From Apostichopus japonicus (Eukaryota; Echinodermata; Holothuroidea; Aspidochirotida; Stichopodidae): 64,000 bases of DNA. The first letter of the stretch is position 1. The number at the start of each line of letters is the position of its first letter. The stretch is from contig NC_092578.1 in NCBI RefSeq assembly GCF_037975245.1, positions 870,001 to 934,000 on the forward strand, read 5' to 3'. The position numbers were made by a program, and so were the translations under genes. This document shows, piece after piece, positions 1 to 64,000 of this stretch. The notes under the pieces are model-generated. The model was not told the DNA's origin, searched no databases, and was given only the letters and a program-made list of their open reading frames with translations.

Positions 1-307
1 ACCCAGTCGTTTATAATTAAATGCAGTTTTCAGTCGTTATTTTAATTTCTGAAAGTCATCAATTACCAGTGGCAACAATAGCTGTGCCCCTGTAATTAGG
101 TGGAGCTAAATAATTATCTCAACTATTAAAGGTCAGCATCAATTAAATCAGGGCTCAAAAATCTTCCAAATCTACAGCAATATTTGCTCCTGAAAACAGT
201 CATAAAAAATGTAATGATATAGACGTTGACTCCACAAATGATCTCATGAATAGTTTCTGTCATTTTTATACATGCTTTCTCTCACTTTGGAGAAATTATG
301 TCTGGAT

Positions 308-400
308 GCCCTTTCAAATATTGGGAATTGGCTTGGTGCCCTTTCAAATATTGGAATTGGCTTGGTGCCCTTTCAAATATTGGAATTGGCTTGGTGCCCT
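308..400. repeat. 29-30 bp tandem repeat, about 3 copies
   Basis: Units begin with GCCCTTTCAAATATTGG at 308, 338 and 367, and a broken copy starts at 396. The unit length alternates between 30 and 29 bp because one G is lost. Lies in the presumed PIP4K2 intron. Confidence 0.9.
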
Positions 401-1882
401 TCTGAAAGCTCAAAACTTGACCTGGTGCCATGCCACTTCAATGAATATCCAAGTCAATTTCTTGCTTGGTCTTACAAGTTACCCTTCCCCTCTAGAACAG
501 AACCTTAATTCAAGCACTGGTCATATCTTTTCTAGAAACACCAGTTTGATGGATTAAAGCAAACAGAATAGTCCCCCAAAACATGTGAGCTGAGAAACTG
601 TTTAACTATCAAACACCAAAAACTCATTGCCTGTGATAGGTCAACTTGCTTGGCTCATGCATATTCATTTGTTAGCTTTGGTAGACTCTCGTGGCATGTA
701 GCACAAAGTCTGTCTATGTAGGCAAACCATTTTGTATTGCATGGAGTCCATTTCTAATCGTTTTTGTTTGTTTTATTGATCGGCTCATTGTTTTGAAGTT
801 AACTACGACAATTTTGGCAGAATGCTATCGAATATTTTCAGGAATCCATTAAGTACAAGTAAATCACCTATTTTCGCTACTTAAAATAGCTTCATTTCCT
901 AAATGACGGGATAACCTTGCTTTTAGACAAGTCATCAAATTTTTCTGACTCAGTTGAGCAATCGTGTATGACCTTCTAATAGAAGCACAAGATTAGCACG
1001 AAAACACATTCCGCAGGTTAATTAAAAATTTGTTATGCGAGCAATGTTCATTAGATTAATGCGTGCTCTAGTTAGTGTTTGGGACAGACTCTGACACAGC
1101 TATTGAGGTATAGCCCATGGATACAGTAGACAGAACCTTGAATCAACAGGAAGTTAGTGAGCGCTAGTAACTTGAGTCTCTGCGAACTGTTTTCAGAATA
1201 AATACGCTATGAAGGAAACACCGGATTGTCTCCCAATTTCCCTTCTTGTAACCATGGTTTATAAGTACGACATTTGCTCACAAACCTTGGAGATTCTATC
1301 TTTAACAATTAAATCTGCTTTTTTAGTTCATTTTGGTACATGATAAATGATACTACGATCTCATAACATCAATTCACCACCTTTAATAGTCTCATTCCTA
1401 TTAATGATGAAAATCGAAAAACAATGGATTTAAACTGTCAACGACAAGTACAACTCTGCCCTGATTCTTAAAATATTCAAATGTAGACTTGTCCTTGCCA
1501 GGATTTGCTGTGAACATTGTAATATATTATGCATGAAAATGGAAAAAAAAGTCAAATCAAATCAAATATTTTGCAGACACAGTTTGATTGTTGAAAAGCT
1601 GTTTTCATGGCAAGGATTAAAATGTTGTAAATGCAACAAACCTCTGTATCAAAATATAAGTTTCAAAGTAACCATGACGATGAATAAAATAAGATTCCTT
1701 TACAACAAACTATCAGAAAGCCTGCATTGAAACTCAAGTCTCCATTGTCAGAGCAGCTTTGATAATGGTTGAGATTGTTTTGTTTGGTCCCAAGCCAAAT
1801 GTAAAACCAAAACAAGCCCTCCTCCCCACCCCCAAAAATAACTAATGTGAGCATTGCAATAAATTTGGCAATACATTAATAT

Positions 1883-2038
1883 ATGTATGTAGAAGACCTC
1901 CATGGGCTGTTCTGTGTAGCAGTTAGACGGACAGTTGTTCTATTTTTATGCTGGGGTTTCATGTATGTAGCAGATCTGCATGTGTCGTTGCTGTTTAGCA
2001 GTTAGACGGACAGTTGTTCTATTTTTAAGCTGAGGTTT
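1883..2038. repeat. Direct duplication of a 78-bp block
   Basis: Both halves begin with ATGTATGTAG (1883 and 1961) and share the core AGCAGTTAGACGGACAGTTG. They differ by scattered substitutions and a small indel, so the duplication is not very recent. Confidence 0.85.
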
Positions 2039-5000
2039 ATTCCCTACTTTAGAAAGCCAAAAGGAATATTTAATGACAGGGTGATGTTTCCTGTTTGTAT
2101 AGATTCTGTGCTAGTACTTCCTCCTGTTATGACTGATGTTACTTGGAAGTTAGTTATACTGTTGTTTTCACTGTCTGGGATGACAGTAACACAACTAATT
2201 ATCTTTTTAAAGTATTGTTGCTCTTCACAATATATGATATATTCTCATGTAGTGTTATTACACTTTGTGTCAAATGTACATGATAACAAAGATGAACTTT
2301 AATAAGCCAGTTCACAAGAGTGATAATTTCTGTCTTGTTTCCAATATATGCTACTTAGGCCATGCCTAGGTACATATCGGGGAATAATTTACAGTTCAAA
2401 TTTCAAGTTTTGAAGTTTATGAATTTTGACTCTTATACAGTACTATCGATCATTTGTACAACACTGCTATACATCTTTACATTTGTAGTATTGTATAGCA
2501 TTTTGCCCATTTACAGTACTAGTGTAGCATATTCTAATGCAAAACTGGATAAATTATACCTTGCATACAAGCATGTTAGGATTTATATGCCTTAGCTTTA
2601 TTGTTGAAGCTTCTTGTGAAAAGCAGCATACTTTGTTAAGGTTTCATGCAACCATTGTACCCTGTAGATCAGTTGTAACAGACTTATGCACACCAACACT
2701 TGTGAGCTTGCAGATTGCATATATCAGAAGAAGTTACATTACAAACAGACCATGGACTGTGTGCTTCTACAAGGTTGTACTCTTAAAACAGCAAAGTTTA
2801 ATCCAACGCACACGATTGTAATTGATCAAACTCAACAAACCTGAAACTCCCAAGTTCTTTTTTGATCTTTTGAAATCCTTTTTCATCAAAGGAATGTTAA
2901 AATTAAGCAGTTGCTAATGGCTTAATATAATTTAGTTTCAAAATATTATTTATGGCCAACAGTTTTTCATTTTTCATACCACTGTTAAATTTAATCACAT
3001 TCCGATCCTGGTGCACACAAATTCAACCAAGCGGAATATTTCCAAAGAATGTTTTGTTAAGGTTGAGATTAGAACTTTGTCGGTTGGTTTAATAATGTAT
3101 GTTACAATGGAGCACCATTGTGTGAACACAGTATATGGAAATCAACTCAATAACAAACCTTTAAAGTCTATAAATATATTACATATCACACCCTATCTTG
3201 AGAATTCGGAAGTAATAAACCAACTGTTATTACCAGCTTCAGGCATAAATATAAAAATTTACCAAACCAGACAGCCAGTACCTGAAGCCAGATTTAAAAA
3301 TTTACGAAATGTAAGATCAAACTGAACTTAATCAAAGTACTTCAAGGACATCAAACTCTGACTGTGTTTGGATTGTTAGTTATAATTAATTAAACCGCTT
3401 CTCGCAATAGCTAGAAGCCGCTATCATGGTTTGATTGTCAAGGACAGCAATATGCTACATAGTTTATAAACATCAATTATGATACAAATAAACTTGCAGT
3501 GGGGGAGAGGATGGGTGAAGGGGGGGGGAGGGAGGGGAAGGGTTATTAGGTTCATCTCGAAATATTACTTGCAACAAAATTTGGAAAATAAATTGAATGA
3601 TTAAATTTTTGCCAGCCGTATAGTACACAAATTAACAAGATACTAAAAGACTGTCGTATGTCTGACCTTGATGTACTGTGAGAACATGTTTTACATTCGG
3701 TCATTAATCTTGGACCAGAAAATCCTGATCAATAGTGAGGCTGTACTCATACTGTTGTCCTAGCATAGTTGCCTGTACTCATCCATGTGGATTTGTACTC
3801 CATAAAAATAGCACCAAACTGAAAGAAAGAGACACAGATGCTTGTTAATTGTGAAAGTGTCAATTTAACCTAGATCAATTAAAATATAAAGCTGAGAAGA
3901 GAGCAATGTACTATCTAAAACATAAGAAACTGAAATTGATAGGCTAGGAAACCTTCAACAGTGTTTTAAGGCCTCTATAAATAACTTGACCATGCATTAA
4001 TATTTAATTATGAAGTGTTAATCTTGTGCCTTAGTTTCTAAATGCAGGTTTTGTACATGAGGAGTGACACAGATGTGTTAGTTTTGTTATTTTCATCTTT
4101 GTGTGTTGCACTAACACCAAACACAGCTTGATATGTTAAACAGTACTAGTGTTGTTGCTATATTTTCCCGATTTATATTGAAACATGATCTTTATCTCTT
4201 GATAAACCAGCCTAAAGGGTACCCAGATATTTGAATTGACGATCAGGAACACACCATGAATCACAGACTCTTTGGCAACAAAATGATAACTAGTAATTTT
4301 CATATTGCTGCCATTTGTAAAATGGCATCAGAAGTTTGTTTTGCACTGGTTTTAGGTTGTGTTCTCCACTTGCTATTAGTTAGTTAAAGAGTGGATCATC
4401 AAAACAGAAACAGACAAATGAAACTACATTTAAATTCTGTGTGTGTTTATTGACACTTGGCCTAAGTTACATTATATGTGTAGCGGAGACCACTCATTGT
4501 GACAGGAACTTGCCGAGTTGAAACTGGGTATGGTTTGTCACGGTATCATTTGTGGGGGTGAATAAATATTGCGCTATACCAATATCGAAAGTCTCATCGC
4601 AACAGCGCCATACAACAGTTCTCCTTCAAAGACTACCGATGTTACCATATTAATGTATTCTGTAGAAGAACAAATAGATTATCAGCAATCCACAAATGTT
4701 AGTTTCATTTCACATACAGTAGGCTAGTTGAAATGTGTTAGTTGTTCAATAACATCAAAACAGGAATGCTGTAAAAAGTTTTCTGCTTGGTTTTGGTTAA
4801 TTTAATTATTAAAATCTGTACTTGTTTTTTTGAGAGTAACATCCTTCTTTGAATTCTTAAACCTCAATTCCTGTTTAATCGACGTCTGTGCATAATGTGT
4901 GATGTTCACAGTTAATGTAGCTATTGCTGACTACATGGTCAACAGAGAATAAATTTATGGAAATATCGCATCACAAAATGGTATGCAAACTGGTGAATTT

Positions 5001-5349
5001 GCTCTATAAGTGTAAAGGTGTAAAGATGTATTGCTTTGTAAACAGCAACCATAGTACTTCATAAAAGTTAAGTTCAGAGCCTTCCAAACTGCTGCAAAAA
5101 ACTTTGACCACTTAAATTATTTTTATGTCAATGATTTAAGCAGAATTATCAAACAGGGAGGGGGGCAGGGGTGGGGATTCTAATTAAGACCACCTTCGGG
5201 CAACCGGTTTTAAAAATGTTATAAACTTGGAGTGGTGGTAGCAACATGGTGTAACAAGGTGTGATTTAAATGTTCATAATAGTTTATTATAGTAAGTTGT
5301 ACAGTATTTTTAACTGTTTGTCTCTCTCTCTGTTGTTCACTATGTGTAG

Positions 5350-8300
5350 TATATGGTTGAGATGCACGGGAAAACATTACTACCTCAGTACATGGGCATG
5401 TACAGGCTGACTGTGGATGGGGCTGAAACATACGTCATCGTGATGCGAAATATTTTTGGGACCATGTTACCAATCCACAGGAAGTATGACTTGAAGGGGT
5501 CTCTGATCGACAGACAAGCCAGCGATAAAGAAAAGGTATGTACAACTCCCCTTACCCCTCACCTCTCCCTCCCCCCGTGGTGCTTTAAACAATCCTCTAG
5601 CACAAGGCGGCTTCATAGTGAGCCTGCATTCTCTACTTACACAGTGGACCATTGAGCAATATTACATTAGGATTGCAGCCAGACTCGCAAGAGAGGAACT
5701 TGGTGCAAACACTATGTATCTTACTATTATTAGCTAGGGCTCAGGTGGTTTAGCCAACTGGTAATTTAGCAATATAGATGAGAAGCTTGTTTTGAGGTAT
5801 AAGTGGAGAAAGATTTTCAGACATTACAACGAAAGCAATTTAATTTTTTTTTAGGATAGGGGAGGTAGGTTTAGGTATAAATATATATATACATATATAT
5901 ATATAGCAAATATAAGTGTCTTTGTATTACTCTTCTACTATTGGGTCAGTGTATTAAGGAATGATGAGTTGGGGGGGGGGAGGGGGGTATAAGAGGGGAG
6001 GAAGGTGGACATGAAGGACTTATACTCAATTTGTCATCAGTATTGTCTATTATTTGAAGCCCTGATTTCCTTTGTTACTATTTATTGCTGTTTATCTAAA
6101 TCCAACCTTTATGACCCATTTCCTTCCTGTCATGAATGAAGGTATTACTGATTAGTAACATATGAATACAATGATTGAATAGGCTAGTTTCACATGAAAA
6201 ACAAGTACTTCCAGCCAAAATTTCAACCCGTTTGTAAGTTGACATGTATATTACACACACGTATAATTTACAAAGCAAGCATTGCAGGGAAAATGAAAGT
6301 AGGACAGTGGTTACAACAGGATTAAGCGATGTGGGTGTTCGATGGTCATATGAAAGATGTTAATCCTGTGAACTCCACAATGCTAGATTCTAGTGACAAA
6401 GTTTTAGTGAGATGACTAACTTCCTGATTAGCTTGAATCATCATCATAGTCTTTGTTGTGGAGTTTGATATGATAGACTTGTCAATTAACGGTGACCCTT
6501 AGTGTACCTAATGTAAAGTCTGTTACTTTATCAATCTAGCAACCCTGGACAGTTGTGTCCAATAAGGAAACCGTTCTTTTGAATATCCTTGAGGTCTGTT
6601 AAGTTTGAAGGCTGTTTACACTGATTGGTTTGATTAGGGCATCCCCTCAGACAAAGATTCAGACCACTATTGTAGCAGTACGCATGATTGAATAATATTT
6701 GTTATCAAATTAACGTTTGACAACTGCTTGCTTACTCAGCCATTTTAGATTACTGAGTACTATTAATTCTTTCAATAGCAGCACATTGTACAGTCTTGCA
6801 AAACATTCAGATTCTTCGAAATGTTTTGTCCAAATGCTTTTCACATCCTGTTATTTTAAGTATAAAACATTTTATTCTAGTAAATGGTGATGTGATCACT
6901 ATTATCTCTTCCTTAGTCTCAAGAATATGTGGAAATGCCACAGAAAGGTGTTGTAATGTCTAAAATGTTATTGCAAAATATATCAAACTGCTTACCTTCA
7001 GACATCTTGTGAGGTGATTATCATCATTTTAAATAATTTGTTTTTACTCTACCTCAAGACCTCTGCCTCTATAGCCCTCTACCCCTATACGGTAGCCCTC
7101 TACCCCTATAGCCCTCTACCTCCATAGCCCTCTACCTCCATAGCCCTCTACCTCTAGTCATAAGCAGTCATCACAGTGCAACTGTCTTTGGTGACTCTGT
7201 TCACATCTGGACATTATTATTAATATTAACTTTTTTCATAAAGTGTGTACTTTCTTGTGAACTCAAGCAGGAAGGGCTTGTTGTTTTCCTAACATGATAT
7301 TTACTTTTGTCACATTGTTTACTCTTTGTCCCGACAGGCAAAGGATCTGCCCACGTTCAAAGACATTGACTTCCTCACAGAAAATAACCGAATCATTATT
7401 GGCAACGAAGCTAAAGAGGAAGTTCTGGCAAAACTCCAAGCTGATTCTGAGGTAGGTAATGGCCCAGATGAGGTCTTCATCGATGTATGTTTTACGCCTG
7501 CGGCCTTCGTATAGTCACGTCTTACTGACTTCCAGAAATAAATGGACATTTATATGATGAATATGGATATAACTTTCTTTCTCTCTCTATTGAATGAAAG
7601 GCTGAATTTTAAGAAAATATGTGGTAGTTAACCTTCATACGTGAGGAAGTTTCTTTAAGATTGTCTGTATTTGACATTGACTATCAACAACAATGATGTA
7701 ACACTGATAAGTAATGAAGATACATTAACACCGTCAACAGGAATTACACTATCAGCAGTAATGAACGTACATAACATTCTTATTTATTATGAACATTATG
7801 CCATTAATAGTTGTAAATGTAACAAAATTTGTTATCAACAACACACAGCTCTATCAAATTCAACTGTCAACTTTAAAATCCTAAACAAATCCTTAACAAA
7901 TCTAGCGATTACCACACCAATGTGATTATTTATTGCACTAATATTTACCACAGCTATTAAAGGTACATGGTCAAGAACATATAAGCTTCACTCACCTAAG
8001 AACAAATAGTTTTTTCTTTTTGTCCAATTTTGTTTTAATGTTACCAGTAAAACAGTCCGTCCACTTATTTGTCTGCTATCATAGTATACCAATGCAAGGT
8101 AGTGTGTTTGGAATAGCAAAAGCTTTAAAAATGGCGAACAGCTGAGTAAATTTCAAATTATTGCCTCCATTTTGTTCATTAGTTTCTGGCAGAACTGAAA
8201 CTGATGGACTACAGCTTCCTTGTGGGCATTCACGACGCAGACAGACACGAGAGCGAGGGTCAGGAATCAGAAAGCGAAAACGACCTGAGTGAGAACGACA

Positions 8301-9845
8301 TCCTAACGCCCGACGACTCCGGTGCTGACACCCCTCCTGATAGTCCCAGTACTCGACCAAAGCATGTCACAATCGGTGACTTTGACCCATGTATTGATGT
8401 CTACGCCATCAAGAGCTTTGAAAGTGAGATTTTTTACTTAAAGATACAGTATCAATCTAATGTAAAAGAGGTGTATGGTAACAGTAGTCTCCGGAGCAAA
8501 GAAGTTTGTGAACATTGTCACCCTATCAGGAGTCACAAAGCTGCCATTTGCAATTGGATCAGAATTTTCAGAATTGTGGACACTTTCCAGTATTATTCAA
8601 AATAAGCTCGAAGTATTTCAAACTAAAATACCAAAGATTTTATCTTCCGAAACATTTATCTACTTTTATCAATAGTCAATGAATTTATGAACAATCAATT
8701 ACTTTATCAATAACTGAATAATTTAGATGTTTCTTATTAGAAAATAATTGATTTATTTTGGAAAAGTATTTATTTTTTTATCTAAATGATTACTATCAGC
8801 TTTGAATGCTTGGATAATTTTGAACTTAGGAACCAAGACTATGAAGTTTGCATTTTTTTATATTTTTTTTTATGTTTATCATTGTTCTTTCCCCTCTCTT
8901 CTTGCAGAAAGTGAAAAGAGAGAGATTTATTTTATGGCTCTCATTGACATCCTTACTCATTGGGGAGCAAAGAAAAAGGCTGCTCAGGCTGCAAAGACAG
9001 TGAAACATGGGGTAAGTTTACATCTCATTCAGGACTGGTGTGGAGAAATCTATGGCACTGAGCTCATTCTGATAAGTTAGTTTCTACAGAATTATGAGTA
9101 TCATGTCGTATACATACATGTTACTTCATGACATATGACACTTCAACTGTGTGTGTGACAAAAGTATTATGATTAAGTGATAACTCCTGAGAAGGGTTAT
9201 TCGGTAGAGACGGTTACTCTTAAAGAGGAGCAATGGAACAGAGGAGAATCTCAAAAGGCGACTTGTTTTAGATCGTAGGAGAAGCTACAGAGGAAGAACG
9301 ACAAGCTGAAGCAAGAATAAAACAAAATTGTAGATAAAATGAACATAGACTAGATCTTGGAAGAGTATGTTACTGGTGAGACCGGAGAGACTGAATCATA
9401 AAGCTGGCTTAATAGATCTTGGCTGAGAGTAAACAAATGACAACTTGAATTCAATAGGTTAGCCTTTCCAAGAAAACTTAGTTAGTAGATAACTTAGTAG
9501 ATTTTGATTCCATGAAGAACTTAAAACTAATTATATAAACTATCAATAATTTCTTTGCTTCTTTCAAAAAAAATTATTTTAGTAATATTTGAAATTTGAT
9601 TCTGTAAGTTTAATTATAGTACAAATGGTAAATGACATTTGGGACGTGTCTGACGAACCACTTTTGCATCATAAGTAATTATATCTTAATCTACATTCAG
9701 TGTTAACTTATTCATATCTACAGTTAAACATAAAATGAATTTTCTCTCTTTCTTTCGTTTATAGGCAGGTGCTGAAATTTCCACCATTAAGCCAAAAGAA
9801 TATGCTAAACGGTTCACAGAGTTTATTGGAAAGGTCATCGAATGA
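5350..9845 (+). CDS. PIP4K2: Phosphatidylinositol-5-phosphate 4-kinase type 2, 3' part (5 exons)
   Basis: Lipid kinase converting PI5P to PI(4,5)P2 on internal and plasma membranes. Exons: 5350-5535, 7338-7451, 8183-8423, 8908-9011 and 9765-9845 (TGA). They join in phase and encode 241 aa, about the C-terminal 60% of the family's usual ~410 aa; the N-terminal exons are outside the window. Visible family motifs are RKYDLKGS (exon 1), [14 protein letters not shown] (exon 3), the IDVYAIK segment at the DFG-equivalent position, and the activation loop [20 protein letters not shown]. Alanine where PIP5Ks carry glutamate (KKLEHSW) marks this as a 4-kinase. Exon 3 holds an acidic, Ser/Pro-rich variable insert ([17 protein letters not shown]), as in vertebrate paralogues. 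The last exon ends FIGKVIE. Invertebrates usually have one gene for the vertebrate A/B/C set, so no paralogue letter is given. Confidence 0.95.
5878..5905. repeat. AT microsatellite
   Basis: Alternating TA run with one C interruption, in the first PIP4K2 intron of the window. A G-rich tract follows at about 5970-6005. Confidence 0.9.
7064..7156. repeat. Pyrimidine-rich minisatellite TAGCCCTCTACC
   Basis: Six imperfect units of about 13-18 bp built on TAGCCCTCTACCCCTATA and TAGCCCTCTACCTCCA, located about 180 bp before the PIP4K2 exon at 7338. Confidence 0.85.
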
Positions 9846-10397
9846 GAATTTGTGGATTGTAGAGAGAACACAAAGAACATTTTTCAAAGAAGTTTGGTTG
9901 CTGGAGAAAGTTAATAAGGAATGAGGGGTTTTAAAGATGGAATCCACTGCTACATGTTGAGTGTGGACTGATGAGATCTTGGAACATATTGGGAGAAGAG
10001 AATTAAAAAATTTAAGATTTTTATGTAAAAATTTCAACTTGTAATGATGTTTTATTATTATTACATTTTCAGCTCTGCTATTTTTCACAGTAGTTGGTCT
10101 GTGTTTTGTTGTCACATTGATCACGATTTCTGGACAGTACAGTATCACAATTGAAAATTAAGAAATTTAAAAAAAAAATTCAAAGAGTGAAATGCCTAAT
10201 TTCATTTCTTGAAGAGAAAAAAATATATACATATGACAGGGCTTTGTGGAATTCTAAAGGTTTGTTTATACTTTACATTCTGCAATTGTTTTGAACAATA
10301 TCAATTTTGGATATATTTTCAGAAGGCTGTAATGATGATTAGTTGGAGACCATAGGAATTTAATAGCATGAAGTATTATATATTGGCTGTAGACATG

Positions 10398-10870
10398 TAG
10401 GGGATATCTGGTATGGATGGTAAAGAAAAGACACTAAGAGGGATAGGCCTACAGTTACTAGTAGACCGGTAGCATGGATGTCAGCCTAATATGAGAAAGT
10501 CCTAATGGATTTTACCATATCATTATAAAGGACATATTTCATGAGACAGCATTAATGATCTTTAAGGAGAGATACCAGGGGATATGATAGCATATATTAG
10601 GGAAATCATTAGTGACTCATTTTGATGGTAACAAGGGGATATTACATATCCCATTATTATAAGGGAGTTCCTACTATGGGATAGTGTCCATAATGATGTA
10701 TCCAATAATGGGAGATGTAGGTGGATATCAGTACTATCTAATTATGAGTATTGCATGCTAGGGGATATGCATGACCCATTTAGTGACATAGCAGGGGATA
10801 TAACCCAGTATGCAGGATATTTATCACCATTTGTGAGGCATATCCCATTCTGAACCATTCCAGAAGATAT
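10398..10870. repeat. Degenerate blocks of GGGATAT / ATATCCC
   Basis: The word GGGGATAT or its complement recurs at irregular spacing (near 10401, 10577, 10635, 10763, 10795, 10849), with GGGATA or GGATAT variants between. Several copies are followed by AT-rich filler of similar look. It may be an old, decayed tandem array; no clear period survives. Confidence 0.5.
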
Positions 10871-11230
10871 CAATCTTACCCACTTAGAGCATGTTTAGTC
10901 ATATTTCAATTTGAGCCATGCCATGTGATATCAGACTCGACAGTGATGGGGTAAATGCTTGTCTTGAGATATTTTCACTAGCTTACAATTGAGTGACAGA
11001 TTGGTCACATTAGGTGATATGCTCTTAGAATCATGGCCAATGGGAGAGTCAGTAGATAGAGATGGGTTAATATCTCACAGGTCAGCTCCATATTATTGTT
11101 TTGTTTTTGTTTATGCTTTGGACTAGGAATTATGTTTTTTTTACCACCAAGATCTTGTGTTGCAGCCAATTTTATCTCTGATGCAATTGATTTGCTACTC
11201 TCATCTTGTGTTTCTTTCATATATTTAATA

Positions 11231-11374
11231 TCTCGTTATGGTGATGATGTGACATCCCGTTATGGTGATGATGTGGCATCCCGTTATGGTGATGATGTGA
11301 CATCCCGTTATGGTGATGATGTGACATACCGTTATGGTTATGATGTGACATCCCGTTATGGTGGTGATGTGGCA
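11231..11374. repeat. 24-bp minisatellite, 6 copies
   Basis: Six near-identical 24-bp units (TCCCGTTATGGTGATGATGT plus four bases). Because 24 is a multiple of three, both strands stay open: the plus strand reads SRYGDDVT repeats and the minus strand a His-rich HHHHNGMS repeat. There is no sign of a real gene, so the open frames look like a by-product of the repeat. Confidence 0.9.
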
Positions 11375-12402
11375 TTACTAGAAACAACTCTGGGGCAGTA
11401 GCATAACCAATGGCTAACTTAATGTACCTCAATCATACCTCCCCTCTACTGAAACATTTCTTTCCATCATGTCCTGATAGTAAATCTAATAGGCTTCTCA
11501 AGCCTTCCCTCTCCCCCTTCTCTTCTGCCCCTCTCTCCCCCCCCCCCTGCCTCAAGACGAATGCTGGTTATGCTACTGCTCTAGCTTATTAACTTTCTCC
11601 TTCATCTTCTTTTCACATATGAAAGATACATTCACCCAAAGTATTGTTTTTTACAGTTTTTGCGTTCAAGTAACTAGTGTTACAGCAGTTTCTAAATCAG
11701 TAATTAAGCAACAGCTTTCTGTCCTCAATTAATATGACAGGAAATTTGAAGAGAACTGTTTTCTCTATCTCTGTTTTTTTTGGATCAATTACAGGGTGAT
11801 AGTTTGTGTTATGCCATGGTGTCTTGCCTACATATAACCTAAGAGGAAAATAGATGATCACTGTGAATATCTCTTGATGGTACAAACAGTTACTTCCTTA
11901 GTCAAGTTATCAAACTTGTGAGAAACAAAAATTTAGTTTAATTATTGAATCTATCTTAGCTCTTTATGGTTGTCTTTTAAGTGTTTCTGTAGAGGGAGGT
12001 CAAGGGTTTTCAAGGCCTTTCAGATTAGTTTAGTTAATAAACATCAGCCATAGTTCAGAGGAAATACAATTCCACACACGCAGCTGTAAACAACAGAAAA
12101 TATCTGGAAAGTGGAAATAACATAATTAACTCCCAAAGTGGTATGTACTCTATTTTAGAGGCAAGTGTGAGAAGAGATTGGATACAGACAGTGTGGTCAG
12201 GTTAGATGTTGTATGTTGGATGGTTAATGTGGCTCACCTTCTCACATTTGTGTACACTGCATACACCATGATAGCACGTATTGGATATGTTGTAATGCTA
12301 ACCCTTTGACGCAGTGTGGTCACTGCCAGGGAGGCTGTGAGTGATCTATTTGGATGCAGAAATTTTCAGTAAACTTTTTTTCCTGCCCATATGACCTAGC
12401 TA

Positions 12403-12681
12403 GCGTGGGTTGTAAGCATACATCACTAGGGTGTATATAAGCAAGTAGGGTTCCATTCTCACCATGAGTGAGTGATAACTGTAAGCTGCTAACAGCTATC
12501 ACTTAGATGCGTTAGTATGAATTTCATAGTTTTAATTTTAGTTTTAATTGTGAGAGACCTCTTGGCCTGTATGGTTGTGGCTTCTGTGACTTGTATTTAC
12601 ACACAAAGAGTAGGTACAGCACGTTGGCCTACAGTGGAGGTACAATAATACTTGCGTGGGTTGTAAGCAGACATCACTAGG
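12403..12681. repeat. 28-bp direct repeat separated by about 220 bp
   Basis: Copies at 12403-12430 and 12654-12681 share GCGTGGGTTGTAAGCA and ACATCACTAGG with one mismatch. The DNA between the copies is unrelated. Confidence 0.8.
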
Positions 12682-15469
12682 CTGATAACTTACCAATAAA
12701 CCATACCCCTAACCAGACTGTTCATATGTGTACATTGATCACTATACTGTACAGTAATGGATAATTTTGTATAGCAAGTCATGAGCTAGTATTCTTCATG
12801 GAGAAGAACTTAGGTTGAAGATAGGACAAGTTTGACATGATGCATTAAAACATTCACTTTTCATCTTCAGTTTGTGTCCATAGTGAAGTTTTCCTCACAA
12901 CTACCTTTACACCTAGGAAAGATGGATTGAGAAAATTGCAAAGAAGTGAGGAAAACAATTTATGAAAATATTAAGACTTCAACCTCAAGCTTGCCAATTT
13001 TTTATCTTAGAGACCATTAAAAGGAAACTCTTTGTCTACTGAGAAGTTTCTCCTCATGAAAAGAATTACCATTGAAGAAGAAATGTTTTGAATAAATCGA
13101 CATGTATGCATATCAGCAGATAATGTGAAAATTAGATGAATTAATTCACAGATTATGTGAAAATTAGATGAATTAGTTATATTTTGCACAAATTTGAATG
13201 TGTAGTAAATGGTTGAAAGGTTTGGTAAAATGTGAAATTAAGGTTTTTCTATTGATCTTCATTAAGTTTTAGTCTCATATTTTGGTTTTTTTTTTCCCTC
13301 TTTAAAGTGCCACACTTTTCTCAACTCATCAACTTACACATCCATAGAGCTGCATTCTTAAAGGTCATCAGAAGTATCTCCTAATATAAGAAAAATGTTG
13401 TAAAAAATGATGAAAGTTCTGATAAGTACTCTCTAGAATGTTCTCACCCTGCAAATTATTTCCACGTATGATAAGGAGTGTAAAACTAGACATTGGGTAA
13501 TCACAGTATGAAGAGCAAATGCTTGAGAGTGGCAAAGAAAGACAGGGTGGAATTTTGAACATTAATGACCAGTATAAGACTTTCTAATACATATTTGGGA
13601 TAATACTGATGATATTTGAACATTTTGAAATGTGTCAGTGACATTCAAACAAGTTATTATTTATATTATAAAGTATAGCTATACCAGCACTTTCAAGGAA
13701 TTTGCTGGTTGGCAATTTTTCTATTTTTTAATTGGTTTATCTCTTCCTCTCTGTATATCAAGATAAATAATGGACCATTTTATTAATTTGAAGACAAAGC
13801 TGTCTATTTGGGGTACAAATTTGATTTTTTTTTTTTGGTTATTGCATAATTACATTTGCTTGCAACTATTATTTTACCTACTGTAGTCGCAACCGAGACT
13901 TGAAGATCATTTACAAACAGTTCCAGGGTTGTGTGCAAATAAGTATATTTCTTCTCATGTAATTGCAGATTGCGAGACCAAATCTCATTTGTGTTTGTTG
14001 TCCCATAGCTCACACCGTCACGGATGTCAGGAGCAATCAAAGTTATGTCATTAGGCCATTATAATTTTGATTTGATTTTATCTGGTGTCTTATTGGTTGA
14101 TATAAGAGAGAAATTATTATGTGAAAGAAAATTTTAGTCGGTTGTGTACAAAATAATTGTTGTAAGCTGGTGGATGGGCATTACCCCCTGCCCTCCCCCC
14201 CCCCCCAACGTCCTGAGGCTACTCTAGTCACGAATAATAAGCAGTAATGACTCTATCTGACAAGGTGAAGTAACTTGTCAACACAACTCAAGCATATTCA
14301 ATCTTTAGGTGATGAGATTCATACATAGATTGATTCCATAGTTGTGTCATAATATTGCACTTAGCTCATCAATGCTCGGCAGTACCTGATTTACAGATCT
14401 CTGAATTCATTTCGAAAATGGTGAATTTACGTTTTTTTTAGTTGGATATGGAATTTCTACTATTTAAATTAATGGATATTGTGGATTGCTTTAATTGAAC
14501 CAATGATATATTGGTGAAATAGTTTCAGGTTGAAATGAGAATTCCAAGAGCAAGATTTATTCAGCTGCTTGGGTTGTCCATACTTTGCATATTGGTGCTT
14601 TAGTAGTATAAATCTTGTTCTGGACTACATATTCCTTGTGACAGTTAAATGATGCTTGAACAGATACTTTGCATTAATGATATAACCCATGAAAGTGTTT
14701 GTGCCTGGCTTCTCAAAGCAGCAGATAGTCATCATATTGGAGAGGTTATATGGAAACAAAACTTCTCCTTGGAAGCTATTGAGCACAGGATGTGGCAGAC
14801 ACCCCATAGTGCTAAAGGATTTTTCATTCTTTGTGGGAGAGAGGGACGAATAATCTGTTTCAAAAGAGGGTGCCCCATTGTGCCATAGGTAACTTGTATT
14901 TGGTATTTCTACTTCACTGGTGTCACTAGGATGGAGTTACAAGGGAATTGCTAACCCTACATTATCTCCTTGAGCAAATGTCGTGACTAACATTAATGTA
15001 CAGAGAGGACTCTTCAGGTATGGATGCAGACCTAATGATTCTTTTCTCCTTACAATTGTTCCACTGAGTTCATTGGTTGTCTGAGTATCTTCCAGCTGTT
15101 CAATCAGTTACATTGTTTGAAATAGTGTTAGTATTTTACCTATAAAAATCTCTGAAGGTCTCAGTATTGATGCTGACATTTGTTAGCCAGACATGTTTGA
15201 TGAGGATATTTTGTAGGGTGAAGGTTCCTGCTGTTCTTCTTTCGTAAGGGATTTATTATGTTTGCACCTTTGTCATGTGTCTATGCATGTTTGTAGCCCT
15301 TTGTCCTGATTGTAATATAAGTAAAAGCTAAGATAAAGTTATAAGCTTAATATACAGGATGTAAACTATGGTAAACTGTATTTTTTCTTTCATTACATTC
15401 TGAGTGACTTTTTCTCCCCAATAGCCTCAATGGTTAGCACAAATGTAGCTGTTTTTAAACAGTTTCATC

Positions 15470-15873
15470 CTATAAACCAGTGGCGGAGCGTCCATACAGT
15501 CAGAGGGGGCGGATGCCCCCCCCCCCCCCGACGGACTCAAATGGACTGCTGGCGCCCTTTTCAGCTTTTTACCACTTTTTACTTATTCGCGATTATTGAC
15601 TTTTTTATTGCGCTCTCAAATACCTATTGACATTTGTCACAATTTGTTGGTGCAATTTTCTGACAAAATGGCGATGACACATTTATTCTTCGTTTATCTT
15701 CAAATTAGCAATGCCCGGAAAGGGTCATTTCCGGCGATGTAGGGAGTATCTTTACTCAAAAAAACCCGCCAACCTGTGTGGCGCTCCGCTTAGATAGTGC
15801 CGAAAGCGCCCCTATAGACCATTCTCGCCCCCCCCCCCTGACCAATACCCCAAGCTCCGCCACTGCTATAAAC
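15470..15873. mobile_element. Non-autonomous hAT-type MITE (388 bp) with 8-bp target duplication
   Basis: The element spans 15478-15865. Its ends are perfect 12-bp inverted repeats, CAGTGGCGGAGC on the left and GCTCCGCCACTG on the right. It is flanked by identical 8-bp copies of CTATAAAC at 15470-15477 and 15866-15873. An 8-bp duplication plus CAG-starting termini is the hallmark of the hAT superfamily. The interior contains C-homopolymer tracts near both ends and no transposase frame, so it would depend on a transposase encoded elsewhere. The intact ends and target duplication suggest a fairly recent insertion. Confidence 0.9.
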
Positions 15874-16409
15874 CATTTAAAAATTACACAATCAGGAAAC
15901 AAAATTAGTTATTTCCAAATTTAAGGGGAGCATCTACATTGAAGATGCCATTTAATGTTACGATTTTTTTCGGAAACTTCTGAACTTTATTTTCTGAACT
16001 TCTTGATAAGTAAGGTTTTTTTTACGGGAGGGCGTGGGGGGGGGGTATACATTGTGGGTTTTGTCCGAACTAATTTGGCTTTCAACGCTTTCGACCAACC
16101 TTAGCTATATAGCTGTTAAATGTTAAACTGAATGTTGTGGAATCCTGGACCTTTTCGGCTAAGATCATGTGTAGTATCTGTTCCCTTTCGAGGGGAATCT
16201 TGATACACACCTGACGATAATCACACAGTCACAATGAAAGGGGACTGGGATTGAGAGCGGATCAGTCGTTCGGTTTTTTTTTTCTCGGCCAGGTTCTTTC
16301 CTGGGTGATTACTTATAAAGTATCCCGCACCCGTCTCATTGCACACTTCAAACTTATTCTTAACTGACAGAAATGACGTTAATCAAAACGAAGTAAAGGA
16401 AAAAGTTCA

Positions 16410-16480
16410 ATGGATTCGGCCGTAGCAAAGAGACAGCGACTCTACTCTACGCACAAGTCATCTGAAAATGAATCTGCCAG
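16410..16480 (+). CDS. Candidate orphan first coding exon (weak)
   Basis: An ATG at 16410 opens 23 codons plus two bases, beginning MDSAVAKRQRLYSTHK, and ends at AATCTGCCAG before GTGTAG, a possible but weak splice donor. Local composition is more GC- and CpG-rich than its neighbours, and an AGGCCT-rich stretch follows, as it does after the first exon of WDR46. I do not recognise the protein and found no matching second exon before the convergent IP6K gene. It could be a genuine first exon of a gene with remote exons, a transposon fragment or chance. Confidence 0.2.
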
Positions 16481-19400
16481 GTGTAGTCGTTAGGACTTTA
16501 GTTAGGCTAATAAGTACTATAGGCCTTCAGTTCTATAACACTCTCAAAGCTAGTTTGAGTAAGCCTAACATTAGGCCTCCTATCATAACGAACAGGTTAG
16601 GCTGCTGAGATTATCGTAGCCTACGTTTATCAAGACGATAACGTTAGGGTCTTAGACACAAGTCATAGAAATTGATTCTATGACACAAGTATATTAGGAA
16701 AGCAGAGCATACATTTTTTTTGTTTAAAATACACTGGTATTAGCAATAAATGTAGTAGGCTATGTTAGACTAGAAAAGGTTTTTATCCAACTGAGCCTAT
16801 GACACTAGTAGTGTTAGTGTAATACTTGTTAGGGCTGAATGCTAGGCTAGACTAAGTTAGTTTTGTGTGTAACTTAGGATATTGAAAGCCAAGTAGTGAT
16901 AAACTTATTGTTAATGCCTCTCGCCATTTCATCTTTTAACTGCTAGTAGCATCACTGTTACATGTAAAAATACAGTTATGTTCCCTCCCCTTGCATCGGT
17001 CTGCCTCCTTCAATTACTGTAAATGGCAACTGAGTGACGCTACCCATGACTTGCAAAATAACGGTAGCATAGAGGGTCACAAATCCATTCACCTGTGTAT
17101 TCACCATCAGCAAGATTATGCTTTGCGGGTAAAATATGCTAATCTGTGGTCACATTGTACACAGAGAATAGAGGACAAATTTTATTCTCATTGCACTGCT
17201 TGATTAGGCTGATCTCATATCAGCAAACTTAGTTTTAATCCCATACTTCATGAATTAGGAAAATGGTTAAACCTTACAATACTGAATGTGTCAGAATTGT
17301 TTTATTAATGGGTGGCAGAGGGAGGGACGGGTTTAAAAGTTAAGAGCATCCAAAAATAAATGAAAAGGAAAATCTGGTAACATGTATAAACAATATCATC
17401 CATTGTTTATTTCTGCCATGTCAATAACTTAAATACATATTGTATAAGTCATGTACTTACAGATAATACAGGTCAGTTTATATAAACCCTTTACCAAGAA
17501 TGACATGTACAGACACAACATGAAAACATTTAATCTCGTTGCATAATAAATACTACTCATGTCAGAAACATGATCACAATTTTCAACAGTTCCCTCCCAA
17601 CCCCTCCCCCATCCCAAGATTGCCATGCAGCTCATGTGGTATGTAATTTGAGTTGAAGAGCAAAACAGCTTTACTCTGAAGTTCATTTCAGCCTCAATTA
17701 TTCCTTAAAGAAATATTAAACTGGTTGTGACAGAAAATCAATTCAACATTTGCACCTGCAACTTATTTCTGATTTGGTATACTAGCAGATGGACTGCTAT
17801 GGGTCTAGGTAGCTACTATATACTATGTAAATTATAAAATATGTTATGTGATTTGGTTTTTGAGTGATGGAGCCAAATATTATGACTGCCAAGCTATGTA
17901 GTATGAATTAACACCATACATTCACTGCTGTGGCATTGCTTGTTTCAAATTCTGATCAGCAAACTGTATAAAAATGTTAAAGCTTTCCATTCAACCCTCT
18001 AGATCAATAACCTGGTAACAAACTAAACACCTCATTAGAATTCTGAAACAACATATTACATATATTCATTTGTTAATCATTATGTCAATCATGTATCAAA
18101 TAAGTAACATTTCCTAACATCTTGGGGATTATTTAAGTAATACACCAGCACTCTGCTGTTACATGGTTTCTTACAGACTGTAGTTTGTCCCTTTTTACAA
18201 TCAATATACCTTGGCAAGTACTGACTTCATCATAAGTTAGCAACAAATATGAATGATTTATAAAAATGCAAAAACATAGGCAAAATCAGGCAGAGACCTT
18301 GACATATGTGTCAGGGCTTATGATATTTAAAGTAACTTTTGCTGGTATTCCTCAACTGTTCAAACATCATTCCATGTCATTGAATTCCAAGTCTAGTTAG
18401 ACTGATTCTAGGTAAGGTATAACAAAGTTTTGACCATATAAATAACCTGGTTGTCTCTTCAACATTCTCAGTGAGAGTTGGTTGACAAGAGACAGCCTGT
18501 TAGTCAGCCCTGTTTCAATATACAACATACATGACTGAAAAACATCAGAAAGTAACTCTCTATTTCTGTACTTCTATGATACTTCTAGCGGTGTCTGATA
18601 TGGAACACTCAACAATGTCATATAAGGCATAACCACTGAACTATCCACATCTTTACCCAAAAATATCCATATGAAAAGTTCCATAACCCCTTCAATAAAC
18701 GCTAATGAATGTTCAACTGTGATAATAAGGTGGCATTTACAACAATGCTCATTAATATGCAATTATCTATAACAATACTATTGTGATCTACATCGAATAC
18801 ATTGCGACTATATTTTAGCACTGTTATGGTACTGTTCAGGTTATCACTTGTGACCCTTAAATTTTAATTTTTCTTGTAGATTAGGTCCAAACTACTTCAT
18901 ATCTTTTACATTCATCATACAAACCTTAAAATATCAAAAGTGTGTCAAAAGTTGTGATACATCCCCCGTTTCATTGTTTTGTAATAGAATGAGTTCTAAA
19001 GAAGATCTTAAGACACTTGATCTGGGGATATTGGAACAACTTGAGTTGAATATCAAGAAACATTTTATTTGTTCTTCAGATGACTGGTAGGGAAAATTGT
19101 CTTCTATTACATACTGTAACCAATTGCTATGTAAAATTGACAAACTGCTTACACAAAGGAAAACATAGCATATTATGTATACACCACCTTTGGTATTGTC
19201 AATATTTTAGCATAAACAACTTAGCAAAATGTAAACACCAAATCATTCCCTGATTTAGATTTGTCTGTTAGTTTGTTATCTAGTACCAATATAAAGATAA
19301 AATACATGCTTTTGCTGAGAGCTTTTCAATAGAGTATCGTTGTCCTGTTTGCAAAATTCATTGCATACTAACCAGTAAACAATCATTATCGATTAACCCT

Positions 19401-20035
19401 ATATGGGTGGGTATACACTGGAATGAAATTTTCATTTTATCCTGTTCAATACAGAGTTTGGTTAAACCATCTTCTTTGGCAACATCCTAAGGTAACCAAA
19501 TGCTACAAGCATACAATTTCATACCACATACCACAGTTTCAAACATTCTGAACAATTCATGTATTATAAAACTGCCTCGTTCCACACGTACATCATAATC
19601 ACTGATATCACAGCACTGATATTGACATTAGGCATGCACTGTAAGTCAATACATTAATAGTGGCTTTTCAACATAGAGGGAACTATGTGACACTATTAAT
19701 AGAATATCGTATCAACTTTACACAATGCTTTCTAAAATTAAAGCAGTAAGTCAAGTCTCATATCTGTAAAACCAGAGTGAGCATGAATGTGTCTTGCTGT
19801 CGTCTATGCACATCACATCTTAGTGACATGGGTAAAAAGAAACAATCAGTGGTAATGAAAGGCTACTATTGACCAACAATGGCATAGAGGCACTAAATAT
19901 TTAAGGCAATGGGGATTTGTAGGGTGGGACATTTTACTGTTGACAACACTCATGTATAAAGTTGAAGGTTTACAGTCTTGTATAAAACCAAGGCCCTCTC
20001 ACACAATTTAACAACTTAATCCTGGTCATTGGTAA

Positions 20036-20170
20036 CTTTTCACACCCACACACCAAAGTGTGCATAAAATGTCTTGCCCAAGGACACAACGCAATGATCT
20101 GGCCAGGACTCGAACCTGCAATCCTTAGATCACAAGTCCACTACCTTAACCACAACGCCCAACCACTTTG
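20036..20170 (-). mobile_element. tRNA-derived SINE
   Basis: Read on the minus strand, the unit starts at about 20162 with GGGCGTTGTGGTTAAGGTAG (pol III A-box-like) followed by GGTTCGAGTCC, an exact B-box consensus, at about 20105-20115. A conserved tail with TTGTGTCCTTGGGCAAGACA follows. This tRNA-like head plus CCTTGGGCAAGACA body is typical of SINEs widespread in invertebrates. Family assignment needs a repeat library. It lies about 120 bp beyond the IP6K stop, probably inside or next to its 3' UTR, in the same orientation as that gene. Confidence 0.8.
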
Positions 20171-20291
20171 TCCGGATTGCACAATTACTTTTTTTCCGGA
20201 CCCTTTTACATGAAATGCCATCTTGTGTCATTTTAAATCAATCTCTGTATTGTTTAATGCAAAGATTCTATCAAAATGTTAAATTCAAACA

Positions 20292-23200
20292 TTATTTTGA
20301 CCCAGTAGCACAGTCTTCTCCCCCTCCACAAGCATTCTCGTTGAGAATGTCACTAAATATTCTAAGCAAATTCTCTAGCCCAAACACGAAATCTGAATCC
20401 GGTCCCTCATATGTTTCACCCCTTGTCCCTGAAAGTTCCCTGAATTCTGTGTGAGCAAAGTCAATCATTTTAATTTGAGCTAAACGACCGCCAGACTTTG
20501 GATCTTGGACATTATGATGATTTCTCTGCAGAGGAGGTGATGATGCTTTATGGTGATTTAAGTCTGGAATGTTTGAAGATGATGATGGTGATGAGATTGC
20601 AGGGTTTGTTCTCCTGTTTTTCCTGTTACAGAGCTCCTGAGTTTCATCCCGTATGAAAGTCTGTTTCCCAGAGTTATGTGAGCATTCCTTCACATCACTC
20701 TTCATCACTTTTTCCTCTTCAAGATCTCTGGCAGCCTCTTCTTCCTCTTCATCTTCTTCCAAGCCTGACCTCTCTGAATCCCAATCTGAGGCCAACCCTG
20801 AATCCTCTTCCCTAAAATCAAGCTCCTTTGTAGTTTGTGTAAGTTCCTCATGAAAGCCCAAATCTTGTTCTGTTTGGGTTCCACTTTTCACTATGTTTGG
20901 GTCACTCCCTCGATGAGTTTCCGTCCATGAACAGGACTGTGAAAACTGAGGAGATACGTTCGTATCAAAGTTACTCCCACAATAATTGTCAGAACCTTCA
21001 TAAATAATGAGAAGTGAACTTCCAAAAAATCTATATGAGTCTAGTTCTGACAATGTTTCTATTAGTCCTTGAATTTCCTTCATGATGGCTTCTATGACCT
21101 CCACTCTGACCCGATTACCGTTGAATACAAATTCTTCAACAGCTTGACGGAGTCCTTCCTCTGATAGCCGCCTCCCGTAGTACTTATTCCTGCAAATGTA
21201 TCGACCTTTGTCTGGTCTGTAAATCTGGGGAAGGAAATCAAAGATGAGTACCAAGAATTAAGTCTGAGACAGATTCAATTGATAAAAACACCGGATGGGA
21301 AATTGTCTGTGTTGCTAATATTTTTCAGCTTATATGCATCTATAAATAGCCCCAACATATACTTTCTACCCAGACTCTTTATTCTGCATTGCTCCAACAA
21401 CTCTTCAATAATTTTGTTTCAAAAGGTTGGAGTTATCTCAGTTTTGTGAAGCTAGAACAGACACCAACTAAATAGAACTGAAACCTTTTATCTTATTCTG
21501 ATTTCACAAACTGTACTCAAGCAAAGTTCTAACTCAAGTTGTAGATTCACATCGGACTAATGTCCAATCTGCAACAAGTGCTAATGTCAGGAAACCCAGC
21601 TGGACTACAGGATAAGATGTGCTATCCCAAAGTTTTCTTCAAAGACCTGCAAACTCTCAAAATCCCAAATGAGCAAAGAATAAGAAATACAGGCATGTTG
21701 GCAATATAACCTGCAACCTGTTTCTTACAACACCCAATTGTTTCTCACCTGCATGCCGCAAGCTCGTACCCCTAATTTAGCTGAAGTTGTACCCTCTACT
21801 TTTGCCATGTGTGATTGTTTCTTGGCCTCTGTGGCGTCATCTCCATAGCTACGGATTCCCATCTTGAGATCCAAAATGCAGGGATGGTGGAATTGATCTG
21901 CCACATTCTCTAATAATAAAAATTCTGTAAACATTTGTGTTAAGGCAAAGAAAGAAGATAAAAATCATATTCCATGCTCAATTATATTTTGTCACAAAAT
22001 CACAGAACTGAATCTTGAGGTCACCTTCACCACCCCCCCCCCCCCTCCCCATTCCACTAATTGATGTTCTCCCTATCTCCCACCGCATTCCTATTTTGAA
22101 GTCTTTCCTATCCTCACCTCTACCGATCATCATTTCCCCCATCCTCCTGCTTCTTCCAATCTTTTTATTCCTCCTCACCCCCAATCCTCACCCCCAATCC
22201 TCACCCCTAATCCCCACCCCCCACCCATTGTTACCTCCTAATCCCCACCCATTTCAGTCTAGTCATATTACTCATTCAAGGATACTGTGCGATTGATCAG
22301 CTGCCTCTGTCTTCTGCATCTTTGCTATTTGCTGTCGATGACAGTGCATGCTCCAGGGGTTGCAACCGAACCTGCGGTAGCCACTCTCTGTTGACATATC
22401 TTCAAATAGATCGTCGCTGTCTGAATCTTGATCAATGCTTAAGCTGCCACCCTGTGAGAACCTTACCCTGTGGGGTGATAGAGAGAGAAATATTACTGTT
22501 TTAAGTGCATTAGGAGACAGGTAAGAGAGGAGTGATGTCAATATTAATGTTTTAATCAACAATTTATTATATAGGTAACAATTGAATTCAGAGTGAAAGA
22601 TATTAGAAGCTACAGAATGCCAGAGGAAGGAACATCAGATATTTCATGACACAGCAAATCATGATTCAAATACATTCCCAAGTATGTTACAATCCCAACC
22701 AATAGGATTCATTACTTAACATATCAACAACAATATAAAAGCACCCTTCTATAAAACAACTGATTGGGATTAAACCTTTTGCCAATGTCAAGCCTCCTGT
22801 ACGACACCTATCAATATTCTTCTGTATCCAAATTGGACGAAATGACCATGTTCTCAGTGGAGTCCAATATGCTCATACTGTTTACTGAAAGTAACATATT
22901 CTGTTTGATAGTAACATGGAAGTAGTTCGATCGTCCCGGGCTCCTTTTTTTTTCTTTTAAAAACACAATGGCATTAATGATTAAAACATGTTAGTTTACC
23001 TGTATAGAGGTTTGGAAATTTTTGACCTTGTTTGCGAATTATGCATTCGGGACGCGCACCCAATCTTCTTTTGCTGCTCGTTGGAGCTTGTCCAATGTTT
23101 CAAATGTTTCTTCTCTGTCGTCTCACGATTGTTGTTGGTTTTTCTGGGATATGGAAAAGCCACCATATTGAGGTAACCATCCCTGGCTTTCTTTACCACA

Positions 23201-25289
23201 ACATCAGCAACACCTGAGATAGAGAGAAATGACACCTCAGTAAGATAATCAACACCTCAAATGACAATTTCTAAATGAAATGTAACACCTAATTAAACAA
23301 ATGGTTCTAACATGGACTACTGTGCCTTAGATCCCAGAGAATTTGTTTTATTTCCAGATGCTATCATCTACACAGCTAACAGAATAATTCAAGGTCAACC
23401 TACACTACAAGGTCATATAACAATATATATATATAATGTATATGGCATACTACTATCTGTATAAACAGAAATTTACAGACTACACCAAACACCACGCTTA
23501 AGTAAAAACTGTCTGTGTATAGTTTGAAAAACAAATACTGTAGTTGACTATATTTAGCCTAGCTTTCAAGTATGGTTACACAAGCAGAAGCAGAAGCACG
23601 GCCAGTCTTAGTCTTTCTTTCTGCTTTGGTCCTGGGTTTTTTTATTCAGTAGGAAAAGGCCCGACCACAAATATCTGTGCCTGCAATAGAAATGTTTTTT
23701 TCCCCATTTTTAAGCCTTGCAATTTTCAATCAAAAACCCCCTAAAGAACTTGCACAATGGCATTCAGTTTCTGTTTCTTGAATTTTGTGGTACTGTAAAT
23801 TATGTTTGCTAATACTGATATGATGGTTTTCTGAAGTAGACGAGTAAATAATAGTCAGCAAATGACCCAGATATGAGGCTGGGGTTGAATCTGTTGTGCC
23901 AGCAGTCATACTGTATTTAGTGCGAATCGTCTGCTACAGATGTATTCAAGGCCACACGTACTCTTTCATGGAATAAACTATGTGGTTAACAGCCATAGTT
24001 TGTAAAACAATTGCAAAAGGTCTGACAGTGTTCCTAGACAAACCCACTGTTTACACATATTCAATAACAAACAAACTGTTTACATAAGCCATTTGTATAA
24101 TATCAACAGCTATGCAACATAGGTATAACTGCCAAGCATTTGGCATTAAGTTTTGAATCAGTACCTAAATACCTTTACACCAACTTCACTGTCAAGACTA
24201 TGTATACTAGCATGTATGCTGCCTCTAATGATATACTGTGACTAGTCATGGAGAAGCAAGCAGGTTCCAGATGCTAATACTTTAATCATGTTATTAGCCA
24301 TCTCAATACTGGTCAAAGTTAATTCATGCATACACAAGATGTCTGAGGTATGCACAACGCACACACACAATTGGCTATTTGCTGTTGGCTAATAGCCAAC
24401 GTCTAATGAAGACCATCTTCTCACAGGCATAGCGAGTTCCAACTCTTGACAGCACAGAAGTAGCTATATACACTAATATAGTCAGTAAAACATAACACAG
24501 TGGGCTAGTGGAGGATGAATTACCAGAGATGTCAGGAGTAAGTATATAACAGACATAGTTATCGTGACCACAACGAGAATCAGGTGCACCGACTAACAAT
24601 AAGTTTTCAAATTTCTGCGTTACCATGTAAGTTATTGCCATAAACACCTAAAAACAGCTTTCTAAGTTGGTTTTGATATAGTCTCTGCTGCTACTAGATA
24701 CTAAAATTCCATAACAATATTCTTCTTTGGATTCCATAGTTACTAGTCAGCTTTCAGTTCAAATAACGAATGAGTCAAAATCTATGAAATGTTACTACTT
24801 TTATATATAAAGCATGTCAGGGTGACCAAATATTGAGAACAGATACTGGATTTTTTACCTGAATAAATTGCAATATAGTTTTGAATAATACTTGATAAAA
24901 TGGTAAAATTGATATTTGGATTGATAAAAGTGATAAAAATAAATTGATATAAATGATATATGGTAAAATTTCAGAAAAATATGCTGGGTACGAATTCTCC
25001 AGTTTCATACTAAAACAGCAAACCACAACCTTAATGCCATTAATGCATTCAAGTTTCTATGAAATGTAGTAGCAAGATACAAACCTTTAAACTTTGGAAC
25101 AAATTTGACTAGGTCTCTAGGTAGTTCATTGTAAAACTGGTATTCCTGGTCAATATGTGGCTTGCAGACTGTTTGTTTGTCCAATGCCAGGACTCCAACA
25201 TGTCCACCGACCTGATGGGCATAAGGTGCCAACTCAATGCAAGTAGAATGAAGGGTCTCCTCGACCCCTGGCCCCACAAAAATCACCAT
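20292..25289 (-). CDS. IP6K: Inositol hexakisphosphate kinase (5 coding exons, complete)
   Basis: Makes the pyrophosphate 5-IP7 from IP6 and ATP in cytosol and nucleus. Exons on the minus strand: 25289-25085, 23213-23000, 22467-22286, 21924-21749 and 21224-20292, in phase, 569 aa. Exon 1 carries HQVGGH and [11 protein letters not shown]; exon 2 [16 protein letters not shown]; exon 3 [11 protein letters not shown]; exon 4 FLLLENV and the inositol-binding PCILDLKMG (PxxxDxKxG, about residues 214-222); exon 5 [17 protein letters not shown] (about 328-336) and the metal-binding MIDFAHT (from 512), then [13 protein letters not shown]. Vertebrate IP6Ks are about 410-440 aa; the extra length is mainly a poly-acidic linker between SSLL and IDFAHT. 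The ATG at 25289 gives a plausible N-terminus with HQVGGH about 24 residues in, but an upstream coding exon joining at 25267 is possible. Intron 1 is 1.87 kb. Vertebrate paralogue number cannot be given. Confidence 0.94.
22020..22240. repeat. Polypyrimidine stretch in IP6K intron
   Basis: Long C/T-rich run on the plus strand, including a C homopolymer near 22027-22040 and repeated CACCCCCAATCCT units near 22178-22215, in the intron between IP6K exons 3 and 4. It gives open frames on both strands with proline-rich or Gly/Arg-rich translations that are not genes. Confidence 0.75.
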
Positions 25290-28270
25290 AGTAACAAATT
25301 TATCCCATCTAATGCTACACTAGGGATTGACTCAAGAAAAAGTTTGCCCTCCTTGGCAAATTCAGAACAGTTCGGTAGGCAGCAAATCGTTGGTCCAGTT
25401 GTTATTTATCAATTCGATGCTACTGTGTGAAGTGAAACATTTGCCTCAAAGGCAATGGTGTGTCTTCAAATTTGCGATGACGGAGAACCTTCCCATAGGA
25501 TTCCCTCTTCATTCATTAATCACAGGTGCCAATATGATCCTCTTGTAACTAGTAACCTGATCTTTTAAACGCTTCAGTAACATTTATCTCTTGCATACCA
25601 ATATTGACAAAACGACAAGCCAATTACTGGGCAAGCAGCACTACAAGGATCTCAGTCAGGGAAGGCAGTCTGCCTGCTCCCGAAAAGTGACCTGATGGTG
25701 GGTTGAAGTTCAGAAAGTCTGTGAAATGAAGTGAAAGAATATAATAGCTTGATAAGATTTGTTTGCTTAATTCTAGAAACTAATAGGAAGACTGTGTTTC
25801 AGATAAGTGGACTCTTGGGTTCATTTCAGGAACAGATTTGTTGTTGATAACATGTTATGCAACAAAATTATGCAAATATAAGGAATGTTGACAACACTGA
25901 AAATTAGTAAAATAATTGCAACATATCATGATTACTGGTTTCAAAATGATTGATCTACTGTATTACTCCAAATTTACAGATTTACCAAAACATATAACAC
26001 TTTGAAATCTGCTTCACAATGTACCCCTTGATGATATGTTGTTCGAAAAAATGAGATTCCTCTCAAAACCTCAAACACCTGAACAGTGAACACTACAGTA
26101 TATAGTTAGTAAACTAAGATACTTGGAAAGGGATAAAAACATTTCATTCCCAGCAAAACTCTAAAAATACTGTACTGTACATCCACACCACAATTACAGC
26201 ATTTCATTTAGTCCTACCCGCTTACAGTACTGTAAATACAACATTGTTAAATTCCACTTTAAGAAGTTATGCTGGTGGTTAAGAGTCATTATGTCTTCAG
26301 TGTAGATCACTTGCATTTCATTACTTCTTTTATGTATCATGGTGTTTATCCCATCATCATGTGATGATCATAAATTCATAATGTTTATTCAGGTGATGGC
26401 ATTCACTTCCCACACAATAACATACTTTCTCTAACATTCTATCATAATGTGATGCAGAACTTTACCAAGTAATTCAATAAAGCAGTCACTAGGTGATCAG
26501 TTCTGACAACAATTCAAACTGAATCCTAGAAACTTTACATATCAAAGCTGATTAATTTACAAAGTTCATCAATAAACATCTAGTCTATTTCAGAGATAAA
26601 AATTTTGTACATTTGTAATAATTCTTCTAAGTGATTTCTATTTCTTGTAGGTCTCTGAGAAATGATATTTGAAGAAAGGATTTTTTTCTAAATATAATAA
26701 ACAAGAGATAAGCAGCAAGGAAAGAGTGAAGTATTGTACGATATGATCACATAGTACATACCACTGGTTTCAAAATGATCAAAACTAAAAACATTTTTCA
26801 CAAATTACAATTTTGCAACCACCATACCACAAAAGAACTGTGTGACAATTTCCTGTTAAATTTATTCATATAAAGGTAGAAGTTAAACCATTCAAGTTCC
26901 ATCCTCCCCCCACCCCCACCTGTCTCTAAGATCAAGTTATGTGTGCTATCATGAAGATGTATCCTAAATGTTTAGTTTGTAATCATCCTCAATGTTTGTT
27001 GGCACCAATCTCTTGCTTCTAAGTTCTTACTCAGACTGATGCATACAGAAGCTCCAAAGAAAGGTTCAAGATGCCCAACAAGGCCGAGTGAGGGCAGTCA
27101 CCTACAATTAATACAAGTGCTGTAGCTTATACTGTATGTACTATTTCCATTTCAATCACAACATGCTTTTGGCTCAAATGTTCTCTGTTTTATTTCTTTA
27201 TTGCAACTCTGTTACTTTGTCCATGTGTTCAGACAATCTGATCTAGGGCACAGTATTGACAAGTATTGACAAGACCCACATTGAGCACTTAAAATTAAAA
27301 AGCCACCTTTTTTTGGTTTTAGCAAAGTACCACTTACAAGTTTACTAAAGTTGAAATATCGAGGTCAACTTGACACAGATTTGTGTTGAGGGTTATCATA
27401 GTGAGTGCTTGTATGTTAAGTTCAAACCAGGATTCCCTGAAGGAATACAAAGAGCATTAATCCCTCACTAGATGAAATAGAACTTAAACAAGAACAACAG
27501 ACACATGCATGACATGTTTGAACATATATTTGTGTACCACAGGAAGATGACTGAACGGATAAGTCCAAAGCTCCGAGCATTAGTACAGTATGAGTAAATT
27601 AACCTTTAGTAGCTTACAAGAGTAATTTGTAACATTACAGCTCAGAGAGCCCTGGTTTAGAGAAACCTACTTCAATTGGTCAATAATTCACAATATTTTG
27701 ATGCAAACCTTGTATAAATCATTGAGTGCTACAGTAGGTGTGATCTGAAGTCTTACAATGTAAGAGTGAAAGAACCATCAAAACACCATAACTCTATAAT
27801 CCTGTTCAAGTGCATGGCATTAGGAACAATTCACTAGTACAATATTCCATGCTAACACCCCCCCCCCCCCCCCATCCCAATCAAAATCTCTGGAAACACA
27901 AGACAAATTATTATCTTTATTGGTTTTCACTTACAGTGATCATGTGTACGGTAATTATAAGGTAGAACATATTATTCAGGTTTACAGATTGAGCCATACA
28001 GTACCCTGCCTCATCTCTTAGCAAACTGACCTACAGTTCCCCCTGGGGCCCCTCCACCCCCCCACTGTTTGGACAAACCAGGGGTTCAACTGTAGTTCAG
28101 TTTGACTGCACAATCACAGATTTAATTGCATTCCAGACAAAGGCTTTGCAGTACAGTACAAGTCTACAAGAGCTGTTTTTGAATTCAGCAGCGATGCTGT
28201 TAATAGCTTCATCTTTGATGGTATGCGTCAGGTCACATGACCAAAATGAAGTCACACTGGTAGGACATCA

Positions 28271-28413
28271 AGAATCTTCTAAGAATTTCAAAGCGGTGAT
28301 TATAAATACTGTGGTACAGATGATGAATGACTTAAGCACTAGCCAACGTTAGAGACAATAAGAATCTTCTAAGAATTTCATTGCGGTGATAATAAATACT
28401 ACAGATGATGTAT
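28271..28413. repeat. Direct duplication, two copies 90 bp apart
   Basis: Both copies begin AGAATCTTCTAAGAATTTCA (28271 and 28361) and continue with GCGGTGAT, ATAAATACT and ACAGATGATG, with a few substitutions and one short deletion in the second copy. Confidence 0.85.
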
Positions 28414-29962
28414 GAGACAATGTAGAGACAATTTACTACCGGCTGGAATGGAGTTCTGTCATAGCTGTTACATTCCACTCAAGTGACAATCAAAATAAAA
28501 GAGCTCTTTAAATAGTTAAATTAACCCAGCTGTGCTTTGTTGACCAAAGGGTGAGCTATTCTTGTTCCTGGAACATTAAATATGTATGACGATGCTTCAA
28601 GGAAGAGGTAGTTGCTTGCTCATGCTGGAGTCACATGCCGAAACACGAGTCTTGAATGACTTCACAGACTTGGTGTTGGTGACACTGCTGCTAAATTTAG
28701 AACCAATGTTTCGGGGAAAATAATATCCACAATTCACTTATACTTTCCCTATGTGCAATAAATGAGATATTTGTGTGTCACGGTATGTAAGAGAGCATAA
28801 CGATGGTGGGGGGGGGGGGGATGGCTATAGGAAGCATCCTCACCAAGTTTTCTATTGTAGTCCATACATTAAGCAGTGTTATCCATGTATCCATTGTGTA
28901 TAGATCTATATATATGCATGTATCCCTTATTAGAGGTCTACTAGGCGTAATATGTTTACATCATTAACTGTTTGTTACTATGATGATAAGGAAACTTGAT
29001 TGTGTTATTCTTAAATGTTCACATTTACATCTTTGTTCCTTTTTCACATCCATCCATGCAATACCTTCCTTAATATGGAAACCAAATCAGAATAAAACAG
29101 CTAAACTGCTCTCTCTCGAAATACCTGAAGGGATATACCAGTAGCTGAATTGATCATTAATAAAACAATACTAAATACGAGGAGGGCATCTTTAGGTACA
29201 ATTTCATACTTCTTTGTTTGGTGACTTTAAATGACATTTGTACAGTACTACTCTACAACAATGACATGGGCTTTTGTATCTTAACACCGGGATCCATGTA
29301 CAGAATATATGCAGTTCATCCAAACTTTACCTCAGATGACTTTTGAACTCAATAACAACCACAAATGTTTATGTGACCTCTGGTGACCTAAAGTAACCTT
29401 GGCCTCTTCAACAAGATTTTTGTACTTTAAGTACAAAGTTCATCAAAGACTTATTTGTAGTTATGGTTTCAGACTTTGCCAAGCTCTGTTGACATCAAAT
29501 GACCCTCTAGAAAGAACAATTGGGTTTTTGTAGTCACTCAAATATAAATTAGTACATTATATCATGAAATCTTTCATACATTCAAGTTTCATTTTATTTT
29601 AATTAGTAGAAGTAGACTCTCCTGAGAGATCTTGGAAATAAATCACTTGACACTAGGGTCACAAGTTCTATTGTAAGGCCATGGATCCTCGACATCAAAA
29701 TCTTATGAATCACCCAAGTCTTGTTCATTAAGCCTGTAAACCAAAAATTGTTTGAACCTTTTTCAGTGGAACTGGTATAGTACACTTCAAATACAACCTT
29801 TCTTTACTAATGAAGGTTTATCCCAAAATGGTAATAAACCATTTAAATTACATTAACCCTGAACAAACATGGCTTGTTTTTCAAAATCCTGATTTTGAAA
29901 AACATTCTATAGCAACAAGGAGCATGTTATTATACCATTTCCTCAATGAAGTTTTGCCGACT

Positions 29963-29984
29963 GCATACTGTATATACAGTATGC
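29963..29984. repeat. Perfect 22-bp palindrome
   Basis: The 11-base arm GCATACTGTAT is followed directly by its exact complement, with no spacer. It may be only a chance cruciform-prone site. Confidence 0.85.
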
Positions 29985-30221
29985 AAAATAATGAAAATAT
30001 GATCCATAGCCAAGTCACTTCCTTTTCCATAAGGAGGTAGAATCCTCAGTTTCTGTGAATTTAATACTTTTTATCAAGGAAAACACCTATCTGTATGTTA
30101 CTAACTTAGACCAATTAAGAGTTCCAAGCAAATACATAGAAAATCAAATTTCACTTTAAAAATGACATTATCTGTTGAATTTCCAGTTCTAGCCAACAAA
30201 AGAATATTTCAAAAGTTGGGA

Positions 30222-30332
30222 CCAAGTCCCATTTTGTGCCAGTCTAATTCTTCCATTTATTTTTAGACCCCACAGTTAAAACTGGAGGTCCTAATAAATA
30301 GAAAAATCCAACTGGCACAATATGGGACTTGG
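30222..30332. repeat. 111-bp imperfect palindrome (hairpin / MITE-like)
   Basis: The outer arms CCAAGTCCCATTTTGTGCCA (30222) and ACTGGCACAATATGGGACTT (30311) pair with one mismatch over about 22 bp. The pairing continues inward with mismatches through ATTTATT and AGGACC-like segments to a short central loop near AGTTAAAACT. No convincing target duplication was found. It could be a foldback MITE or, if transcribed, a small-RNA hairpin. Confidence 0.75.
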
Positions 30333-31149
30333 TAGACAAGTTTCACTCAGTGTGATTGACCTATATTTCTGCGACAAGAATGTTCGATTCTGAAAGTAAT
30401 GCAAACCGCAGATGTAGCCACAGTCCTAATGTTACAATCATTAGTTCTGTAACTAAGATATATGTTAAGTGTTGCTCTCAATATACTATGTGAATGACGA
30501 AACAGTTGAACAACTGAGACTGTGTGAAACTCTGTTACTAACATTAACATTAATAAATTAAAATAAGTAAGGGATATTAAGTGTAGTTTTGAGAAGGAAA
30601 AAACAACTTGTTTTAAAAATAAAATGTTAAATGGAAGAAATCGACAGGGACTCATGAGATTTGATCTGTGTATCCATGACCTGCTCTTGACTTTCACTAA
30701 TCATGCTAACATTTGGACATGTCGAAACTTTCTAGTCTTTTTTTAATTTTACAACTATAGACTGTGTCATGTCCTTTAGCCTACACACTACAGTATGCTT
30801 TGTACTATATATTACACGTATGTAAACCAGTATTGTTATAGATTGTAGTAGTAATCATTACAGCAAAAATAACACTTAACAGATAAAGTAATAAGCCAAC
30901 TTTTTCCTGCCTACAATATCAACGTTTTCCGAAAACTTACTGTTGTTTAGTTTTGGATACAATCGCCTGATAACACTACCACAGTGGCACTGACTAGCCT
31001 AAGCCCGACTTAGTGCACTGTAGCCTTTGGTCAGCACGTAACACTAACACTAGTATAGTAACAACAACGATACAGAACACTCTAACGGAAATAATGAAAA
31101 CTTGCAGGATAATTCGTCTCCAAAATCCTTACAACATTAACTGAATTCA

Positions 31150-32600
31150 CCAATCTAATGTAAAGTCCACAAACCTGCTAGTACCTTCACCGAATTAGTT
31201 TTAATCCACAGCGTAAATACAAATTCTTAAAAACATCGCAGTTTTCGTGCTTGCTGGTGTCACTATTGAACCTGTCCCCGAATAATAATTAATTCCGTAT
31301 GGTATAACGTCCATTGTGTGCAAATGATATGAATTAGTTGCTCCGGTACAACGTTCTACAATATGTTCACCGATACTGGTATAGCGCCCCAACCAGTGAT
31401 AACGTATTGCGAAATATAACCAGAAGTCTATGTTTGCGCAAGCGTCGTGAGTGGTTATAAATATTTATGAGGTAATTAAATACGTTCTCTGTAATTTAGG
31501 TATTCACATGGGCTCCCCGATTGTTTTAATCGAACAATCGTTTTCTCTCACATGTACAGAACATGATGGACGTTATAATTGGAGCAACCGGCAGCCGGGT
31601 TTGATCGTTTGCTGTCGGATTATGGGAGAGCACAAATCATTCTAGCGAATATAGGTCTGAAAGATGTTTTAGTCACATATTTTCTTAGCAGCGATGGGAA
31701 TTATTTCGAACGGAGAGCTGTTAAAATGTTCCAAATTGAGCTAGTACTCTATGCAAATAAACATGCCATAAATTCAACGATGGTGTATCACGCTCAAACA
31801 TTTGTATGTCTAATTTCGCCAATCTCATAATATTTTCCTTTACTGAGAGATACAATCGTCTAATTGAACTGCATCTCAATGCCTGGAAATAAGTACCATA
31901 GAACCGCTACAGACGGTTTTGTCGTAACTACACGTCAGTAGGTTCACAAATCATTTCTCTACTACTGAGTTGGCCCCATACCTTCCCCAAACCCCATTCA
32001 CCTTCCGTCGACTCGGGATTGTCAGAGAAGCATTTTTCTATACCCCGGCTGGTTACAAAAAGTTGGGCAAACATTTCCACAACACTGGGTTCCGTCATAT
32101 TTTTAAAAAATTAACATATATTTATGATAATTACTGTCTGCATTTTTCTTATTTTGGGGGAAAGTTTAGCCAAATTTGGTTGGATACATATACGTTGCAA
32201 TATGCGGTGGGGGTAAACACAGTACCAGTACAGCTTAGCATAGGCTATGCGAGTTGATATCTTCCCATGTTGTGCTTTGGTCTTAGTTTCCGAAATTATA
32301 AGAAGATTGGTTGTATACGGATCAGGGATGCGTGAAGTCAGGCGGTTGTCACATTCTAGACTTGATCGATCAATCCTTAATTTCAATTTTAAGATTGACA
32401 TGTTTTTCAGTTGCCAGCTGTTTTTCTTCTCGGTCGCCATGATATATGCCTCGACCTTTCGTACTAGCTGACGAAATACAATGTTGAAGTTGATCGAAAG
32501 GTTGATATTGGAAAAGCCACCGATCCAATCTTAGCAGAAATTGAAAGCGGCTGTCGACATACATTATCAAACGTCACAACCGTTCTTACATGGAGCTGTA
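31150..32600. promoter_or_regulatory. CpG-richer zone, possible promoter region
   Basis: CpG dinucleotides are clearly more frequent here than in the surrounding AT-rich DNA, for example near 31380-31450 and 32340-32560. The zone lies upstream of both IP6K (minus) and ANKZF1 (plus). AGCCTA/AGGCT words sit at 30.99-31.03 kb, on the IP6K side. No TATA box or start site can be fixed from sequence alone. Short frames beginning at 31392 and 32440 on the minus strand have no recognised homology. Confidence 0.25.
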
Positions 32601-34028
32601 ACTGCATCTAGCATGGGATAAGTATACACAAAGAAATTCAATAATTTCACCGTTTCGTACAGCTAGGGTCATTTTATTATTGTGTTGCTCCTTGATCTAA
32701 ACTAAACTGACTCGAACCAGGGAGTTGATATGGAACAACTCCCTGTTGAACCAAAGTAAGAGCGGGACCAAAAAGCATAGCTCCCTGTTGCTTCAACTCA
32801 GATGAACCATCATCAAAATAATATGCCAGCCTGAACTTTGCAAAAAAAACTAACATTTGGGAAACAAAACACTTAAGTATGAATTTAACCTAACTTTTGT
32901 GAAATTTTAGAAACACAATGTTGCCCATTCTCTTCTTTCGCCTTAATTTTACTTAAACTTACTTTGAGGCAAGTGGAGTGTAATAATAGTTTGATGATCC
33001 CTTCAACATTACGCAATCTTTACTCATGAAAGAGCTGTGGACAACTCAATGACTGCAAAGCCTTGGACTTGGCTACACTCCTAATGGTGGATGTTCTTTA
33101 AAACTTCAGACTTAGGATTTAAGCCTTAATCATTTAGAAATTGTGTCGCAACGTCGTTCGTTACTTTGTAATTGATGATTCTCAGAAATCCATCATAGTC
33201 CAGTGAAGGTGAGGTTGACATTCTAACTTCAGACTTCTTGTGCTTCTGACATAGGCATATCAGTTACCATCAATGTGGCAATAACAGTTACTGTAATTTA
33301 AAGACATGATGTGTGTTGCAACTTTAAGAAATAAAGAGAGAATTACTCTGTACTTTATGGAGATATCGTCTAACTTAGTATCACTTTTGTTTCGTGGACT
33401 GGCGGACCACATTACTGACTCTGTATGATAGACAAGTTGGCAAGTAACAGTAACAGTACAAATAAGAGAGGTTAAGTTTGTAACAGTAACAAATGTGTAA
33501 GGCATGCATAGCTTAGTAGGTAAGTAAAGGTTACTGTGGTATAAACTTGGGGTGTAATTAAACCAGGTATACTGAGTAACCAAGTATTAACTAGGCCTAC
33601 ATAAAAATACTTATGCTGTCACTCGGGCTAGTATTACTCATAAATTGAAAATTTCATGGTTGAAAATATATTCCCATACCAGTTATACCACCGTCCATGT
33701 GCTAATAGGTACAAATGAGATTACTCAATGTTATTCTTAGCTATATGTACAAGTACGAATGTTGTCAATGTATTCATGTTTGTGGTAATCATGTTTGTGA
33801 ATTTGTTCAAGTAATTGATCCAGCTCCCTTTTCCTTCTGTTGCCAGGAGTAAGTTCTTGTACAGTACGAGGGCCATGCACATTTTACAGCCAACTTTGAT
33901 GATCATTGTTACCTTTCACACTTTATTTTCTTGAGAAAAATTATACAATTGATAGGCCTACTATATCATCTTATAATTTTAGACTCATAGATTTCATAGT
34001 CTCATTTGTTTCTGTAGGAAGATATGAA

Positions 34029-37000
34029 ATGGCAGATGCACAGAGAATCAATCTCTCAGATAAAACATGTGTCAATCTGCTCCATGGATTAGTAATATCA
34101 CCATGGCAACCAAACATTTTTCAGAATGATGAGGAATCTATAGAGGCCCTTTTGGAACAGCAAATGAAAGGTATGTGATAAAATTTAAATAAAATTGATG
34201 AAATCATAATGTTTGTGGCTTGAAGGTTTTTAATTTTTTTATACAAATTTAGTTGTATTGTTGCACAGAAATCCTCATCATTGTTAGCCAGTGGTTGTCA
34301 TCAAATACGGACACTTTCAATACAATTTTTATCTGTTAACCTTGTTTCAATATTTATTAAGGTTATGGTTTTACTATTGTTACTCATTTATTTGTGCATA
34401 AGCCAAGTAATGAATATCAAATCAGTAACATTAAAAAGGAAGACAAAATTTCATTTACTTCACTTAAAATACACCTCATGAATGACCAAACCATGTTAAT
34501 TACTAGCAAATTAAATCTCTTGTGAGACTATTAGTTTTACTAGAAAGTTTTGGGGAATATTGTGCAAAATATGTTTTTGATTGGCTGATAGATGACATGC
34601 TCTCATCTTTATTCTTTTTGTTCCTTCATACAGATAGTCTTGAGAATCTGACTGTCTCCACTAAGATGTCATGTTCATTATGTGGTAGTTCTTTCCAGTC
34701 AAGACCTCAGCAAGTAAGTGTTGCTATTATTGATGACACTTTCAATCACTTCATTCAAAAGAATAAAAAAAAGCAAGGAATAATTTATCCAGTATAAAAT
34801 CTCAAAATGCTATACAGCTACACAAGTGTGAAGATGTGTCACAGTTTGTTACACAAGACCTACAGTATTCAATGAGAGAAAGATTCAGAGACTTCAAGAA
34901 TGCTACACAAAATTTGAACCCTGAAATTTGTTTCCTGATGAGCCAAGAACATGGAACAGTATGGCAAGAAAATATGATAGAGACAACACTTAAAACCAAA
35001 TAGAAGAAAGTAGAATTAAAACACTGCAAGACTTGAACTGACTGACTATTAAGATGTCCTCTCAAGTATCCAAATATGAAGCTCACACCCTTATTCTACC
35101 CACACTCTTGTTCCACCCAAGCACCAACTGCAACTTTGAAGGTTAAAGGATTAGTTTGCTCTGAAGCTGAGGATTTGTTCCATTTAGCTCATGAACTGAA
35201 CCAATCAAGAAAACTAGTGATAATTTATGCCTATATGTCTTTAATACCAACAAGTGTCTGGATGATACATTTGTATGGAAGCTCTGACAAATGGCTCATT
35301 ATTGAAACTTTAAACTTATTACAACCCCCCCTCTCCCAACCCTTCCCCCCACCAAAAAAGAAAGCTGCTTATCACATATGTATGTGACTCTGTGGTTTCT
35401 ACAGTTTAATAGAAAGAAATTGGTGATACTTAAATGATATTTGTATTCAACTACCAACTCACCTTTTGCATTTCTAACTTCAGATTTTCATGATTTTTCT
35501 TTCTGCAGACGGATCATTATAAGCTTGACTGGCATCGATTTAACCTGAAGCAAAGCATTATGGGAAAACCATCAGTCTCTGCTGAAGTCTTTGAGACCAT
35601 GACAGGTAAGCGTTAACATGTCACAGATCGACAATTCTTCCCTGGAAGAAATAAGCAATAGTTTTGCAACCTCGTCTGTATACAGTTGCATCTTGAGATT
35701 AAATATAAATTTTTGAATTGTGATTCATCATCGCTACATTATTTCTGAGAAAAGCCAAGAAAAAAAATGAAGAAATGTTGAGGAAATTCATAATAAGTGT
35801 AAAGACTTCAAAGGATGGTTAATGTTGAAAGGTGACTAACTGCAATTTCTGTCCTCAGATATCTTGTTAATATTCACTTCGGAGCAAAGGGGATTAACAA
35901 TAACTACCATCTTGGGTTAGTCGTTGTTGAGATCCGACCAGAAGTATCATTCAGTTGTGTTTTTAAACTATCATCACTCCAACCCTCATTTGATTCCATA
36001 CACTGCAAGAACAGGGTCTTGTCACTGTTTTCATTTATCCAACTGCTACTTAGAAGTACATCAAGTTATACATCCAATCTTATGAAACTGTTCCCTTGAA
36101 ACACAGTGACCTATGTCAACATTTTAACATGTTACACCACTACAGTATATACCTTTTCTTACTATTAACTTTGCGGATTCTTGTTTATCGTAACATATCA
36201 TCATTAATAAACCTGCAAGTAATTATCAAGAAGTCTTGTATTTCAGTCAGAATTTTGACAGGTACAAATCTTTTTCTGCCCTAAGGTGAAATTTCCAGCA
36301 TATCTGGCAGTGATGATGATGATAATGATGAGGATGTTGCAGACCCTACCACATCAAATACCAATGACTCTACCACGAATCAACGAAACAGAGACACAAA
36401 GGAATCTTCTAGGAGGTTACCCAAGGTATTCTTCAAGAACCATCAAGGACAGCTAGTGGCTGTTTACAGATGTTTACTTCAGTCTAAAAAGGTAAGATTG
36501 TCACAGCTTATAGCTGGTTTTTAAGTTGATTATAATGTGAGTGATATCATTAAGATATTGATAAATAGGGGAATGGATTTGACAGTAAAGAAGCCCTTGG
36601 AGACATAGATGGGGCATATTTCAAGTGATAAATCGAATCATGGTGTAAGTCGCTCTTAATATGATTGAATTTGTGCGGTCGTTAGACACCTCCAGGCTAT
36701 CTTCAGGGATGGAATAATTTTTGGTCAACTTCTTTTTGCACATATTTTGTTCAAATCAACACTGACTTGGAGCCAGATGTTTCATAGTTTTGAGTTGTCT
36801 CGTAATTGGTGGAACTATTAATTGTGTTATTAATGAAGTGCTGCTCAGGGAAACATCAGTGTAAACAAAGTAGAAAAGAATTTCCATCAAGTCCTTCTTC
36901 TTCAATAAGAGTCATTGCGACATCTTGAGAATCTTAAATATCATAGGCTGTGTATGAAGTTTACATTTTTAAACAGTGTTAGCATATATTAATTAAAGAT

Positions 37001-40000
37001 GAAATTTCCTTTATTGAATACTTTCATACCTTGTTATATAACACAGGAAGGATTGTTGACACAGTCAGAACTGGTTTCCAGGACAACAGAGCTTCCCTCT
37101 AACCTTCATTGGGCTATTTTAATGACTGCTGGTGGCCATTTTGCTGCAGCTATATATAATGGGTAAGTTTATGCATAATTGTATTCTAAGAAGGAATTTA
37201 GGATCACAGGGGATTAGTAAAGAGTGAAATAGAATAAAAACAAAGGGGGTTTGACATCTAGATCAAGGGATTTTTTAATAAAATATGACTTCAGTGATTG
37301 TTAATATTAATAGTCCTGATATAGGTAATCGTTACCATGGGAATGACACTGCTCTTTATTGTAAGCTCAGTGAAAGGTAACCCTCATGTCTTCAAAACAA
37401 AATGAATGAACTGAAAATCTAGATTCTGCATATGGACTCAAAAATAGGATATTGTTGGACCGGGGACATGTTATTCCAAATTTGTTGTTGAAATTTCTAT
37501 ATGTGGTTTTTTAAAGTCTTTATTGAATATTGAGTACAACTGAACTTGTCAAGTAATGGAAAGTGTTGACAAATCTGAACAATTTGTTATTAATAACTGT
37601 GTGTTTAGGCTTGTCAAATAATGGTACATACTGAAAACCTACTACAAGTATTGGATATCCAACAAGCAGGTTAAAAATGGCTATTTTAGCATTAACAAAT
37701 CAAATTTACATGCAATATCAGATAAATACTTCATAATTTCAATTCCTTGAACCGTCAATACAGTTTTGTATTCTGATTACTCTTTCCTATCATCTTACAT
37801 TTTCAGGTCAGAGATAGTTCATCACAAAACCTTTCACCGATATACAGTTAGAGCCAAGAGGGGGACAGCACAAGGTGTGAGAGACGGCCAGCAGGGGGGA
37901 CACGCTCCCAGGTATTTACTATTATGTGATATTACTCAAAACAGATCCCAGTTATACTTAATGCAAGGTTTGTATAACCTCAAAAGGCATCACAAAGCAA
38001 ATTATCCTGTCAGGTTTTAAAGTTTTTATAAAGTTTCTAAGGAATAGTGGAATCTAATTTGTCTTGGAATTTGGTAGGTCCCATTCAAAGCTGTCTTTTA
38101 ATAGTTGGTTTGAATCTGTGTCCACTTAATAAGATGGTTGAATCTGTGCCTACTAAAAGATGGCTGAATCTATGTTCACTCTTGAAGACAGAATTGTATC
38201 ATGTGCACAGCCATTCTGGACAGCTTTCCAACATGAACATTTTATCAGTGATTAAGTCATTTCTTCATTCGCAGTTGTTCCACTATGGCACAATAAGTGT
38301 CCTTTGCAGACTTGACAACAGTAATAATTTCAATTCTTTTCAAGATCTGCTGGAGCGGCGTTAAGGAGGTACAATGAAGCACAACTTCAAGAGAATGTTG
38401 GAAGTCTCCTCAGGTCATGGAAGGAGGAGCTTGATAAGTGTTCATGCATATTCATCAGGGCCCCATCTTACAATCGATCAGTGATTTTCAGCGGCAAGAA
38501 AGCATTATTAGACAGCCATGACAAGAGAATCAGGACCATTCCATTTCCCACCAGGAGGCCCACTTTAAAGGAAGTCCAAAGAGTGTGGAGTGTTCTTAGC
38601 AGTGTTGAATATTTTGGTTAGTGATCAAGACAGCTCTTTAATATTTACAAGTGATAATATATTAATTTAATTCTTTGTTTCTCCCTTATTTGCCTCATTT
38701 ACACTCTTCATCAGCCTAGCCACTGAACAACATTTTTATAGCACTGCACCAATATAACTGCTTACTTCTGGGTAATCTACAGTACCTCCTCCCGAGTGGA
38801 CGAGTCCAATCCATAATTTGCACCATTTGTACAAGGGAACAAGGGAGCGATAAACTTGAAATCTTGTTTTCATCTTGACACTAAGATATTACAAAATGCA
38901 GATGTTGATGCTAAAGGTATTGTCAAAGCCTTTCGAAGCATCAGGTCTGCACAGTGAACTGTAAGACCAGGGTTGCAACCATGAAGACTTCTGGGGGGGC
39001 TAACCCCCCCCCCCCCTCTGATGTACCATCTATGTGTGGTATAACCTAACAATATAGCACCATGTTGCATCTAAGTACCTCCCATTTTACCAGAATTTTA
39101 TCAAAGGGGAGAGGCCTCCACTTAGACCTTTCTCCTGGATGACAAGATCCCCCTCCCCTCCCCAGTTAATAATTGTGGTTTCGCCCCTGTGTAAGGCAAG
39201 TCACTCATGTTAACTCTGTCCACTTGTCCATGATGTGATAAGTATTGTTAGCTATATTAGTTTCAAGTTGTCAGGTACAGACAACCTATAAAACACATTT
39301 TATGTGTACTTTAAAAACAGCTGGTTGCATTTGTAATGTAACATCACAAATATTTATGAATAGCATATGATGTCACATTTGATGCATTTGTACTGTCAGA
39401 TTATAATAGTTTAACATTTTGATATGCTTGTAGGATATTTGTCTTTTTCTTCACAGTACTACACTAACATAGATATTAGATGTACGTCTTCTGCGCTATA
39501 TTCTAGGCAGGATTCCGCCATGCTCAAACTGTATGTTTATGGTATTTTTTTATTTATGTTATTAATAAAGTTTTGTTTTTTTCTAAATATCTTCATATTT
39601 CCTCGTTTTTTAAAAAATTTAGATGATGCAGAGGCAGCCGAGACTAAGTTCTTGAGTCCACCCGCCTCTCAGAAGCTGAAAGTAGATATCAAAGATGAAG
39701 ATAGTTCCAGAAATGATGAGAATGAAACAGAATCTCTCTCCATCAGTGAAGAGGTTGAGACCTCTGCAGGTGATGCAAACTTCATTTAATTGTTCAAAAG
39801 GTAGTGTCATTCCTGGTTCGATGGGTATCCAAGCTTCTCTGACTTCTGATGGAAGGGTAGATTTTCTGAAATAGTTTTGATACCGGAAGTTAGCAAGGTA
39901 CATAGTGAAACAGCTTGAGTCTGTTTTGGGGCATTCTTATGCACCATTACAATGGGAGTAATATCATGTCTACTTCTCTACTTGAATGTCTACTTGAATG

Positions 40001-43000
40001 TGATATGTGAATATCCCTAACTTAGATAGGTTTGTTAGGGACTGATCTAACTTAGAAATAGTTGGTTCAGCAGAATTCTCCTTTTCCTGAGGTCAGGGTT
40101 TCTATAAATCCCATTCCAGCCCAAAATTATCAGCTTTCAAAATCTTCATTAAATATTGATACTTTTGGCTTTGGATTTACTATTAGTTCATCCAATAGGT
40201 CTGTGCATTTCCCTGCTAATAGTGGAAATGTTTGACAATTTTATATAAAAAGACTTGATGACTTTTAGTATTTTATTAATATTTGAAATTTATATTCCGA
40301 AATTGTAATGATAAGATACTAGACTGTGGGTTAGGTTCCAAATGTAGATTAAATATCCTGAGAAGTTATCTTCTTTTTCATTGCTTGCATTTTATTTTAT
40401 TGCTCACACTCAAATATTTTTCTGTTTTATATTTATAGGAGTGAAATTTGAGAAGAAAGAAGAAAAGCAAGCTGAAGGCGATGACCTTGGCCAATCAGAT
40501 GGTTCTGATGGTTCAGTTGAGCTGATCTTAGAGGAAGTCACATCTTTGACTTCTCATCTTCGGGAATCAGACATCTTCATCCCAAAACAGAGAAGAAGGA
40601 GGAAAAAGAAGACACCCACATCCAAACCTGAAACATCTTTACAAGGTCTGTACATAGGATATCTGTCAATTGTTGGAAGTCTTAAACAAGTGGTATCCAA
40701 CTATACAAGGTCTGTACATAGGATATCTGTCAATTGTTGGAAGTCTTAAACAAGTGGTATCCAACTATACAAGGTCTGTACATAGGATATCTGTCAATTG
40801 TTGGAAGTCTTAAACAATTGGTATCCAACTATACAAGGTCTTTACATAGGATATCTGTCAATTGTTGGAAGTCTTAAACAAATGGTATCCAACTATACAA
40901 GGTCTTTACATAGGTTATCTGTCAATTGTTGGAAGTCTTAAGCAAATGGTATCCAACTATACAAGGTCTTTACATAGGTTATCTGTCAATTGATGGAAGT
41001 CTTAAACAAATGGTATTCAACTATACAAGGTCTTTACATAGGTTATCTGTCAATTGATGGAAGTCTTAAGCAAATGGTATCCAACTATACAAGGTTTTAC
41101 ATAGGTTATCTGTCAATTGATAGGTCTTAAACAAATGGTATCCAACTATACAAGGTCTTTACATAGGTTATCTGTCAATTTTTGGAAGTCTTAGCGGGTG
41201 TGTTTACCAGTTGAGGGCAGTAATAAACAATTGCTGTCCAGTAACACCAGTTTGTAGAATTGTAAGTTTTGTTTTGTTTTATAATTTGACAGACAAACAA
41301 CTTAGAAAGATCCAGACTACCATGTTTACTTGCTGTAAGACCGGTGATGAAGACACCTTTGAGAGGAAAATGAGCCAACTCAGACAAAAGATAACTCAGG
41401 ATATAGAAGCCGAGATGGAGAAAACCATCAGTCAAAGTAAAACCATCTCATTTGATGGAATTGAAGACAAAACCGATGGCGCTTCCTTGACAGGAGATTC
41501 AGAAAATATGTCCGAAACAAAACAAATCTTCAGTGCAGCAAGTGTAATTTCTGATACTAGTAAAAATGAAAGAATTGTGTCTCCATGTGAACAGCAAGCT
41601 TCAAACTTTGACTTGTTACAGAATGTCAAGAGGGAACAAGAAGTCAACAGCAGAATAGAATCCTTCTTGAATGAGAAACTCGATGCAAGTGGAAACATTT
41701 TACTACATGTTGCTGCCATCGAAGGTCACAGTATATTGTTGTGGAAATTGTTGTGTTATGGAGCTAACCCTGCTATCAAGTGAGTTTATTTTATTATTTA
41801 TTTGTGCTCTGATATTGACAAGAGATCTACAAGAATTCTTCCCTGTGTATTCCTCTTACCTTTTTTAATTATTTCAGGAATGGGAAAAGTCTACCTCCAT
41901 TTGCCGTGTCCAAAAATAAGACAATCAGACAAGATTTTCGGAGATTCATGGGAGAGTTTCCAGATAGATTTGACTATAAGACAGCTCAGGTCAGTAAAGC
42001 AGATTAGATTTGTTCAGTTACATTTTTTAATTCCCTAAATTTTCACATCCAGTGGAGGATTATCCAATGCGCAGATGAGGCAATCATCTAGTGGTCTCTA
42101 AGAATGTTACAAAAACGACCTACACAGAAGATGAAGTATAAGATTTTAGAAGAAATATAAATACAGAGTTAGAAAATAAAGAAACACATTGGTCCAACTT
42201 TCATGTTGATAGCTTGTTCAGTTGCTGAAAAAAAAGTTAAAACTTGTCTGATTTAAATAAATTGCAGTTATTTTTATTACATTTTATTTCTTTTCCTGAA
42301 ATCACAGATTCCAGCTCCTCTGTCTGCAGAAGAAGAAGCAATCAGAATAAACAAAGCTGCAGAGAAGAGAAGAGAACAAAAGAAAATAAAGAGGCAAAAA
42401 CAAAAGGTATGACAGCTTTAGTCCCTGAACCTAGTGATGTCACCTCTAAGGTAGCATAGACCTCTAGATCCTAACCAGTCCCTGAACCTAGTGATGTCAC
42501 CTCTAAGGTAGCATAGACCTCTAGATAAACCAGTCCCTGAACCTAGTGATGTCACATCTAAGGTAGCATAGATCTCTAGATCCTAACCAGTCCATGAACC
42601 TAGTGATGTCACCTCTAAGGTAGCATAGACCTCTAGATCCTAACCAGTCCCTGAACCTAGTGATGTCACCTCTAAGGTAGCATAGACCTTCAGATCCTAA
42701 CCAGTCCCTGAACCTAGTGATGTCACCTCTCAGGTAGCATAGACCTCTAGATAAACCAGTCCCTGAACCTAGTGATGTCACCTCTAAGGTAACATAGACC
42801 TCTAGATCCTAACCAGTCCCTGAACCTAGTGATGTCACCTCTAAGGTAGCATAGACCTCTAGATCCTAACCAGTCCCTGAACCTAGTGATGTCACCTCTA
42901 AGGTAGCATAGACCTCTAGATCATAACCAGTCCCTGAACCTAGTGATGTCACCTCTAAGGTAGCATAGACCTTCAGATCCTAACCAGTCCCTGGACCTAG

Positions 43001-44974
43001 TGATGTCACCTCTCAGGTAGCATAGACCTCTAGATAAACCAGTCCCTGAACCTAGTGAAGTCACCTCTAAGGTAACATAGACCTCTAGATCCTAACCAGT
43101 CCCTGAACCTAGTGATGTCACCTCTAAGGTAGCATAGACCTCCAGATCCTAACAAGTCCCCGAACCTAGTGATGTCACCTCTAAGGTAGCATAGACCTCT
43201 AGATCCTAACCAGTCCCTGAACCTAGTGATGTCACCTCTAAGGTAGCATAGACCTCCAGATCCTAACAAGTCCCCGAACCTAGTGATGTCACCTCTAAGG
43301 TAGCATAGACCTCTAGATCCTAACCAGTCCCTGAACCTAGTGATGTCACCTCTAAGGTAGCATAGACCTCTAGATCCTAACCAGTCCCTGAACCTAGTGA
43401 TGTCACCTCTAAGGTAGCATAGACCTCTAGATCCTAACCAGTCCCTGAACCTAGTGATGTCACCTCTAAGGTAGCATAGACCTCCAGATCCTAACAAGTC
43501 CCTGAACCTAGTGATGTCACCTCTAAGGTAGCATAGACCTCTAGATCCTAACCAGTCCCTGAATTTAGTGATGTCATGTCTAAGGTAGCGTAGACCTCTA
43601 GATCCTAACCAGTCCCTGAACCTAGTGATGTCACATCTAAGGTAGCATAGATCTCTAGATCCTAACCAGTCCCTGGACCTAGTGATGTCACATCTAAGGT
43701 AGCATAGATCTCTAGATCCTAACCAGTCCCTGAACCTAGTGATGTCACCTCTAAGGTAGCATAGAGCTCTAGATCCTAACCAGTCCCTGAACCTAGTGAT
43801 GTCACATCTAAGGTAGCATAGACCTCTAGATAAACCAGTCCCTGAACCTAGTGATGTCACCTCTAAGGTAGCATAGACCTCTATATCCTAACCAGTCCTT
43901 TCACCTAGTTATATCACATAAAAGGTAGCATAGACCTTCAGATCCTAACCAATCCCTGTACCTAGTGATGTCACCTCAAAGGTAGCATAGACCTCTAGAT
44001 CCTAACCAATCCCTGTACCTAGTGATGTCATCTCTAAGGTAGCATAGCTCTCTAGATCCTAACCAGGGTGCAGTATTGATATACTAAATACTTTTTACTC
44101 AGATATTAAGTTCATTATTACTACTTGTTTCCTCAATGACTTCCAGGAACAAAAGGAAGAACAGCAGCGAGTGGAGGAAGAAGAAAGAGAACAGCAGATA
44201 TTTGCTGCCCTTAGTGACAGAGAAAAGCGAGCCATTGCTGCTGAGAAACGGCTGGAAAGCCAACTCATCTCTACAAAGTAAATGCAGGGTTTAGTCATAT
44301 GTTTGGGGTGGTACACACCTTAGAATGACTGAGGGTAAAACAACTTAAGCATCATGCATAGGCTTTCAAACAGAGCTATGGTATTTCTCCAAAACCTGAC
44401 CTATGTCGTGGTTCCTGTTAGAAATTCAAAAACTTGCCTGCAATGTTAGGACAATGTAACACCATCCAAACGACCCCCAGTTGAGTACTTAATCGCCCCA
44501 CCCCCCATCTCACCACCAGAGGGCTGAGAATAATTTCACTTCCTATAAAATGCTACATTGGGTTGTCATACTTTCTCATAAATGCCCATAAGTGCCATTA
44601 AATATTTTAATTCAAATTATACATTCATTGCCACAAATTGTGATGTTAATTCACAGCAAATATATTAATATTTCATTCATAACAATTGTCAATTGTATCG
44701 GACAAATGGCAAAATTACATTAAGCCTTGATATTGTGCCTTAAGCAGCATCACATCACTCACTTACCTTGTGTTACAGATAGTTTCACATCTGATTTTCA
44801 AATGATAGAAATAAGATAATTCATTTAACCGGATTTGATTTCTTTTGTTTCTCCTGCAGTCGTTGCTTTTCCTGCGCAACCAGCTTAGATGGAAAGGTTC
44901 CGTTCCATTATTCCGACTATAATTTCTGTTCAATGAATTGCCTGAAGACACATAAACAACAACAGCAATTATGA
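34029..44974 (+). CDS. ANKZF1: ANKZF1 / Vms1-family peptidyl-tRNA endonuclease (14 coding exons)
   Basis: Ribosome-associated quality control factor: it frees stalled nascent chains on 60S subunits by cutting the peptidyl-tRNA and binds p97/VCP. Exons: 34029-34170, 34634-34713, 35509-35605, 36286-36491, 37047-37162, 37807-37911, 38345-38616, 39623-39769, 40439-40645, 41293-41779, 41878-41989, 42308-42406, 44147-44277, 44860-44974; all in phase, 771 aa (human about 726). Zinc finger C61/C64/H77/H83; acidic linker in exon 4; VLRF1 release-factor domain about 150-330 with the catalytic glutamine in RGTAQG (Q236); Lys/Arg-rich segment RRRRKKK before the exon 9 donor; ankyrin repeats near 590-640 ([10 protein letters not shown]); coiled coil; a perfect VCP-interacting motif RX5AAX2R at 715-725; and a C-terminal Cys/His cluster C736, C739, C757, C761, H765. 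The ATG at 34029 is 10 bases into its exon, so 5' UTR exon(s) lie upstream. Confidence 0.97.
37807..37911 (+). other. ANKZF1: ANKZF1 exon 6: catalytic GxxQ loop
   Basis: This exon encodes the loop [16 protein letters not shown]. In Vms1/ANKZF1 the glutamine of this loop (Q236 by this gene model) takes the place of the GGQ glutamine of eRF1 and is required for nascent-chain release. Its presence argues that the enzyme is active. The exon ends AG and joins exon 7 to give the family continuation [14 protein letters not shown]. Confidence 0.9.
38960..39197. mobile_element. Degenerate hAT-type MITE (222 bp) in ANKZF1 intron 7
   Basis: The element spans 38968-39189. The left end CAGGGTTGCAACCATGA and the reverse complement of the right end, CAGGGGCGAAACCACAA, agree at 12 of 17 positions. 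The flanking 8-mers TGTAAGAC (38960) and TGTAAGGC (39190) agree at 7 of 8, as expected for an aged hAT-type duplication. The interior has a G7 run followed by a C13 run, like the C-rich interior of the element at 15478, and no coding capacity. Confidence 0.65.
40641..41192. repeat. 64-bp minisatellite, about 8.6 copies, duplicating a splice donor
   Basis: Units start with ACAAGGTCT at 40641, 40705, 40769, 40833, 40897, 40961, 41025, 41089 (as ACAAGGTTT) and 41150, a strict 64-bp period until a 3-bp loss near the end. The first unit contains the last five exonic bases of ANKZF1 exon 9 and its donor (ACAAG/GTCTGT), so nearly every unit carries a copy of the exon-intron junction. Copies 2 and 3 keep GTCTGT; most later copies have GTCTTT. 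The array occupies most of intron 9 and ends about 100 bp before the exon 10 acceptor. Confidence 0.95.
42407..44066. repeat. 57-bp minisatellite, about 29 copies
   Basis: Fills nearly all of ANKZF1 intron 12, beginning within about 15 bp of the donor at 42407. The core of each unit is CCTGAACCTAGTGATGTCAC followed by CTCTAAGGTAGCATAGACC. The period is 57 bp, with some 55-bp units lacking two bases near AGATAAACC. Higher-order patterns occur: the CTTCAGATCC, CTCCAGATCC and AGATAAACC variants recur in blocks, suggesting amplification of multi-unit segments. Because 57 is 19 codons, the minus strand is open for 276 codons (43030-43860), reading a 19-residue repeat; this is a by-product rather than a gene. 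Confidence 0.97.
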
Positions 44975-45996
44975 CAAGTATCAGATCCAGTGGAAGAAGA
45001 ATGAATGATATCACTAACAGCTTTATAATTAGTTGTAACAACTTGTTGGAGAAAGATGTTAATAGGAGCAAAGTAATCGTGCTAAGCTCTCTGTCTGTTT
45101 CAGAAGAATGGTAGCCATATTTCAATTGAGTACTGACATCACAACATGTATAATTAGTTTCAAGAAAAGGAGTCAATATTTTGTAAATGTTGAAAGTTTT
45201 ATGTTTGAAACTGAGATAAGGACAACTTTAAATATGTTTTTCATAATAAAAGAAAACATGTAAATTCAATAAACATTTAATATTACTTTGAATTATGAAA
45301 GAATAAAATGAAGCTTCTGCTTCTGAAGATATGAATTGTGTTATGTTGTGTTCTTTCTGCAGTGCAAAACTATTTCCCTGGTGATTTCTAATTAATAAGA
45401 GAAAGACAAACAATTAGACGTCTCAGTGTGAACAAAATACTTTGTGTGTGGCAGTGCAATGCTCTTTGACTTTATTAGCAACCATTGGTTGACCCTTCCC
45501 AACATATCTGAGGGTGATCCTTATCATTGAATTCCCAGAGGTCATGGAGGTCACATCTAAGGCTGATGGTGACAATGAACCCAACTTAATTTCCAAACTC
45601 CTGCCTGCCCATCACACCCTCCCAAACTTCTACCCTCCCCCTCCACCACCCCCACCCCCCATCCCCGAGGTCTTGACTGTTTTTCTGGAGAACCATTTGA
45701 GTCACTTATTTACCAACTTTACTACAGCTCTAAGCTACACAATCTACCAACCTATAAACCAACTAGTTATAGGTCTTAATCAGTGAAAGTGGTGAATTCA
45801 CCTACCAGCCTGCAAATGAACCAAACATTGCACCATCTGTTAGAAGTAAGAACCCAGTTACGTGAATTGTTACATATTTGATGGCAGTTATACAGTTCCA
45901 TACATGTTATATTCTTTGTGCAAGTATTTTGGTGGCCTTTAAGAGCATCCATGGATTTTCTTCAGTATTGCGTAACTCATGTGCTGTTTGGAAAAC
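44975..45996. other. ANKZF1 3' UTR and WDR46 upstream region
   Basis: About 1 kb between two genes in the same orientation. AATAAA polyadenylation signals on the plus strand at 45245-45250 and 45268-45273, about 280 bp beyond the ANKZF1 stop, are the likely end of its transcript. A C-rich stretch at 45618-45665 gives a proline-run frame with no support as a gene. The WDR46 promoter should lie in the right half; no TATA box is obvious. Confidence 0.6.
45245..45273 (+). other. Likely ANKZF1 polyadenylation signals
   Basis: Two AATAAA hexamers 23 bp apart, downstream of the ANKZF1 stop codon at 44974 and before the WDR46 start. Position and spacing fit a 3' end, but transcript data would be needed to choose between them. 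Confidence 0.45.
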
Positions 45997-48900
45997 ATGG
46001 CTGCCTCTATCACCATGCATGATCGAAAGCAGTCTCAACGAAAGGTTTGTAAATAATATAAGTACTAATATTTAACTAATTTTATATGTTAAATTAGTTA
46101 TTTGTTGCAACTCATCGTTATGAGGGCACAGTTCAATTTCACCCAACTAAGCAAGGCTTACAGTAATAGTAAGAAGAACTTTCGGCTTCGAACGTTGGGA
46201 GTCTTGGACAAGTTGGAGCTAAGTTACTGTAGGCCTAAGCTAGGCCTACTACACTACATGATCAGACTAAGTAAGTTATTCTAGGCCAGTATAAGTTATG
46301 CACAGACCTAGGCTTAGGCACCATATTCCCATGTACAACATCGGTGCAAATAACTTAAGTAAAAAGTAGGCTACCCACCTACCTATGCAGCGTAATGAAG
46401 GCTTAGGCATAGGCTGGTTCTTTCTTGACAACCATAGCAGCCGTTATTCGTGAAGGTAAGCCTCTGCCATGGGCTATGCAGATTATAATATCTGACATCA
46501 GAAGTGTGTGTATCCACCATGGTGGAAACAAACAGTAACCTGGCTAAACTATATGGTATAACATAAAGCTAGGCCTTTACAGAGTTCAGCTGCGGAAACA
46601 CAATTTAACAATTTAATGAAAATTAACTTGTAGTTATTTTCATTTGGTACTGTATTGTTATTAGCTAAGGATTGTTAAACTTGCATCCCAGGGATGACAC
46701 ATCCTCAAATTAGTCAGCTCGGTAAAACATGTTTCCTTGAAGTCTGGCGAAAGAGTATGCGTTGCCACTGTTCCCGTTCTCTGCCAGTTATTATTACCCC
46801 TGCTGGGCACGTTGCCTTTGCGTAAAGAAACCAACGTGGATTGTACATAGTATCATGAAAAATGGTCAACTATATTACTTTACAGCAACAAATATGACTG
46901 TCAAGTTGTAATCATGAAAACATGATGTGAGGTTAAAATTCATGTAGGAATTTTTGGTGTTGAACATTGTGAGGGTGGGAGAGATGTCACTTTTCATATG
47001 AAGTAGTGCTATATAGGAATCTACAATTATCTTTATCCTTTCCTATATGATAGATCTAAGTGTTTTTATATTAACTAAGAAAATTGACTGTAAACAGTGT
47101 ATGGATCTGTAAATAGATATGAGGGCTGGAGCTTTTAGTCATTCTCTCTTCAGGTACAAAAAAAGAAATCCGTAAGATACTTTCAAGAAAATAGTGAAAA
47201 GGAAGAATCAAACAGCATCCAAAAGTCTGAAGAACCTGGTGAAATAAAAAAAGTGAATCAAGTTGCAGAAAAAAATGCAGAAACAGATGATTCCAGAGAT
47301 GACAGAAGAAAACGTTCAAAGGATCCATTTGAGGGGCCTGCGAAGGTTTCTCCTCAAAAGATGAAAAAATACTCCAGAGGAGAAAGAATGGGCAGAGTGA
47401 GTTTCATTCAACTTTGATTATTTTAAAAATGTAACATTGTTTTTGGGGGTAATATTTTCTGAGATGGATAACACATGTCCAAGATGGAAGACTTTGCTCT
47501 GCAAGCCCGGAAGCCCCCCCTCCCCCTCCTGCCCCTCCTTACCTCACACACCAACACACGTGTAATAGTTATTTAACTTTGTGACTGGTCAATACCATAA
47601 TGTTTTCTATTATTTCTATTAAGTTGTCAAGTTTACTTAAATATCAGTTGATGAGATCTATGGATCAATGTGATATCTAATGATAAAATGATTCTCGGGT
47701 TAAAGGTTGGATTGCATGTAATGGTTAAACTCTGTTGATATGAACGTTTTATTCTTCAGAAGGTTAACAGTATTTATCTAATGTACAAAACTTCATCCAG
47801 AGTCACCCACAAAGAAGGAAGGTTTTTTCTTATCTGTTTTCTTACAGAACTTGGAAGGGCGAACTGCTCAACATAGGTTCAACCTTAAAAGATCAGAGCA
47901 AAGATATGAATTAGCAGCCAAACAAGCAGCGAGGGCTGAACTTCTCCTCCCAGAAGATGCAGGGCAAGTCTTAAGAATTCCCATCAGTATGTTAAAGCAG
48001 CACTCTTGTGCTTGAACAATAGTTATACCAAAGTTTATTGAATCTTCCTCAAAATGTTATTGCCATGGATCAAACTAAGACACACTCCTAGATGTCTTCC
48101 CTAATTTAAGGTTAAGGAGCCACTTAGTAATAATTCTATTCGAATCTCAACATATCGTAACACATATCGTAACATATAATCGTAACAGAAAAGACAAAAC
48201 AAACAGTGTTTTACATAGTATTAATTAGTAACATGTCAATTGGGAATGTTCAAAGTTTCCCTTTTTGCTTCATTATATGAAACGATGAAAGGCAATCTAA
48301 TCAACTGTATTTGTTAAGAACTTGAGCATAGATTAAGCGTAGAATAGCTATATTAAAGACGTTCAAAATTAACTAAAAAGCTGCTTGATTAATATATACA
48401 AGATATTGTGCTTAGTTGTTTTAAGAAGTGGAAGGTTAAATAACTGGGTGTGCAGGGTTCAAAAATACTTCTATAGTTTCTTGGTAATGGTGTATAAAGT
48501 ATGATCATGTTTATACAAAGTTCTATAAACCTGTGATGACATAACAAAAGTTGTTTATTGCTGACTAAAATGTTGTGACTATCCTTTTATATCATGTTTA
48601 TTCATTTTTGTTTTTTTCTTCAGATTTCTGGAGGTTGGTGAAGGTTCAGACACTTATGATGTCAGACAATCAGAAATCACAGAGTCTGTTGATATTGGAA
48701 GTGCTGCAAAGGTAACATTAGAATCCTACTGTGTAGAGTAACTAAAAGGCTAATGTTTATGATATACTTAATCTAAAGTTAAAAGATTTAAACTTAATTT
48801 GAAGATTTCAAGTCAACTGCTCTTATATCAAGATCAGTTTCAATCTTATAAATTTCAATATTTTGATGTTAATCATTTCCGTTTTCTTTAAACTTTTTTG

Positions 48901-51900
48901 CAGCGATTTGAATTAACTCTCAATCAGTTTGGGCCATATCGAATGGATTATACTCGTAATGGCAGATTTCTAGCCCTAGCAGGAAAAATGGGTCACCTGA
49001 CAGCTTTTGACTGGGTCAGCAAACAACTCTTGTTTGAGATCAATGTGATGGAAACGATTACAGACGTCCAGTGAGTTTGGGTCAAAGGTCAAATTGAAAG
49101 TGTGATAACACAAGTTGGCAAGAAAGTTCATATTATTTGAGTTTCTTCCATGATTATAGTGATGACTTCAATTTTCCACTATTTTGATATTTGTGACCTA
49201 ATTTGACTTTTTTTATCATCCTAGAAATTCCTCTTCTGAATTGTTCTTTCTTTGTTAGGCTAATCTTTTAATATTTGCATCGTCATAATTTTCTAAAGAT
49301 CAATTTGTTGTCTTCACATTCTGTAAATTGACAGATAAATATTAATAATATGGTTCGAATCATTAAGTGATATTACAAGATTGATTTTTTCTAAGTCTTT
49401 CAAATCACTTTAATTAATATAATTTATAATTAAATTATTAAGTTAGGTCAGTTGTGTTGTGTGGTTTGTGATTTCCATAGCTAAGGAATATAGTGAAAAC
49501 AAGACAACAGTATTGCAGACAATTAATTCCATTTTTGGTAAACAGTTTCTCTGATTTTTTTTTCCATCAGATGGTTACACGTAGAGACGATGATGGCTGT
49601 CGCACAGAAGAAATGGCTGTACATGTATGACAATACTGGAACAGAACTCCACTGTATCAAGTCAATGAGCAGTGTTCTACGAATGTCATTTTTACCGTAT
49701 CATTTCCTATTGGCTGCAGCTGTAAGTCCTTCTCTGTCACCTGCAAACAGATCCATAATTTCATCAAAGCGTACTCCATTACTTTAACACAGTTTATGTC
49801 AATCAGAAACAAAACTTTTTACCTATTATAGATATAAAAATGTTAAAAAATAGCTGAATTTTTAAAGTTTATATGTATGGCTTATAGCCTAACATACTAG
49901 CGCTGACAAGTTCTTTTATCTCCTGTCTCCTGTTAAGACTTTCTTAAGAAATTCCATTATGTGGTGGGTGACAACCATTGAGGTATTTTACAAGTATGAT
50001 GGATGCTTCTGTTGACTGGATATCTTTGGTGTATTATTAGCATAGTCCAGGTAGTGATTGGATTATAAAAAAGTAATAAATGAAAAGACTATCTTTTGAT
50101 AATTATGTAATATAAGTACTGATGATACACTGTTGTTTGTTTAATATTATATTAGGAGATTAATCTTGTTTTTATTATGATTGTTTTCAGACTAATTATG
50201 GAGCCCTTCAATATTTAGATGTATCTATGGGTAAAATGGTATCTGAAATAAAGACCAAACAGGGCAGGTTGGATGTTATGGCACAGAATCCACAGAATGC
50301 TGTTATACACCTTGGTCATACGGATGGTGAGTATAACATTACTAAAGAATTTTATCATTATCAGTGATATATTATCATTAATATAAAATTGAATATGCAT
50401 CGTTTTAATAAGAAGATATGATAATGGGGATTCTGATCCCATAAAGCTTAAGTTGAAGTGAATGTTTACTTTTCAAACAATTTCCCACAATATTTGTAAA
50501 TATATTTTTCCTACATCTTTTGATTATACATTTCCTTTACATCCACCATTCATTGAATGTGCAAATAAGTTTTACAGCAGAAATGAATATGCAGTGTATC
50601 TTTATATTTGTTACTATTCACTGAAGTGCAATAACTATATTCATTAACTTCCACTGAATATTCAAAGTATGCTAATTTCTTGTAACAGGAAGAGTGACAA
50701 TGTGGACACCAAACCAACATGAACCTGTGGTGAAGATGATGTGTCATAAGTCTGCTGTCCGTTCCGTGGCTGTTGACCCTAAAGGACGGTAAGAATTAAT
50801 ATCTGCAGATAATTAGTTAGTGTGTGGGAATTAATAAAAGACATTTACTTTTAGCAGATTGGAAGTCAATTGTGGTGGCCAAAATCCAACTAAACCAATT
50901 GTTATATACCTTGTAAAATCAGAACTGGTTAAAGGAAGGACTGTAAATACTAAAATTGACAATTTGCCTTTTTTTTTTGCTCAAATTGGAGAAGCAAATA
51001 TTGATCAAAGAACTTTGAAAACATTTGAAAACATTGTATTTATTACAATTACATAAAAATCTGATTTTTTTAAAAATTTGAAAATCCACCCGGATGCTCA
51101 CGTCAGATAACAAAAAGAGGATATGTGGGGAAATTTGGATTTATGTTAGCTAACTAGCCATGAGTGCATAACCACTTCATATTTTAAGCATACTGTCATA
51201 ATATAAAACACATTGTTACAGTTAACTGCTGGCAGTACAATTTGTGTACATGTTGCATTCTTTCATTATTTGACAGATACATGGCTACATCTGGGATTGA
51301 TAGAACCATTAAGATATACGATCTCAGGACATATAAACCTCTACAGTCCTATAGAGTGGCCCACGGAGCCAACGAACTTCGGTTCAGCCAAAGAGGGCTT
51401 CTTGCAGGAGCGTCTAATAATATTGTCGAGGTAAAAACATTTGGTTATCCCATTGACTTTACTTTTATATGTCCTTCAAGGCTTATCAATCTATCAGTTG
51501 TGCTGTTGACCCTCAGTGAGTAGACTGTCACCATATGTTAAATTATAAGCAAAAGTAGAAATAAGTAAATTGCAATATTTCTAAGAATGAATATGTTGGC
51601 TAGGAAATCAACACCAGCTTGTTCAAAAAGGTCTGATCAGTTTAATGTTTCCTAGCATTGCATAAATATTGCATCATATAATTACAAATATACAGAGTCA
51701 ACTAGCATGTAAGACTACGAAAACCAGGAACTACAGCACACACATGTTTATGTGGAATTGTGAAATGGCATATTGTAGCAAGGACAAGTTAAATTGTAAC
51801 AAGTTTGTCTTTTTGAAAGCTTCCATAACCAGGTTTTATTTTTATTCATTTTGCAGATCTTTAAAGATAGTTGCACCATTGCCCAGGATAAACCTTACAT

Positions 51901-54664
51901 GGTTCATAGACTAAAGAATCCCATTTCAGATCTTGACTTTTGTCCATACGAAGATGTCTTAGGAATTGGCCATAGCAACGGATATTCCAGTTTGTTAGTT
52001 CCAGGTGAGTCTGAGGACATGTAATGAGATGAGTCCCTGCTCTGTCTCTGAAAAAAGATCTGAACAATGATATTATTCAAAGATGATATTCAAATTTACA
52101 AGATGAATATAATTAACTAATAGATAAAAATGATAGAGTATCATTGTAGGATAATGTTCTTCAAAATATTTCCCCAAACTCTATTGCTTGTTTTCTAATG
52201 GCTAACTGACTATTAGCTGTAATGTTCAGTATCAGTTATTTCTATTGGCTAATTGACTATTAGCTGTAATATCCAGTATCGGTTATTTCTATTGGCTAAT
52301 TGACTATTAGCTGTAGTATCGGTTATTTCTATTGGCCAATTGACTATTAGCTGTAATGTCCAGTATGCCACTACCTTTGACTCATCCCTCTGTCTCTCTC
52401 ATATTCCAGGGTCTGGTGAGCCTAATTTTGATGCTCTCGAGGTAAATCCATTCATGACCAAGAAACAGAGGAAAGAAGCGGAAGTTAAATCTCTTCTCGA
52501 AAAGGTAAGATCAAGGTCAATGTGACGTGCACAGTTTCATTTAGTTTCAGGAATCTAAGAGTTATGTGTAACATTGTCCAGATCAGATGAAGACATGATA
52601 TATATGAGGTATTAACACTTATGCAGGCTAGAATCTACAGTCTTTCTCTGTCCTGATAGAGTCTGAAGGACTGCCCAGGAGGAATGGTGTAATGTGTCTT
52701 CTCAATCTCTTCACAAAGAAGATCTCTTTTTGATGAAAAGATGAAAAAAAGATGAAAGAAAGAAAGATAAAAGATGAAAGAAAGATAAAAAGGCGGCAGT
52801 TTTGTTTTGTTTTCTTACATTTTGAACGAAATGCAGGAAGTTTTGCTTGTTTATTAGCAGTTGGGACTAAATGCAGATTTTAACAGACCTGTACTGTAAT
52901 TTAAGGTAGTTTGCTATCATGTCAGATATCTGCTTGGTACTGTCAAGTTCTGTGAATGACCAAATCTGAAAGTAAGTTGGCGTGTCATTTCGATCAAATC
53001 TATGTTCAAATCCATTTTTTTCCTCCTCAGATTCAGCCAGAGCTTATTACTCTTGATCCTAACAAGATTGGAGAGGTTGATCATGTGACCTTCCAGCAAA
53101 GAGAAGAAGATCGAAGAGTACTCTTTGTGAGTTTATTTTATCTGTTATATTTATTTTCATCTTAGTTTCATTCATGTGTTCAATACAGATTGTTGCAACT
53201 CTTTGGTTACGACAAGTATCTGACTTTTAAATTTGAACCAAATAGGAAGAAGAAAGTTATTTAAAGGATCAGTGTAGCCACAAAAATAATTTTGATGTGA
53301 TGTTGATAGTTGTTGTTATTCCATGTAGGTACTGCTGTCAGCCCATATAGAGAAATGACCCTTGAAACACAAGGCTCATCAACTGAAGTGACTGGACTTT
53401 GTAGTCTAACACACACCAGTTGGTCAGCTCCTCAGAAGCAAAACAGCTCAAAAACAAGAAAGAGCAAGACTGATGGCCTCAAATAACATGTTTACTTGAA
53501 ATGATAAATTAATCAAGGACAATGGTAAAAAGAGGTTTAAAAAAATTCAAATCTTTGGGTGTGCTTAGTGACCAACTTTATCTTGGAATTGAACAGATTG
53601 TACTGTCAGTTTAATTTATATCCGGGGGGGGGGGGGAGTGGAGGGGAAGGTGAGAGGGGATGGTTACTACAGATGCATATAGAGTAGACATGAGAGGCAT
53701 CATAATTTATTCAATATAAGGTGGATAAATAATTCTGCTTAGACTGATGATTGAATGGGTTCATATCTCTCGTGTTTACAGGGTGACCTACCTAAACAGA
53801 CGTTCAAACCAAGATTTAGAATGAAAGGAAAGAGCAAATCTGGAAGAAAAGAAAACAGAAAACAGATAATGTTTGAAGCAGACAAGAGGGTAAGTTATAT
53901 TCCAAAATATTTTAATGAGATGCCAGAAAAATATATTCATTAATGACATTATAAATGTTGAGTACTTGAAAAGGTATGTATCTTTGTCAAATAAATATCA
54001 ACATCATTCTCTCATGTTTGGGTCTCAATGGATGCACATGGCATACATCAAACCTACAGCATACTCTAATCCTTGACTGCTTTTAAACCCATGCACCCTC
54101 CCTCCATGGACCCTTCTCCCTCCATGGACCCTTCTCCCTCCATGGACCTTCTCCCTCTGTTACACATATGTGTGTAGTTTAGTAATACTTCTGTACTAAA
54201 CGTTTGCCATGACATTGACCTTTGGATTCAGGGGCGTAAGTGCGACTTCTGTTTTTAGGGGCGACCAATGCTATTCTAGGGGGAGCAGCATAACCTATTA
54301 TCTAAAATATTAAAAGCAAAGTTTTTCTTACAATGTTGTTTTTGATGGGGCAGGGGGCGGGTTGGGGTGACATAGGTTCTGGTACACCTTGGCTTAACCA
54401 CTTTTAGATTACTAACTATGATCTCCAATTGGGAATCAATGCTGTGGGTGTGTGTGTGCGTAATATGTAGTCTGTCTAGCTTAAAACTGAATCCAGAGTG
54501 ATCGTGATTTTGTCTCAATTGGTTCTTGTTAACAGGAAGAAGCAAAGAAATCTGTTGAAGTCAAAGAAGACGAAAAGAGGAGGATGGTGGAGAAAGAGGA
54601 GAAAGATAATCAAGAAACAGAGTTTGTGTCTGCCCTGGATAGATTCAAGAAAGACAAGTCATGA
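45997..54664 (+). CDS. WDR46: WDR46 (BING4 / Utp7) nucleolar WD40 protein (14 coding exons)
   Basis: Scaffold of the small-subunit processome needed for 18S rRNA maturation in the nucleolus. Exons: 45997-46044, 47154-47396, 47848-47963, 48624-48711, 48904-49070, 49571-49721, 50191-50326, 50689-50788, 51277-51430, 51857-52004, 52410-52504, 53031-53126, 53782-53889, 54536-54664; in phase, 592 aa (human about 610). The N-terminus is lysine-rich; [15 protein letters not shown] and [12 protein letters not shown] match the family; WD40 blades run from about 166 to 450 ([63 protein letters not shown]); the BING4 C-terminal segment [15 protein letters not shown] follows; the tail is basic and ends [11 protein letters not shown]. 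The start AACATGGCTGCC at 45997 was chosen because exon 1 then joins exon 2 in frame; a second in-frame ATG at 46015 also has good context. Intron 3 is GC-AG. Confidence 0.96.
46190..46600. other. AGGCCTA-rich first intron segment of WDR46
   Basis: The words TAGGCCTA, TAGGCT, AAGCCT and AGGCTT recur many times in about 400 bp just after WDR46 exon 1. Similar word clusters occur at 16.5-16.9 kb and near 31.0 kb. The function is unknown; this may be a lineage-specific base-composition feature of 5' introns. Confidence 0.5.
47964..48623 (+). other. WDR46: GC-AG intron 3 of WDR46
   Basis: The coding frame requires exon 3 to end after GCAGG at 47963, followed by GCAAGT, and exon 4 to start at 48624 after CAG. 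This joins PEDAG to FLEVGEG, as in other WDR46 proteins. GCAAGT after AG is the usual strong form of the rare GC-AG intron class. The nearest GT (GTCTTAAG, 47969) would break the frame. Confidence 0.85.
52206..52366. repeat. About 47-bp tandem repeat, 3-4 copies, in a WDR46 intron
   Basis: Units carry GGCTAATTGACTATTAGCTG, then TAATGTCCAGTATCGGTTAT and TTCTATT. The third unit has a 13-bp deletion. The array ends about 45 bp before the exon 11 acceptor. Confidence 0.85.
53623..53660. repeat. G homopolymer in a WDR46 intron
   Basis: A run of about a dozen G residues followed by more G/A-rich sequence, in the intron between exons 12 and 13. On the transcribed RNA this would be G-rich and could fold as a G-quadruplex. 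Confidence 0.7.
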
Positions 54665-54669
54665 CAGCT

Positions 54670-54880
54670 ATCAGTCTGTGGGTAGTCACACAGTCTATGG
54701 GCCTGTGGATAGTCACAGAGTCTATGGGCCTGTGGGTAGTCACAGGAGTCTGTGGGTAGTCACACAGTCTATGGGCCTGTGGGTAGTCACGCTGTCTATT
54801 GGCCTGTGGGTAGTCACACAGTCTATGGGCCTGTGGGTAGTCACAGAGTCTGTGGGTAGTCACAGAGTCTGTGGGAAATC
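54670..54880. repeat. Tandem repeat just after the WDR46 stop codon
   Basis: Alternating long (about 27 bp, AGTCTATGGGCCTGTGGGTA plus GTCACAC) and short (about 18-19 bp, AGTCTGTGGGTAGTCACA) units, some eight in total. The first unit starts 6-10 bases beyond the TGA at 54664. It keeps open frames on both strands but has no coding support. Confidence 0.9.
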
Positions 54881-55959
54881 ACTCCTGGTGACCCGCTATG
54901 GAATACCCGTGGCTGGATGTCAAACTCAACCTTACTTTGTTGTGACAAAGTAAAGCTTTGCGGATCCGGTGAAAAACTGCAATTTACATGTTGATGAAAG
55001 TTCAGGAGCAATGGTGACCTTATGTCTATCCGATTTGGCTCCAAGGGGAGAAGCATTCTCAAAGACCTGCGAAAAATGGAAGTCAACTCAGGGGAAGATC
55101 CTCTGACAAATATTTAAATGCATCGATACATCACTTTTCTGGAATGGAACACTTATCTAGCTTACAGCAGTATACTTGACGATTCCAAGGAGTTTGATCA
55201 AACTTATCTGAGTTTTTATGTGATTATTTTGTTTTGTAGGCCTATTTCTCAATCATTTCTTATACCAGACCCTCAAACTTGTGAGCAGTTAACACTAATT
55301 GTTTGGCCATAGAATTAAAATATATCCATAATTTCTTCATGAATTATGTTTTAGGGAAACGGTGAGAAACAAATGGGTAACAGCTTTGGTTGCATGCTGG
55401 ACTACAAGATAACCTTTATAACTTAGGCCTGTATTTATAGCATGTCCTAGCTCAATGCAAAATTGTATAATCTATCTGGATGCTCCTTGGCCTGGTTGAG
55501 GGGGATGCAGTGGTGTATAAGAAGTTGTAGGCTGGTATTTACTGTGGCGGTATTCAAATGAGTCACTTAACCTCTCTATCTTGTAACAAATTCTGTTGTT
55601 TTGTTACTTTGGGAAAATGGATATTTCAAATCCTGACTTGTTTCAACACTGCTGTATTTAGTGGAAAGGAGATGTATTTGACATTATTAACAAATTATAA
55701 ATGAGTTGTGACTTTTGCGTAAGTAACGTACAAGTTAGAGTCAAATCAAGTCCAAAACAACAAAAATACCAAAATCAATGCATTTTTAGCATTAGATATT
55801 TATTAATAATTTTGCAGAAATATACAGAAACAATTTGTCATGATGCACCACTGTTATATAAATATGATTAAACATTATAAACATCTATACCTGGATCTGT
55901 TATCAGCAATTATCCTGTCCTTGATTTGCTTTACAAATATCCAGGCTTTGGGTGATGAC

Positions 55960-56515
55960 CATGTGAAATGTAATCGATTACAAGTACTTCAAATGTTATG
56001 ATAAGGATTGTGATTACAGCTAAAAATCGAAGTAATCGATTATGATTACATGGACATGAAATCGTGATTACACTCATGATTACATTTTAGGATTAAATGA
56101 ATTTTCAGGCTGTTTGAGAAGGGTGCACTTTCTTGCTGATCATTTTAATCAACAATGACGAAAGCTTGGGATTATAATCTCAATTGGCAAGGAATCACAA
56201 TAAGCCCACTGGCTTATTTCTGGTTTAGATATTCTTTTGTTTGGGTTAAATGACACTCTAACATCATAGCTTCTCAAATCAAGACCTCTTGTCCCATGTG
56301 CTTAATGTCATTCAAATCTGCACCTCTATTATTTTAGCAATATTTCATTGATACTTAAGTTATCATCATAAAGTACTCAAGATAACGATTACTTTGCCAA
56401 AGCAATCGAATACGATTTCTTTGCATTTTGATCAAAAGTAATCTGTTATGATTATTTCAAAATATATAATGGATTACGATTATTGATTGTGCTTACGATT
56501 ATTGAAAGATTATTG
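55960..56515. repeat. GATTAC / GTAATC-rich degenerate repeat
   Basis: GATTAC, GTAATC and the palindrome TAATCGATTA recur more than a dozen times in two clusters (55968-56090 and 56385-56510) around a more ordinary centre. This layout resembles subterminal repeats of old DNA transposons, but I could not define inverted ends or a target duplication. Confidence 0.55.
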
Positions 56516-58929
56516 AAAGCTGCAAATATCATTGCTAGAGGTGAAGTATATTGAGGCATGAAGACAGCAGCTGTGTGCTTCTAATGATGATTTCTGAGTG
56601 CTGCAGCAAAATTACTTGAAAAACTGCGGAAGTTCACAAATGGTAAATTGTTCCTAGAAACACCAAGAAGCTACTCTAGTAGAAGCAGTAATCCTGGACA
56701 CAAACTTGTTTTTTTCCTTTTATACATGAGGCAGAAGTATGCCCAACCACCAGCTTTGTCTTATTGAAACAGCAACTACAAAGGCAACTTGGTTCCAATG
56801 TGGAGATATCATGGCTTAAAGCAGCTTTTTTTGTTGATTTTGGTCAATTCCTTAGTGCTATTTTACACTAAAAAGTATCATCAATTGTGGTGATTAAATT
56901 GAGTAAACATCCAAATTTGTTAAATTTTCATGTAGTTCTTAACATTGTTTTTACTATGCTACCATGAAAAGTGTCCAGGCGACAAAATATTGAGACTTAA
57001 ATTTTTGTGTTTTAATTACAGACTCTTTAACCTTCCTTTGGTTGACAGTTCAAGGTAGATTAACTTAGTGTGCCCAATTGCAATCTTATTTTGAATAATG
57101 CTCCATAGATTTGTTAAATTGTCGACCATATTCAAAAAGCTGCCTTAAATAATCATGTCAGTGGCTGCTTTCTTGTCAATGTGCTGTGTTAAGTTTTATT
57201 TGAATTTTCATTTTGATTATGAAATTGTATATCTTAGAAATGGTGATAAAAGCTGGTGATGATAATACTTGACTACTCTTACAGTAAATACCACTTCCAC
57301 CCTATTGTCAAAGTGGATGATGTTTTCTGATAAAGAATAAGAGTAATATTAACTGAAGAATTATGACTTTCAAATTCATATAAATAGAAGATCAAACTAC
57401 AGCAATACAGCCAGTGAAATATCTGCCGAGAAAATACCTGAGAAAATGTATCACATTCCACCAAGACATTGCCAAACTGGGTGAACAAACATAATATTAA
57501 CTTACAACTATACAACCAAATTACTATATGCACGTACAGCATTGCTGGGTAGGTCATTAAAAGAAGGGTTTATCTTTAATTAGCATTCTTGTAATAGCCT
57601 ACCATGGTACCATATTAGGAAATCCAGCCTAAGGTTACAAGGATGTATTACCATAGATTTCACTTTGACAACCAGTCAGTTCCTTTTCCATTTGCATGGT
57701 GTAGTTGATATATATCAACTATTGAAAACAAGACCGGTTCTATGCATTACCTCTTTAATAGAGGTACCAGGATTTATTCATTCCCATAAATTAAAAGTAC
57801 CAATCCACAGAAAAGAAAATGTAAGGTTATATACAGCACTCAACATTGCAGTAGTTTAAACATAGCAGTTTTAGACAAACACCAATAAGATGTTTATAAA
57901 TCATTAAAAATCTGTTAATACAATTGCATTTGAGAACCATCAATCCCTCTACCAAAACAGAGCAAACATGAATTACTTGTAAAACAGGTTAGGTTGAGTC
58001 ATGCCTTAATGAATCACATTCCATTTGATAAATTATGCAAAATATCAAAATAATTAGAGAATTAAAACGAGAACTGTTCAAAATGTGCCTGAGCAACAAA
58101 TGTTAATTCATTAATTACTCACTCATTAAACCTTCATTTGTCGATAAATAAATAGAGATGTCTTAGTTTTGTAGGTTGCAGTCTCACTTTGATACATTCA
58201 TGGTAGGTTTGGTTAAAATTGAAGAAAAAACTCAAACTGGTGAAGAGAGTATTGCCATTCTCTGTTGAACAGGAACCTTTAGCAAAACTATAATTTTTAC
58301 CCTAAAGTTTCTGTTGGTAACAGCACCGATCAAATGGGATTAAAATGTATAATTGTGGAATAAATTTAAAGTACCCAGTTTCTTCACAAGTTGATAGAAA
58401 TGTTATCAATAATTATTGTAGTATGAACCTGTTAAGCGATGCCCACACATACATCTAAACAACATCACTGAGTACAACAAGAAATCAATTCCTTGACAAT
58501 AGCCATTTTGTTTGCACCACCTTTAAACTAACAGCATTTACATCATGCCCCTAAGACACTTAGATCTCAACTCAAAAGGTGTCATAAAATAAAGGTACTA
58601 AAAAGAAGTGTTATTCACAAATATTTAAGATTATAAACATTGATCACTATTTGTTGCTCTTTGTATTGCAGAAGATTTCATGGTATATATACATAAAGAT
58701 GTCAAAATTTAACTGAGTTAATAGCTTAATTTATCTGTACAACCATGCTATTGCAAGCAGATCTAAAACAAGTAAAAGGCATTCATTTGTTGGTTTTATT
58801 GTTGAATAACATCATGTAGAACCTATGTACTCCAGCATCCACAGATTACATATTATACAGCTAAATACCAGTAGTATAGCGTCAAGGTGTACCCTCATAA
58901 CAGAACCAGCAAAGCACCTATATTAATAC

Positions 58930-59205
58930 AATGTTAACAAGAACAACATCAACAGAGTGCCTGTAGTCAACATCAACAGAGTAACTGTTGTCAACATCAA
59001 CAAAAAGCAGCTGTCATACAGTACCACCAGAGAACATCAACAAGACCCTAGGTGTATATCTTAACAGAGTGCCTGTAGTCAATATCAACAGTGTACTTGT
59101 AGTCAACATCAACAAAGAACAGATGTAATACAGTATCACCAGAGAACATTAACAAGACCCTAGGTGTATACAGCATCAACAGTGTACTTGTAGTCAACAT
59201 CTGTA
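58930..59205. repeat. Irregular repeat with CAACATCAACAGAGTG units
   Basis: Units such as GTAGTCAACATCAACAGAGT, ACAGTGTACTTGTAGTCAAC and ACCAGAGAACATCAACAAGA recur in changing order, with a larger duplicated block (CATCAACAAGACCCTAGGTG and a close copy about 110 bp later). It lies 110-385 bp beyond the ANO8 stop, probably in its 3' UTR. Confidence 0.8.
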
Positions 59206-59314
59206 ATACAGCATCAAGATGATTAATTTTTATGCAGCATAATTTAGAACCTCATCCACCACCACCAGCAGCAGTACAGTAATTATACTAAAGCAGATTA
59301 CTTAACAGAACCAG

Positions 59315-62300
59315 TTATTCCTCTTTTGGAGCCTCTGTAGATATGCCAGCCTCTGTGCTTAATTCCTCCACAGGACTGGATGCGATACTCTTGTGGATGT
59401 TATCTCTCGTTTCCTGCTCCATTTTCTGATGATTATAAGAGAAGATCTCATAAATATTCGGTAGGGGTGGGGGAAGACACCATGACATGGTTTCAGTATG
59501 GAACCACCCAGATAGGGTCCAAGGGTAACCTATCCCTCTCCCCCACTCTACCCTCTTACTTTCCAGAGAACAATCGGGCATGAACAGTCACCATGTGATA
59601 ATTAACAAAGGAAAGGAGACCAGAGAGTAAAATGTGGCGAGTAATTAATTTTCTTAATTAATGTTTTACCTTCAAAGCCTGTCTTCTCTTGTATTCTAGC
59701 TTGGCCAGTTCCGTCTGTACCCAGTATGGTGTGTCAGGAATAGCTATGGATATACCTAGTTTAAGAGCCAGGATAATGTGCTAGGAGATAAACCAAGAAA
59801 AGACCAAATGTTTACACCTTAGTGTAGAAAAGTCTATTGATGTTTCAACTAAAACAATTTCAATAAAGAAATTACTGTCATGCTGAGATGGGACGCAACC
59901 AGGCAGGCCTTGAGGAGCAACTAGGCATGACTTGAGGAGCAACTAGGCAGGCGTTGAGGGCAAAGAGAGGCTGAACCAAATCACTCTTAGATAATCTAAG
60001 ATAGTGAGATGTCCACTACATAATAAATGATTTAGAGATGAGTGTAAATACCATCAGATGGCTTTTGTTTCTTTATGTTCCTTTGACCTCTTGACATACT
60101 ATGTAGATAAGATTTATTATTGTAAGTGAATTCTCATCACCCCATCAATACAAAATTTCTGTATTACTCTTTTAACTTATTTTGTGTATATATTACTGAT
60201 TGTGGTATAAAGTGATGCTCCATTTGGCCAATTTATGTGTGTTCCTCTGGTCTATATCTAGATTACTTATTGTGGTGGGTGAACGCTTCCAACGCCATTT
60301 GGGAAATCTGTTTGTTTCACTCTGACCTCTAATGTGTATAGATCATTGTAAAAAAATACTCCCCTACCCTACGCCCAGTTTGGGAAAGCTTAGCACACTC
60401 ACTCGGCTGGTTTAATTACAGTGTCATAATTATTGCATTAACATTATCCTGCTTTGTTACCACAGATAGCATGCCAAACAAACTGTTGTGGAGTAGAATA
60501 TTATATGTACAAGGTGAAAACCTTACAATATAAGCTCACCTCCAACAAAGCAACAATAAGGAAAATACCAACAGCCGTGTACATTGGGAAGACATCCTGA
60601 AGTTGACCTGAGATACCAAGCAACGCACAGTTAACAGACACACCCAGCATACCTATCACCTCCATGGCATACTGTAACAGAAATGAAACTATGACGATAG
60701 GAATCTACACAGGTGAGCAATAATTTACTACTCGTGAGAATAACAGCAGATTCAGTTAGGAATAAGAGGTGTATTGACTTATGAGGGATGCAAGATATAA
60801 AAGTATAGTGAACCACCAAGCTACAGTACTTAACATTTAGAACTAATAAATAAAGAATTGTTTATCAAATATTGTTTATGATTATTGGAATGCATGACAC
60901 TAGATACATCTAGGATAAATACCCTTCCCACCCTCCCCCAATCCCCCATATATTCTAAATGTGGTCCATGAAAGATTGCCTTTGCTCTCAACTTTTCTTC
61001 TGTAACATTGAGTAGTATCAATATTGTAACTTTTTTTTGGAACAAGTACTGTGAATAAATTCAGGTAAAAGACTCCATTTACACTGCCCCAATGCATCCG
61101 ATATAAACACATGTGGTCCTAGAAATTGGTCTGTTCTTCCAAAGGGTGTCTTACGGTTGTTTCTTCTTTTACAAAGCAATTATGTTAAGTTCAGAATGAA
61201 TATTCATAAGTAATTTGCATTCATAACTTCAAGAAATAAGTAAAGTTCTTAAATTTTACAACTATTATATGCCACATATACCTGCCAGGATCCAATATTT
61301 TGTACATGCTGTCCAAATGGCCTCTGTTTGTTTGTGCAAAGCTTGAAGGCGTCACTTCTGATCTCAATGACATTATTTACAAGTGCCCAGAATGCAGCCA
61401 ATGGGAACGCAGAAGAAAATAATGTCACATATCCAAACTGAATGAACATCTCAAGGAAGTCGTTAAAGGTATCCTGAGAAAAGAAAAAAAGACGTCGATC
61501 TTAATCTCATTGCACAATTCATTGATAGAGTGACACATAAACAATAACAGGAGTTTTAGTGTTTAATACCCAATGGGTAGATTAATTAAAAGTACATATC
61601 TGCTTCTTCCCATCCCCCCCCCCGGCTCCCTGCCCAGCCCCTGCCGGCACAGTAAAAATTTGGTCTTGAAATTACTCACTTCATAACGTTCCATCTTGCT
61701 TTCAACCTCAGCCTGGCTGATGGTGTATTTCTTAGACGCACCATCGGCTTCATCTGTTTGTTCATGTGTCCCCTCAGATACACCCTCCGGTGACCCCTCA
61801 GATACACCCTCCCGTGACCCCTCAGTTGACCCCTCTGCCGCACCTTCCTTTTTTCTAGCTTCCTTGACTTCATGTTCTGCGACTTTGAATGCCAGTTTGT
61901 AGACTTTCAATTTTTCTTTGATGTAAGGAATCACAGTCTCTGTGATGTTCCCAATCACGTGTTTGGTGATGAAAAGAGTCGCTATTGTCTGTGAATACAA
62001 GAAATAAATCAGTCAAACATTAGCTGCTGAATCATGAACAGCTAACTGAAATACATTGATGGAGACAAATGGGTTGTGCTGGGGGGGAGGGGGGAGGGTG
62101 TCAACCCTGAATTTGAATTACAAAAGTCTTCTTTTCTTTTTGCTCTCTTTCCCAAATGAGACCTTTGCTAACTTCTCAACTGTAAGCTGAAAATAAGGCA
62201 ATCAAAACTACTAGCAATCTGTACAATTTCTGTACTTTTACTAATTATTTATAGAGTAATGGAGGGGTGTAGTGAGTGGTGGTAGGAGGCAATTCAGTTC

Positions 62301-63783
62301 CCACATGGGTGCGTATGAATATTATCTGATCCAAACATTGCTTACCGCCTTAAGTCTGCCAAAGTCTTGCAGGTAGAAAGCGACATACGTGACAGACATA
62401 AAGTGGTTAATGAACTGGACCTGTGGAGGAACGAGTGTGAAAGAAAAGGGCTCATTGTATAAATGATTTCATGTCTTTACAATTTAACTTCATGCTAACA
62501 CACAAGCTGTTGAATATGCAATAGTCATGCAATGTTTTATTTGTCATGTTAATCAGTTTCCTCTGTCATTTACTATGATAACCGTGGTACTGGTTGCTAA
62601 GGAAACACAAGGCTTTGGTAGTTTCTCATTTACTGTAAAGCATTTACAAAGTTAACTGGTCAATGTGAGTAGGAGGTGGTAGGTGATATTTTATATTATA
62701 TTACAAAAAGAGTGAAACTTACAAATATGAGCTTAGCAATCAGATGATTCTCATAGCTCGATTGCAGTCGATAATTTTCTTTATTGTTCAACCAAACTGC
62801 TATTTTCTTGTAGATGGTTTCACTGATGATTGTAGTTATGGCAAGGATGAACTTTGGTATGTACGCTAACGGTCTAAGAAGAGAAAAAGAAGAAATTGTG
62901 ATTAAAGCTCCATCAGGGCTTAAAAATAATGACATCCATGTCTTCATTATTGGGCTATTAATAGAAGAAAATTCCTGACAAAGGTAGATTCATAATGTCT
63001 CAGATCAACGACCAATTTATCAATCAGTCAAATATCTGAGCAACATAATGATAATCAAACATTCTTTGAGAGTGCCCAACATTCCCTCTCAAAATACGAA
63101 ACTGTAAGTAAGGGTAATAGTGCACTTAAAAGCTTGAGCTTACATAGGATCCTTCATCACATTAACCAGACTCAAGTCACTTAGACAATAGGAAAACAAA
63201 AACATAGAATGTTAAAAAATATATGTGAGCTAAAGCTAGGAAAACAGCCTACAAAACTCCAAACATCTGTACACCCAAACATCACAGACCAGATTCAGAC
63301 TTAGATCAGATATTTTAGACCATGTGTTAATGTCAGACCAAATATCCCAGTCCAAATTCACATTTAGACCAAATCTTTCAGACGAAGTCTCATACCTAGG
63401 GCAGAGATCTCAAAGAGGAAAATAAAAATAAATATAGTCCTCAACATCTTCTTTGCAAACCTACAATTCACATCTTTTTGCTTCTCTGTTATTAGGTAAA
63501 AACCTAAAAAGTTGATTTTTATGGCAATATGTGATATATAAGTAAACATCACTTTAGGTGTACAACAATTAACAACAAAAAACACTCACTTTGGATAAAA
63601 TCCTTCACTGATCTGTTCATTGACCCATTCCTGTAACTCAAAGATCCCAAACGCTATTAGAAAGGTAGTGCACATACAGAGTAAGATGACTGGAACAGTC
63701 ACAAAATACCGGAATAGGTTCCTCTTCCAGGCTGGATAGAAAGGCTCCATCCTACCAGAGACTGGACTTACTTGAGGGATTCC
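59315..63783 (-). CDS. ANO8: Anoctamin-8-like membrane protein, C-terminal part (8 exons)
   Basis: TMEM16-family membrane protein; vertebrate ANO8 is reported as a tether at ER-plasma membrane contacts. Exons on the minus strand: 63783-63590, 62873-62723, 62420-62346, 61988-61680, 61473-61282, 60671-60540, 59780-59670 and 59425-59315, in phase, about 424 aa; the 5' exons are beyond 64000. Hydrophobic segments include [20 protein letters not shown], the [20 protein letters not shown] region, [20 protein letters not shown] and [20 protein letters not shown]. Family motifs are [39 protein letters not shown] and [20 protein letters not shown]. The cytosolic insert before [15 protein letters not shown] marks ANO8 rather than ANO10; here it is short and holds an EGS/EGV tandem repeat. 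The C-terminal tail is only 36 residues in the last exon, far shorter than in vertebrate ANO8. Calcium-binding residues cannot be judged fully because the upstream part is missing. Confidence 0.9.
59888..59960. repeat. About 25-bp tandem repeat, 3 copies, in an ANO8 intron
   Basis: Units of the form GAGGAGCAACTAGGCAGGC plus about six bases repeat three times with few differences, in the intron between the 59670-59780 and 60540-60671 exons. Confidence 0.8.
61752..61832 (-). repeat. ANO8: Coding tandem repeat in the ANO8 cytosolic insert
   Basis: Part of the exon 61988-61680. Units of 12 and 24 bases (GTGACCCCTCAGATACACCC and variants on the plus strand) translate on the minus strand to [19 protein letters not shown]-type repeats. 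The repeat falls in the region that is poorly conserved and highly acidic in vertebrate ANO8, so length variation here is probably tolerated. Confidence 0.85.
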
Positions 63784-64000
63784 CTACACAAGACAGAAAA
63801 TCAGAACTTTGATAGGATGCAAAGTACACAAGAATTTAAAATCTAATGGATATTATCGACAACCACAATGTTTCAATTTCAGTGAGATTACTGATATGTG
63901 GTGTCCATTAACATCAAACTTATTAATACACATTTACTGTAGGCATGTTCATTGTTCTTAATATGCTAACTCTCACTGTGAGTACATACCAAGTACATAA

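Follow-up and report, generated by a model that had tools for sequence, protein, structure and literature searches.

Canestro reportedly described minisatellites of this kind in amphioxus in 2002 under the name mirages, and later work is said to have followed. Intron gain by tandem duplication of AGGT is said to go back to Rogers in 1989, and introns derived from tandem arrays were, going by the title as cited in PMC2812944, reportedly the subject of Zhuo in 2007. According to the excerpts available of the amphioxus reports, mirages are minisatellites that span an exon–intron boundary, with units of tens to about 160 bp and with AG/GT signals in many of them, and they occur in several genes of a single genome (Adh3, globin, TnC, and PGBD5), the PGBD5 and troponin C cases having been added in the accessible text of PMC3902484. 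Some of these arrays are on the donor side and that of the globin gene BflGb6 is on the acceptor side; the same excerpts report that regular splicing is undisturbed. Going by its title, a human minisatellite provides multiple splice donors (Turri, 1995, cited in PMC3618361), so that donors within repeats appear to be used somewhere. In the portions consulted, PMC4039745 connects alternative splicing in C. elegans with a minisatellite, PMC2812944 deals with minisatellites that alter gene structure, PMC4974935 deals with intron gain by AGGT duplication, and PMC10809524 describes dual-specific AGGT sites in tandem repeats together with 792 human introns within tandem repeats. The matches listed in our literature searches held no echinoderm case, which is no proof of absence.

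The window analyzed here is a stretch of 64,000 bases (C18:870001-934000 of the assembly), in which a 64-bp minisatellite crosses the donor of an ANKZF1 exon. With a probability of roughly 0.83, we read it as a donor-spanning minisatellite of the amphioxus mirage kind that is tolerated since the exon-adjacent donor is chosen.

Materials and Methods

Donor strength was scored with a model built from 12 donors of ANKZF1, that of exon 9 being omitted. The base rate of donor-spanning arrays was sampled in this genome at matches to the Pfam entries for protein kinase (PF00069) and RRM (PF00076), where 131 of 1182 kinase candidates scored gave 134 matches and 150 of 235 RRM candidates gave 108. The first set consisted of the best 30 kinase and the best 30 RRM matches, with loci of 3.1-3.9 kb (L002-L061), all of which were used. 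The second set comprised 100 of the 182 remaining matches (60 of 104 kinase, 40 of 78 RRM); it was picked by hand after L018 had been found and before the letters were seen, and long single-exon frames were mostly passed over. Its donor windows were 501 bases about the 3′ end of each match. The 160 matches are not all independent, because some are exons of one gene or near-duplicates. Arrays were counted where TRF reported a period of 15-300 spanning the best-scoring donor, with a donor cut-off of 4. As an acceptor control, 401 bases about the 5′ end of the same 100 matches were taken, and the donor windows were cut to equal length.

Results

Fourteen coding exons at 34018-44974 join into a single open frame of 771 aa. 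The product matches the Pfam families bVLRF1 (E 1.8e-55) and VATC (1.4e-12), with the VLRF1 domain at aa 197-338, and it matches structures of yeast VMS1 (best E 2.1e-39); an R-x5-AA-x2-R motif, which we take to be the VCP-interacting motif, is present at aa 715-725. The name ANKZF1/Vms1 is sound on these grounds; a sequence-only reading of this DNA had already called the gene ANKZF1. The Pfam ankyrin match at aa 591-621, encoded by exons 10-11, is weak (0.0095, under the curated cut-off). Vms1, the yeast relative of ANKZF1, is a factor acting on stalled ribosomes. Other frames of the window lie at 5350-5652, 8183-8602, 8790-9077, and 51188-51520 on the plus strand and at 20295-21257 and 61566-62012 on the minus strand; the Pfam types among these neighbors are PIP5K-type kinase, inositol polyphosphate kinase, WD40-like (weak), and anoctamin-like.

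Exon 9, in a numbering that starts at the first coding exon, occupies 40439..40645 on the plus strand, has phase 1 at both ends, and was delimited by its open frame, its splice signals, and a comparison of 118 in-frame GT/AG pairs from exon 9 to the next exon. The best of these pairs is 40645/41293 (16.4), and the second best (10.0) uses donor 40645 with another acceptor; the best pair with a different donor is 40709/41267 (8.3). Intron 9 (40646..41292, plus strand) is 647 bases long, 548 of which are array, and its acceptor at 41291-41292 lies beyond the array. Exon 10 (41293..41779, plus strand) is the first portion that would be lost upon use of a downstream donor. A search of exons 9-11 against the genome gave three matches, which are the three exons themselves, and hence no ANKZF1 retrocopy that could serve as a record of splicing.

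The 64-bp minisatellite extends over 40640..41193 on the plus strand (TRF: period 64, 8.7 copies, 95% matches, score 961), beginning with six bases (TACAAG) inside exon 9 that are followed by GTCTGT. Split at TACAAGGT, it yields nine units starting at 40640, 40704, 40768, 40832, 40896, 40960, 41024, 41088, and 41149, with 64 bp in units 1-7, 61 bp in unit 8, and 45 bp in the partial unit 9; AG/GT is retained in all nine. Units 1-3 (40640..40831, plus strand) carry AAG/GTCTGT, with the presumed real donor after 40645 in unit 1 and its copies after 40709 and 40773, and units 4-9 (40832..41193, plus strand) carry weaker donors, namely AAG/GTCTTT in five (units 4-7 and 9) and AAG/GTTTTA in unit 8. 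Units 1 and 2 are identical and unit 3 differs by one base, so that differences among units 1-3 number 0-1; units 5-9 are more diverse (1-3 differences) and depart from unit 1 at 3-5 positions, a pattern as in ordinary minisatellite turnover. When the array stretch was searched against its own assembly (671.6 Mb, 35 contigs), with simple repeats and very common words skipped, it was found in one place.

The sequence-only reading had proposed a minisatellite of 8-9 units across the exon 9 donor, each unit including the last five exon bases and the donor. Array and unit number agree with the coordinates above, which cross 40645/40646, and the unit does hold the exon end and the donor, with six shared exon bases (TACAAG) in place of five. 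The further claim that the unit copies the exon–intron junction is borne out as far as the exon-end/donor join recurs in the unit, and is ambiguous at ANKZF1 as to copying, where 6 bp could be microhomology. The ladder of potential donors that the reading described is likewise present, with AG/GT in every unit and with donors 2-3 identical to donor 1.

Intron 12 of ANKZF1 holds a second minisatellite (42420-44066, 57 bp x 29) that starts after 13 intron bases. It contains 29 weak AAG/GTAGCA-like sites, scoring 0.7-4.6 as against 7.9 for the real donor. We rejected this array as a copy of the exon 12 junction, since only AAGGTA is shared and 546 of 2000 shuffles were as good. A 285-codon open frame on its minus strand (43033-43887), very unlikely to be a gene, is explained by a period of 57 being a multiple of 3.

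Scores of the donor model were 8.65 for AAG/GTCTGT, 6.0 for AAG/GTCTTT, and 3.75 for AAG/GTTTTA, and U1 duplex energies were −6.8 kcal/mol for GTCTGT and −4.1 kcal/mol for both GTCTTT and GTTTTA. By both measures donors 2-3 equal the real donor and donors 4-9 are weaker; because donors 1, 2, and 3 are identical across 9 bases and have the same U1 energy (−6.8 kcal/mol each), sequence strength alone does not favor donor 1. The real exon 9 donor ranks sixth of the 13 donors of the gene by leave-one-out score. Among 4000 random 64-bp stretches of ANKZF1 introns, 0.2% held a GT as good as AAG/GTCTGT and 14% one as good as AAG/GTCTTT. Purines make up a fraction of 0.68 of the 60 bases preceding donor 1 and of 0.55 ahead of donor 2, and the five purine-rich words tested (GAAGAA-type) occur in the end of exon 9 and are absent from unit 1. 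This purine-rich exon end is consistent with a choice by exon context, of which it is no proof. Predicted RNA accessibility does not favor donor 1 (unpaired 0.28, vs. 0.31 and 0.35 for donors 2 and 3), and sequestration of donors by RNA folding was rejected as a candidate, the unpaired values spanning 0.28-0.63 over the nine donors with donor 1 not special.

When joined to the acceptor 41293, only donor 1 of the nine yields the 771-aa frame. With this normal acceptor, donor 2 (+64) causes a frameshift and a product of 482 aa, and products of 491 aa result from donors 3-9; exon 9 extended past 40645 runs in frame into a TAA at 40747..40749 (plus strand), the stop foreseen for such an extension. 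The truncated products retain the VLRF1 domain but are without the VATC domain, the VCP-binding-like motif at aa 715-725, and the ankyrin-like stretch. The expectation that downstream donors truncate the protein before the ankyrin repeats and the VCP motif was therefore correct for the normal acceptor and failed for donor 2 paired with the poor acceptors 41258 or 41267, which keep the frame open (pair scores 7.2 and 8.3, respectively, vs. 16.4) and make a longer in-frame product conceivable.

Donor-spanning arrays recur elsewhere in this genome, at five of the 160 sampled matches; these represent four independent cases (95% interval 0.7 to 6.3%) and not five, because L086 and L087 are a near-identical pair. 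The first set contributed one of 60 (L018, donor score only 4.04), 35 of its 60 matches having a donor above the cut-off of 4, and the second set contributed four of 100 (L086, L087, L106, and L126), with 88 of 100 above that cut-off. Pfam-matched coding sequence continues into the array in all five loci, where the exons end in ...VGVICYTL (L018), ...VVTLWYRAPELLLAIK (L086), ...GILMFELLTG (L106), and ...LYVSYVDK (L126); open frame beyond the Pfam match makes up the last 58 bases before the donor in L126 and the last 9 in L086/L087.

The array of L018 (1854-2354, G000:C23) is a 31-bp minisatellite of about 16 units that spans the donor of a kinase-gene exon. One of its inner units matches the exon end at 14 of 14 bases, with its own GT reading AT, and the other inner sites match at 3 to 12 of 14, only one of them below 8. 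L019, a paralogue of L018, has a donor at the corresponding place, and an array spanning that donor is absent. At L086 and L087, two places 3.3 Mb apart on G000:C11, a 70-bp array at a kinase exon end has a mostly coding unit (64 and 63 exon bases plus GTGAGC) and extends to the limit of the bases retrieved at each place. Within the 501 bases viewed of each, L106 has a 42-bp donor-spanning array of at least 11 units in a kinase gene, with 19 exon bases copied, and L126 a 152-bp donor-spanning array of three units in an RRM gene, with 76 exon bases copied. The GT is kept at 16 of 17 sites in L018, 7/7 in L086, 7/7 in L087, 11/11 in L106, and 3/3 in L126 (for L086, L087, and L106 within 501 bases). 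Read-through in the five sister loci hits a stop codon before donor 2 and before every downstream donor seen, whereas donor 2 of ANKZF1 fails by frameshift.

These arrays also bear on the suggestion of the earlier reading that GTCTTT in the later ANKZF1 units reflects decay or selection against use, which we do not uphold: the change from or to GTCTGT amounts to one G/T step, falling between units 3 and 4, with T also in unit 9 at the far end, and the other donor-spanning arrays mostly keep their donors intact. An outgroup would be needed to read the direction of the step. The donor 9-mer varies more than the remainder of the unit in two of six arrays (ANKZF1, 0.143 v 0.048; L086, 0.074 v 0.042) and varies less in four (L018, 0.058 v 0.127; L087, 0 v 0.022; L106, 0.052 v 0.079; L126, 0 v 0.021), and on this count decay of decoy donors was rejected as a general rule.

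Arrays extending out of the exon and covering 5 or more matched coding bases were found on the donor side of four of the 100 matches and on the acceptor side of none. The first 60 loci held no acceptor array under a criterion that differs from that of the 100 and required an array no more than 10 bases from an acceptor scoring above 4. A donor bias is thus suggested and not demonstrated, since the totals of 5 v 0 of 160 give a two-sided Fisher value of 0.061 and the independent cases of 4 v 0 give 0.12, and since the acceptor test in the first 60 was unlike that in the 100. Of the 100 donor windows, arrays covered 4 at the end of the match and between 4 and 8 at points deeper in the intron, the four donor-spanning arrays included, so that arrays are not enriched at donors; on the acceptor side they covered 2 to 5 of 100 windows from 50 bases out. 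As arrays are common inside these introns, donors do not keep them out, unlike coding sequence and perhaps acceptors. Arrays at L201 and L220 reach open frame upstream of the match and neither the match nor the best-scoring acceptor, and the array at L031 ends 129 bases before the match.

Mitochondrial sequence was also met in this assembly. Contig C35 (16,099 bases) is mitochondrial, with COX1 followed by an ND4L-like frame and COX2. Its COX1 reads as an open frame with genetic code table 5 as well as table 9, of which table 9 yields the more usual residues, and this order of genes is that of echinoderms. Pieces of COX1 at 14745-16086 and 30842-31219 of G000:C29 have matching ends 16,097 bases apart, near the 16,099 of C35, and C29 looks like a mitochondrial concatemer or insert.

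Discussion

Splicing of ANKZF1 most likely uses 40645, with the remaining donors tolerated; we infer the choice of the first donor from its setting. We infer the mode of array growth in the same manner: a tandem duplication may have started a few bases inside exon 9, or may have been seeded by the TACAAG common to exon end and intron, so that each unit would repeat the exon-end/donor join. The duplicated unit would have been amplified into the intron by ordinary minisatellite turnover, and into the intron only, because the exon side is coding and cannot change. Donor 40645 would be joined to 41293 almost always, favored by its position beside the purine-rich splicing signals of exon 9 and by definition of that exon as a whole. 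The later donors would act as passive decoys: if spliced to the normal acceptor, they would lead to a stop codon and probably to RNA decay. With the first donor in use, the array is probably harmless, or neutral, for ANKZF1.

As regards origin only, the chance is a little below even that the unit was not copied from exon 9 and that a chance intronic TACAAG, 64 bases downstream, seeded slippage, the exon bases being microhomology. Six bases are shared unbroken (10 of 12 with mismatches allowed), and a search for more homology in the 79 exon bases upstream of the array, run with no shuffle control, yielded nothing beyond a 6-base match (ATCCAA). The sister arrays speak against this origin, as they copy 14 to 76 exon bases, and it is certain that their units copy exon sequence.

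The donors could also be in use, some transcripts being spliced from donors 2-3 into truncated or decayed mRNA and the repeat number tuning ANKZF1 output. We consider this improbable even though donors 2 and 3 match donor 1 in 9-mer and U1 energy and a human interferon-induced transcript has been recorded with a minisatellite that supplies several donors (Turri, 1995, from the title and a citing sentence): all eight downstream unit donors truncate the protein with the normal acceptor, the four independent sister arrays in kinase and RRM genes bear the same burden, and amphioxus mirages are, in the excerpts available, reported to splice normally. It is very unlikely that the array is removed stepwise, with the AG/GT at unit boundaries acting as both acceptor and donor and steps of 64 bases rebuilding the exon end without a trace in the mRNA. 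AG/GT is kept in 9/9 units, as this would require, and human UBC is spliced at dual-specific AGGT sites within tandem repeats according to the accessible part of PMC10809524, but the AGs of the units make poor acceptors, with scores of −0.6 to 1.8 in eight units against 7.8 for the exon 10 acceptor, and lack a pyrimidine tract. These scores are weak evidence, because real ANKZF1 acceptors also score as low as −1.2.

Work on how splicing selects one of several identical donors lying close together has usually relied on engineered genes. The arrays described here offer between 3 and 17 natural donors, nearly identical to one another, within conserved genes, so that donor choice could be read from ordinary RNA-seq of one animal, and nearly every wrong choice in them leads to a stop codon. 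Tentatively, and with some doubt, donor-spanning minisatellites may form a common, donor-biased class in this echinoderm genome, whose persistence in conserved genes would amount to a natural experiment in which, among up to about 17 near-identical donors, the spliceosome selects the one closest to the exon, and acceptors are not tolerated alike.

In comparison with introns arising by AGGT duplication and with UBC, the ANKZF1 array shares an AGGT in each repeat unit and differs in that intron 9 is not bounded on both sides by the repeat. There is no sign that the repeat made this intron, because the intron ends outside the array at an ordinary, unique acceptor and its 647 bases are not a multiple of 64. 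We take the gene of the human minisatellite with multiple donors to be IFI6 (6-16). ANKZF1 resembles it in a tandem repeat that supplies several splice donors and differs in that, going by the title of that report, the human donors take part in transcript splicing, whereas donors 2-9 of ANKZF1 are putative.

The likeness to the amphioxus mirages is closest. Like them, the ANKZF1 array spans an exon–intron boundary (40640-41193 across 40645/40646), its units bear splice signals (AG/GT in 9/9), and arrays of this kind occur at several loci of the genome (L018, L086/L087, L106, and L126). Unlike them, the arrays described here are from what appears to be an echinoderm genome, known from the DNA sequence of one assembly, and all are on the donor side (0/160 at acceptors), whereas the amphioxus BflGb6 array is, in the excerpt available, on the acceptor side. 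What this analysis adds is the finding of such arrays at several genes of one further genome, along with a sampled rate and a donor/acceptor comparison; if the echinoderm assignment holds, mirages extend beyond amphioxus.
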